Positions 1-64,000 of a DNA stretch of 64,000 bases are shown here, piece by piece. Position 1 is the stretch's first letter. Each line of letters opens with the position of its first letter. The stretch is from Isoetes taiwanensis (lineage: Eukaryota; Streptophyta; Lycopodiopsida; Isoetales; Isoetaceae), in contig JAJEKV010000027.1 of NCBI GenBank assembly GCA_021234155.1, positions 6,012,623 to 6,076,622 of the forward strand, read 5' to 3'. A program made the translations under genes and the position numbers. The notes under the pieces were generated by a model that saw only the letters and a program-made list of their open reading frames with translations, did no database searches and was not told the origin of the DNA.

Positions 1-136
<136 letters not shown>

Positions 137-205
137 GGTCTGACCCCTACGGGGATCATCCCACAGATGCCCTCCATGGCAACCGAAATTGCAGAGGCCA
201 CCAGC

Positions 206-1820
206 CGTGACGCCCCTTAACATATATGACACTCTGACGATACATACGGGACTTTCCTCCCATGGCAACCAACTCACCATGAGCGGGGGAAGACTCGCCA
301 TCTATAGGAAGATGCCCAAGTGAAGGACACAGAGGAGTCATTCGGCCCACGCCTTCAATGGGGCTCCTACGTCGCGGAAGCGTGAATACAAGGTTAGTAC
401 ACAGCATCATCATATCATAATTTACCACCACGAAGGGTGGCACATCCATCCAAGTGACAACAACAAAGAATATGCATTTAATACTAAGGAAAACACCCCA
501 AACCCGGGATTCTACCCCAGCTCAGACTCCCGTGAGGATCGACTGACGGCTAGGTCTCAAGAGATCAGCAGACCGAATCTTGACATGGCGTTGGCTGGCA
601 TAGAACATCGGCTAGGGTGGTCCACTCCATCCGCCCCTCCTGTGCACACTTTGCAGATGAGTCCAATCATGCTATGGCGTCACTATAGCCTTCCGGATAC
701 GTAGACTCAAGGTATCACCCTTCGAGCCTACTACAGGGTTCATGAAGCCCCATCCGATGAGGCAGGTCGGGGAAGCGTCCCCTTCCAGGATCACAGTGGT
801 TCCGTGGGTGGACTAGAGAATACGTGCCGCATCAGCGACCCCCGCATCCGTACCCGACTTACTCGCCCTAAATCTACTCAAAGTACAGGATGCCCCATGC
901 GGGTCACGCCTCTGTACCCAGGGAGTGTCAGACCCATACCCGGCCTGGATCGCGCCTAGCTCACTGGCCGGCTATTAGGCCTAGTCCACTGTAGGAGTCT
1001 CAGGAGCCTTTTATGTTCGTGCAAGACCCCACCCCCGCTTCACCACTGTGTCCCTTATTTGGTGCTAAGTCACTCCATAGCATCCACGACTTGGTGGGCT
1101 CTTGTGCACAGGCCGCATTTATGGGAATTACAGGAATCAACCTAGGAGTATACTACTAACATGGCTCAGAGGTCTCTACCCCCCTTATTTCCCCCATTTC
1201 CAGAGTAATACTATGCAAAGAACTATCAATCCATCCCTTCAAGAGCAAAACCAATATAAAGAGAACTTACCTTGACAATCAAGGGTTAGCTCCTATGAGT
1301 AAAACACAGAGAGAACAGACAAAACAACACAACAAGTGCCCAACAGGAGCGCTACCCTAGAATTCTCAAGCTATACTAACCACCCACCTGTATTCCTGCT
1401 GGACCCGTTATCCATTGGTGCCTCCATCCTCCTGGGACTCGATGCTCAGCTCTGGTTACACAGGTACAAGTACTTTGGCAAAGGTGGCGCTCAGCTTGGC
1501 AAAAGGTAGGCGCTCAGCTCTTGGTCGATTATCAAGGATATGGGGGTGGTGATCCACCTTAATGGGTCAAAATAGTATTCCCCATGCTGGCCAATCGAGA
1601 TTGGCCAGGTGGCGCCTTCCCACCATAATGAGCTTAATTATCCCTTTTAGATAATAATTCCTTAAATATAGGTTAATATCCTTAACAATTAAATTAGCAT
1701 AGCTAATTTAATCCCTTTTAGGTCACCCCCTAGGTTACCATACCCCATGGTGGCGTATCTATACCGGGTGACGTGTCAATATATTTATACGTATACCATA
1801 TAAATACTTGGAACGTCACA
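206..1820 (-). mobile_element. Solo LTR of the same Ty3/gypsy family as the element at 20256-33363
   Basis: This ~1.6-kb stretch aligns end to end with the two LTRs of the full element further right, including shared blocks such as TCATTCGGCCCACGCCTTC and the terminal GGAACGTCACA. It is flanked by an identical 5-bp target-site duplication, CCAGC, at 201-205 and 1821-1825. No primer-binding site, gag or pol follows it, so it is a solo LTR left by LTR-LTR recombination rather than one end of a larger element. It is clearly more diverged from the two paired LTRs than they are from each other, so this insertion is older. Orientation is given relative to the coding strand of the full element. Confidence 0.93.
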
Positions 1821-1825
1821 CCAGC

Positions 1826-4800
1826 CCTCAACGAGACAGAAGAGAAGAGTAGAATTCGCCCTCACGAGGCGGGATGAACAGAAACCAAACAGAAGCCAAG
1901 CGAACCAACCATGCGACCAGCCATAGAGGAGGGAGGGAGGGAAACACTGGAACAAGGAGAATTCAACTCAAAGGAAACGTCGATGAGAATTGCATGGAAG
2001 CTACAGGGATATATAGCAGACAGAGCTAAAGAAATCATGTGCCAAAGAAAGCTCAGGCTAAAGATGACTCCTACGTTCAAAATAGCGTGACGCCAAAACA
2101 GACGTCCCTTTCCCCAGAATGATGGTTCCCTTCTATATAAGAAGAGAACCATAGCATTCTAGAGAAAGGTCCTTATGCACAAATATCAACATCCGACACA
2201 AAGAGGAACCTCCCTCAAACCCCATCATACAATGAGACCACGAGAGATTGTAAGGCACACTGCTAGGACAGTGTAATAATCATGAGATGAGGTGGGATGC
2301 CACTGCAAATAGAGGGGAAGGGGCGCAAGAAACCCTAAGACAATTGGATCGCATAAGGCAAAGAAGGCATGAAAATCGAACACAAACAAGATCAATGGCC
2401 ACCACCAAAGCACATGAAATCAACCAATGTACCAACAAACTACAGAAAAAAACCTAAAGACAAGACGCTACGGAAGTAAGAACAAACATACCTAACTTAT
2501 GTTATTCATGCAGAACAGACTCAAGCGAACTTTCATGAAGACAATGCAAACCTCATAATAAGAAAGACCAAAAACTCTGCACCGTGGAATGCATAAAAAG
2601 AGAAGACATCAAGACCGGACATAGTCAACAAGCTAACAAAGAGCACCTGGAACTAAAATTCAAGAATCAACGTACGAGCAGTGAACCACAGTGAATACTA
2701 TAATGACAAAACACTACAACAAACAAGGACTAAAACCTAAACATATACGCTACATGCATAACTAGTTCAAACAAACTTTCAAAAATAGAAACAACATAAC
2801 CTACGGGAACAAGACGATAGGGACCCCGAGACACAAGAACAAAAAGGTTCCATAAGGTGACAGAACAATTATGCAACTGAGAACACCAGTAGACGATGCC
2901 ACAGAGTCAGCGAGGACGGGATCAAGGCCCAGAAAACGAATGGATGAAGAAAACCGAGTGCAACCTGAAACAAGAACAAATACCATTTAAGAATGCAAGA
3001 CAACGGACCACAAGAACCACTACAACATGCACGAATTTGCGAAGATGCAATCCATTTTGAAATTTCAAATGCAGGCCAAAAGGGAGAATGTCGCGGGAAA
3101 AAGGGAACACCAAACAACTCCTTTAGTTTGTAAGAGGTCAACATAGAAAAGGCATGACGACTGAACCAACAAGGCAAGAAGAACTACGTCAAATCAAGGG
3201 GCAAGCAAAGGAGGGAATCAAGACAATAGCAGAGTAAAGATGTATCTCAAGGGATAAAATGGAAACAAGAGGAAAGGAACAAACATAGGGTGAAAAAAGA
3301 CAAACAGGAGACCAGAATGAAATGGATAGAAAAAGGGATCGAGAATAGAGAAACAAAGCAAACGAGACAAAATGGCCGAGGACACAAAATGGAAATAACT
3401 AAAGGCCCGCAAAGGCACTAATGAGACACTAAGAATCTATGACAAAGAGCGAGTATAGGCCCTCATAAGGGCATCCATAAGAACCACTGAGAACATATGA
3501 GAATATTGGAGTAAAAGAATAAATAGAGCAACAACAAGAAATAGCAAGGACTAAAATTCATGTATGTATACCCATATGCATAACCGATCCAAGCGAATTT
3601 GCAACGTAGAAACAATGATAGGGATCTTGAGACTCAAGAACAATCTAGAGGACTGGACCAAAGAATCCATTATGGCGAGAGAAAGATGGGGAAAGATGTG
3701 TGCTATATGACATCGTCGGAAGAAGCAGAGTTCAGAGAACAACTCGGTGAACAACTTGCAAATTTGGTTGACGAGTGCAAACCGGTCACTGAGACCAACA
3801 AGAATAAAAAAGGCCAAGCAAGGTGGATGAAACAACTGGGGTCAACATAGTAAAACAACATAATGAATGGACACCACCAGGGCAAAAAGCACTACGATGA
3901 GTCAAGAGGCGGGCAAAGGAGGGAGTTAAGACAATAGAAGAACAAAGACGTACCAAGAGATAAAATGAACAAACAAAGAGGAAAGGGACAAAATGCAAAA
4001 TGAAAAAGGAAAGGAATGCGAGATTATAATGAAATGGATGGAATAAGGGATTAGGAATAGAGGAACAGAGCAAATTGGGACAAAGGAGCTAAGGCTACCA
4101 ATGCAAATAAAGCCCTCAAAGGCATTCACGAGAAACTAAGAATCAATGATAAAAGAGAAGAGTATAGGCCCTCATAAGGGCATCCAAAAAAAACAATTGA
4201 GAATATACGAGAAACAAGCATCACTTATCTACCTATACATACACCTGGAAACAAAGCTCGAGAATCTTAGAGCAAAAAAGGGAAGCAAAACAAATGAAAT
4301 GGATGGAGAAATGGGATAAAGAAAAGAGGCACTAGAAAACCGCTGTGAAATGGAAAGGCGAGGGAAATAAATTGGGCAAACGAACAAACTACAACTGAAA
4401 AGACCAGGGAAAAAGCACGAGTGAGAGGAACAAATCATGCCTGCGCAAGTGAACAAACTACTGCTGAGAAATCATGAGACAAGGATGCTACGAGCAATCA
4501 GACAGATGGGACAACTCAGGGCAACTCGGACAAGCAGAGAGCGCAATGACGTATGGAAGCAACTCAAGCACAACCCGGACTGCAAGAGCTAGGACTTAAG
4601 GGACCATAATTGCTCAAAGAGACAAATAGAACAACAGTCGACAAAAGGGAATAATGGACGTCATGTAGTAAAGGGAACGAGTAAAGGCAGTGGAAAGAAG
4701 CCAATGAACCAAAAGAAGTGAAGGGGCACATGGCTAGGTGGTCAACACAAGTACATGGAACTAGCCACATACAGGAATATAAAAGAAGATTTACAACTAA

Positions 4801-6085
4801 ATGTCATAAGCACCAATGCCGCAAGAATGGAATAGTTCATGAGTAGAAAAAAATGCCAGGATATCCAAATGGAGAAGGTTATATTCAAGATACTGGAAAT
4901 ACCTGACTCGCCCGACAACTCGTGCTAAAGTCCGTAGGTCAAGTGCCAAAATGTCAACAAAAGGGGGCAACCGGCATGTGTTGATTAAATACAGGATATA
5001 GTGAGGAATTGCCCAAAATGCAATGAAGCAACTAAATGCAAAACTGACTTGGCGTAAAAAAGCAACATACAAAGTAGTTAGTCCCTTGTTGAACTCTGTG
5101 GACAAAGATTTGACAACGATCCCCATCAATGTCGACTAGAGATGGTACCACCCCTTCATAATGACAAGACGAGGAAAACTACCAAGAAGCCAGTTCGACA
5201 TTGACCCCTCTAGTCACCAAGTCAAAAAAGATTCTTATCCGCATCTACTCGAGATGCCATCCCAACCGAACCATAGCTCGAAGCTTTTCCACACCAAGAA
5301 CCCTGCAACTAAAACCAACGAAGGCTGTAAACGCAACATTTGCAAAAAGGAGGGAACCATACATGGTCAGGCCACCAAAGGAAAAAACCATCAACTCTGA
5401 CAAATATACTAATCTAAACAGCAACTGGCCCAAGGGCACCTGATAAAACCAACATCTAACAACCCTACGTTTACCCACTACGTAACTTACAAAACAAGAC
5501 GGGGTTTCAAACCTTCAAATCCGAAAGAGAGAGCAAAAAGACATAAAATAGACCACCAAAGAGAGAAACTATCACTAGGACGAACCTAGCCAACCACCAC
5601 TAAAAACTAGAAGGACTAGTCAATTTTAAATGAAGGTAAATAAGAAATAAGATAGGCGACAAGAAGATAGATAGGCCACCCAAGGAAACATACCACCATG
5701 ACAATTATACAAAGCTAAATGCAAACCGACCCAAGAAAAAGAACCAGACGACTGCAAAAAATGAGCAATAACCCATAATTTATACATTTACAAATACACG
5801 CAAGTAAGAAAGCCAAAAAAGGATTTGACACGTAAGATGGTTAATCTAGATACGAAAAAATAGAGACAATGAGGATGGACACCATAAACCGACCAACCCA
5901 AAAAGCTGAAAGAAAGAACAAAGAAAGCGCATACCATTACCTAACACGACCCATGCAAGAACCAGACAACCAAGAAAGCAACGAAGCAAACAAGGACTGA
6001 CTCTAGACTCCAAGCTCAAGCACATCCAAGGCAACCAACAGAAAAGACAACACAAATAAGAAAATGCTCTTGGGGAGGGGGTGTG
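1826..6085. other. T-poor, A-rich stretch without a recognisable gene
   Basis: About 4.2 kb in which the plus strand is rich in A (with G and C) and poor in T, giving long plus-strand purine-rich runs and spurious Phe/Ser/Leu-rich minus-strand ORFs. Such asymmetry is known from retrotransposon sense strands, but I find no primer-binding site, polypurine tract, gag or pol motif. Two plus-strand ORFs (83 codons at 3599-3850, 79 codons at 5161-5400) have mixed, hydrophilic composition and could be decayed coding sequence, but match nothing I recognise. The best structural feature is the degenerate tandem repeat listed separately. Confidence 0.6.
2740..4212 (+). repeat. Degenerate tandem repeat, unit about 0.7-0.8 kb
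   Basis: Two units can be followed. Each starts with a stretch like ATATGCATAAC...CAAGCGAAT, then TAGGGA-CGAGAC-CAAGAAC, then GGTCAACATAG, then GCAAAGGAGGGA-T-AAGACAATAG, then AATGAAATGGAT, and ends with GTATAGGCCCTCATAAGGGC. The last motif is at about 3452 and 4161, a spacing of about 709 bp. The spacing at the unit starts is about 100 bp larger, so unit 1 carries extra sequence. A weaker partial unit may precede at about 2490 and another start may follow at 4212. Confidence 0.65.
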
Positions 6086-9000
6086 CAATGCAGTGCCCAA
6101 ACCCACTACGATAACAACATGCATTCCTATGATAGCGTGTTCAGTGGGACACATAAGAGAGAGCATGTGAGATCCTTAAACAAGAATATTCATGTGCCTT
6201 GGCTATGCCTTTCTGAAGAAAATCGATGTATCAACCAATTGCAAATGTTCAACACCGACTCATAAAGATGTGACTAATGACCAATTATCCCCTTTAGCCA
6301 CAAACGAGTAACGGGGAGTTCACATCCATCCTCCTCTTCTCGATGGCCATATGATTCTCTGAACATTTAGTAGTTGTTGCCAGGCCATCCCCATTTTGTA
6401 TCAGAGAATGCCCCCACAAGCAAACAAACCAAAAAGAGCCAACCCTTCTAATTTCAGGTAAAAACTCCTACAGGGGTAATGGAAATTGGGGGATCGGATA
6501 AATGTTCGGATGAAGGGAAATGACTTGCTATGTATGTTGTTATTGTAATAACCACATGAATCAGTAACAGACATAAAGAACCTAAGCGTGCTTCCATCAT
6601 CATCTTCTCGGAGCGTCTGCTGCACTACTCAAAGAGTATATATGGTGGAGATGATTGGCTTGGCTTGCATTCATGGATGAACCCATTTAATGGTCCTTCA
6701 AGAGGACAAGCTAGCTATTAAATGAGCTTTTGATGAGTGACAAGGACTACGAGTCCCGCTAGTGTCATACCATTGTAGGAGATATTACAGTAACTTAGAC
6801 TCGGGGTGGCTTCTCTGTAGACAATGCCAGCTCAAATATTTTTTCCCGCATTTGACAACTTGGCTTAACTTCAACAGTACCGATAGCCAAGTTTATCTTC
6901 TCCCATTCATGCACATGATTTTGACAAGGATGCTATTGATTCTGAATATTGGACATGGAGTTGTCTTTGCAAGCGTTGATTTGGACATGTATTTCAATTT
7001 ATGTTGAATATTAAAAACAAACCATTGCCTAAAAAATGGTTAGAAAGGAAAAAAACCATTGTCAAGACAACATATAAGGCAAAACAAATTTTGCTCAAAC
7101 ATAAACCTAACCTCCCTCTACACTCTACTACCATAGTAGCTCAAATAATGATAACACATAGGGCATGATGGCCTTAACAAAGCCTCAATATGGCTTCCCA
7201 GTTCAATCCTCCCCCTTTCCTTAGGGCGTAGTTCCCTTGGGCAGATGACACCTTGCTTTAAGTCGTGACAAACGTTTTTTAGCACCATTCCCTACTTTTG
7301 CTTCGGCTTATTTCTGGCAATCTAAAAATATCAGAAGTGCAGGAGGACTTCCTTAATTCCCCAAACTAGAATTGGGTTTGCTTGTTGTTGGCCTTTGTTT
7401 GTTTCTTCCTCTGAATTTTCTTTCTAATTTGTCTTCGTACGCTTCTTTCAGGAGCTGAAGGGCGAAGTGGCCCTTACTTGCACCTTCACAAGCTAATTGA
7501 ATTACAGAGTCCTACGCAATAGATGTGCAAAGATAATTGTAGGGATTTTAATAGCCAGTTGATGTTACAAGCCATCTTCGAGCCGATGCCACTTTCATAG
7601 TAGGGCAAAGCTTGATTTGGGTGGGGAAAGGAGGGGGGGAGGGGGGGTGGGGGTGCCTGTAGAGATGATTCAAGACTAGTAGAATACTAGTGTTTCTAGA
7701 TAAACACCCGAGCCATTGCCAAATTGTTTTTGGCCATAAGCCCGAGGATGAGGGCGTTATCCCCCTCAACGCCCCGGTCCAAGGGTAAACCTATCTTCAG
7801 CCGTTGGCGCCCATGAACCTAGCCTTGGTTTCTGTGATCATAATGCCCTAGGGAATCCCGTTAATTGCTCGTAACCTGCTAATAAGAGTTTGCACCATAG
7901 TTTGATCCTAGAAGGTTGTGCATTATGCATATCCCCAAATACTTAAAAACCATGTGAAGCATCTATGCTAAATCTTTCTTGTGTTTTGCACAAGTGTGTG
8001 CATGACTATCAGTATAAAATGATTGATATTGGATATTTAGTTATACCATTCTAGTCAAAGTTTTTATTTGGGCCTTAATTTATGATAGTTGATAGCATGA
8101 ATGGTTTGAAGATCCGAATTTACTAGGCAACAGAATTAGGGGGTTATTCAATCCATGGTTCAAAAACATCCAATCCAGGATTTTGATTGATGTATATCAT
8201 CATTTGATTAATGCGAGTTTTGCCGAGTCTTATTGTGGCAATTCAGCTGGTTGAGCACGAGCTTGTGTGCACATGAGATTTTGCTTGCGATAAAAGAAGG
8301 TAGGTATCATTGCTCCTTCTCTCTTCCGCATCGAATTTATTACATAAGATTCAGATCAATAACAGTCTTGGCATGTTTAAAATCTTAGGGCCAAAACACA
8401 ATAGATCAAAACCTTTCTCAAATGCTGAGAATGATACATTTAAAGGGGTTTTGAGAAAACTTTCAAACTTCGAAGCAAAAAACGTGCTTGGATGGATTCA
8501 TTTTCCGTGCAATATTCTAAGGCGAAAACAAGGTGTGGCATTTCTGGAATAAGTGCCAAGCATAACTGTTCTGTTAACAAGGACATTTTACAACACAATA
8601 TATTGTGTGGGATGCGTATTTCCATTTGCTCCAACCAATAAAACAGATTACTTGCATTTGTTCCTTCATTGCTTGCTTTTAACTTTGGCATCTGGTGCAA
8701 AGTGTCTGAAGTATCTTGTAACCATATAAGCTGCCATGACCTGTACCCCAAGAATTTACTACGCTTGTGGTATCACTTGCCTGCTCAGCTCTACTTCAGT
8801 CCTTTTGCAAGCATATCGTTCTGCTCAAAAGAATCATCTAGGTGTCACCTTTGGAATGCATGCCCTTTAACACTGCACGAAAAAGAAAGCAGGACCATAG
8901 CTAAAGAAATCATTCCAGCTTCAGCATGAGAGCATCTGCAGTACCGCACTAAAAAGTAAGCAGGACCATTATGCTAAAGAAATCATTCCATCTTCAGTGT

Positions 9001-10417
9001 GAGAGCATCTGCAGTGCCACACTCCAATTGCATTCGCTCAGAAGGGATGGAAGCTTTACTGCCAGTGGAAGTGTCAATATATCCTGCAACTAAGGAAGCC
9101 TCTCAAAAACTTCACGAGCTTCTGAAAGCAAGTTCTCCATTTCTAAGTGAAACATACATTGATCTGGGCAGCCTGCAATACCTTGAAACAAATTAAAAGC
9201 CTTGAGCATCAGAATGTGTATATGCCTCCCCATACAGAAAGGCCATTTAAGAATACTAGCTGGTTTTTAAAAGAAAGCACAAATATCCTCTGGCCATGGA
9301 GACCATACCACAACATCAAAGGCAGGGCATACTATTGCTTTATGACATATAAAGAATGTGATCAACGCAGCAGCAGCCAAACCTTGTCCAACCTGAATTA
9401 CTACCTATTCCAAATGCGTATCCTTGTTTTCTTTACCAAAATGCAATACAAGAGCACTGACCAGATGAAGCACAGACAGCATTTTGCCTAACGTACCCTG
9501 TCAAATATAACGTTTAAGCATCTGATTGTAAATTACATAACCTCATATATCCCTTAGTGATGCGCAGAGAAGCAAAGACGGCATGGCTTCCTTCCTCACG
9601 CTGAGACCTTTAACAAAGAAACCATTTTATGTGGAGATAACACGAATGGTGCTTTCTATAGACATTAATCTGAGGAACCATAAAACTTTCTCCAATAAAT
9701 CTTGCCCTTGGTAAACTTGCTGACGAAAGCAGCAGAGGTTGATTTGATAATACGGTAAGTTCCACGAAAGCATTCTAATAAGAAATTATTACATATAAGA
9801 TAATGCGTTTAGCTAAGGTACTGAAAGCTGGAAGAACTATCAAATTACATTATGATGACAGCACATCCTTGTTTAAACCAGAAAGCTGACCTGATAGACA
9901 GCAGCTGTTCCTGCTGCACTCAAGGTTCCGCTAGCCAAAAATCCGAACCGAGAAGAATTACATTACAAGCGCATCTCATAATACCCCATTCATTCAACAC
10001 AGTTGGTTTTGATTGCTAGCAGAAATGGAAGACAACACTAGCAGAATGGCCTGATATTAGCCGTTCAGTCCTCACGTCTGTCTAAGAGGCAAACAGTGCA
10101 TCGAAAGGCTGCTATTAGCCTGCCGCAATGGGGTGATGTTTCAGAGAAGCTTAAGAAAAGAGACAAGCTCTTTACAACACTTTGCATGAGCAACGGAGTG
10201 GAAGGATCCGAAAATTTCTAGAGCTGTAGTCAGCTGTTGGGTAAAAGCTTTGTACAATATAGCAAGGGTTTCACTTTAAAGCGTCGGTCCAAGAACAAGC
10301 ATCCCCAGACGCGTCGGCACAAGAACGAAGAAAAAGACTGATCCATCTCACCGTAAATGGAAAACCTAAAAAGAGAGAGAGAGCAGTAGGGCTGGCTACT
10401 TGTCAAACAAACACTAT
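6086..10417. other. Gene-poor left part of block A
   Basis: No recognisable gene. A G-rich run (G7, G8 and G5 tracts) sits at 7628-7656 and differs in length and content in the other copies. Between about 8330 and 9480 the minus strand holds short coding-like peptides, for example MENLLSEAREVFERLP and LPLAVKLPSLLSECNWSVALQM (same peptides on the plus strand of block C near 60016-60155), interrupted by a stop. They may be decayed exons, but I do not recognise the family. Confidence 0.5.
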
Positions 10418-10459
10418 ATCCCACTGGAACACATTGCAACAACAGATAGCATATAAAAG
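10418..10459 (+). promoter_or_regulatory. USE and TATA of U6 copy 1
   Basis: ATCCCACTGGA at 10418-10428 resembles the plant upstream sequence element (RTCCCACATCG). TATAAAAG at 10452-10459 begins 30 bases upstream of the U6 start. The 23-base gap between the two matches the spacing known to direct RNA polymerase III in plant snRNA genes; polymerase II snRNA genes have about ten bases more. The same arrangement is kept in all four copies. Confidence 0.85.
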
Positions 10460-10481
10460 GTACAACTCAGCAAAGTTTAAT

Positions 10482-10582
10482 GTCCTTCGGGACATCCGAT
10501 AAAATGGAACGATACAGAGAAGATTAGCATGGCCCCTGCGCAAGGATGACACGCATAAATCGAGAAATGGTCCAAATTTTTT
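10482..10582 (+). ncRNA. U6: U6 spliceosomal snRNA, copy 1
   Basis: Catalytic-core snRNA of the spliceosome, transcribed by RNA polymerase III. The sequence contains GTCCTTCGGGACATCCGAT, the ACAGAGA box that contacts the 5' splice site, the AGC of the catalytic triad in GATTAGCATGGCCCC, the GATGACACGCA stretch of the U4/U6 and intramolecular stem region, and the 3' end GAAATGGTCCAAATTTT followed by a T run that acts as the terminator. The 5' stem-loop has one C and one G fewer than the usual GTCCCTTCGGGGAC, as in all four copies here. This copy also has one T fewer than the other three just after GATAAAA. Promoter elements are intact, so it could be transcribed. Repeat R lies downstream. Confidence 0.95.
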
Positions 10583-10907
10583 TTTCCAATGTTCCGCTTG
10601 TATTCTTGCTCGAAATATGATTCCGATTTCTTAAAATTTTAGAATATTCCCACCATTTTACCAGTGATTGTTGTTTGAATTGCCATGGTCAACCCTTGAA
10701 GAACACCGCCAAACGTTAAGCAAAGATATTCATGGTATTGTTCATATTAACATTTTGCCAAAAAATGCCACGACAAACCCTATGGTCTCGATTGGACATA
10801 TGGTCCTCGACCCTCCCGTGCAAGAGAAGCCACAATCACAAACAAGCTCGACACCAAGACTGCCTGCCCGCTAGTGCTCCACATGAAGTGGGGGCGAATA
10901 GCTTCGG

Positions 10908-11372
10908 GGAAAGGAATGCTTTCGAGGCGAGAATGCATTCTGTCAAAACCTTTTCGGCGATGGAGCGGGGTTTTGGCCCGGAGCAGCCCGAAAAGCTGGA
11001 GGAATCGCCAATAAAAGGTCTATTCTTCAATTCAGCTCTCATAAACTTGCAATATTTTTGTTTCCTCAACTCTCAAACCCGGCACTAAACCCCGTATCGC
11101 ATTACGAAGCAATAAGAAATTACATCACAAGAAGTACTGCATCGCACCATCCTTCCAGCGCTCATAAACCGCTTTCGGGGCTTCCACACCCGACAGGGGC
11201 CGGCATGTTAGGCGACATGTCCACTCAACGAGATCTCGCCATGTGCGCATCAATCCTTTTCGTTTCCATACCATGCGGATATCGACCACAAAACCCAGGG
11301 GCTGAAGTTTTCTAACTCTCCGCGATCAATATGAACTTTTAGCTATAGCCAAGGAGGTTGAAAGTTACAACA
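10908..11372 (+). repeat. Repeat R, copy A1 (downstream of U6)
   Basis: First of six copies of a repeat that begins near GGAAAGGAATGC, contains GAATGCATTCTGTCA, CATAAACTTGCAATATTTT, GCAATAAGAAATTACATCAC and GACATGTCCACTCAACG, and ends near AGTTGAAAGTTACAACA. Relative to copy A2 this copy lacks an internal stretch of about 240 bp. I see no terminal repeats or coding capacity, so the element class is unknown. Confidence 0.75.
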
Positions 11373-12870
11373 AGTTAGAAACCGATAAGCTTTGGTATGC
11401 TCTTTTCCATTTTTTCTATGCATTCATTCTTTTAAGTCTAGGATCAAAGGAAGGAAGACCATTCATATGACTCTCTTGCAACAAACCTTTCTGAAATTTC
11501 TTAGGTAGAGCTAAAGCTTGGCAAAGAGGATTCGGTAAGAGAAGTTTCTTTGAAGGTATGTATTCTAATGTTTGATTTTGATGTCATGATAAGGCTTGCA
11601 AAATATGATGCATGCCTTGAACTGTAAACTAAAACCAAATATACCTCACTTAGAGTTGTATATTGCAGAATCATGATGATGCTTCTAGAAGGCTGCAGAA
11701 AATGCCATTTTGAGTTTTTTTTATGCTTCTCGATGATATATTTCAATAAAAATATGGAACTTTCTGTTGTTTCTGCTAAATTTTGTCCGAATTTGTGTGC
11801 TCTTAGTTAAGATAAAGCAGAATGAAATGGGTCCAAATGCACCTTCCCCTACTTTATTTTCGAGATGAAACTTGCTTATAGTCAGCTTTGCAGTAGCATA
11901 AAAGAAAAAGATTAGCTGCAGACTAGACTGCTTGTCAAACTCTGCCAGGTGAAATCAAAGCATTTGCATGTTTTCACAAATTAAGAGAAACAAATAAAGT
12001 ATAGAAGTGGACAGATAGCATGAGATAAGAATGTTACTTGAGGACAACATGGGATGCATGTCAAGAACCTTAATGACAAATCTAGTCACATTGAATGATA
12101 AGATGTATATAAAAAAATGGTAGCAATAGTTTAGAGAGCGACATGAATTGCAAAATTGAAAGTTGGTAATAGAACTTAGGTATTGATTTATATTAATAAT
12201 GCCTAGAAGTTTATTGAAGGTAAGGGAAGGTAAGGGAGGCTTGTTCAAGATTTGAAGTTAAAGTTTTCCTAAGAGTTATTATGAGCTGAAGTTAAGCCTT
12301 TCTTTCTATGCTATGTTTTTGTGTATCATTGTTGGATATGGCCAATATTTGCTCGGACTTTTTGTTCTTTGCGACATTCATATTGAGGCATTTCCTTGTG
12401 AATATCCCAAATGTGTAGCCATTGCACCTACGAATAATTGTTTAATTGGTTTGTCCTCTGTAACCTTACAAAATAAAGTGAAACTAGGTGTTTAAACCAA
12501 GAAGAAACATTTATTTAAAAGAATACACATCATTGAACAACATCACGGATGTAATAATAGGGACATGAATGCCAACTTGCAGATGGTTTTATACATACCT
12601 GGATCTCGATAAAGCAAAAAGCCAATACCCCACATATATAATAAGGGCATCAACCAGATCTCAGCTGAGAGAATCTCGACTAGCAATAAAAAGCTTGCAT
12701 TGTTGGATCTATCTATCTATCTTATAATAACAAAAAACATTAGCACATTTATGAGAACCTTGAACTATCAGGAAAATTAACTATTGTTAGTATACAACAA
12801 TGCTACGTTAATACCATCAACTGATGCATCCATCAGGTTTGCACTAAGCCGCATAATTATAAATTTTACC
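11373..12870. other. Non-coding stretch of block A
   Basis: AT-rich sequence with no recognisable gene. ORFs here are short and are not supported by motifs. The interval 12061-12785 is missing from block B, while 11320-12490 is present twice, inverted, in block C (52193-53345 and about 56520-57570). Confidence 0.5.
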
Positions 12871-12873
12871 AAG

Positions 12874-13063
12874 CCTATGTGCGTATAGGCACTAACGATG
12901 AAAATTTTTGTATAGTCAATTCCCTATGCGCGCATAGACCTTGAATATGTGAAATTGTTTAATAGTTAATGGCTATCTTGACCAGGGTAAATTTTGTGGC
13001 TATGCACCTATAGGTCTTGTACAGGGTAAATTTTCTAGAACTAAATGGTTATATGCGCATAGG
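12874..13063. repeat. Cluster of four near-palindromic CTATG-GCGC-CATAG motifs
   Basis: Four dyad-symmetric sites occur in under 200 bp: CCTATGTGCGTATAGG (12874-12889), CCTATGCGCGCATAG (12923-12937), GCTATGCACCTATAGG (12999-13014) and ATATGCGCATAGG (13051-13063). They are separated by AT-rich spacers that include two copies of CAGGGTAAATTTT. The cluster is present in block B (about 42315-42500) and, inverted, in block C (about 55960-56150). It could be a set of protein-binding sites or a decayed hairpin element. Confidence 0.7.
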
Positions 13064-13265
13064 CCTGAATAGTAAAGTTTTATAGCCTTAATACATTATG
13101 AATGTCAGCTTAACATCTTTAGCATTGTTTTTTATTGTTTTGAATTTACTAAAAAATTCAATGTTCTTTGTTTTAAGCTATTTTCATATTATGTTGAAGT
13201 ATTTCAATATTTAGCAGGCTTGCGTAACCCCCGTATAACTATTACTGCAATTCTGGCTTGTCCAT

Positions 13266-13660
13266 GTGTCTGCCACATCATCAAAAAATTGGCGTGGCAT
13301 AATTATCATCGTTAGATTCCTTATTGTGGCTAGGAAAATTAGAAATAATATGGAAATTTTCCTTCAGACTTCTATTGTGAAGTCTGGCTGGTCGACGAGC
13401 CCATTTTTGGGTATAGCAGAATCGTTAGAAACTGTGGGGGCCGTTACAGAACCGACTGAGTCCCGTGATCTATTTCGACCTCTGTTTTTCGATGGCTTCA
13501 TGCCAAAACATATTTTTTGCCTTTTCCCTCTTGAATGCAATTGCATGCGACAATGGAGCAGCAGAGCAAGGGAAATAAACACTTGATTGCATTTTCTTGG
13601 ACGGTTGGGCATCGGATATACTTCTTGTGAGTACCATTATTGATATGTATGCAAAATATT
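13266..13660. other. Coding-like stretch, unrecognised
   Basis: Both strands are open here for 80-106 codons in block A. The minus-strand reading ends in a polar, basic then acidic segment (SKNRGRNRSRD, then DQPDFTIEV before a stop) that looks more protein-like than the surrounding ORFs. It is kept in block C and altered in block B. I do not recognise it and cannot say that it is expressed. Confidence 0.25.
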
Positions 13661-14241
13661 TATATCTTAGGTTTGTTTCTTTTCAGCAATGACACAATAA
13701 ATTTCCAGGTGATGTGATAGAATGGTGGCTAAACCTTCGTAATGATCTCTCCCAGCTCTCTGCAAGCTCATCCTTATCAAAGTAAGTTCAAAGATATCAA
13801 ACAGGATTTGGATGGCAAACGGCCCAAAAGAGGTTTTAGTAGATGTCTCCCAAGACACTTTGAGGTAATTTTTGTTTTCTCACCATGTTTCCTTCACAAG
13901 GAAAAAGTTCATCTACATGTTCTCAGTTGCTTGTCCAGAAGAAACAGCTCTTTGCTTTTCTTCTTTGCGCATGAGTGTATTATCACAATCTGTTGCAGAT
14001 TTCATGGAGAGACATTTTGCCTTTCTTCTCTTAAGATAGTAAGCCCCTGATTGGAAGTTGAATGATATATTTAGATTCCTTGTAAGATTTAGCCATTACA
14101 TTTGCTTACTACACTCTCTCGGCAAGGTCTGTCGCCCTAACATGGCTTAATGGGTTCGTGCCTCGAACCTTTGTGTTTACATATTGTTGGGGATCCAAGG
14201 CAAAATAGGATTGTGTTAAGGTCATTCAATTGAGTCCGCAG

Positions 14242-14925
14242 AGTTCGAGAGACTTCCGATCTGTGCAGAATGTCATGAGAAATTTGAAGGAAATCTAACC
14301 TACTGCAGGTCATGTTTTGATGCCAGAGTTAAAACAATGGCCATAATTGGGGACGAAGGTCTAGACTTGAAAGTGCGCTTGAAAGTGGGCAATTCAAACT
14401 GGAGAAGGTGACCCAAAAATTAAGTCTGCTGGAATACGCTTTGGAAATTTATTGATCCATACTTTTGAATTCTGTTTATTCCGATGTTACAATTGAGACA
14501 GGAGATGGAGACAAGACTCCTGCACATAGAGATATTTTGGTAAGAGTTTTTTCAGCTTCATGGATATGACTGTTCCTTACAAACCTTGTGATATTTTCTA
14601 AGAATATGGAAAATGTTTAATACTTGCTGCTATTAGCGAGAATCTTTCTTCTTTCTGTGAACATTAGCTAAAGCACAACACATCAAAACAACAATAGAGA
14701 TATATTACTTGTAAAGTCTACAGTTTGTTGGGATCATATAACACATTAAAGGACGTGCTAATCAGTTTCTTACCCAGGCCAGCAGATCATTAGTTTTCAG
14801 GGCAATGTTCGAGCATAGATTGCAAGAAAAGACATGTGCAGCGATTCATGTCGCTGACATCTGCACTCTAGTAATGCATGCATTGCTTCTTTACATTTAT
14901 ACTGGTCAATATCATATAAATAGAA
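14242..14925 (+). pseudogene. BTB/POZ-domain protein fragment, At4g08455-like (block A copy)
   Basis: BTB/POZ proteins are typically substrate adaptors for CUL3 ubiquitin ligases. An exon starting after an AG at 14241 reads FERLPICAECHEKFEGNL, then CRSCF, giving a CxxC...CxxC zinc-type N-terminus like that of Arabidopsis At4g08455. It then has a predicted coiled segment (LEKVTQKLSLLEYALE) in another frame, then SDVTIETGDGDKTPAHRDIL at the BTB start. A 238-bp GT-AG intron (14540-14777) splices in phase to ASRSLVFRAMFEHRLQEK and HALLLYIYTG, the BTB core with the usual RS-VFRAM signature. The first part holds a frameshift and stops, and I could not find the C-terminal exons, so I call it a pseudogene. 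Some of the damage could be sequence error. Block B holds a second copy, and block C a piece of the first exon. Confidence 0.8.
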
Positions 14926-15756
14926 TGTCATGTTTTTGCATTGAAGATTGTACATTACAAGTGTACATGTGTGTCTTTCACCACATGATAAGCTTTCAAA
15001 TACCACTGCGTCTTCTCTTTTTGTACTCCATTATTCATCTCTTTGCGACATTGCCTAGGCATATCTAATACTATATTTTATTCGTTGAATCATTACGTCA
15101 AAAGACAAGGTTCTTTTCTTTTATATCATCTCTCGGAGATCATTATACCCTTCAATGTCTTTCTAAAAGTAAATGTAGAGACTATGGAAAAGAGAAAGAG
15201 CATTTTAAAAGAGCCATTCGTTTATGCTCCTGTGAAGCAGTGGTTCTTGAAATGTTTGAAAGATCCACAAACATGAAAATTGAGTTACAATTTATAGCAC
15301 TTCAAGTGGCATAACTAGTTTGCAGACTGTGAAGAGTGAAAAGTGGCCCCAAGACGATGTCTTACTGACCTATCCTGAAAATGGATGGTTTAATAGTTAT
15401 TGAGCCTATTACTTGCGGGGCATCAGGCCATATCATAAAGGATGATTTATTCATGGAATGAAGAGTGGTATAACAGTGGGACAGTGTTGCCAAAGTGGTA
15501 TCAGATAAAGCTTGGCTCTTCCAATTTGTTCTTTGCAAGTTATGAGAATCTAGAACTCATAATAAAAAAAGTTAAGTTGAAAATCATATTGCAGATTAAG
15601 GACTCGCGCCATGCATCCAAACTGCAGATAAGAAGAGAACTTCTGCAGACTTGGGGAAAGGAATGCCCCCGTTTTCCCTTGAAAAAGGGTTTTTAATCCT
15701 AGTAGTAATGCTTGTTTTTCCCTTCAGGAAAAGAATGCTGACCATTATAGGCTTTA

Positions 15757-16470
15757 GGAAAGGAATGCCTGGAGTCAGAATGCATTCTGTCAGAATCTTT
15801 TCGGCAGTGAAGCAGGTTTTTGGCCCTGGAGCATCTCGAAAGTTGGAGGAATCCACCGCAAAGGTGTATTCTTTCGACTTAGGTCTCATAAAATTGCAAT
15901 ATTTTCGTTTTCTCAACTCTCAAAACCAGCACTAACCCACGTATCGCACACAGAAGCAATAAGAAATTACATCACAAACAGGCACCAGACCGCACCATCC
16001 TTCCAGGCGCTCTTAAACTGCTCAGGCTTCCACACCCGACAAGGACCGGCATGTTAGACGACATGTCCACTCAACAGATCTTGCCATGTGCGCATCCAAT
16101 CCTTTCTGTTTCCATACCATGCAGACATCGACCACAAAACCGGAGGCCTCAAGTTAAAAAAGCCATTTTGACCACTAACTGCCAATAACTCCTCAAACTT
16201 GCAGAAACATGCGGATTTCTATACAATACGCCACAGAAATCAAGGCCAAACCATGCCAGAAAACCCCTCCACAAATACAAAACAAAAATATTGCAAGTTA
16301 ATGGGAATCCGCTATTGAAATACGCAGCTAAAGAAACAATTGAATTTTGATTGGGACGCCATATGTTAGGATGCATGTGGCTTCAAAGTCCATGCAAAAG
16401 TAGAATGTTTCTAACTCTCACGCAATCAATATGAAATTTTAGCTATAGCCAGAAGTTGAAAGTTACAACA
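15757..16470 (+). repeat. Repeat R, copy A2
   Basis: Longer copy of repeat R (compare 10908-11372), with the extra ~240 bp that contains GGACGCCATATGTTAGGATGC. Just upstream, at about 15672-15720, lie remnants of the LINE-like tail seen whole at 45141-45329 (GGGTTTTTAATCCTAGTAGT). Confidence 0.75.
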
Positions 16471-16690
16471 AATAACAAGGTTTCCTCGAGTGCCAAAACC
16501 AAAACGGTACCAGTTGATTAAACCAACCAATTAGACTGCTTTTAAAGTGCATGCTAAAGCATAACATGTTCAACAAAAAATAACATGTTCAATGGTAAAT
16601 AATTTGAAATAGAAAGAAAATCATTACATGTAAGAATTAGGAATACTAGTGACGGTGCCTGGCATTTGTCAAGAAATATGGATCTCTTGT
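16453..16690 (+). repeat. Direct repeat, first copy
   Basis: The sequence from CAGAAGTTGAAAGTTACAAC to AATATGGATCTCTTGT recurs at 19691-19917 with one ~20-bp deletion. The second copy sits exactly where homology between blocks A and B stops, suggesting a role in the rearrangement. Block B has the matching copy at about 46020-46262. Confidence 0.85.
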
Positions 16691-19264
16691 CTTCCTATAT
16701 ATATGATTAGTAGGAAAAAAAAAAGTGATTTTCCGGCAAAAAAAATCCAAAAAAAAAAAATGTTTCAGGGCAAAAAAACCTAAAAAAAAATTACATTTGG
16801 CATCGGGAAAGGGTTCCGACAGGGACGTCCGAGGATTAGTTGGGAGCTCTACTGGTTGCGACTTAGAACCAACTGGGAAGATTTGATCAAAATGAGTACA
16901 TTCAAGAGCTCTGGCCATAAAAGCAAACAATGTTACAAGACCCAGAGATTAAAAAATATAGAGAAAAAATGTGGCCTCATTTCTTCATCATCCTATGGTG
17001 ATTCTACAGAGAAGAAGGCGTTGTACTTAATTGCCATTTGGCAAAGGTTAAAACCTGCAAATGCTGCAGTGTTATAGCCAGAAAAGCAATAAAGCTTCTT
17101 CTCCATTCCGGCCCGTTTTGAGTGGCTAAACCGAGGACCGACGTAGGCCTCAGATTCAAAATGAAAAGCTTCAAAAGATGAGCCGAATTTATGCGTTTTG
17201 GCCACAAGAATCTGGGAAGGGATGCAACATTTGTCCTGATGCACAGAAAAGGAAGAAAGAATGGTTTTTTTAGGCCGTTTGATGCCAAAAGGGTTTTTGT
17301 TCTACGAGTTCGAGCTGGGAGGAAAAAAAAGGAAGGTTTTTCTAAAATATTTGAGGCGGACAAAGAGATGGACAGCATCATCGCCAGACTGCCTGTAAGA
17401 TGGAAAGAGCTTATTCGTCAAGCTTTTGGATACCATGAGTAGAGGCATGTACAGAACACGAGTTTCCTGTACGATTACAGAACACGAGTTTGCTGTTAAT
17501 GCTACACCTTCAATTTTATAGAGCTTAGTGATGTCTAACGAGATGGCCAAGCTTTTGAAAGCTTCCTTTGTCCAACAGAATTGGCGCAGGCAAGTATCAT
17601 GTATCATGTGAATAGAGCTTTTGATATATTTGATTAATAGCTAACTAGTAAATAAAATTGTGCAATGCAAACTACAAGTGCAGGCAAGAGACACGGAACT
17701 ACTTAAAGTCCATATTAAGACCAAAATAGCAGAGAGGTGTGATTGGAATTTACAGCAGTGAACTTTCTGGCATAGCAGTAAGTGTAATATTTGTTGTGCT
17801 TTCTATATTCATTTCAATTCAATGTGTAGCTCTTTAAATGCACATCCACCTTCTATCTTCTGTTGAGATGAAGTGTGTATTCCTTAAATTGCATTCCTTG
17901 GCTGAAAATAGCATTTCTCAAGTTGCTTCCTATCTCTGAAGCCTCCCTCTGTTTGGAGGACTTTGAAGTAAGAGAATATACAGTGGCATCTTGATGGCCA
18001 TCATTTATATGCATTATCCTTGCCTCAACTTTGAGGATGCAAGTCGTTTCCTGCTCTCATTCATTCTCTTTTTCTTTTTAATATGGTTAATTTAAATACA
18101 TATATAACGCTTCCATGTTGAAGGCATCTGTAGAAAAACATGACCAGATTGAATTAAGAGATTCAATAGATAGTATTGGAGACCGAACTTTAACATTTAT
18201 GTCTCTAGCTTGCTATTTGCTTTGCCAGCACTCAAAAACTACTGCATTAGAAAGACACCTCTTATGGATAAGTTTTATTTTGCCCTTCAGATTGCATAGA
18301 GAGGAGGGTAAGTGGCATGATACAGTTGCTGCTTCACATAATGTGGAAGCTGGACACTTTACTTTAACCTGTCTCGTCCTGTCCTTTCATGGGCTATGTA
18401 TATGCCGATTAGATCCTTTCGTGGCCGTGCCAATGTGAGAATTATTTCCTAGTTTGGATTGGCTGGGGCCCCGCTTTCGCTGCCGGATTTCTGCCCTGCC
18501 TGGTACGAGCTTTTCTTCAACCTGCATTTGATTTTTCATGGCTTCATTGGATTTGAGTGCAAATATCACTGAAAACCGTGCGTTGGTTCAGAAATTGTGC
18601 AGTATTTATAGAGAAGAATCTTGTGAAATCTGTCATCGATAACATAATAGCTGTAGTTTAAGCGTTGCTAAAGATATTTGTTGTAGATCGTAATTTAATG
18701 TCCCAAACATGGGTGCTCCAGCTGACATGACTTGGATATGGTCTGTGAGCACCACCAAAGGCAAGTTAAGAAGAAAGACAAGCCTTACCAATTTTAGGTT
18801 GGATCTAGTTTTATTTTATGTTTGCATGGCATCTATAGTAACTTTGTATTTGAGATGTTTAGTTGTGCTTTGGGAATGGCCATATGGAAAAGAGAATTTA
18901 ACATCATTCATGCGAGTTTCGGTTTTAATTTATGGAGTAATAGAGGAGCGGCCTATACATGCAAACAATAGACTAATTTATTTGTTGCAAGGGGTTCTCT
19001 TAACTGGGGTGAATTTGAATTGAACTTTTGCTGAAATTTGAATCATCTGCACTTTGCAAGACCAATGGGAAGGCTGCCATTGCAGTCTGCTGTACAGTTA
19101 CGGGGATCCTTTTATCCAGTTACTAGGCCTATACGGCCACTACGAAGAATTAGGTAGCTCATTGTGTGGGTTTACATGTTCTATTAGCAGTCTGGTAGAA
19201 ACATAAAGTATATCTTACAGCAAAGAGTATATAATAACAGTGTCATATACACTTAATGATCATT
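16691..19264. other. Right part of block A, mostly non-coding
   Basis: AT-rich. One plus-strand ORF (17191-17442, 83 codons) has a basic, protein-like composition (for example LMHRKGRKNGFFRPFDAKR and RLPVRWKELIRQAFGYHE), but I do not recognise it and the matching region of block B is frame-disturbed. Upstream MSH4 exons might be expected here; I could not identify any with confidence. Confidence 0.4.
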
Positions 19265-19406
19265 GAGAGTAGCATCTCTCAATGCAATAAAGATTCTCTC
19301 AGCTTACTCTCTGAGTCCATTTCCCTAATGGTCATGATGGTTAATGCCTTTGCTTTCATGGTATCAAGCAAACTTCCAGGCAGTTATAGACTGCCGGAAT
19401 TTACTG
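19265..19406 (+). pseudogene. MSH4: MSH4 exon fragment (block A copy)
   Basis: MSH4 is the meiosis-specific MutS homologue that pairs with MSH5 to stabilise crossover intermediates. This exon reads SLMVMMVNAFAFMVSSKLP, then YRLPEFT, aligning with the lever/clamp-to-ATPase junction of plant MSH4 (Arabidopsis has LDMIVNSFAHTISTKPV...RPELT at this place, from memory). It ends in ACTG followed by a GTGAGG donor. Block B carries the same exon with its following exon. In block A the homology ends at 19684, before that next exon, so this copy is truncated and cannot encode MSH4. Confidence 0.75.
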
Positions 19407-19690
19407 GTGAGGGAATGCGTCCATCTGGAACTAAACATATATACCAGCTCAAATGTATGTGTGGACCATGTAGGATGGTATTGATAGGTTGTTTCCTGTC
19501 AGTCTCAAGTTATTTACTTGCCGGATGTAGTTGATTTTGAACCATCACCTTGCCATAAAAACATTTTCAGAGCCTGATAAAGATCCCCTTATATCAGATG
19601 TATCTCAAATACATAATTATTGCCAGGTGTATGTTCAGATACATAGTGCAAGCCTGACTAAATGGAAATTTTCCATATTGACTAGTGCAA

Positions 19691-19917
19691 ACCAGAAGTT
19701 GAAAGTTACAACAAATAACAAGGTTTCCTCGAGTGCCAAAACCAAAACGGTACCAGTTGATTAAACCAACCAATTAGACTGCTTTTAAAGTGCATGCTAA
19801 AGCATAACGTGTTCAATGGTAATTAATTTGAAATAGAAAGAAAATCATTACATGTAAGAATTAGGAATACTAGTGACGGTGCCTGGCATTTGTCAAGAAA
19901 TATGGATCTCTTGTATA
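19691..19917 (+). repeat. Direct repeat, second copy
   Basis: Second copy of 16453-16690. It begins right after the A/B homology breakpoint and is followed by about 160 bp (19912-20076) that recurs in the same orientation at 52030-52193, at the edge of inverted block C. Confidence 0.85.
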
Positions 19918-20250
19918 ATATATATGTATTAGGAAACTCCTAAGTTAATATAAAACGAGTAAAGAATAGACAAATGAATATATAAATTTAGAATATTTCA
20001 ATAAAAGCAACCATTCTAGTGAAGGGCTACAAACCTTTCTCCATTTTTGTTTGAATGACACTTTTCTGCTTAGCCATTTCTCTGCATGCCTAAAAAGGGA
20101 GTTGGTGTTTTTTAATGTGAAGAGGCCTCGAGAATGGTAGGGCAAGATTCAAATTTAAATACTAAGCCACCTCCAGCCATTCATCATCCTGATGGAAATA
20201 GGTGCAAGTCATAAAGCAAGTCTACCGCCACCTTTTCAATCTCCTCCACC

Positions 20251-20255
20251 TCCTC
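20251..20255. repeat. Target-site duplication TCCTC (left)
   Basis: TCCTC directly precedes the left LTR and is repeated at 33364-33368 directly after the right LTR. A 5-bp duplication is typical for Ty3/gypsy integration. Confidence 0.95.
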
Positions 20256-21893
20256 TGTGACGCTCCCTGAACATATACGGCCCTCGGACGTATACATACG
20301 GGGACTTTCCCCTCCCATGGCGACCAACTCGCCATGAGCAGGGCCCTCCGTCTATTCCGGGCCATCTATAATATGATGCCCGAAAGAAGGACACGAAGGG
20401 GTCATTCGGCCCACGCCTTCAATGGGGCTCCTACGTCGCGGAAGCGTGAATACAAGGGTTAGCACACAGCATAAATCGCATATAAATAACCACCTCGAAG
20501 GGTGGCATATCCATCCAAATACCAACGGCAAAGAATATGCATCTAAACCTAAGAAAACACCCCAAACCCATGGTTCTACCCCTGCCTGGACTCAAAGTGA
20601 GGATCGTGACCGGCTAGGCCTCAAGAGATCGCAGCATTGAATCTTGACATGGCGCTATCGGCATAGAACATTGGCTAGGGTTGTCCACTCCATCCGCCCC
20701 TCCCCGTGCACACTTTGGATGATGGGTCAATTCACGCTATGGCGCCGCTATAGCCTTCCAGAGAGCAGTCGGCTCGAGGCATCACCTGGCTGAGCCTACC
20801 TGGGGTTCATGAAGTCCCGGTCCGATGAGGCGGTCGGGAAGCGCCCCTTCCGTAATCACGGTGGCTCCATGGGCGAAGCTAGAGAATACGTGCCGCATCA
20901 CACCCCCCGCATCCGTGCTCGACTTACTCGCCCCTAAATCTACTCAAAGTGCAAGGTGCCCCATACGGGTCACACCTTCCCACCTGTGGAGTGTCGGACC
21001 CATACCCGGCCCCTCTACGTGGGGCCATCGTCTAGCTCGCTATAGGAGTCCTGTGAGCCTTTTATGTTCGTGCAAGACCCCACCTCCACTTCACCACTTT
21101 GTGTTCCTTGTGCGGTGCTAAGCCAAGTACCATAGCATCTATGACCCGGTGGGCTCTTGTGCACATGCCGCATTTAACGGGATAATACAGGGCTCTATCT
21201 AGGAGCATACTACAATAAATAGCCTCTGAGGTCTCTACCCCCCCTTAATTCCCCATTTCCAGAGTAACACTAGGCTAACAACCACCAGTCCATCCATTAC
21301 AAGCAAAACCAGAATCGAAATATATAGAGAACCTACCTTTACAATCAAGGGTTAGTTCCCACGAGTAAACACAGAGAGAATAGACCAAAGAACCCAAGCT
21401 GTGTGCCCACTGTGGGCGCTTATCCTAGAATTCACAACTACACTAGCCACCCACCTGTTTCTGGCTCGACCCATTGTCGTTGGGGATCTCCATCTTCTTG
21501 GTCCGGGTGTTCAAATTTTGTGCAAGAAGGGTGGCGCCCAATTGCTCAAGGTGGCTTCGCCGGGTCACAAAGGTGGCGCCCACCGCCAAGGTGAGTTGTG
21601 GTCGATATGGGGGTGGCGATCCACCCTATTGACCCCAATTAGCATTATCATGCTAACCAATCGAGGGTGGCCACGTGGCGCCTTCCCAAACCATAATTAA
21701 CTTAATTATGGTTTTTTTAAATGTTAATTCCTTAGTTATAGGTTATTATTGTTAATAATTAAATTAGCATAGCTAATTTAATCCTTTTTAAGTGAACCAC
21801 CTAGGTTCCCATACCCCATGTGGCGATGTATCCCACGGTGACGATGTCAACATATTTATACTTATACCGTGTATAAATACTTGGAACGTCACA
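20256..21893 (-). mobile_element. 3' LTR of the element
   Basis: 1638 bp, bounded by TGTGACG and CGTCACA in plus-strand reading. It matches 31723-33363 over its whole length. Differences from its partner cluster at CAG and CTG sites. Confidence 0.95.
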
Positions 21894-21906
21894 TTCTCCC
21901 TCCTTA
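21894..21906 (-). promoter_or_regulatory. Polypurine tract
   Basis: On the minus strand AAGGAGGGAGAA lies directly upstream of the 3' LTR. This is the expected place and composition for the plus-strand DNA primer of an LTR retroelement. Confidence 0.85.
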
Positions 21907-22559
21907 GAAATAATCCGTCCTCAAAGATTGGGGTTAGATCTGAGATATAATAAATGACATTCTGAAGGAAGGTAATTCCTTATTTCAGAAGGTAATATAT
22001 TAAAGCTTTCAAGTTTACAACAGTTTAAGCAGCAAAAGTACAATTCACATCCTTATCATAATTAAAAAGTGCAGGGACCAAAGTCCAAGATTAACAACAA
22101 TGTAACATGTAGATAACATAAAGTTTAAGAAATCGGTCATCAAGAACCCCTAACATGGGCCAGTCACGCATCGCTCATCGGGCCCGCACATGGTAATATA
22201 TCAGTTTATATAGATAAAATAATTAGGTTGTGGTTGAAGGGTCCACCCCCTATATAAAAAAAATGAAAGAAAATTTATCTAGAAGGAACCTATCATGCCT
22301 ATGGTTCGCAGTTCATTGTGGCGTAAGGAATGGTCAGGTTCCTATTATAGCCAAGATGAATGCGGCTATGAAGTACATGCTTTACAAGCGGTCAAGGGTC
22401 ATGTCCACATTGACAAGACACCACGCCCTAAGGAACACAAAGGTGATCCCATCATCCAGAATCAGTTGTTAATTACGATGCATCTACCCCCCTCACCGAT
22501 TCTCGGCGAATCAAGTCTTCAAGCTTACCGCCGGAGCTGGGTTGATAGCATCGTTGATG
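21907..22559 (-). other. Region between pol and the polypurine tract
   Basis: About 650 bp of element sequence with no recognised domain. An env-like ORF is not visible. Confidence 0.6.
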
Positions 22560-22720
22560 GTGCGGCCTTGAGATTCGCCAAGATGAAATCCGGGTAGTGC
22601 TTCTCAAGATCCGTTTGCATCACCCGTAGCATCCTCCACCGGCAAGTGTTTCCACTTGACCAAGTATTGTAGCATTTGAGTCCTCCCGTCTCGTTTTATA
22701 AGCTCGATCAAGAAGAGCTT
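22560..22720 (-). pseudogene. Chromodomain-like C-terminus of integrase
   Basis: The minus strand reads LVKWKHLPVEDAT, a good match to the chromodomain core (YLVKWKGLP--EATWE in chromoviruses). Chromodomains guide integration by binding histone H3 tails, usually H3K9-methylated. This one lies downstream of the integrase core, as in chromoviruses. Confidence 0.65.
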
Positions 22721-22919
22721 GTGTACTATCTCTAGCTGCTCCTCTGTCATTTCCGGGAGGGTTGGGGTTTCAAAACCTCCTCGGATCAGGGGTGTCTTTG
22801 CTTTAGAAGACTCACATGAAAACCTTGTGGATCTTTAAGCGGGGTGGCAAGTCCAGGCGATATGCTTGCTCCCCAATACGTTCAGTGATTTTGAACGGTC
22901 CAGCCCATCTGGGTGCCAA

Positions 22920-23900
22920 CTTCTTTGCAGTTACCAATCTTAAGCTTGGCTTGTTTTACCTTAATCTTAAGCCAAACCGATTCACCCACCGGAAGACTCG
23001 GGGGGGTCCTGGCTTATCTGCTACACTCTTTTGACGATTGCGTCGCCTAGCAAGTAACCACGCACTTCCTCGACCAAAGCTTGCATCTCCAGGAGGAGTT
23101 GTTGAGAAACCTGCACTTTCGACACGGGGTTGTGCCATGTGTCAGGAGTAAGGCATTGATAACCATAATTTATCATGAAAGGAGACATTCTGGAAGACTC
23201 CTGTTTCATACTGTTATAGGCAAACTCTACTAGATAAATATAGTCAGCCCATTGGGATTGCTTACTCCACACATAACTTCTGTAGCATATCCTCTATGAT
23301 ACGGTTGGTACGCCTCCGCTTGACCATCCGTCCGAGGATGATAAGTTTGTACTCATAGCAAGCTTGGTTTGTATGGTGGTGAAGAAATCTTTCCAAAATG
23401 CACTTACAAATTTGGGATCTCTGTCCGGATACAATGACCCGTGGCATTCCGCGGCAACCCAAGATCTCTTTTGCAAAAAGCAGAGCAATATCAAAGGCGG
23501 TGTCCGTGGTACGACATGGCAAGAAATGAGCCATTTTTTGACAATTTGTCGACCACGACCATTAACGCATCATATCCACGGAGAGTACGTGGAAGGCCCA
23601 CTATAAAATCCATGGTTATCACTTCCCCTTAGCGTTGGGCACATCCAAAGGTTGCAATTCTCCCCGAGTCCTTAATTGTTCTCGCTTTGGTCTGCCGGAC
23701 ATACCGACATTAATCGCTTATGTATTCGCAATGTCCTTCTTCATCGAAGGCCAAAATAACCGAGCGGATTTTAAAGTAGGTCTTCATAAATCCCGCATGT
23801 CCAGCTATAGGGTGTTATGTGTGTCATGGAGGATTAACTTACGCGACTCCGGAAGTCCGAGGTACACACAACTTATCCTTGTGATATAACAGATTGCCCT
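22920..23900 (-). pseudogene. Integrase region of pol
   Basis: Segments typical of Ty3/gypsy integrase are readable: a target-strand block around GMPRVIVS, the sequence ADYIYLVEFAYNSMKQESS (the W-x-x-x-LVEFAYN signature of chromoviral integrases), and a GPFKI-type GPY/F module further on. The region is not one open frame, so it is annotated as a broken part of the element. Confidence 0.8.
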
Positions 23901-24012
23901 CTTTCTTATATGAACGGAAAGCTTCGCGTTTCTTTATCCTGTCGCGTGCCTCCTTACTCAAACTAGCCCATATTTCACGTAATCCCTGATCCGTGATCCG
24001 TAGCCAAAGGTC

Positions 24013-25194
24013 CTATTCTATCTGTTTCCCAAACTCACTTGTGAGTGTAGAAATTGCATTACAATGGGTTCGGGTTACCGAGGGGTGGCGTGACAATGCA
24101 TCCGCAACCACATTGTGCTTTTCAGGCTTATACATGATCTCAAAATCATATTCTTCAAGACATTCCATCCATCTCCTCTGACGGAGGTTGAGGTTCGGTT
24201 GGGTGGATAAATAACGGAGACTTTGGTGATCCGTGTCCAACTGGAATCTTCTACCAAGGAGGTAGTGTCTCCATATTCGCAATGCGCGAACAACAGCTAA
24301 CAACTCCTGATCATGGGTAGGATATCGCTGTTCTGTCTCGTTCATCTTCTTTGAATCATAGGCAATAACCCTCCCTTCCTGCATTAGAACCCCACCAGTG
24401 GCGATTTTACTGGCATCTGTGGCCACTAGTTTATGCTTATCAGGATCGGGCAACGTGAGAACGGGTGCTGAGGTTAAGGCATCTTTAAGCTGCTGGAAAC
24501 TTCCCTGAACCTTAGTCTTCCAGTGCTCCATCCAATCCTTCACCTTCTCATGCTTCGTAAGGTTTGTAAGAGGTGCTGCAATCCTTGCAAAATCCTTGAC
24601 AAACTTTCGATAGTATCCTGCTAATCCCAAGAAACTTCGGACCTCGGAGACAATTTCTGGAATAGGCCATTCCCTTACGGCCTCTATTTTTGCTGGATCT
24701 GTAGCAATTCCCTCTGCAGAAATGATATGGCCCAAATAGTCAACCTTTGGAGTGGCAAACTTGCACTTAGAGAACTTGGCAAAAAGCTGATGACGTCTTA
24801 ACTTTTGTTCTTCTAGAGTCTTACTGTAGATGAGAATGTCGTCAAAGAAAATGACAACAAAATCATCCAAGTATTGTCGGAAAACATCGTTCATTAATCG
24901 CATAAACGTTGCGGGGGCATTAGTTAATCCGAAAGGCGTAACGGTAAACTCATAATGCCCATATCTAGTGCGAAAAGCAGATTTATGGATGTCCTCCTCT
25001 TTAATCCTTATCTGATGATATCCCGAGCGAAGGTCAATCTTTGAAAAATATTTGGCCCCTTGCAACTGATCCATTAGATCATCTGCTCTCGGCAAAGCAT
25101 AGCGATTTTTGATGGTATGCTTGTTGAGTTGCCGATAATCAATACACATTCTCAAGGAGCCGTCCTTTTTCTTTACAAAAGAATAGGGCGCCAA
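24013..25194 (-). CDS. Reverse transcriptase and RNase H part of pol
   Basis: A 393-codon open stretch. Residues 1-130 hold the reverse transcriptase signature blocks: [18 protein letters not shown] (8-24), [13 protein letters not shown] (50-62), [12 protein letters not shown] (86-97) and the catalytic FDDI motif (117-120, equivalent to YxDD). VDYLGHIIS (151-159) and [14 protein letters not shown] (186-199) form the connection. RNase H follows at about 257-369 with its acidic residues in VATDAS (D260), DQELLA (E297), LDTDHQS (D322) and ADALSR (D365). Function: copying the element RNA into DNA in virus-like particles. It is part of a longer polyprotein whose protease lies upstream and integrase downstream. 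The family is chromovirus-type Ty3/gypsy by the RT sequence. Confidence 0.95.
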
Positions 25195-25539
25195 AGGGCT
25201 AAACGCTTAGGTCTAATAAAACCTAGGTTTAGTAGCTCTTGAAGTTGCTTCTTAAGCTCGCCAACTCGGGGACTCATACGGTCAAGAGGGGCTTGCTGGT
25301 AGGTTTAGTACCGGCTCTAAAGCTATCTCACATTCTACCCTCTAAAAGGAGGAAGCGGATCTCGCCCGGGAAAAGATCGCTAAATTCATGGAGAATACCG
25401 GGCAATCCCCGTGGCAAGGTGTTGATTACTTGGTTTTGCTTAGCATCGACTCAATGGAAGCAAGTCTAATAACGCTAGAGGAGCTTTTGCTTGCGTGATA
25501 GCTTTATCTAACCCGTCGAATGGACATAGACCTGCATGA

Positions 25540-25900
25540 TAGGGTTGAATGGTTCACCTTTTATAGTTACGCGGGCTCCATTAGCGCGTTGAAGGTAACT
25601 TCTCTCTTCTCGCAGCCTATGTTGGCTTTTGCAGATGCCAAGAATTCCATTCCGGACAATGAGGTCGATATTTGCCAATATCCATTAACTCGGCACCCAT
25701 AGCAACCGGTGCGCCCGGCAACCATGATCTTAAGGTTGATGCGACGACCATGAGTATGTCTAACCTTACCATCGGCTAAAGTGACAGGCCCCGCCGCGGA
25801 CCTTAGGGTTTCCAGTTGTAGGACCCGGGCCATTCTAGGAGAAGCAAAATTATGTGTCCCCCCGTATCCATAAGAATTACAAAAGGCTTACCGCCTACTT
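25540..25900 (-). pseudogene. Protease part of pol
   Basis: The minus strand reads FVILMDTGG near 25860-25890, with the DTG/DSG catalytic triad of retropepsins (family norm: VLIDSGATHNFI). It lies between gag and reverse transcriptase, as expected. The surrounding frame is interrupted. Confidence 0.7.
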
Positions 25901-26039
25901 GGCCTATGGTGGAAATGACAAAGAAAGTGACTTTTCAAGATTGCCGTTTTATACCGCAAGGATATGAGACGACCGTGAATGTACTCGGAGCCGCCCCCGT
26001 CGGCCGGTAATGTTGACTCAATATCGCCCCATCCAAGGT

Positions 26040-26130
26040 CGGGCCATGGCCACCAGGCCCCTGGGTAACATATGGGCAATTGCATGAAGTGTCCGTGCCT
26101 CATACACTGTAACATGCCTTATCCCTACAA
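26040..26130 (-). other. Zinc-knuckle-like end of gag
   Basis: The minus strand shows MRHGHFMQLPI preceded by cysteine codons, resembling the GHF/GHxxxxC part of a CCHC nucleocapsid knuckle. It lies between the gag core and protease. The match is partial. Confidence 0.45.
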
Positions 26131-26363
26131 GTACTTGTTCCTCGCCTCTTTAGGAATGGATCAGAAGAGGTTCGCGAACTTCCTTACCAAGCATTGTTTA
26201 CGCTTATCCGGCGTGCTAAAAGCGACTTTCTTCTCCGGCGGACCGTGAAGAGTTCTCACGAGGGCCCCGGACTTGGAGAGCGGGTTTATAAGGTGTGGAT
26301 GGCCGTGTCTGCGAGTAAGGAGCAGACGCGGATATCGATTCCTTTGTATGTCCTCCTCGAGGC

Positions 26364-27244
26364 TCAATGCTTTAGCCTCGCCAGAATCGATTTCGGGTCG
26401 ATGGCCTTAACCATACGTTTGATCGATGGTGCCAAACCCTCAATATAGCCCTCCACTGCCCTTTTCTCATTCATACCAGGTACATACAGTCTCAGGCGCA
26501 TAAACTCATCCGTGTAAGCCTGCAGGACATACTTTTCTACCGCTCCAACCTGTAGAAAAAGTCGGATCTGTTGGCATTTATGTGCACGGGGCACATAATG
26601 CGATTTGAAGGCCTTGGCAAACTTTCTGAAGTTGCATCTACTCCTGTCCAGATGTTTGGCTCTGGCATAGCCCTTCCACCAAATACGGGCAGCTCCGGTA
26701 AGGTTTGTGGTGGCAACCTTTCCTGTATCCTTCTCTGTCATGCCATAGGACCTGCCGAACTCCTTCATTTCGTCCAGCCAGGATTCGGCATTCAAGCCGC
26801 CTCTAGATTTCCCATCAAACTGGGCCAATTTCCTATTCTTCCATATACTAGTTATGGCTGTATCAACTGTCTTGCGGTACTCCTTATCTCGGCGCTTTGC
26901 ATGGCCACCAGATGATGCGGATGATTCAGATGACACTGAAGTGGCAGACTTTGAGGAGGTGGCACTATCTCTAGAGGAGCTCCGTCGGCGTTTAGAGTGG
27001 GACCTCTTTCGCACGGGTACAGGACTGGTTCGTGGTGGGGACGGCTGCTGTGCAGGTGGACTAGGCGGCAACGGAGGTAACTCCGGTGCATCCTGTTGTA
27101 CATGCTGTGGTGGGTTAGCATGCAAGGCGAGGGGCGTAATTCGCCTAACTGTCTTTTCATCAGCATCAATTCTTGTTCGGGTGTTAATCGACTTGCATTT
27201 GAGGGTGTCTGCCAGGCGGCATTGCGTGCACCGTCTATATTAAA
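26364..27244 (-). CDS. Gag (capsid) part of the element
   Basis: Open from the ATG at 27125 (253 codons); a second start further upstream at 27244 (MFNIDGARNA) may be the original one in another frame. The N-terminal ~90 residues are proline- then serine/arginine-rich and look disordered. The retrotransposon gag core follows: FDGKSRGGLNAESWLDEM, TNLTGAARIWWKGY, FRKFAKAFKSHYVP and YTDEFMRLRLYVPGMNEK, matching the conserved W-L and aromatic pattern of Retrotrans_gag. It would form the virus-like particle. The C-terminus runs toward a zinc-knuckle-like stretch. Confidence 0.88.
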
Positions 27245-27471
27245 CATAGTAAGTGTTATAACAAAGTCATTTTGGGTAGTATCGAGAAACACAAAGTGAA
27301 CACGGAAAAGGACGGAAGATTCAAATTACAAGCGAACTAACGGTTACATTAAAGAAGTTCATACGGAACACAGTTATAAACTTATAGTTATATAATACAT
27401 AAAGGGGCCTGATACAGGCCATTTCCTAGTCATAGTGAAGCATAGGAACACACAAAACTGGAAAATGCGGC

Positions 27472-28008
27472 TTAAGGGTTTGCGTAGGGATACATGACGG
27501 CATAGCGCACACTCTCACGCACAGCTCTGACGAGCTTGTAACGTGCCCAAGCCTGGATAATAACGGGTTGATAATCCCAAGTGGGGCTAATAATCAGAAG
27601 GTTGAAGAGCCTTCGCAGTGCGTAGAAGATTTGCCAGAGATGATCATTAGCATCCTCAAAAGCTTGATGTGGGGTCATATTCCAATAATCCCAAGTGCGG
27701 GAAAGGGTCCATTTCAAATCATCGTAAGCACGTTCTCGAAGAAGAGTAACTATTTCCATCCCCTTGTCAGGATCATAAGGTTGTTCCGGCACCCTAAGCT
27801 CCGCTATCTCATCGTCAACTTCCCGTTCAGGATACTCGTTGTATCGTTCCCCATAGTCCTGTTCAGGAGGTCCCTGTTCATCTCTCGTTATCTGGAATGT
27901 TATCCTATCTTCGTACTCCGCCAGTGTTTCTTCTGCAAGACGACAGGAGTAATTATATATAGATTGAACAATTTTGCTATACCCTAGATTCCAGTAGTAA
28001 GACATCAT
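27472..28008 (-). CDS. Unrecognised ORF of the 5' module, next to gag
   Basis: A clean 178-codon ORF, co-oriented with gag-pol, starting MMSYYWNLGYSK. It has an acidic middle (YNEYPEREVDDEIAELRVPE) and a helix-rich, tryptophan-containing second half (LKWTLSRTWDYWNMT, LLIISPTWDYQPVI, YKLVRAVRESVRY). No signal peptide, clear membrane segment or known motif is seen. It sits in the extra sequence between primer-binding site and gag, where most Ty3/gypsy elements have no gene. It is probably an additional element protein; function unknown. Confidence 0.65.
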   Translation of the reverse strand: MMSYYWNLGYSKIVQSIYNYSCRLAEETLAEYEDRITFQITRDEQGPPEQDYGERYNEYPEREVDDEIAELRVPEQPYDPDKGMEIVTLLRERAYDDLKWTLSRTWDYWNMTPHQAFEDANDHLWQIFYALRRLFNLLIISPTWDYQPVIIQAWARYKLVRAVRESVRYAVMYPYANP

Positions 28009-28299
28009 GGAAGAGAACGATTTGAATTGTATTCATTAATACAATAGACACAAATCATAAGAGAATAGCGTATATATTGTATAATGGCTCAAAACAAAAA
28101 TATACTAATTCCAAGAAAATACATATGGTGGAGTTGCCCAAAGGCTATACTCATTTAATGGATCTTAGGAAAGGACTAAGAGCTAGGCCCCGCGTCTTGA
28201 TCCATTTTCGTAGGGGACGGTGGCTCCGGGCGGTAAAAGCGCAACAGGGGGCTAATGGTGAGGCGGCACCAAGCAATCAAGCGGGAGGAAAAGCGATAG

Positions 28300-29626
28300 C
28301 TAATGGTGTGCTGCACGAGCATTTTCATGCTCATCCAAGCCGCAATGTCTTGGCTTAACGCAAACAAGTGCCAAGTCGCGACTCACAAGTCTGGCGTAAT
28401 GGAGATTTGTAGGAGCTTGGCGGTGTCCGGCCAGAATCGACAAAGCCGGTGCCCAAAAAGATGCCTCAGCCTTAGGAGCGAGAGCTCGAACAAAGAATAA
28501 CACCTGGCCTTGACGAAAAGCTGAGAGGAAGAACCGCGTAAGATGGTTCTTAAAAGCTACTACGTCAGGATCTCTGCTAGTCGCTATCTCCCTTTCAAGA
28601 TTGAGATGTACCTGCTCCGCATAGGCCTCTTCCTTATCTTCTTTCAGATGGTCTTGATTATCGCACAACTCTTCTCCCTGTTCATCCTCCTCCATTGGTA
28701 TGGCCACCTCGTTAATATTAGGGACATGAGGTCCCATAGCAAAGAAAAAGCATCCTCAGGTGGCGGAGAAGGGGGATCTTGGAGCATCAATTGCCTTAGC
28801 TGTAACAAGGTCTCAACAGGTGCAAGGTCTTCTGGGTGAAACCTAAGTAGCCGTTGGACTTCCGCAGGATAATCAGGAAGGGAGAAGTCAAGGAAGTCAT
28901 CCTGACAATACCGGGCCGAGCTTCGCATGTGACGCAGGTCCTTGGTCATGTGTGGAAGGTTAGCGATGACGGATATGCCCACATGATATCATCGAGGAGG
29001 AGATACTCGACCATTGTGCATGATTGGGGAAGGGCATCCAACCCCGCAAGCTTGCGGCATCGTGGCCTCATGACAACGGGCGGTTCGATGGCGAGCCGCT
29101 TCCATCGAACAAAATCAGATGGCTGATGCGCCATCCTCCTCCGGATCATCAGCAATAGGTAACTTCCCTTTTTCCAATGGAGTGTAATCAACTCCACATA
29201 TTGGTCCATAAGAATGGCTAATGCAAAGCGGACCTCAAAATAGGTCTGGCATCATTCAAAACGGAGGATAGGAGCATGACAGCACGGCGCTGAATACCCC
29301 TAAGTGTATCCTCAAAGATGTTTGTCATCCCCAAGCATCTGCATAAGTACGGATCTGTGGAGGTAAAGCTGAGGAGGATCGCCATACGGAGTGCACTGGG
29401 GCACCCTCTCTTGAATGTAAAACTGCAAGAAATCGGCATAGTCGGGATGGGTCTCCATATTGGCGATAAGATCCACCTCTTGTAACAAATAAGGATGGAG
29501 CTGCTCAAAGGGGACATCAGGATCCCATCGCTCTCCATCGTGGTACCACCATTGCCGACACGGGTATGGTCCATAGCGAGCACTAGGGGAGGAGGAGGAA
29601 GATAGGAAAAGGGAAGAGCTTATCAC
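28300..29626 (-). pseudogene. Unrecognised coding-like region of the 5' module
   Basis: Five overlapping minus-strand open stretches cover this interval. Their peptides have protein-like composition, for example WYHDGERWDPDVPFEQLHPY, PDYADFLQFYIQERVP, PAEVQRLLRFHPEDLAPVE and PMEEDEQGEELCDNQDHLKE (acidic, perhaps coiled). I recognise no domain. It is probably one decayed gene of the element, broken a few times. It precedes the ORF at 27472-28008 in transcript order. Confidence 0.5.
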
Positions 29627-29765
29627 AAGATTGGAAACCCTAAAAGGAAAGGGGTACGTTTAAAGAAAAAGTGTTCCCTTTTTTTTTTTTTTTAAAAAGA
29701 ATATTCCCTGAAGTGAAATAATTTATTATTATTTCGGTTATTGGAAAAAAAATGGTGTTTTGTTG

Positions 29766-29791
29766 TTTTTTTTTTTTTTTTTTTTTTTTTT
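29766..29791 (-). other. A26 tract on the sense strand behind the H3-like ORF
   Basis: Twenty-six consecutive T on the plus strand, meaning A26 in the sense of the H3 ORF, starting about 132 nt after its stop. Plant core histone mRNAs are polyadenylated, so this is what a captured processed H3 mRNA would look like. A second A15 tract follows at 29679-29693. Confidence 0.8.
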
Positions 29792-29923
29792 CGATTTGAA
29801 AGTTTGCATGTATAGACAGCATGCAAATGCAGTAATAGAATATGATGTTAATATAACACTTTATATTAATATCAAAACAGGATGTACAAAAAGATACAAC
29901 ACATATTACAAAATTGAGGACAA

Positions 29924-30334
29924 TTAAGGCCTCTCCCCACGAATCCTACGCGCCAAGGCCAAATCCTTGGGCATGATGGTCACACGCTTAGCATGTATAG
30001 CACAGAGGTTCGCGTCGCCAAGAAGCGCAACCAGATAATCCTCAGCCGCCTCTGTAGGGCCAAGATGGCATGCGCAGGGCGGGAGGTCAGTCTTAAACTC
30101 CTGCGCGATTTCCCGAACAAGACGCTGGAACGGCAACTTCCTAATGAGAAGCTCAAGAGACCCGATACTTGCGGATTTCCAAGAGGCCACCGCCCCGTGT
30201 CTAAACCGGTGGGGCTTCCTCGACGAGGAGGGGGGAACAAGAGGAAGTCTCTTCCCTCCCGTGGCTGGATGTCGGGCTCGCTCAACTAAGGTGTCCCTTC
30301 TCGGTATCCCTCTCTTCTTTGCAACCCCACCCAT
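29924..30334 (-). CDS. Histone H3-like protein inside the retrotransposon
   Basis: 136 codons, the same length as histone H3 with its initiator Met. The histone-fold core is unmistakable: RKPHRFR (39-45), [17 protein letters not shown] (62-78), FKTDL (80-84), [11 protein letters not shown] (95-105), [16 protein letters not shown] (109-124) and LARRIRGER (127-135). The last two segments are almost identical to canonical H3 (helix 2 end, loop 2, helix 3). The N-tail is strongly diverged: ATGG is kept, but the ARTKQTARKS start and its modifiable lysines are not at the ORF start. The helix-N and loop-1 areas match poorly, so the copy may be somewhat decayed or affected by sequence error. Loop 1 is not extended as in CENH3. 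The ORF is co-oriented with gag-pol, lies between primer-binding site and gag, and is followed by a 3' UTR-like stretch and an A26 tract. Confidence 0.93.
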
Positions 30335-31099
30335 CGCCTCGAGCCGGGTCTTGTATTGTGACCCCAGCGAAGTTGGGCTGGTGGTCTTTCTCTTCCGCCG
30401 GTAAAACGGTTGGGGGGCTCCTAACCCAGTATCCGATCTCGGCTACTAGTATCCGAACGCTTGGCGCTCAGCGTCTTTGCTCCTTAACAAGCGTCTGGCC
30501 GTCCGCCGCCGGATCTCTCGCAAGATATCGGTCCGGTCGGGCCGCCATGTCAAGTTCCACATCCATCGGTTCTTCCTCGAGAAACGAGGGTTAACATCTT
30601 CCCGGATAAAGAACTGGGCATCCTCATCGTAGTAGTATGGGGGTATTACAAAGCTGTGGCCCTCGCTATGGCTCTACCGTCCCAAATATCGATACTCATG
30701 ACCCCTTGTAGCCGGGGTCCGCACGAAGCTGCCTCCCCTAAGATCTTTCCTCGTGGGCCATGGCCATTGTGTGCCGATTGGCTACTCGAGCCTCGGCTCC
30801 AAGAAAGATCTGGGGCCATATCCGCAGGGGTAGTATTTAACTAAGGTTAGGGGTTTGGTCCTCCTGCTCCACCAAGGTATAAGTCATCCCTTCAGCGTTG
30901 AGCTTTAGCAAGAACCGATTCACAAATGGAAAACCGGTATGGTATCCGGATCCCCTCCATGAATCGTGAACACTAGTTGATCTAGGAGGAGTTCAGCCTC
31001 TTCTCGCCCCTTCAGTATCTCGATGTAGTCCCCAAGCAAACGTAAGAGCTGGACAACATCGTAGCTTGAGAAGCTCTTAGTGCCCTTGGTTCTCGCCAT
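30335..31099 (-). pseudogene. Coding-like stretch upstream of the H3-like ORF
   Basis: An ATG at 31099 opens a reading that starts MARTKGTKS and continues FSSYDVVQLLRLLGDYIEIL before a helical, acidic segment. The first five residues equal the N-terminus of canonical histone H3 (MARTKQTARKS), which may be chance. Further along, basic coding-like peptides occur (for example REDVNPRFSRKNRWMWN). It is not open throughout. Whether this was the N-terminal part of the H3-like protein or a separate gene cannot be decided here. Confidence 0.45.
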
Positions 31100-31708
31100 C
31101 TCTTTTCAATGTAGCGGGCAGGCCGCGGAGGTGGAAGTCGCAGCTAGGGCGCTCCAAAAAGGGTTGGTCAAACTGGTACGGACAAATACGGCGGCTATGG
31201 CGCTTGGCGGTCGGGTGAGGAGGCGGAACCCTAAAAGGAGTAGGTGAGCCAAAACCCTAAAAACGTCCGTGGTTAAATTTCGCCTCAGTAATTAAAATTT
31301 TTTTTTTTAAATGGTCAACGCCTGGTCAAACCGGCGGACTTGGGTATTTTGGCCCTTAAAATCGCAAAATAAACCCTTATTTACCCAAGTGCGCCTATTT
31401 TAAATTTCGGCCCCTCTGATCACCACTTCTCGCTCACCTGGCAGTGTCCTAGACTAATTCAAGGGTCCCCGACGCAATGAAACAAAACTTTTCCGATTCC
31501 GAGCTGCCTGAGGAAAGTTATGGCACTTTCCAACTTGAGTCATCCAGTCGCCCTAAACTTCCTAAAGACTTACAATTTACTATATCAACCTAGCACAAAA
31601 CCAAACATCAAAGAGCTAAACAATCACACTCGCTTTAACTCCCTCCTAACTACCGAACTAACGAGTTAGGGCTTGGTCAGTGCTATGATTCCGAGTAACC
31701 GAAATCAC
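31100..31708 (-). other. 5' leader of the element
   Basis: About 600 bp between the primer-binding site and the first ATG of the 5' module, with no recognised coding sequence. A packaging signal would be expected in this area but cannot be recognised by eye. Confidence 0.5.
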
Positions 31709-31721
31709 GGCTCTGATACCA
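31709..31721 (-). promoter_or_regulatory. Primer-binding site for initiator tRNA-Met
   Basis: On the minus strand TGGTATCAGAGCC lies one base from the 5' LTR end. It is complementary to the 3' end of plant initiator tRNA-Met, the commonest primer of plant LTR retrotransposons. This fixes the right-hand LTR as 5'. Confidence 0.95.
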
Positions 31722-31722
31722 C

Positions 31723-33363
31723 TGTGACGCTCCCTGAACATATACGACCCTCGGACGTATACATACGGGGACTTTCCCCTCCCATGGCGACCAACTCGCC
31801 ATGAGCAGGGCCCTCCGTCTATTCCGGGCCATCTATAATATGATGCCCGAAAGAAGGACACGAAGGGGTCATTCGGCCCACGCCTTCAATGGGGCTCCTA
31901 CGTCGCGGAAGCGTGAATACAAGGGTTAGCACACAAAGATAAATCGTGATATAAATAACCACCTCGAAGGGTGGCATATCCATCCAAATACCAACGGCAA
32001 AGAATATGCATCTAAACCTAAGAAAACACCCCAAACCCATGGTTCTACCCCGGTTCAGACTCCAGTGAGGATCGACTGACGGCTAGGCCTCAAGAGATCA
32101 GCGCACGTAATCTTGACATGGCGCTATCGGCATAGAACATTGGCTAGGGTTGTCCACTCCATCCGCCCCTCCCGTGCACACACTTTGCAGATGGGTCAAT
32201 TCACGCTATGGCGTCGCTATAGCCTTCCGGAGACGCAGGCTCGAGGCATCACCCTGCTGAGCCTACTCCGGGGTTCATGAAGTCCCGGTCCGATGAGGCA
32301 GGTCAGGGAAGCGTCCCCTTCCAGAATCACAGTGGCTCCATGGGCGAGCTAGAGAATACGTGCCGCATCAGCGACCCCCGCATCCGTACCCGACTTACTC
32401 GCCCTAAATCTACTCAAAGTGCAAGGTGCCCCATACGGGTCACACCTTCCCACCCAGGGAGTGTCAGACCCATACCCGGCCCTCTACGTGACCGGCTATC
32501 AGGTCTAGCTCGCTATAGGAGTCCCAGGAGCCTTTTATGTTCGTGCAAGACCCCACCTCCACTTCACCACTGTGTTCCTTGTCTGGTGCTAAGCCAGTAC
32601 CATAGCATCTATGACCCGGTGGGCTCTTGTGCACAGGCCGCATTTAACGGGATAATACAGGGCTCTATCTAGGAGCATACTACAATAAATAGCCTCTGAG
32701 GTCTCTACCCCCCCTTAATTCCCCATTTCCAGAGTAACACTAGGCTAACAACCACCAGTCCATCCATTACAAGCAAAACCAGAATCGAAATATATAGAGA
32801 ACCTACCTTTACAATCAAGGGTTAGTTCCTACGAGTAAACACAGAGAGAATAGACCAGCAACCCAAGCAGGTGCCCCACAGGGCGCTTTTATCCTAGAAT
32901 TCACAACTACACTAGCCACCCACCTGTGTTTCGGCTCGACCCATTGTCGTTGGGGATCTCCATCTTCTTGGTCTGGGTGTTCAGCTTGTGCAAGAAGGGT
33001 GGCGTCCAATTGCTCAAGGTGGCGCTCAGCTCTGGTCACAAAGGTGGCGCTCCACTGCTCAAGGTGAGTTGTGGCTGATATGGGGGTGGCGATCCACCCT
33101 ATTGACCCCAATTAGCATTATCATGCTAACCAATCGAGGGTGGCCACGTGGCGCCTTCCCAAACCATAATTAACTTAATTATGGTTTTTTTAAATGTTAA
33201 TTCCTTAGTTATAGGTTATTATTGTTAATAATTAAATTAGCATAGCTAATTTAATCCTTTTTAAGTGAACCACCTAGGTTCCCATACCCCATGTGGCGTA
33301 TGTATCCCTGGTGACGTGTCAACATATTTATACTTATACCGTATAAATACTTGGAACATCACA
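31723..33363 (-). mobile_element. 5' LTR of the element
   Basis: 1641 bp, partner of 20256-21893. Followed directly by the TSD copy TCCTC at 33364-33368. Promoter and polyadenylation signals should lie here, but I could not place them with confidence. Confidence 0.95.
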
Positions 33364-33635
33364 TCCTCCGGCAGTACGTTAGTCTTCAGCACATGGGAGC
33401 AATTCCCTCAAAGACGTTACCGCCGGTTGCTATTGCATCACTGCATCATTGGACAAATAAAGTAGCTTTCATAGATCAGTATACTAGGGATGTTTTTAGC
33501 CACCTTTGAACACAGACGCCATACCTCCACTATTTTTAAGTGCATCCCCGGAACTTTCTTGTTGATATATTTGTTTTCTCCTATCTTTTTTGAGAGTCGA
33601 CCTAAAATAAATTTGATAGACCATCCAGTTTTATG
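33364..33635. other. Flank between retrotransposon and block B
   Basis: Begins with the TSD copy TCCTC. The remaining ~270 bp are unique and hold no recognised gene. Confidence 0.6.
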
Positions 33636-36600
33636 CAATGCAGTGCCCAAACCCACTACGATAACAACATGCATTCCTATGATAGCGTGTTCAGGGACAC
33701 ATAAGAGAGAGCATGTGAGCACCTTAAACAAGAATATTCATGTGTCTCGGCTATGCCTTTCTGAAGAAAATCGATGTATCAACCAATTGCAAATGTTCAA
33801 CACCGACTCATAAAGATGTGACTAATGACCAATTATCCCCTTTAGCCACAAATGAGTAACGGGGAGTTCACATCCATCCTCCTCTTCTCGATGGCCATAT
33901 GATTCTCTGAACATTTAGTAGTTGTTGCCAGGCCATTCCCATTTTGTATCAGAGAATGCCCCCACAAGCAAAAAACTAAGAAGAGCCAACCCTTCTAATT
34001 TTAGGTAAAAACTCCTACAGTAATGGAAATTGGGGGATCGGATAAATGTTCGGATGAAGGGAAATGACTTGCTATGTATGTTGTTATTGTAATAACCACA
34101 TGAATCAGTAACAGACATAAAGAACCTAAGCGCGTGCTTCCATCATCATCTTCTCGGAGCGTCTGCTGCACTACTCAAAGAGTATATATGGTGGAGATGA
34201 TTGGCTTGGCTTGCATTCATGGATGAACCCATTTAATGGTCCTTCAAGAGGACAAGCTAGCTATTAAATGAGCTTTTGAGGAGTGACAAGGACTACGAGT
34301 CCCGCTAGTCTCATACCATTGTAGGAGATATTACAGTAACTTAGACTCGGGGTGGCTTCTCTGTAGACAATGCCACCTCAAATATTTTTTCCCGCATTTG
34401 ACTACTTGGCTTAACTTCAACAGTACCAATAGCCAAGTTTATCTTCTCCCATTCATGCACATGATTTTGACAAGGATGCTATTGATTCTGAATATTGGAC
34501 ATGGAGTTGTCTTTGCAAGCGTTGATTTGGACATGTATTTCAATTTATGTTGAATATTAAAAACAAACCATTGCCTAAAAATGGTTAGAAAGGAAAAAAA
34601 CCATTGTCAAGACAACATATAAGGCAAAACAAATTTTGCTCAAACATAAACCTAACCTCCCTCTACACTCTACTACCATAGTAGCTCAAATAATGATAAC
34701 ACATAGGGCATGATGGCCTTAACAAAGCCTCAATATGGCTTCCCAGTTCAATCCTCCCCTTTCCTCAATATGGCTTCCCGGACAAGCGTTTTCAATCCTC
34801 CCCTTTCCTTAGGGCGTAGTTCCCTTGGGCAGATGACACCTTGCTTTAAGTCGTGACAAACGTTTTTTAGCACCATTCCCTACTTTTGCTTCGGCTTATT
34901 TCTGGCAATCTAAAAATATCAGAAGTGCAGGAGGACTTCCTTAATTCCCCAAACTAGAATTGGGTTTGCTTCTTGTTGGCCTTTGTTTATTTCTTCCTCT
35001 GAATTTTCTTTCTAATTTGTCTTCGTACGCTTCTTTCAGTTTAGGAGTTGAAGGGCGAAGTGGCCCTTACTTGCACCTTCACAAGCTAATTGAATTACAG
35101 AGTCCTCACGCATAATAGATGTGTAAAGATAATTGTAGGGATTTTAATAGCCGATTGATGTTACAACCGCCATCTTTGAGCCGATGCCACTTTCATAGTA
35201 GGGCAAAGCTTGATTTGGGGGTGGGTTTGGTTGGGGGTGCCTTGTAGAGATGATTCAAGACCAGTAGAATACTAGTGTTTCTAGATAAACACCCGAGCCA
35301 TTGCCAAATTTTTTTTGGGGCCATAAGCCCGAGGATGAGGGCGTTATCCCCCTCAACGCCCCGGTCCAAGGGTAAACCTATCTTCAGCCGTTGGCGCCCA
35401 TGAACCTAGCCTTGGTTTCCGTGATCATAATGCCCTAGGGAATCCCGTTAATTGCTCGTAACCTGCTAATAAGAGTTTGCACCATAGTTTGATCCTAGAA
35501 GGTTGTGCATTATGCATATCCCCAAATACTTAAAACCCATGCTTGAAGCATCTATGCTAAATCTTTCTTGTATTTTGCACAAGTGTGTGCATGACTATCA
35601 GTATAAAATGATTGATATTGGATATTTAGTTATACCATTCTAGTCAAAGTTTTTATTTGGGGCCTTTCTTTGGGCCTTAATTTATGATAGTTGATAGCAT
35701 AAATGGTTTGAAGATCGGTTTGAAGATCCGAATTTACTAGGCAACAGAATTAGGGGGTTATTCAATCCATGGTTCAAAAACGGATTTTGATTGATGTATA
35801 TCATCATTTGATTAATGCGAGTTTTGCTGAGTCTTATTGTGGCAATTCAGCTGGTTGAGCACGAGCTTGTGTGCACATGAGATTTTGCTTGCGATAAAAG
35901 AAGGTAGGTATCATTGCTCCTTCTCTCTTCCGCATCGAATTTATTACATAAGATACTCATCATCAGATCAATAACAGTCTTGGCATGTTTAAAAATCTTA
36001 GGGCCGAAACACAATAGATCAAAACCTTTCTCAAATGCTGAGAATGATACATTTAAAGGGGTTTTGAGAAAACTTTCAAACTCGAAGCAAAAACGTTTTC
36101 CGTGCAATATTCTAAGGCGAAAACAAGGTGTGGCATTTCTGGAATAAGTGTGCCAAGCATAACTGTTCTGTTAACAAGGACATTTTACAACACAATATAT
36201 TGTGTGGGATGCGTATTTCCATTTGCTCCAACCAATAAAACAGATTACTTGCATTTGTTCCTTCATTGCTTGCTTTTAACTTTGGCATCTGGTGCAAAGT
36301 GTCTGAAGTATCTTGTAACCATATAAGCTGCCATGACCTGTACCCCAAGAATTTACTACGCTTGTGGTATCACTTGCCTGCTCAGCTCTACTTCAGTCCT
36401 TTTGCAAGCATATCGTTCTGCTCAAAAGAATCATCTAGGTGTCACCTTTGGAATGCATGCCCTTTAACACTGCACGAAAAAGAAAGCAGGACCATAGCTA
36501 AAGAAATCATTCCAGCTTCAGCATGAGAGCATCTGCAGTACCGCACGAAAAAGTAAGCAGGACCATTATGCTAAAGAAATCATTCCATCTTCAGTGTGAG

Positions 36601-38015
36601 AGCATCTGCAGTGCCACACTCCAATTGCATTCGCTCAGAAGGGATGGAAGCTTTACTGCCAGTGGAAGTGTCAATATATCCTGCAACTAAGGAAGCCTCT
36701 CAAAAACTTCACGAGCTTCTGAAAGCAAGTTCTCCATTTCTAAGTGAAACATACATTGATCTGGGCAGCCTGCAATACCTTGAAACAAATTAAAAGCCTC
36801 GAGCATCAGAATGTGTATATGCCTCCCCATACAGAAAGGCCATTTAAGAATACTAGCTGGTTTTTAAAAGAAAGCACAAATATCCTCTGGCCATGGAGAC
36901 CATACCACAACATCAAAGGCAGGGCATACTATTGCTTTATGACATATAAAGAATGTGATCAACGCAGCAGCAGCCAAACCTTGTCCAACCTGAATTACTA
37001 CCTATTCCAAATGCGTATCCTTGTTTTCTTTACCAAAATGCAATACAAGAGCACTGACCAGATGAAGCACAGACAGCATTTTGCCTAACGTACCCTGTCA
37101 AATATAACGTTTAAGCATCTGATTGTAAATTACATAACCTCATATATCCCTTAGTGATGCGCAGAGAAGCAAAGACGGCATGGCTTCCTTCCTCACGCTG
37201 AGACCTTTAACAAAGAAACCATTTTATGTGGAGATAACACGAATGGTGCTTTCTATAGACATTAATCTGAGGAACCATAAAACTTTCTCCAATAAATCTT
37301 GCCCTTGGTAAACTTGCTGACGAAAGCAGCAGAGGTTGATTTGATAATACGGTAAGTTCCACGAAAGCATTCTAATAAGAAATTATTACATATAAGATAA
37401 TGCGTTTAGCTAAGGTACTGAAAGCTGGAAGAACTATCAAATTACATTATGATGACAGCACATCCTTGTTTAAACCAGAAAGCTGACCTGATAGACAGCA
37501 GCTGTTCCTGCTGCACTCAAGGTTCCGCTAGCCAAAAATCCGAACCGAGAAGAATTACATTACAAGCGCATCTCATAATACCCCATTCATTCAACACAGT
37601 TGGTTTTGATTGCTAGCAGAAATGGAAGACAACACTAGCAGAATGGCCTGATATTAGCCGTTCAGTCCTCACGTCTGTCTAAGAGGCAAACAGTGCATCG
37701 AAAGGCTGCTATTAGCCTGCCGCAATGGGGTGATGTTTCAGAGAAGCTTAAGAAAAGAGACAAGCTCTTTACAACACTTTGCATGAGCAACGGAGTGGAA
37801 GGATCCGAAAAATTTCTAGAGCTGTAGTCAGCTGTTGGGTAAAAGCTTTGTACAATATAGCAAGGGTTTCACTTTAAAGCGTCGGTCCAAGAACAAGCAT
37901 CCCCAGACGCGTCGGCACAAGAACGAAGAAAAAGACTGATCCATCGCACCGTAAATGGAAAACTAAAAAAGAGAGAGAGAGCAGTAGGGCTGGCTACTTG
38001 TCAAACAAACACTAT

Positions 38016-38057
38016 ATCCCACTGGAACACATTGCAACAACAGATAGCATATAAAAG
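38016..38057 (+). promoter_or_regulatory. USE and TATA of U6 copy 2
   Basis: ATCCCACTGGA at 38016-38026 and TATAAAAG at 38050-38057, 23 bases apart, TATA starting 30 bases upstream of the snRNA. Confidence 0.85.
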
Positions 38058-38079
38058 GTACAACTCAGCAAAGTTTAAT

Positions 38080-38097
38080 GTCCTTCGGGACATCCGA

Positions 38098-38129
<32 letters not shown>

Positions 38130-38180
38130 GGCCCCTGCGCAAGGATGACACGCATAAATCGAGAAATGGTCCAAATTTTT
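38080..38180 (+). ncRNA. U6: U6 spliceosomal snRNA, copy 2
   Basis: Identical in its core motifs to copy 1 (ACAGAGA box, AGC triad, GATGACACGCA, T8 terminator). It has the GATAAAATTGGAAC form expected for plant U6. The 5' stem-loop is again GTCCTTCGGGAC. Promoter is intact. With copies 3 and 4 it shows no internal damage, so it is a candidate for a working gene. Confidence 0.96.
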
Positions 38181-38522
38181 TTTCCAATGTTCCGCTTGTA
38201 TTCTTGCTCGAAATATGATTCCGATTTCTTAAAATTTTAGAATATTCCCACCATTTTACCAGTGATTGTTGTTTGGAATTGCCATGGTCAACCCTTGAAG
38301 AACACTGCCAAACGTTAAGTATTTTTGGCAAAGATATTCATGGTCTTGTTCATATTAACATTTTGCCAAAAAAATGCCACGACAAACCCTATGGTCTCGA
38401 TTGGACATATGGTCCTCGACCCTCCTGTGCAAGAGAAGCCACAATCACAAACAAGCTCGACACCAAGCACTGCGGCCTGCCAGCTAGTGCTCCACATGAA
38501 GTCGGGGCGCATAATAGCCCGG

Positions 38523-38915
38523 GGAAAGGAATGCATTGGAGGCGTGGAATGCATTATTCACCTTTTTTCCTTAATGTGGATAAGTGGTTTTGGCCCGGGA
38601 GCAGTCCAAAAAATCGGAGGAACTTGTATAACAAAGGTCTATTCTTCCAATTCAGCTCTCATAAACTTGCAATATTTTTGTTTCCTCAACTCTCAAAACC
38701 AAAGACTAAACCACGTATCGCATACACGAGAAGCAATAAGAAATTACATCACAAACGGTGCGGGCGCACCATCCTTCCAGCGCCATAAACTTTCAAGGCT
38801 TCCACACCGACGGGACCCGGCATGTTAGGCGACATGTCCACTCAACAGATCTCGCCATAATGCGCATCCAATCTTTTTTTCGTTTCCATACCATGCGGAT
38901 ATCGACCACAAAACC
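38523..38915 (+). repeat. Repeat R, copy B1 (truncated)
   Basis: Copy of repeat R behind U6 copy 2. It stops at ATCGACCACAAAACC, where block B jumps to sequence matching 11591. Confidence 0.75.
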
Positions 38916-39406
38916 TTGATGCTTGCAAAATATGATGCATGCCTTGATCGTAAACTAAAACCAAATATACCTCACTTAGAGTTGTATTCTTTGAATCATG
39001 ATGATGCTTTCTAGAAGGTGCATGAGAAAATGCCATTTTGAGTTTTTTTATGCTTCTCGATGATATATTTCAATAAAAAATATGGAACTTTTCGTTGTTT
39101 ACGCTAAATTTTGTCCTAATTTGTGTGCTCTTAGTTAAGATAAAGCAGAATGAAATGGGTCCAAATGCACCTTCCCCTACTTTATTTTCGAGATGAAACT
39201 TGCTTATAGTCAGCTTTGCAGTAGCATAAAAGAAAAAGATTAGCTGCAGACTAGACTGCTTGTCAAACTCTGCCAGGTGAAATCAAAGCATTTGCATGTT
39301 TTCACAAATTAAGAGAAACAAATAAAGTATAGAAGTGGACAGATAGCATGAGATAAGAATGTTACTTGAGGACAACATGGGATGCATGTCAAGAAGGTGA
39401 ATAGTT

Positions 39407-39932
39407 CTACTTCGTTCATCAATTATTAAGGCCCCAAAGGGGCCAAAAATTTTTTGGGTTAACACACAAACCATTACATCCAGCACTCTAATATTAAATC
39501 CCCCTTGAAACCCCCTTTGGTTTGGGTGCATATTCAAACGGGGGGTGACTCCGGGCATCGAGAGCTGTTGGATAGGCATATTCACCTTTTATTCCTTAAT
39601 CTACACCATGCATAAAGTTCCTCGTTTGTGGGGTATGCATGTACAAAAATTGCTATACTGTATAACAAAATTGCAAAATACTATAAGGTTTGAGGTAATA
39701 TACTACATGGTGTTGATTTATACATGCGAAACATAATTTTATGAGCTCGAAAAAGCTGCGGCCTATACCATTGTAGAAAAGATGAATGAAACGCCACCCC
39801 TATCGGTGAATATGCACCCAAACCAAAGGGGGTTTCAAGGGGATTTAATATTAGAGTTTGGATGTAATGGTTTGTGTGTTAACCCAAAATTTTTGGCCCC
39901 TTTGGGGCCTTAATAATTGATGAACTAAGTAG
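39407..39932. mobile_element. Non-autonomous TIR element (MITE-like)
   Basis: Inverted repeats of about 145 bp bound this 526-bp element. The left end reads CTACTTCGTTCATCAATTAT, the right end is its complement (ATAATTGATGAACTAAGTAG). Both arms contain the internal palindrome GGCCCCAAAGGGGCC and the block AACACACAAACCATTACATC. The ~230-bp centre has no ORF of note. No convincing target-site duplication is visible, so the superfamily is not assigned. It lies at the exact point where block B departs from block A. Confidence 0.85.
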
Positions 39933-39992
39933 AAAAATATTTGTAATGATATTATAGACACAATTAGAAACATTTTATTGATATCTATCTAT

Positions 39993-40500
39993 TTAGGAAT
40001 TTAAAATAGCAAAAAGAAATAAAAACCATGATATAAAGTTTAAAGGCTTCAATATTGTAGCGATGTAAGATGTGATAATGTTCACTGATGCAATAGTTTG
40101 AACGCTAATAAGCATGATGTTGATAACAATGGCAGTGCCATATTCATCGAACATGGATCCAACAAAGGCGGGTAGAGCAAGACAGAGATCATTGCTTGTC
40201 ATTGGAGCTGTGGGAATGTTAAAATCTCTTGATAGATGTATTTGAAGATCCATCTCGCAAAAAGCCATAATAGTTTATGTTCCAACTGTAACCAAGTCTG
40301 CAGAAAAGAGGCATCATCCCATGCTTACTCCCAAGTCTGTGTTTCCAATATCATTTGACAAACTGGAAGGAGTACAATCATACAAGATGAAAGGGGATGT
40401 TCCAAATAATGGACCAAATGCTCCAAGCCATGCAGCAGCACTAATATAAATTCCATATGGGCCATAAATAGTTGGGTATATTGATTTCCCCTAGAACTTC
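39993..40500 (-). pseudogene. Membrane-protein-like fragment, unrecognised
   Basis: Two minus-strand open stretches in succession. The first (from about 40485 to 40310) includes YPTIYGPYGIYISAAAWLGA, then FGPLFGTSPFILYDC. The second (91 codons, 39993-40268) includes LALPAFVGSMFDEYGTA, then IVINIMLISVQTIASVNIIT and a hydrophobic end FISWFLFLFAIL. Glycine/aromatic-rich hydrophobic segments suggest a polytopic transporter. A stop and a frame change separate them; no family recognised. Confidence 0.4.
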
Positions 40501-40995
40501 AAATTCTCCTGCATAGTATCCAATGGGATGTTTTAATATCAAGTATGATGCAACAAGCTTGGCTTCATCTTTCACACTTTATTCGTTTATGAAATACACT
40601 TAGATACATCTCAAAAAATTTTAAAACGCACTGTTTAATTTGTCTAAAAAAATTTAATTAATACATACCACCTTCGATGACCGGTGAGAATCGGGTAATG
40701 ATGAAAATTAGCGGTAATGATGAAAATTAGCGGATCGGGTGAGACCGCACCTGATTTACAAACATGATTTACAAACAAAAAACTAAACCTTAAACCCCAC
40801 CTCTTCTTACTTGCACTTTTATAGGTGACAAAGCCAATCCCTCAATGGGCTCTCAACAAAAACCTCAACATTTGGACCCAGTTTGCCAATTCGTGTCTGT
40901 TTTCAGAAGGGTCAGAATTTGTGCTCAGATTTGTGCTTGAAGGATATTTTATCGATCCTCTGACATACTGGAAACAACAATGAACTGCACAAAAT

Positions 40996-41236
40996 AGGTT
41001 GCATGTTCTTTCTGATGGCCTGCAATGCATCCTTTCTACTTATGTAAAAGCCTTCTCATTTGATGCCAAGACATAAATCCTCGCCCCTTGCATCACATGT
41101 TTACATTTTGCTCTCAATAGGTTGCATGTTCTTTCTGATGGCCTGCAATGCATCCTTTCTACTTATGTAAAAGCCTTCTCATTTGACGCCAGTACATAAA
41201 TCCCTGGCCCCTTGCATCACAGGTTTACGTTTTGCT
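40996..41236 (+). repeat. Tandem duplication, unit about 121 bp
   Basis: AGGTTGCATGTTCTTTCTGA through GCATCACATGTTTAC...CTCA occurs twice head to tail with few changes. Confidence 0.88.
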
Positions 41237-41335
41237 CTCAGTTCGAAGCCCCATCATGAGGCTGGAAAGTGCCATAAGGCCTCCTGGAGCAGGGCCTGTA
41301 GGGTTTAGGAAGCAATAGAAATTAATTACCAGTAA

Positions 41336-41417
41336 ATTACCAGCCAAATCAAACTGATGGGAGCCGATGCCCTGCATTTTACCAGCCAAATCAAACTGAT
41401 GGGAGCCGATGCCCTGC
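41336..41417 (+). repeat. Tandem duplication, unit 41 bp
   Basis: TTACCAGCCAAATCAAACTG followed by ATGGGAGCCGATGCCCTGCAT is present twice in a row without change. Confidence 0.9.
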
Positions 41418-43649
41418 ATTTGCCCAAAAGAGGCCAACATTTTGAGGTAGAAGAATTTGAAGCAGAAGAGCTATGATGGAGACGAAATCGGCTGCTGTAG
41501 AATAATTCATCCAATTTTATAATATCAGACATGCTGCATTGCACAAATGTTCCGCGTAAAGCAAGAATCAAATTAAGACTGCTTTTGAGAAGCTAGGACT
41601 TACGAGGTTGTCACTGGACACAAGGTCGGGGAAGCCATATCCACTTAGTAACGATTTTTCTGTGTAGATTCATTCAACACTAGCTGGCCGGGTCAAGTCG
41701 AGATTTACCCCTTGCAATATCACCGCCATGCTCTCATACCGGACCTACCAAGCTTTTACCCCTACCCACCAAGCAACAAAAGAAAAGGGGCCATATGGAT
41801 TTATCATCGAACCGTGCCACAAACCAAAGTCGACTCTTGTTTCCCCTTGTAAATGCATGGGGGACAATTTTCTCTGTTGTTGGCGAGTGCAAAGATCGGC
41901 AAGCTAGAAGAGCAAAAGAATGGAAACCCTAGAATACATAGCTCGTCATCTGCATGTTGGCTTTTGATTGGGCTATGGAAATAGGGTGTTTATTGTGAGC
42001 CCTTGATTAAGGACTCACGACTCCATCTCGGCCATTAACATAACATATAGCACAAACATGGGTCTAAACCATTACAAATATGAAATTAGAAAGTGAAAAT
42101 ACAGTGCGCACTCTAGATGTACGCATTAGTACACCTTGCAGAATACAACCACCAAATCATATAAAAACCATAGGGAAAAATGTACAAAAATACAAAAACA
42201 ACCCCCTGTTATTATGCTACATATTTAGTATACAACAATGCTACGTTAACACCATCAACTGATGCATCCATCAGGTTTGCACTGAGCCACATAATTATAA
42301 ATTTTGTACCAAGCCTATGTGCGTATAGGCACTAATGGTGAAAATTTTTGTATAGTCAATTCCCCATGCGCGCATAGACCTTGAATATGTGAAATTGTTT
42401 AATAGTTAATGGCTATCTTGACCAGGGTAAATTTTGTGGCTATGCACCTATAGGTCTTGTACAGGGTAAATTTTCTAGAACTAAATGGTTATATGATAGG
42501 CACGAATAGTAAAGTTTTATAGCCTTAAACATTATGAATGCAAACTTAACATCTTTAGCATTGTTTTTATTGTTTTGAATTTACTAAAAATTCAATGTTC
42601 TCTCAGATTAAGCTATTTTCATATTATGTTGAGGTATTTCAATATTTAGCGGTGCTTGCGTAACCCCCGTGATAACTATTACCGCAATTCGCTTGTCCAT
42701 GTGTCCGCACACATCATCAAAAATTGGCGTGGCATAATTATCATCGTTAGATTCCTTATTGTGGCTAGGAAAATTAGAAATAATATGAAATTTTCCTTCA
42801 GACTTCTATTGTGAAGTCTGGCTGGTCGACGAGCCCATTTTTGGGTAAGCAGAATCGTTAGAAACTGTGGGAGCCGTTACAGAACCGACTGAGTCCCGTG
42901 ATTTATTTCGACCTCTGTTTTTCGATGGCTTCATGCCAAAAGATATTTTTTGCCTTTTCCCTCTTGAATGCAATTGCATGCGACAATGGAGCAGCAGAGC
43001 AAGGGAAATAAACACTTGATTGCATTTTCTTAGACGGTTGGACATCGGATATACTTCTTGTGAGTACCATTATTGATATGTATGCAAAATATTTATATCT
43101 TAGGTTTGTTTCTTTTCAAAGAATGACACAATAAATTTCCGTGTGATGTGATAGAATGGTGCTTAAACCTTCGTAATGATCTCTCCCAGCTCTCGCAAGC
43201 TCATCCTTATCAAAGTAAGTTCAAAGATATCAAACAGGATTTGGATGGCAAACGGCCCAAGAGAGGTTTTAGTAGATGTCTCCCAAGACGTTTTCTCACC
43301 ATGTTTCCTTCACAAGGAAAAAGTTCATCTACATGTTCTCAGTTGCTTGTTAAGAAAAGCTTGACTCTTTGCTTTTCTTCTTTTGGCGCATGAGTGTATT
43401 ATCACAACCTCGTTGTGTGATTTCATGAAGATACATTTTGCCTTTCTTCTCTTAAGATAGTAAGCCCCTGATTGGAAGTTGAATGACATATTTAGATTCC
43501 TTGTAAGATTTAGCCATTACATTTGCTTACTACACTCTCTCGGCAAGGTCTGTCGCCCTAACATGGCTTAATGGGTTAGTGCCTCGAACCTTTGTGTTTA
43601 CATATTGTTGGGGATCCAAGGCAAAATAGGATTGTGTTAAGGTCATTCA

Positions 43650-44330
43650 ATTGAGTCCAGAGAGTTCGAGAGACTTCCGATCTATGCGTAATGTCATGAT
43701 AAATTTGAAGGAAATCTAACCTACCGCAGGTCATGTTTTGATGTTAGAGTTAAAACAATGGCCATAATTGGGGACTAAGGTCTAGACTTGAAAGTGCGCT
43801 TTGAAAGTGAGCAATTCAAACCGGAGAAGGTGATCCAAAAATTGAGTCCTGCTGGACTACGCTTTGGAAATTTATTGATCCATGCTTTTGAATTCGTTTA
43901 TTCCGATGTTACAATTGAGACGGAGATGGAGACAAGACTCCCGCACATAGAGCTATTTTGGTAAGAGTTTGTTCAACTTCGTGGATATGACCCATTCCTT
44001 ACAAACCTTGTGATATTTCCTAAGAATATGGAAAATGTTTACTTGTCGCTATTAGCTTAGAATCTTTCTTCTTCCCAGGAACATTAGCTAAAGCACAACA
44101 CATCAACACAACAATAGAGATATATTACTTGTAAAGTCTACAATTTGTTGGGATCATATAACATGATAAAGGGACGTGCTAATCGGGTTTCTTACCCGTG
44201 CCAGCCAGATCATTAGTTTTCGTGGCAATGTTTGAGCATAGATTGCAAGAAAAGACATGTGCAAACGATTCATGTCACGACATCCGTGACTCTAGTAATG
44301 CATGCATTGCTTCTTTACATTTATCTTGGT
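43650..44330 (+). pseudogene. BTB/POZ-domain protein fragment (block B copy)
   Basis: Matches 14242-14925: the zinc-type N-terminus, a GT-AG intron and the BTB core can be followed, but frames are disturbed at more places than in block A, mainly around CAG and CTG sites. Not able to encode a full BTB protein as it stands. Confidence 0.7.
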
Positions 44331-45140
44331 CAATATCATATAAATAGAATGTCATGTTTTGCATTGCAGATTGTACATTACAAGTGTGCATAAGTGTCTT
44401 TCATCACATGATAAGCTTTCAAATACCAATCGCGTCTTCTCTTTTTGTACTCCATTATTCATCTCTTTTCCAACATTGCCTAGGCATATCTAATACTATA
44501 TTTTATTCGTTGAATCATTACGTCAAAAGACAAGGTTCTTTTCTTTTATATCATCTTTCAGAGATCATTATACCCTTCAATGTCTTTCTAAAAATGTCTT
44601 TCTAAAAGTAAATGTAGAGACTATGGAAAAGAGAAAGAGCATTTTAAAAGAGCCATTCGTTTATGCTCCTGTGAAGCAGTAGTTCTTGAAATGTTTGAAA
44701 GATCCACAAACATGAAAATTGTGTTACAATTTATAGCACTTCAAGTGGCATAACTAGTTTGCAGACTGTGAAGAGTGAAAAGTGGCCCCAAGACGATGTC
44801 TTACTGACCTATCCTGAAAATGGATGGTTTAACAATTATTGAGCCTATTACTTGCGGGGCATTAGGCCATATCATAAAGGATGATTTATTCTTGGAATGA
44901 AGAGTGGTATAACAGTGGGACAATGTTGCCAAAGTGGTATCAGATAAAGCTTGGCTCTTCCAATTTGTTCTTTGCAAGTTATGAGAATCTAGAACTCATA
45001 ATAAAAAAAGTTAAGTTGAAAATCATATTGCAGATTGAGGACTCTCGCCATGCATCCAAACTGCCGATAAGAAGAGAACTCTGCAACCTGTACTTCAGGA
45101 AAGGAATGCCCTGTGCTTCAGGAAAAGAATGCTCTGTGCT

Positions 45141-45329
45141 TTACTGAGCCCTCAGTAGTCATTATCTAAGCTTGTCTAGTATCATCATTACTGCAAAGGT
45201 TTTTCCCTTGAAAACCTTTCGAGGCAGGGGTTTTTTAATCCTAGTAGTAATGATTGTACTAGCCCATTATATGGGTCCCATGACCTATTGGTCTCCGTGG
45301 ACGTTAAAAAAACTATTCTATTCTATTCT
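45141..45329 (+). mobile_element. LINE-like 3' tail, copy 1
   Basis: 189 bp from TTACTGAGCCCTCAGTAG to a tail of repeated CTATT units (AACTATTCTATTCTATTC). Nearly identical to 50155-50346. It is inserted just ahead of repeat R copy B2 and is mostly missing at the matching site in block A. A fixed 5' start with a variable simple-repeat end suggests a SINE or a 5'-truncated LINE; the class is inferred. Confidence 0.6.
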
Positions 45330-45332
45330 TTA

Positions 45333-46039
45333 GGAAAGGAATGCCTGGAGTCAGAATGCATTCTGTCAGAACCTTTTCGGCAGCGAAGCAGGTTTTTGGC
45401 CCTGGAGCAGTCTCGAAAGTTGGAGGAATCCACCGCAAAGGTGTATTCTTTCGACTGAGGTCTCATAAAATTGCAATATTTTCGTTTTCTCAACTCTCAA
45501 AACCAGCACTAAACCACGTATCACACACAGAAGCAATAAGAAATTACATCACAAACAGGTACCAGACCGCACCATCCTTCCAGGTGCTCTTAAACTGCTC
45601 AGGCTTCTATACCTGACAGGATCGACATGTTAGACGACATGTCCACTCAACAGATCTCGCCATGTGCGCATCCAATCCTTTCTGTTTCCATATCATGCGC
45701 ATATCAACCACCACAAAACGGAGGCCTCAAGTTAAAAAAGCCATTTTGACCACTAACTGCCAATAACTCCTCAAACTTGCAGAAACATGCGGATTTCTAT
45801 ACAATACGCCAAGGCCAAACCATGCCAGAAAACCCCTCCACAAATACAAAACGAAAATATTGCAAGTTAATGAGAATCCGGTATTGAAATACGCAGCTAA
45901 AGAAACAATTGAATTTTGATTGGGACGCCATATGTTAGGATGCATGTGGCTTCAAAGTCCATGCAAAAGTAGAATGTTTCTAACTCTCACGCAATCAATA
46001 TGAAATTTTAGCTATAGCCGGAAGTTGAAAGTTACAACA
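45333..46039 (+). repeat. Repeat R, copy B2
   Basis: Counterpart of 15757-16470, full-length form including the ~240-bp middle part. Confidence 0.75.
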
Positions 46040-48869
46040 AATAACAAGGTTTCCTCGAAAGTGCCAAAACCAAAACGGTACCAGCTTGATTAAACCAACC
46101 AATTAGATCGCTTTTAAAGTGCATGCTAAAGCATAACATGTTCAACAAAAATAACATGTTCAATGGTAAATAATTTGAAATAGAAAGAAAATCATTACAT
46201 GTAAGAATTAGGAATACTAGTGACGATTGCACCGGCATTTGTCAAGAAATATGGATCTCTTTGTCTTCCTATATATATGATTAGTAGGAAAAAAAAAAAA
46301 AAAAAAAAGTGATTTTCCCAAAAAAAATCCTTAAAAAAAAAAAAAAAAATGTTTCAGAAAAAAAAAACCTAAAAAAAATTACATTTGGCATCGGAAAGGG
46401 TTCCGACAGGGACGCCCGAGGATTAGTTGGGAGCTCTCTTTGGTTGCGACTTAGAACCAACGGGAAGATTTGATCAAAATGAGTACATTCAAGAGCTCGC
46501 CATAAAAGCAAACAATGTTACAAGACTCGAGATTAAAAAATATAGAGAAAAAAAATGTGGCCTCATTTCTTCATCATCCTATGGTGATTCTACAGAAGAA
46601 GGCGTTGTACTTAATTGCCATTTGGCAAAGGTTAAAACCCGCAAAATGCTGCAAAGTGTTATAGCCGAAAAGCAATAAAGCTTCTTCTCCATTCCGCCCG
46701 CTTTTGAGTGGCTAAACCGAGGACCCGACGAGGGCCTCAGATTCAAAATGAAAAGCTTCAAAAGATGAGCCAATTTATGCGTTTTTGGCCACAAGAACGG
46801 GAAGGGATGCAACATTTGTCCCGATGCACGTAAAAGGAAGAAAGAATGGTTTTTTAGGCCGTTTGATGCCAAAAGGGTTTTTGTTCTACGAAGTTCGATT
46901 TGGGAGGAAAAAAAAAGGAAGGTTTTTCTAAAATATTTGAGGCGGACAAAGAGATGGACAAAGCATCATCGCCAGACCGCCTGTAAGATGGAAAGAGCTT
47001 ATTCGTCAAGCTTTTGGATACCATGAGTAGAGGCATGTACGTAACACGAAGTTTCTGTGACGATTACGTAACACGAGTTTCTTTGTTAATGCTACACCTT
47101 CAATTTTATAGAGCTTAGTGATGTCTAACGAGATGGCCAAGCTTTTGAAAGCTTCCTTTGTCCAACGTAATTGGCGCAGCAAGTATCATGTATCATGTGA
47201 ATAGAGCTTTTGATATATTTGATTAATAGCTAACTAGTAAATAAAATTGTGCAATGCAAACTACAAGTGCAGGCAAGAGACACGGAACTACTTAAAGTCC
47301 ATATTAAGACCAAAATATAGAGAGAGGTGTGATTGGAATTTACACAGTTGAACTTTTCTCGCATAGCAAGAAGTGTAATATTTGTTGTGCTTTCTATATT
47401 CATTTCAATTCAATGTGTAGCTCTTTAAATGCACATCCACCTTCTATCTTCTGTTGAGATGAAGTGTGTATTCCTTAAATTGCATTCCTTGGCTGAAAAT
47501 AGCATTTCTCAAGTTGCTTCCTATCTCCAAGCCTCCCCTCTGTTTGGAGGACTTTGAAGTAAGAGAATATACTGCTGGCATCTTGATGGCCATCATTTAT
47601 ATGCATTATCCTTGCCTCAACTTTGAGGATGCAAGTCGTTTCCTCGCTCTCATTCATTCTCTTTTTCTTTTTAATATGGTTAATTTAAATACATATATAA
47701 CGCTTCCATGTTGAAGGCATCTCAGAAAAACATGACCAGATTGAATTAAGAGATTCAATAGATAGTATTGGAGACCGAACTTTAACATTTATGTCTCTAG
47801 CTTGCTATTTGCTTTGCAAAGACTCAAAAACTACTGCATTAGAAAGACACCTCTTATGGATAAGTTTTATTTTGCCCTTCGATTGCATAGAGAGGAGGGT
47901 AAGTGGCATGATACGATTCTTCGCTTCACATAATGTGGAAGCTGGACACTTTACTTTAACCCGTCTCGGCCCCGTCCTTTCATGGGCTATGTATATGCCG
48001 ATTAGATCCTTTCGTGGGTCGTGCCAATGTGAGAATTATTTCCTAGTTTGGATTGGTCGGGCCCCGCTTTCGCCGGATTTTGCCCCCGGTAACGAGCTTT
48101 TCTTCAACCTCGCATTTGATTTTTCATGGCTTCATTGGATTTGAGTGCAAATATCAATCGAAAACCGCGGCGTTGGTTCAGAAATTGTGCAAGATTTATA
48201 GAGAAGAATCTTGTGAAATCTGTCATCGATAACATAATAGTCGTAGTTTAAGCGTTGCTAAAGATATTTGGTTGTAGATCGTAATTTAATGTCCCAAACA
48301 TGGGTGCTCCGGTGACATGACTTGGATATGGTCTGTGAGCACCACCAAAGGCAAGTTAAGAAGAAAGACAAGCCTTACCAATTTTAGGTTGGATCTAGTT
48401 TTATTTTATGTTTGCATGGCATCTATAGTAACTTTGTATTTGAGATGTTTAGTTGTGCTTTGGGAATGGCCATATGGAAAAGAGAATTTAACATCATTCA
48501 TGCGAAGTTTCGGGTTTTAATTTATGGAGTAATAGAGGAGCGGCCTATACATGCAAACAATAGACTAATTTATTTGTTGCAAGGGGTTCTCTTTAACGGG
48601 GTGAATTTGAATTGAACTTTTGCTGAAATTTGAATCATCCGTGACTTTGCAAGACCAATGGGAAGGCCGCCATTGCAGTCATGGCTTGCACAGCGATTCT
48701 GGGATCCTTTTATCCAGTTACTAGGCCTATACGGCCACTACTTAAGAATTAGGTAGCTCATTGTGTGGGTTTACATGTTCTATTAGCAACGGTAGAAACA
48801 TAAAGTATATCTTACAAAGAAAGAGTATATAATAACAAAGTGTCATATACACTTAATGATCATTGAGAG
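46040..48869. other. Right part of block B, mostly non-coding
   Basis: Counterpart of 16471-19264. Contains long A tracts at 46290-46380. No recognised gene. ORFs differ in frame from those of block A. Confidence 0.5.
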
Positions 48870-50470
48870 TAGCATCTCTCAATGCAATAAAGATTCTCTC
48901 ACCATTTCTCTCGAGTCCATTTCCCTAATGGTCATGATGGTTAATGCCTTTGCTTTCATGGTATCAAGCAAACTTCCGTGCGCTTATAGACTGCCGAAAT
49001 TTCTTGGTGAGGGAATGCGTCCATCCGAACTAAACATATATACCAGCTCAAATGTATGTGTGGACCATGTAGGATGGTATTGATAGGTTGTTTCCTCGTC
49101 AGCCTCAAGTTATTTACTTGCCGGATGTAGTTGATTTTGAACCATCACCTTGCCATAAAAACATTTTTTGAGCCCGATAAAGATCCCCCTTATATCGATG
49201 TATCTCAAATACATAATTATTGCCGTGTGTATGTTCGGATACATAGTGCAAGCCCCGACTAAATGGAAATTTTCCATATTGACTATTAAGTATTGGTTTA
49301 GTTGCTAAACTACATCTTGTTAAATGTAAAGAGCATGGACCAAGAGTAATTGAAGCCGGACGACATCCAATTCTTGACAGTTTATGCCCGGACGTTTTGT
49401 GGTAACGTACTCATAAATACTATCTATAAATGATGTCTCGCATGCGCAAAATATAAATATTTTCTCGCATGATTCGGACTAACAAAGACATCTTATCCGA
49501 ACCATCAAATATGATTATCGTAAAGGTGGCCCAACAAGTGCAAAATTCTTTTCATTAAATGTACGAAGTTTTATTATTCGTGTCAATTTTGAAACATCGC
49601 TATTATTGTGTGACTGCGGCAGAGCAAGAAGACATCATATCTTCACCAAGTAGCCCTGATAGCTATGCTTGATCTTGTTGGTTGTTATATGCTGGCTCAT
49701 TATTCGTCATTTAAGATAATAGACAGCCTTTTCACATAGATTGAGACTCGAGATGATCTTGACTTCAACTCAGGCACAATAAGCCGTACTATAGTAACGG
49801 AAAGAAGCTGTCAAGTATACTACACCATATGATGATAAACCGTTGCAGTTTATGATGAGAAAGCTAGCTTTTATTTCGCCAAACCTCTTTGACATGTGCT
49901 CTCTTTTATTATCTAAGTTGGCAACTACACGAGGGGCATGATCCTAATTGATGACTTGGGAGATCTAGTTCATCATCAGATGGAGTGGCCATTGCATGAA
50001 GTTGTTGCCAAGTATCTACCATTACTAAAAGTGTATGTAATGATGGCATTACCTAACAAAGCATTTCATTTCAACATCTCTCTTAAGAACGTTGCTCATT
50101 TCTGTGCATGACTTGGCATTATACATACTTGAGGTTCTAGATAAACGTCTGCAATTACTGAGCCTTCAGTAGTCATTATCTAAGCTTGTCTAGTATCATC
50201 ATTACTGCAAAGGTTTTTCCCTTGAAAACCTTTCGAGGCAGGGGTTTTTAATCCTAGTAGTAATGATTGTACTAGCCCATTGTATGGGTCCCATGACCTA
50301 TTGGTCTCCGTGGATGTTAAAAAAACTATTCTATTCTATTCTATTCATATACATACATAATATTTGCCACATATAAAGATGTTAATTGAGCTTCCAAAGC
50401 TCTACCCAAATGTCAAAGTATACTATTTTGTGGCATCCTTAAAATTCAACATGGACTTCAAAGTCGAAAT
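48870..50470 (+). pseudogene. MSH4: MSH4 fragment with several exons
   Basis: MSH4 acts with MSH5 in meiotic crossing-over. Five pieces appear in the correct order: SLMVMMVNAFAFMVSSKLP, ending in a GTGAGG donor after 49006; after an acceptor at 49331 the exon EHGPRVIEAGRHPILDS (49332-49380), joining in phase; TRDDLDFNSGT (about 49740-49800), weakly like the segment after Walker A; NYTRGMILIDDLG and RSSSSSDGVAIA (49917-50001), the Walker B and signature region (Arabidopsis: IVMDELGRATSSSDG); and LPKLYPNVKVYYF (about 50385-50460), the stretch after the FATH motif. No Walker A (GPNMSGKST) exon is found, and the Walker B exon has a frame change, so this is a broken or partial gene. A LINE-like tail sits in one intron. 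Part of the damage may be sequence error. Confidence 0.85.
50155..50346 (+). mobile_element. LINE-like 3' tail, copy 2
   Basis: Second copy of 45141-45329, in the same orientation, ending in (CTATT)n. It lies in the intron before the last MSH4 piece. Confidence 0.6.
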
Positions 50471-52029
50471 GCAGTCAGTATTTATTTGTAGAGTTTTATA
50501 ATGTACCGCATACATGTTTTCCACAAGTGAGTGTGATTTTACTCGAGTCCTCCCTCTGTAATGGTATTCCAAGGGGATTTGTTTTTCCTAAGCCTCATGT
50601 GATTTTCACAATAAATAGGTTCTCTGACGTCCCTTTACATATTTTGCATGTATTACATGCAAGCTATAACCATCCGAGCTCTTGATCCCTGTCTAAGATT
50701 TGTGCCATAGCTACGAATATATATTATGGCGACAAGCTTTGTTTGAAATTTGAGTGAGTTTGAAACTTGCTATTAGGTACTAAAATTGCAATGCCATAGA
50801 CATTACTAGTCCAATTTCTGGAGAGAATTATATTGGGAAAGCAAGGTGGTGGAAATTTTGCCGCATCACAAGGGATCTTATTGCATGTCCGACAGCTTCC
50901 TCAATAGGGTAGAGCAATGTTGTGAATCAGCAATTCACAAGCATTCATTCTCGTGGTGTTGGTTGTAGTAACAAAAAAACTGCAACATAGCCTATAGTAA
51001 TTACATGCTAGATTGTTACTGCAAAGACATTTACTCCATTGCATATTTTGATTCCAAATTATTTATTTCGTTGTCTGAATTGATTGTCATCTCAGTCATG
51101 GTGGTAACCAAGATAATTTCTTAGTACATTTTGCTACTTCCTTAGTGTTATTCAGATATGGCATATTACCCCATAGTATTGCCAACTTAACATATTCATT
51201 TACAGAGGCCTAGTGCAATCTTCACAATGGGTTATGATTTTCAAGTATACATCAGACCCATTTGCAAAAAATGCATAGGCCGTAATTTAGCGTATGACAT
51301 GAATAAATTTACCAAGACATTTTGAAGTAAAAAATGCATAGGCCGTAATTTAGCGTATGACATGAATAAATTTACCAAGACATTTTGAAGTTAGAAAAGA
51401 ATACACTGCCTGCCAAACTATTCCTCTTCTTGGATGAGTAGACGAACAAATCGTTATGGAAAAACAAAAAGGAATATGAAAATAGATTTGCTAAAATTTG
51501 ATTAGGGAGTATGTTATATCCACGTAGAATCATTTACAAAGACCTTTAAAAAAACAAAAAGGATAGGAAAAAATATGGAAATGTCCAAAAATAATGATCT
51601 TAATCCAAAAAAAGATATTTTATCATAGCCATCGTTACGTGGCACAACTATCCAATCTAGTTGCCCAAGCTTTTATGCGCAAATCACATTATTGTGATGA
51701 AATTATTGACAAGCATGCATATTCTCCACGAGGCCCATAGCAACTTCTCTAATTTGCCAATGTAGAACAATATCCCAATCAATCTACGGAGAGATACATA
51801 TTTTCATTTCCTCTTGCTAAACTACTGGTCAACTAGACTTCACAGGAGATATTACTTCAAGAGGCATCTAGCACGCAAAAAAAATTAAAAATAAAGAATA
51901 AAAAACCCAAACAAGATATATCAGGTCAAAGTCTCAACCTGTATATATCTTGATGCATGAGGATCGATGCTTCCTTTGCATGTCGCACACTTAGGCTTGG
52001 TTTCAGGTGTGCATAAGGCGCCGGCTTCA
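50471..52029. other. Spacer between MSH4 pieces and block C
   Basis: AT-rich. No further MSH4 exon or other gene recognised. Holds a 63-bp tandem duplication listed separately. Confidence 0.5.
51267..51392 (+). repeat. Tandem duplication, unit 63 bp
   Basis: AAAATGCATAGGCCGTAATT followed by TAGCGTATGACATGAATAAA occurs twice head to tail, essentially unchanged. Confidence 0.9.
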
Positions 52030-53310
52030 CCGGCGCTAAATTCTTGTATAATATATATGTATTAGGAAACAAAACGAGTAAAGAATAGACAAATGAATAT
52101 ATAAATTCAGAATATTTCAATAAAAGCAACCATTCTAGTGAAGGGCTAAAACGTTTCTCCATTTTTGTTTGAATTACACTTTTCTGCTTAGCCATACCTA
52201 GTTTCACTTTATTTTGTAAGGTTACAGAGGACAAACCAATTAAACAATTATTCGTAGGTGCAATGGCTACACATTTGGGATATTCACAAGGAAATGCCTC
52301 AATATGAATGTCGCAAAGAACAAAAAGTCCGAGCAAATATTGGCCATATCCAACAATGATACACAAAAACATAGCATAGAAAGAAAGGCTTAACTTCAGC
52401 TCATAATAACTCTTAGGAAAACTTTAACTTCAAATCTTGAACAAGCCTCCCTTACCTTCCCTTACCTTCAATAAACTTCTAGGCATTATTAATATAAATC
52501 AATACCTAAGTTCTATTACCAACTCCCAATTTTGCAATTCATGTCGCTCTCTAAACTATTGCTACCATTTTTTTATATACATCTTATCATTCAATGTGAC
52601 TAGATTTGTCATTAAGGTTCTTGACATGCATCCCATTTGTCCTCAAGTAACATTCTTATCTCATGCTATCTGTCCACTTCTATACTTTATTTGTTTCTCT
52701 TAATTTGTGAAAACATGCAAATGCTTTGATTTCACCTGGCAGAGTTTGACAAGCGGTCTAGTCTGCAGGCTAATCTTTTTTCTTTTTATGCTCTTTGCAA
52801 AAGTCGACTATAAGCAAGTTTCATCTCGAAAATAAAGTAGGGGAAGGTGCATTTGGACCCATTTCATTCTGCTTTATCTTAACTAAGAGCACACAAATTC
52901 GGACAAAATTTAGCGAAAAACACAGAAAATTCCATATTTTTATTGAAATATATCATCGAGAAACATAAAAAAAAAAACTCAAAATGGCATTTTCTGCAGC
53001 CTTCTAGAGGCATCATCATGATTCTGCAATATACAACTCTAAGTGAGGTATATTTGGTTTTAGTTTACAGTTCAAGGCATGCATCATATTTTGCAAGCCT
53101 TATCAGGACATCAAAATCAAACATTAGAATACATACCTTCAAAGAAACTTCTCGCCCGAATCCTCTTTGCCAAGCTTTAGCTCTACCTCTGTAGGTTTGT
53201 TGCAAGAGAGTCATATGAATGGGCCTCCTTCCTTTGATCCTAGACTTAAAAGAATGAATGCAGATAGAAAAAATGGAAAAGAGCATACCAAAGCTTATCA
53301 GTTTCTAACT

Positions 53311-54025
53311 TGTTGTAACTTTCAACCTCCGGCTATAGATAAAAGTTCATATTGATCGCGTGAGAGTTAGAAACATTCTACTTTTGCATGCACTTTGAAG
53401 CCATATGCATCCTAACATATGGCGTCCCAATCAAAATTCAATTGTTTCTTTAGCTGCGTATTTCAATAGTGCATTCCCATATACTTGCAATATTTTCGTT
53501 TTTTATTTGTGGAGGGGTTTTCTGGCATGGTTTGGCCTTGATTTCTGTGGCGTATTGTATAGAAATCCGTATGTTTCTGCAAGCTTGAGGAGTTATTGGC
53601 AGTTAGTGGTCAAAATGGCTTTTTTGACTTGAGGCCTCCGGTTTTGTGGTCGATATCTGCATGGTATGGAAACAGAAAGGATTGGATGCGCACATGGCGA
53701 GATCTGTTGAGTGGACATGTCGTCTAACATGCCGGTCCTGTCGGGTGTGGAAGCCTGAGCTGTTTATGAGCGCCTGGAAGGATGGTGCGGTCTGGTACCT
53801 GTTTGTGATGTAATTTCTTATTGCTTACGTAATGCGATCGTGGTTTAGTCTTTGGTTTTGAGAGTTGAGGAAACAAAAATATTGCAAGTTTATGAGAGCT
53901 GAATTGGAAGAATAGACCTTTGCGGCGGATTCCTCCAGCTTTCGGGCCTGCTCCGGGGCCAAAACCCTGCTCCACTGCCGAAAAGGTTTTGACAGAATGC
54001 ATTCTGCCTCCGAGCATTCCTTTCC
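53311..54025 (-). repeat. Repeat R, copy C1
   Basis: Full-length form of repeat R. Unlike copy A1, at the matching place behind the U6 gene, it includes the ~240-bp middle part. Copy A1 has therefore probably lost that part, or C derives from another U6 locus. Confidence 0.75.
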
Positions 54026-54371
54026 TGAAGCTATTCTGGCCCAGCTTCATGTGGAGCACTAGCGGGCAGGCGCCGGTTGATGTTTGGTGTCGAGCTTGTT
54101 TGTGATTGTGGCTTCTCTTGCGGGGACGGTCGAGGACCATATGTCCAATCGAGACCATAGGGTTTGTCGTGGCATTTTTTGGCAAAATGTTAATATGAAC
54201 GATTACCATGAATATCTTCGCTTAACAAAAATACCGATAAAGTTTGGCAGTGTTCTTCAAGGGTTGACCATGGCAATTCCAAACAACAATCACTGGTAAA
54301 ATGGTGGGAATATTCTAAAATTTTAAGAAATCGGAATCATATTTCGAGCAAGAATACAAGCGGAACATTGG

Positions 54372-54425
54372 AAAAACAATTTGGACCATTTCTCGATTTA
54401 TGCGTGTCATCCTTGCGCAGGGGCC

Positions 54426-54457
<32 letters not shown>

Positions 54458-54475
54458 TCGGATGTCCCGAAGGAC
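54372..54475 (-). ncRNA. U6: U6 spliceosomal snRNA, copy 3
   Basis: Reverse-strand copy with all core motifs and the GATAAAATTGGAAC form. The 3' end reads AAATTGTTTTT, so the T run is interrupted by one G but still offers T5 for polymerase III termination. Promoter is intact. About 130 bases upstream of the start the sequence jumps to a part of block A far from U6 (junction near 54604). Confidence 0.94.
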
Positions 54476-54497
54476 ATTAAACTTTGCTGAGTTGTAC

Positions 54498-54539
54498 CTT
54501 TTATATGCTATCTGTTGTTGCAATGTGTTCCAGTGGGAT
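54498..54539 (-). promoter_or_regulatory. USE and TATA of U6 copy 3
   Basis: On the minus strand ATCCCACTGGA (54529-54539) and TATAAAAG (54498-54505), with the same 23-base spacing as in the other copies. Confidence 0.85.
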
Positions 54540-54604
54540 ATAGTGTTTGTTTGACAAGTAGCCGACGCGTCTGGGGATGCTTGTTCTTGGACCGACGCTT
54601 TAAA

Positions 54605-54790
54605 GTACAGCTGACCTTCTCCAGTTTGAATTGCCCACTTTCAAGCGCACTTTCAAGTCTAGACCTTCGTCCCCAATTATGGCCATTGTTTTAACTCTGG
54701 CATCAAAACATGACCTGCAGTAGGTTAGATTTCCTTCAAATTTCTCATGACATTCTGCACAGATCGGAAGTCTCTCGAACTCTGCGGACT
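54605..54790 (-). pseudogene. BTB/POZ first-exon piece (block C)
   Basis: Reverse-strand copy of the zinc-type exon (ICAECHEKFEGNL, CRSCF). It begins at the duplication junction inside the exon, so the BTB domain itself is absent. Confidence 0.75.
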
Positions 54791-57525
54791 CAATTGAATG
54801 ACCTTAACACAATCCTATTTTGCCTTGGATCCCCAACAATATGTAAACACAAAGGTTCGAGGCACGAACCCATTAAGCCATGTTAGGGCGACAGACCTTG
54901 CCGGGAGAGTGTAGTAAGCAAATGTAATGGCTAAATCTTACAAGGAATCTAAATATATCATTCAACTTCCAATCAGGGGCTTACTATCTTAAGAGAAGAA
55001 AGGCAAAATGTCTCTCCATGAAATCTGCAACAGATTGTGATAATACACTCATGCGCAAAGAAGAAAAGCAAAGAGCTGTTTCTTCTGGACAAGCAACTGA
55101 GAACATGTAGATGAACTTTTTCCTTGTGAAGGAAACATGGTGAGAAAACAAAAATTACCTCAAAGTGTCTTGGGAGACATCTACTAAAACCTCTTTTGGG
55201 CCGTTTGCCATCCAAATCCTGTTTGATATCTTTGAACTTACTTTGATAAGGATGAGCTTGCAGAGAGCTGGGAGAGATCATTACGAAGGTTTAGCCACCA
55301 TTCTATCACATCACCTGGAAATTTATTGTGTCATTGCTGAAAAGAAACAAACCTAAGATATAAATATTTTGCATACATATCAATAATGGTACTCACAAGA
55401 AGTATATCCGATGCCCAACCGTCCAAGAAAATGCAATCAAGTGTTTATTTCCCTTTGCTTGCTTTGCTCCATTGTCGCATGCAATTGCATTCAAGAGGGA
55501 AAAGGCAAAAAATATGTTTTGGCATGAAGCCATCGAAAAACAGAGGTCGAAATAGATCACGGGACTCAGTCGGTTCTGTAACGGCCCCCACAGTTTCTAA
55601 CGATTCTGCTATACCCAAAAATGGGCTCGTCGACCAGCCAGACTTCACAATAGAAGTCTGAAGGAAAATTTCCATATTATTTCTAATTTTCCTAGCCACA
55701 ATAAGGAATCTAACGATGATAATTATGCCACGCCAATTTTTTGATGATGTGGCAGACACATGGACAAGCCAGAATTGCAGTAATAGTTATACGGGGGTTA
55801 CGCAAGCCTGCTAAATATTGAAATACTTCAACATAATATGAAAATAGCTTAAAACAAAGAACATTGAATTTTTTAGTAAATTCAAAACAATAAAAAACAA
55901 TGCTAAAGATGTTAAGCTGACATTCATAATGTATTAAGGCTATAAAACTTTACTATTCAAGCCTATGCGCATATAACCATTTAGTTCTAGAAAATTTACC
56001 CTGTACAAGACCTATAGGTGCATAGCCCAAAATTTACCCTGGTCAAGATAGCCATTAACTATTAAACAATTTCACATATTCAAGGTCTATGCGCGCATAG
56101 GGAATTGACTATACAAAAATTTTCACCGTTAGTGCCTATACGCACATAGGCTTGGTACAAAATTTATAATTATGCGGCTCAGTGCAAACCTGATGGATGC
56201 ATCAGTTGATGGTATTAACGTAGCATTGTTGTATACTAACAATAGTTAATTTTCCTGATAGTTCAAGGTTCTCATAAATGTGCTAATGTTTTTTGTTATT
56301 ATAAGATAGATTTTTTATTGCTAGTCGAGATTCTCTCAGCTGAGATCTGGTTGATGCCCTTATTATATATGTGGGGTATTGGCTTTTTGCTTTATCGAGA
56401 TCCAGGTATGTATAAAACCATCTGCAAGTTGGCATTCATGTCCCTATTATTACATCCGTGATGTTGTTCAATGATGTGTATTATTTTAAATAAATGTTTC
56501 TTCTTGGTTTAAACACCTAGTTTCACTTTATTTTGTAAGGTTACAGAGGACAAACCAATTGAACAATTATTCGTAGGTGCAATGGCTACACACATTTGGG
56601 ATATTCACAAGGAAATGCCTCAATATGAATGTCGCCCTTACTTTAACTTCAAATCTTGAACAAGCCTCCCTTACCTTCCCTTACCTTCAATAAACTTCTA
56701 GGCATTATTAATATAAATCAATACCTAAGTTCTATTACCAACTCCCAATTTTGCAATTCATGTCGCTCTCTAAACTATTGCTACCATTTTTTTATATACA
56801 TCTTATCATTCAATGTGACTAGATTTGTCATTAAGGTTCTTGACATGCATCCCATGTTGTCCTCAAGTAACATTCTTATCTCATGCTATCTGTCCACTTC
56901 TATACTTTATTTGTTTCTCTTAATTTGTGAAAACATGCAAATGCTTTGATTTCACCTGGCAGAGTTTGACAAGCAGTCTAGTCTGCAGCTAATCTTTTTC
57001 TTTTATGCTACTGCAAAGCTGACTATAAGCAAGTTTCATCTCGAAAATAAAGTAGGGGAAGGTGCATTTGGACCCATTTCATTCTGCTTTATCTTAACTA
57101 AGAGCACACAAATTCGGACAAAATTTAGCAGAAACAACAGAAAATTCCATATTTTTATTGAAATATATCATCGAGAAACATAAAAAAAAAAACTCAAAAT
57201 GGCATTTTCTGCAGCCTTCTAGAGGCATCATCATGATTCTGCAATATACAACTCTAAGTGAGGTATATTTGGTTTTAGTTTACAGTTCAAGGCATGCATC
57301 ATATTTTGCAAGCCTTATCATGACATCAAAATCAAACATTAGAATACATACCTTCAAAGAAACTTCTCGCCCGAATCCTCTTTGCCAAGCTTTAGCTCTA
57401 CCTCTGTAGGTTTGTTGCAAGAGAGTCATATGAATGGGCTTCCTTCCTTTGATCCTAGACTTAAAAGAATGAATGCAGATAGAAAAAATGGAAAAGAGCA
57501 TACCAAAGCTTGTCAGTTTCTAACT
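54791..57525. other. Non-coding middle of block C
   Basis: Inverted copy of about 14220-11370, including the unrecognised coding-like stretch (55386-55661, plus strand) and the palindrome cluster (about 55960-56150). Sequence matching about 12265-12370 is shortened near 56640. Confidence 0.6.
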
Positions 57526-58246
57526 TGTTGTAACTTTCAACCTCCGGCTATAGATAAAAGTTCATATTGATCGCGTGAGAGTTAGAAACATTCTACTTTT
57601 GCATGCACTTTGAAGCCATATGCATCCTAACATATGGCGTCCCAATCAAAATTCAATTGTTTTTTTTAGTCTGCGTATTTCAATAGTGCATTCCCATATA
57701 CTTGCAATATTTTCGTTTTTTATTTGTGGAGGGGTTTTCTGGCATGGTTTGGCCTTGATTTCTGTGGCGTATTGTATAGAAATCCGTATGTTTCTGCAAG
57801 CTTGAGGAGTTATTGGCAGTTAGTGGTCAAAATGGCTTTTTTGACTTGAGGCCTCCGGTTTTGTGGTCGATATCTGCATGGTATGGAAACAGAAAGGATT
57901 GGATGCGCATTATGGCGAGATCTCGTTGAGTGGACATGTCGCCTAACATGCCTGGCCCCGTCGGGTGTGGAAGCCCGAAAGCGGTTTATGGCGCCTGGAA
58001 GGATGGTGCGGCCCTGTACCCGCTTTGTGATGTAATTTCTTATTGCTTCGTGGTGCGATCACGGGTTTAGTGCCGGGTTTTGAGAGTTGAGGAAACAAAA
58101 ATATTGCAAGTTTATGAGAGTGAATTGGAAGAATAGACCTTTTGCGGATTCCTCCACTTTTTTGCCTCGCCTCGGGGCCAAAACCCCGCTCCATCGGCCG
58201 AAAAGGTTTTGACAGAATGCATTCTCGCCCGAAAGCATTCCTTTCC
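57526..58246 (-). repeat. Repeat R, copy C2
   Basis: Sixth copy of repeat R, full-length form, behind U6 copy 4. Confidence 0.75.
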
Positions 58247-58573
58247 CCGGGCTATTTCGCCCGCTTCATGTGGAGCACTAGTTGGCGGGTGCCGCGATTT
58301 GGTGTCGAGCTTGTTTGTGATTGTGGCTTCTCTTGCACAGGAGGGTCGAGGACCATATGTCCAATCGAGACCATAGGGTTTGTCGTGGCATTTTTTTGGC
58401 AAAATGTTAATATGAACAGTACCATGAATATGCTGCTTAACGTTTGGCAGTGTTCTTCAAGGGTTGACCATGGCAATTCCAAACAACAATCACTGGTAAA
58501 ATGGTGGGAATATTCTAAAATTTTAAGAAATCGGAATCATATTTCGAGCAAGAATACAAGCGGAACATTGGAA

Positions 58574-58625
58574 AAAAAATTTGGACCATTTCTCGATTTA
58601 TGCGTGTCATCCTTGCGCAGGGGCC

Positions 58626-58657
<32 letters not shown>

Positions 58658-58675
58658 TCGGATGTCCCGAAGGAC
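58574..58675 (-). ncRNA. U6: U6 spliceosomal snRNA, copy 4
   Basis: Reverse-strand copy with ACAGAGA box, AGC triad, intact 3' stem region and a T8 terminator. Its 5' flank continues as in block A for several kilobases, so it is the best-preserved inverted counterpart of copy 1. Like the others it has the shortened 5' stem-loop GTCCTTCGGGAC. Confidence 0.96.
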
Positions 58676-58697
58676 ATTAAACTTTGCTGAGTTGTAC

Positions 58698-58739
58698 CTT
58701 TTATATGCTATCTGTTGTTGCAATGTGTTCCAGTGGGAT
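58698..58739 (-). promoter_or_regulatory. USE and TATA of U6 copy 4
   Basis: Minus-strand ATCCCACTGGA (58729-58739) and TATAAAAG (58698-58705), spacing 23 bases. Confidence 0.85.
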
Positions 58740-61700
58740 ATAGTGTTTGTTTGACAAGTAGCCAGCCCTACTGCTCTCTCTCTCTCTTTAGGTTTTCCAT
58801 TTACGGTGCGATGGATCAGTCTTTTTCTTCGTTCTTGTGCCGACGCGTCTGGGGATGCTTGTTCTTGGACCGACGCTTTAAAGTGAAACCCTTGCTATAT
58901 TGTACAAAGCTTTTTACCCAACAGCTGACTACAGCTCTAGAAATTTTTCGGATCCTTCCACTCCGTTGCTCATGCAAAGTGTTGTAAAGAGCTTGTCTCT
59001 TTTCTTAAGCTTCTCTGAAACATCACCCCATTGCGGCAGGCTAATAGCAGCCTTTCGATGCACTGTTTGCCTCTTAGACAGACGTGAGGACTGAACGGCT
59101 AATATCAGGCCATTCTGCTAGTGTTGTCTTCCATTTCTGCTAGCAATCAAAACCAACTGTGTTGAATGAATGGGGTATTATGAGATGCGCTTGTAATGTA
59201 ATTCTTCTCGGTTCGGATTTTTGGCTAGCGGAACCTTGAGTGCAGCAGGAACAGCTGCTGTCTATCAGGTCAGCTTTCTGGTTTAAACAAGGATGTGCTG
59301 TCATCATAATGTAATTTGATAGTTCTTCCAGCTTTCAGTACCTTAGCTAAACGCATTATCTTATATGTAATAATTTCTTATTAGAATGCTTTCGTGGAAC
59401 TTACCGTATTATCAAATCAACCTCTGCTGCTTTCGTCAGCAAGTTTACCAAGGGCAAGATTTATTGGAGAAAGTTTTATGGTTCCTCAGATTAATGTCTA
59501 TAGAAAGCACCATTCGTGTTATCTCCACATAAAATGGTTTCTTTGTTAAAGGTCTCAGCGTGAGGAAGGAAGCCATGCCGTCTTTGCTTCTCTCGCATCA
59601 CTAAAGGGATATATGAGGTTATGTAATTTACAATCAGATGCTTAAACGTTATATTTGACAGGGTACGTTAGGCAAAATGCTGTCTGTGCTTCATCTGGTC
59701 AGTGCTCTTGTATTGCATTTTGGTAAAAGAAAACAAGGATACGATTTGGAATAGGTAGTAATTCAGGTTGGACAAGGTTTGGCTGCTGCTGCGTTGATCA
59801 CATTCTTTATATGTCATAAAGCAATAGTATGCCCTGCCTTTGATGTTGTGGTATGGTCTCCATGGCCAGAGGATATTTGTGCTTTTTTTTTTAAAACCAG
59901 CTAGTATTCTTAAATGGCCTTTCTGTATGGGGAGGCATATACACATTCTGATGCTCGAGGCTTTTAATTTGTTTCAAGGTATTGCAGGCTGCCCAGATCA
60001 ATGTATGTTTCACTTAGAAATGGAGAACTTGCTTTCAGAAGCTCGTGAAGTTTTTGAGAGGCTTCCTTAGTTGCAGGATATATTGACACTTCCACTGGCA
60101 GTAAAGCTTCCATCCCTTCTGAGCGAATGCAATTGGAGTGTGGCACTGCAGATGCTCTCACACTGAAGATGGAATGATTTCTTTAGCATAATGGTCCTGC
60201 TTACTTTTTCGTGCGGTACTGCAGATGCTCTCATGCTGAAGCTGGAATGATTTCTTTAGCTATGGTCCTGCTTTCTTTTTCGTGCAGTGTTAAAGGGCAT
60301 GCATTCCAAAGGTGACACCTAGATGATTCTTTTGAGCAGAACGATATGCTTGCAAAAGGACTGAAGTAGAGCTGAGCAGGCAAGTGATACCACAAGCGTA
60401 GTAAATTCTTGGGGTACAGGTCATGGCAGCTTATATGGTTACAAGATACTTCAGACACTTTGCACCAGATGCCAAAGTTAAAAGCAAGCAATGAAGGAAC
60501 AAATGCAAGTAATCTGTTTTATTGGTTGGAGCAAATGGAAATACGCATCCCACACAATATATTGTGTTGTAAAATGTCCTTGTTAACAGAACAGTTATGC
60601 TTGGCACACTTATTCCAGAAATGCCACACCTTGTTTTCGCCTTAGAATATTGCACGGAAAATGAATCCATCCAAGCACGTTTTTGCTTCGAGTTTGAAAG
60701 TTTTCTCGAAACCCCTTTAAATGTATCATTCTCAGCATTTGAGAAAGGTTTTGATCTATTGTGTTTCGGCCCTAAGATTTTTAAACATGCCAAGACTGTT
60801 ATTGATCTGATGATGAGTATCTTATGTAATAAATTCGATGCAGAAGAGAGAAGGAGCAATGATACCTACCTTCTTTTATTGCAAGCAAAATCTCATGTGC
60901 ACACAAGCTCGTGCTCAACCAGCGGAATTGCCACAATAAGACTCGGGAAAAACTCGCATTAATCAAATGATGATATACATCAATCAAAATCCTGGATTGG
61001 ATGTTTTTGAACCATGGATTGAATAACCCCCTAATTCTGTTGCCTAGTAAATTCGGATCTTCAAACCATTCATGCTATCAACTATCATAAATTAAGGCCC
61101 AAAGAAAGGCCCCAAATAAAAACTTTGACTAGAATGGTATAATTAAATATCCAATATCAATCATTTTATACTGGTAGTCATGCACACACTTGTGCAAAAC
61201 ACAAGAAAGATTTAGCATAGATGCTTCAAGCATGGGTTTTAAGTATTTGGGGATATGCATAATGCACAACCTTCTAGGATAAAACTATGGTGCAAACTCT
61301 TATTAGCAGGTTACGAGCAAGCAAACTAATTCCCTAGGGCATTATGATCACTTAAAACCAAGGCTAGGGTTCATGGGGCCAATGGTCGAAGATAGGTTTA
61401 CCCTTGGACCGGGCGTTGAGGGGGATAACGCCCTCATCCCAGGCTTAACTTAAAAAAAAAAATTTGGCAATGGCTCGGGTGTTTATCTAGAAACACTAGT
61501 ATTCTACCGGGTCTCGAATCATCTCTCTACAGCACCCCCACCCCCAAAAATCAAGCTTTGCCCTACTATGAAAGTGGCATCGGCCAAGATGGCAAATTTG
61601 TAACATCAACTGGCTATTAAAATCCCTACAATTATCTTTGCACATCTATTGCGTAGGACTTCGCCCTTCAACTCCTAAGCTGAAAGAAGCGTACGAAGGT

Positions 61701-62386
61701 GCAAGTAAGGGCCACTTCGCCCTTCAACTCTTTAAGTGAAAGAAGCATACGAAGACAAATTAGAAAGAAAATTCAGAGGAAGAAACAAACAAAGGCCAAC
61801 AAGAAGCAAACCCAATTCTAGTTTGGGGAATTAAGGAAGTCCTCCTGTTCTGATATTTTTAGACTGCCAGAAATAAGCCGAAGCAAAAGTAGGGAATGGT
61901 GCTAAAAAACGTTTGGCACGACTTAAAGCAAGGTGTCATCTGCCCAAGGGAACTACGCCCTAAGGAAAGGGGGAGGATTAAATTGGGAAGCCATATTGAG
62001 GCCTATGTGTTATCATTATTTGAGCTACTATGGTAGTAGAGTGTAGAGGGAGGTTAGGTTTATGTTTGAGCAAATTTTTTTTTGCCTTATATGTTGTCTT
62101 GACAATGGTTTTTTTCCTTTCTAACCATTTTTTAGGCAATGGTTTGTTTTTAATATTCAACATAAATTGAAATACATGTCCAAATCAACGCTTGCAAAGA
62201 CAACTCCATGTCCAATATTCAGAATCAATAGCACCCTTGTCAAAATCATGTGCATGAATCGGAGAAGATAAATTTGGCTTTCGGTACTGTTGAAGTTAAG
62301 CCAAGTAGTCAAATGCGGGAAAAAAAATTTGAGGTGGCATTGTCTACGGAGAAGCCACCCCGAAGTCTAAGTTATTGTAATATCTA
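58740..62386. other. Gene-poor right part of block C
   Basis: Inverted counterpart of about 10417-6777. Same unrecognised coding-like peptides as block A, here on the plus strand at about 59760-60155 and 60409-60962. No known domain. Confidence 0.5.
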
Positions 62387-64000
62387 GCATTATAACAGGG
62401 GAGTTTTTTAAGTTTTGTACTGTTTTCTTTAAGGTTTTCATATGATTTGGTGGCCATATTCATCCAGGTGTACTAAAGAGTATTTCTAGAGTGCAACCTT
62501 TTGTTAGCCATTCATTTTAGGAAAGGGGGCAAATCCTGTGGTGGGGGCTTTTTTGTGCTGGTTGTGAATATCCTCCCATTATTTTTAGGGTTCTTTTTAG
62601 GGTTGTGTAGATTAGGGTCTGATCTATGGATTGGATTCGCGGGAGGCCTTCAGGTCGTGGTCTTCTGGTTGTCGGAACAGAGAGAAGACGGAGTAGCAAA
62701 TCATTTAAGAAAGTGTTTTGTGGGTCCTTTTTGTGCCTTCACCTGGCAAACCTTGCCCCGCATGGAACTACTCTCTCTATTTATTTAATTCATAAAAGGA
62801 CCTGAACCCACAAATAAAATCTGCCGCATGTGCCATCTAGAAATCGACCCGCCATCTCCATTTGTTTCTTTAGACCATTTTTCTTTTTCCCAGACCAGGA
62901 CTAGGTTTGTTCTTCCAAAACATGAAACTAGTAGCCTAGATCGTAGAGCTCTCTCTTTTTTTCTTTTTCTAAATCCTTTGCGCTGCTTTTTTTACCACGG
63001 CTAGAGTATATTATCCGGCCTCCCTGTGGCCCCCCTGTCACAGGCATGGTATTATCCGGCCCCCCTTCTGTGTATTTCTCTGTTGTATTGGAGGAGTGGA
63101 AGAGGTATTGGTGTGGGGGGCCCAGGGGCCGGATAATAAACTTGATCCTTTTTACCATCAGTAGTCTTTTTCAGAATTTTTCAAAGATCGGATTCATGTC
63201 GCATCCGCGGAATTTGGTACAGCTTTTGGATTGAAACAGAGTTCAAGTCTGCCAACCAGGATAATGCATCAGCTCAGATACGAAGCAGTGCAGGGGCTTA
63301 TTGTTACAGAGAAAAAACGTTGGTGATTTTGAATGGAGTCCGAAAGAAAGCTGTATCCCAACACAGGGGCTGTCTTTATAGAAAATGGTGCACATCTCAA
63401 CAGATTTTCTGTATGCCATGTTCTAGGGCCTCCCCTTACTAATGCGGAATCGCGAATACTACCTTCAGTGCTACAGGTATTCCATAGACGCATTTCGCAT
63501 ATTCAGCTTTGTCCATTTGAGATATTGAAAACAACTTACATTATCTCAGAATCCAAACAACTATGAAGCTCATATTCATATTCAGGTTTTGAAAGACACA
63601 TTCTATCTTTTCCTTTATTGCTCATCTAATATGTCATTGTTACTGGCTTGCAGATTATATTGCACTGCGAAAGCGAGAGCGTGCACAAGCAAGGAAAGGC
63701 AATTCTTGCCATCATCGAAAATTCTTTTCCATCATGTATGTGTTCCTCTAGTCTCTTTGTTTCAAAAACAGGTCTTTGGTGCATTATAAGAACACGGAAG
63801 AAGCCGGTCCTCCAGTTTATCATATTCAACTGGCACAAATATATGGATTTTGAGGCCTATGTAACTGGAATAATGAGAGCATTTATAGCAAAATTTGGAA
63901 AGCTGTATATTTGGAAGCTGTAGTGTCGGTGCTTCATTAGAGGAAACTTGAGAATGGAGAGAAGATATCTTGGTTGCTGCAAAACATATCTTCAGGTGTA
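62387..64000. other. Unique right edge, no recognised gene
   Basis: Outside the duplication. Plus-strand ORFs at 63333-63566 (77 codons) and 63648-63923 (91 codons) have protein-like composition, and a basic reading ALRKRERAQARKGN occurs near 63660-63710, so a gene may extend past the window edge. I could not identify it or a convincing exon-intron structure. Confidence 0.4.
63009..63138. repeat. Small inverted repeat TATTATCCGGCC ... GGCCGGATAATA
   Basis: TATTATCCGGCC occurs at 63009-63020 and 63050-63061, and its reverse complement at 63127-63138. With the C- and G-rich tracts beside them these can fold into a hairpin. It may be a remnant of a short TIR element. Confidence 0.6.

Follow-up and report, generated by a model that had tools for sequence, protein, structure and literature searches.

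A histone H3-like domain in the first open reading frame of a Ty3/gypsy retrotransposon family of Isoetes taiwanensis

Does an open reading frame (ORF) resembling histone H3, embedded in a long terminal repeat (LTR) retrotransposon of Isoetes taiwanensis, belong to the element that carries it, and what might it do there? The frame lies in a 64,000-nt stretch of the genome, here called the window, where a retrotransposon on the minus strand (20256-33363) encloses it (Table 1). Residues 24-135 of the ORF align to H3 in the PDB with 120.8 bits (phmmer), and 57 of the 66 residues in its two unbroken core stretches are those of plant H3. The original prediction placed this ORF between the primer-binding site (PBS) and gag, co-oriented with gag-pol, and the LTRs, the target-site duplication (TSD) TCCTC, the PBS and the Pfam matches bear it out; gag, reverse transcriptase (RT) and RNase H, as matched by Pfam, all run in the same sense as the H3-like ORF. 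Two LTRs with a short TSD and Ty3-type gag and RT-RNase H are all present, placing the element in Ty3/gypsy. We take the PBS to be of the initiator-Met type. The best database matches to the RT are 50-64% identical and are all other pol proteins, the named ones mostly from plants. No integrase domain was recognised by Pfam in the broken pieces of the window element that were scanned. ORF2 has no match in the PDB (profile search) or in Pfam (two proteins searched), and ORF3 matches nothing in Pfam or the protein database; in the family both are conserved proteins without a known domain. Elsewhere in the window, positions 206-1820 hold a solo LTR that belongs to this family, matches the window LTRs at 78-82% identity and has CCAGC on either side, and large direct and inverted duplications (6084-19684, 33634-49285, and 52196-62385), with pieces 86-98% alike, flank the element.

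Table 1 Features of the H3-bearing retrotransposon, in window coordinates
Feature	Coordinates	Strand	Description
5' LTR	31723-33363	minus	1641 bp; direct repeat of 20256-21893; TG...CA ends; TSD TCCTC at 33364-33368
Primer-binding site TGGTATCAGAGCC	31709-31721	minus	plant-type; adjoins the 5' LTR
ORF1 region, frame broken in the window copy	29924-31099	minus	open in seven relatives of the same subfamily, 394-416 aa
H3-like ORF, C-terminal domain of ORF1	29924-30334	minus	136 codons; Pfam Histone E=1.3e-24
A-tract	29766-29791	minus	run of 26 A (coding strand), separated from ORF1 by an untranslated stretch
ORF2 region, broken in the window	28176-29575	minus	frames of relatives about 460-510 aa
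ORF3	27472-28008	minus	178 aa, open; relatives 59-93% identical
gag	26367-27239	minus	Pfam Retrotrans_gag 2.1e-11, Ty3_capsid 9.3e-10
Reverse transcriptase and RNase H	24016-25206	minus	Pfam RVT_1 2.5e-31; RT_RNaseH 1.2e-32 (24016-25194)
Chromodomain-like segment	22607-22834	minus	close to the 3' end of pol; weak Pfam Chromo match of 21.4 bits against a cut-off of 25.1 (E=2.4e-4)
3' LTR	20256-21893	minus	1638 bp; direct repeat, TG...CA ends; TSD TCCTC at 20251-20255

The reading frames of the window copy are unreliable. In two patches its H3 stretch is out of frame relative to H3, and the two LTRs differ in 145 of 1661 columns that are grouped in only 42 clusters, a clustering reached in none of 1000 random placements; 9 substitutions (0.6%) lie outside multi-base clusters. 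These clusters touch CAG/CTG in 28 of 42 cases (random mean 9.3, maximum 14 in 100 draws), and CG is enriched as well (32 of 42, random mean 17.4). The same motif recurs among the differences private to the window when it is compared with four relatives (L002, L003, L005, and L016), 21 of 39 lying at CAG/CTG (random mean 9.2, maximum 17 in 200 draws), and is absent as a bias from the private differences of L016 itself (6 of 39, mean 5.4). Four further duplicate pairs in the window gave mixed results: one strong (67/99 clusters, mean 20.5), one weak (28/85, mean 17.3), and two without bias (16/60, mean 13.4, and 3/11, mean 1.5). The strongest bias belongs to the duplicates at 15752-19684 and 45328-49285. 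The pattern resembles that of base-calling error or of mutation at methylated CHG sites. Within the damaged ORF, identity to H3 is 13/31 in the tail and 56/65 in the core (p=1.7e-5); the kind of amino-acid changes in the core is no better than random (2359/5000), and a codon-usage frame scan of the window gives a weak signal. Stop codons upstream of the H3 ATG are no fewer than expected by chance in the window (988/2000 nulls; 47/2000 when H3 is included), so that a long ORF1 is evident only from the relatives.

The H3 ORF was searched for in the assembly of 1,658,258,908 bases (1110 contigs). Among 7589 first-look candidates 150 were scored, and all 150, the window itself among them, reached E<1e-38; 119 of these scored places have no internal stop. 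A search with canonical H3, whose scored list overlaps the first in part, gave 150 scored places out of 9022 candidates, with 15 at 96-98% identity, then a gap, and then 135 at 71-86%. The 15 are taken for host genes. Many of the at least 135 more distant places sit in open frames of 300-567 aa; a few of them may be host sequence, because intron-bearing H3.3 genes match only exon by exon. Besides the window, 49 places in this one genome were read, comprising the 29 top matches over 3.4 kb each (L002-L030) and 20 places picked for long open frames over 10 kb each (L031-L050), the latter being the set covered by LTR checks. An ORF1 open for at least 330 aa is present in 7 of the 29 and in 19 of the 20; in the twentieth (L049) the motif filter missed a frame of 369 aa.

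The element family brings its own H3, as had been predicted: other copies carry the ORF in the same slot. LTR similarity to the family occurs in 19 of the 20 loci read over 10 kb (in L043 at some distance from ORF1), and the primer-binding motif TGGTATCAGAGC, with at most one mismatch, lies 495-746 nt upstream of ORF1 in 15 of them. Across the same 20 loci, ORF2 matches in 19, ORF3 in 15, and gag in 15, and the common order across copies is LTR, PBS, ORF1, ORF2, ORF3, gag. Locus L048, oriented 2289-9802, has two LTRs around ORF1 and ORF2, the second followed by another PBS-like stretch, and no significant ORF3, gag or RT match between the LTRs; it is either an internally deleted copy or a tandem.

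Comparison with these relatives changes the picture of the gene. Where the original prediction described a 136-codon H3 gene, the H3 fold in relatives is the C-terminal domain of a longer ORF1 protein (394-455 residues, typically about 415) that consists of an uncharacterised N-terminal domain, a basic linker resembling a nuclear localization signal (NLS), and, at its end, the full H3 histone fold. The natural start is not the ATG at 30334, since seven relatives with open frames begin with MARTKG at the equivalent of 31099 in the window, where MARTKGTKS can still be read; the window copy belongs to their subfamily. Four subfamilies are distinguished by their starts: A with MARTKG (7 copies), B mostly with M..K.VY (14, among them L032 and L038, for which no start was found, and L041 with KGVQ), C with MPRFKL (4), and D with MAITKR (1). 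In all of them a basic linker of about 60 residues and the longer N-terminal domain stand in place of the canonical H3 tail, and an RRKRK-like basic cluster precedes the fold in 22 of 26 copies. The canonical tail with its K4, K9, and K27 contexts is absent; an ARTK start occurs in 7 of 26 copies, all of subfamily A, and TARKS, as found around H3K9, in 5 of 26, in the linker of the subfamily-B copies L031, L032, L035, L037, and L050. The earlier view of a diverged tail lacking the usual modifiable start is not supported by this comparison, as the window subfamily starts with MARTK like H3 and five B copies carry TARKS.

The H3 core is under strong purifying selection. Median dN/dS (Nei-Gojobori, about 100 codons) is 0.046 in subfamily A (21 pairs, range 0-0.2), 0.026 in B (55 pairs, 0.01-0.11), and 0.035 in C (6 pairs, 0.02-0.07), and for the remainder of ORF1 it is 0.175, 0.14, and 0.119, respectively. 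This comparison of synonymous and non-synonymous change among copies, proposed with the original prediction, used 23 of the 26 copies (L038, L041, and L042 were left out, and subfamily D is a single row); for most pairs that span two subfamilies dS has reached saturation. In codon models that set omega to 1 and kappa to 2, the H3 core loses 93.1 log units in A (7 sequences), 183.3 in B (10), and 492.5 over 19 sequences of all types. The corresponding losses for the rest of ORF1, which is three times longer, are 162.1, 318.0, and 617.5 log units, showing that this part is constrained too. The copies compared are those with open frames, which biases the values towards working copies; the contrast between the H3 core and the rest of ORF1 is independent of that choice.

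These results bear on two explanations in which the H3 sequence would be of no use to the element. The first, that a processed H3 pseudogene landed in the window copy as a one-off passenger and is decaying there, would account for the broken frames and for the A-tract that follows a 3'-UTR-like stretch in the window. It is very improbable, as other copies carry a longer ORF in the same slot, the median dN/dS in the core is 0.03-0.05, and the H3 segment is not surrounded by a TSD of at least 8 nt. The original prediction had itself allowed for a passenger, which slot and constraint in the other copies refute, and for a separate later insertion with its own TSD; around the H3 segment there are just two 7-nt matches. 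A LINE-type secondary insertion was likewise rejected: comparison of the stretch behind the A-tract with 30335-31715 yielded no exact direct repeat of at least 8 nt and two of 7 nt. The second explanation holds that ORF1 is constrained merely as a leader or for the translation of gag-pol, with the H3 sequence irrelevant. The position of ORF1 soon after the PBS would suit such a role, which is nonetheless hardly credible given that constraint acts at the amino-acid level and is strongest in the H3 fold, with median dN/dS of 0.03-0.05 there and 0.12-0.18 elsewhere in ORF1.

What selection has kept can be read from the residues. Among the 88 core positions (47-134), 46 are canonical and invariant across the 26 copies, and the core as a whole is 80-88% identical to canonical plant H3. 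All 26 copies retain C110, H113, R116, D123, L126, and I130, which we take to be H3-H3' and H4-pairing positions, and R63, R69, R83, F84, Q85, and T118, presumably DNA-contact positions. K56, K79, and K122 are likewise present in 26 of 26, R49, R72, and K115 in 25, and K64 in 22. Four changes from canonical H3 (V89I, A90L, T107A, and I124L) occur in every copy, and H3.3-type residues are found at position 90 (L90, 26/26) and position 87 (H87, 21/26). The Pfam Histone model matches 23 of 23 rows of the ORF1 alignment, one row being canonical H3, and a profile of ORF1 that included this canonical row matches H3 in the PDB at 9.3e-78. AlphaFold without an alignment gave two poor models, neither with a significant PDB match; the one built from the damaged window ORF had a mean pLDDT of 53.8. 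Centromeric H3 (CENH3) typically has a strongly diverged core, and the 80-88% identity to canonical H3 would speak against a protein of that type. The 12-20% of the core that differs may point to a fold re-purposed away from nucleosomes.

A rival reading places the H3 fold inside the particle, where ORF1 might bind or compact the RNA or cDNA of the element. Virus-encoded histones condense nucleic acid in virions, and the retained DNA-contact positions, the basic linker and the location of ORF1 in the gag-pol half of the same element are all compatible with a role of this kind. We regard it as unlikely, since conservation is as strict at the H3-H3' and H4-pairing positions as at the DNA contacts and Pfam scans of ORF2, ORF3, and gag revealed no other histone domain, so that a nucleosome-like particle would need H4 from the host. 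A similarly doubtful possibility is that ORF1 serves as a decoy, titrating H3 chaperones or H4, or offering an H3-like tip to readers and writers and thereby weakening silencing. The MARTK start of all seven subfamily-A ORFs and the TARKS motif in 5 of 26 ORFs would fit this; however, these tips are not common to all subfamilies, and the most constrained part is the fold and not the tip.

The family appears to descend from a single event. In a tree that took in canonical H3 cores, without CENH3 or other variants and with a rough bootstrap, the 26 copies split off as one clade from 11 canonical H3 cores (100/98), and the nearest core to that clade is the H3.3-type core of P0231, at weak support (83/91). 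The shared residue changes and the shared N-terminal part suggest one old capture of H3 by the element lineage. Plant H3.3 genes contain introns, and the intronless H3 of ORF1 would agree with capture from an H3.3 mRNA; places in the host genome that resemble H3.1 are single-exon too, as is the H3 of ORF1. The A-tract behind ORF1 is compatible with capture of an mRNA and is no proof of it. A run of at least 12 A lies 131-137 nt past the ORF1 stop in all seven subfamily-A copies examined, and a run of at least 10 A lies within 330 nt of the stop in 7 of 19 other copies and is missing from 12. A fresh poly(A) tail was ruled out as the source of this tract, whose recurrence at the same distance in 7/7 copies of subfamily A marks it as old or functional and not as a sign of recent capture.

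ORF1 and ORF2 may also have moved between backbones. In two loci, L036 and L042, DNA comparison with the window gives shared fractions of 92% for the LTR, 93-94% for ORF3, and 85-89% for gag, but ORF1 aligns over only 17-25% of its length, at 70-73% identity; in L036 the jump in similarity falls inside ORF3. These two loci carry deeply different ORF1-ORF2 cassettes, from another subfamily than that of the window, on near-identical backbones, a mosaicism most simply explained by template switching.

For a family in which other copies bear ORF1 in the same slot, with many open frames, strong constraint on the fold and a single clade of H3 cores, we propose that a Ty3/gypsy lineage captured H3 and kept it as a domain of ORF1, and that ORF1 pairs with H4 and acts on chromatin; we give this reading a probability of roughly 0.55. 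A chromovirus-like lineage of I. taiwanensis would long ago have captured an H3 transcript, most probably of H3.3, joined it to the first ORF of the element, and retained ORF1 under selection while splitting into at least four subfamilies. The protein would enter the nucleus, pair through the preserved interface of its H3 fold with host H4, and dock on or enter nucleosomes, and its N-terminal domain would serve the element, most likely by tethering the element complex to chromatin or by altering the state of the chromatin on its copies. We infer a nuclear role with host H4 because the conserved surface is the one by which H3 pairs with H4 and touches DNA. A further-reaching version, which we put forward tentatively and consider less probable than not, is that ORF1 is a replacement H3 built into nucleosomes with host H4 as a self-made mark, that its extension of about 300 residues recruits machinery for integration or against silencing, and that the ORF1-ORF2 cassettes behave as if they were exchangeable specificity modules.

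A retrotransposon family that carries a selected H3-like gene in many copies is a parasite that appears to make one of the proteins with which its host packages DNA. Chromoviruses are known for reading histones, and a lineage that produced a histone of its own would mark a new stage in the contest between transposons and chromatin silencing in plants; if ORF1 is a replacement H3, the parasite would write its own nucleosome rather than merely read that of the host. The family also offers a tool open to direct test, a naturally selected H3 with a replaced tail, in many copies, beside normal H3 in the same genome. If ORF1 enters nucleosomes, maps of silencing and heterochromatin in I. taiwanensis would have to take it into account; otherwise it would reveal which features of the H3 fold are retained by selection for a different task.

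Conserved extra ORFs in plant LTR retrotransposons are established, in sense or antisense and upstream or downstream of gag-pol, and transduced host genes are usually co-oriented with gag-pol, according to one study, from which the word histone is absent (PMC7264820). The commonest additional ORFs described there lie between pol and the 3' LTR (PMC7264820), unlike ORF1 of Isoetes, which lies 5' of gag. Most additional ORFs are without known domains, and the section on a survey of 121 angiosperm genomes mentions no histone among the additional domains discussed there, a chart in the supplement excepted (PMC9289625). The same source describes orchid Ty3/gypsy elements with an added AlkB (2-ODD) ORF, kept through several rounds of replication (PMC9289625); these resemble the Isoetes family as plant Ty3/gypsy elements with an extra ORF encoding a host-type domain, and differ in that they encode an RNA demethylase in 25-kb elements, whereas the Isoetes family encodes a core histone 5' of gag. 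Among the matches listed from the open-access literature, as distinct from subscription journals and supplements, none was a retrotransposon-encoded histone. IMG/VR scans with the H3 ORF, ORF3, RT, and the ORF1 alignment returned no relatives, and a protein-database search with the 172-aa H3 stretch found H3 proteins, of which the 120 listed all measure 219-301 aa, a length window outside which proteins of ORF1 length fall.

The element shares gag, RT-RNase H, LTRs, and a 5-bp TSD with chromoviruses, has a chromodomain-like segment whose match stays below the cut-off, and departs from chromoviruses in having three extra ORFs between PBS and gag, the first of which holds H3. Its core resembles plant H3.3 in its 80-88% identity to the canonical protein and in L90 and H87, and is unlike H3.3 in its replaced tail and in V89I, T107A, and I124L, found in all 26 copies. 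Histones encoded by parasites have precedents among viruses, since Marseilleviridae encode histone doublets and a bracovirus encodes an H4 with an extended tail. As in these viruses, a parasite here encodes a core histone, and the bracovirus H4 is likewise extended at its N-terminus; the viral histones belong to DNA viruses, whereas in Isoetes the carrier is an LTR retrotransposon and H3 is fused behind roughly 300 additional residues.
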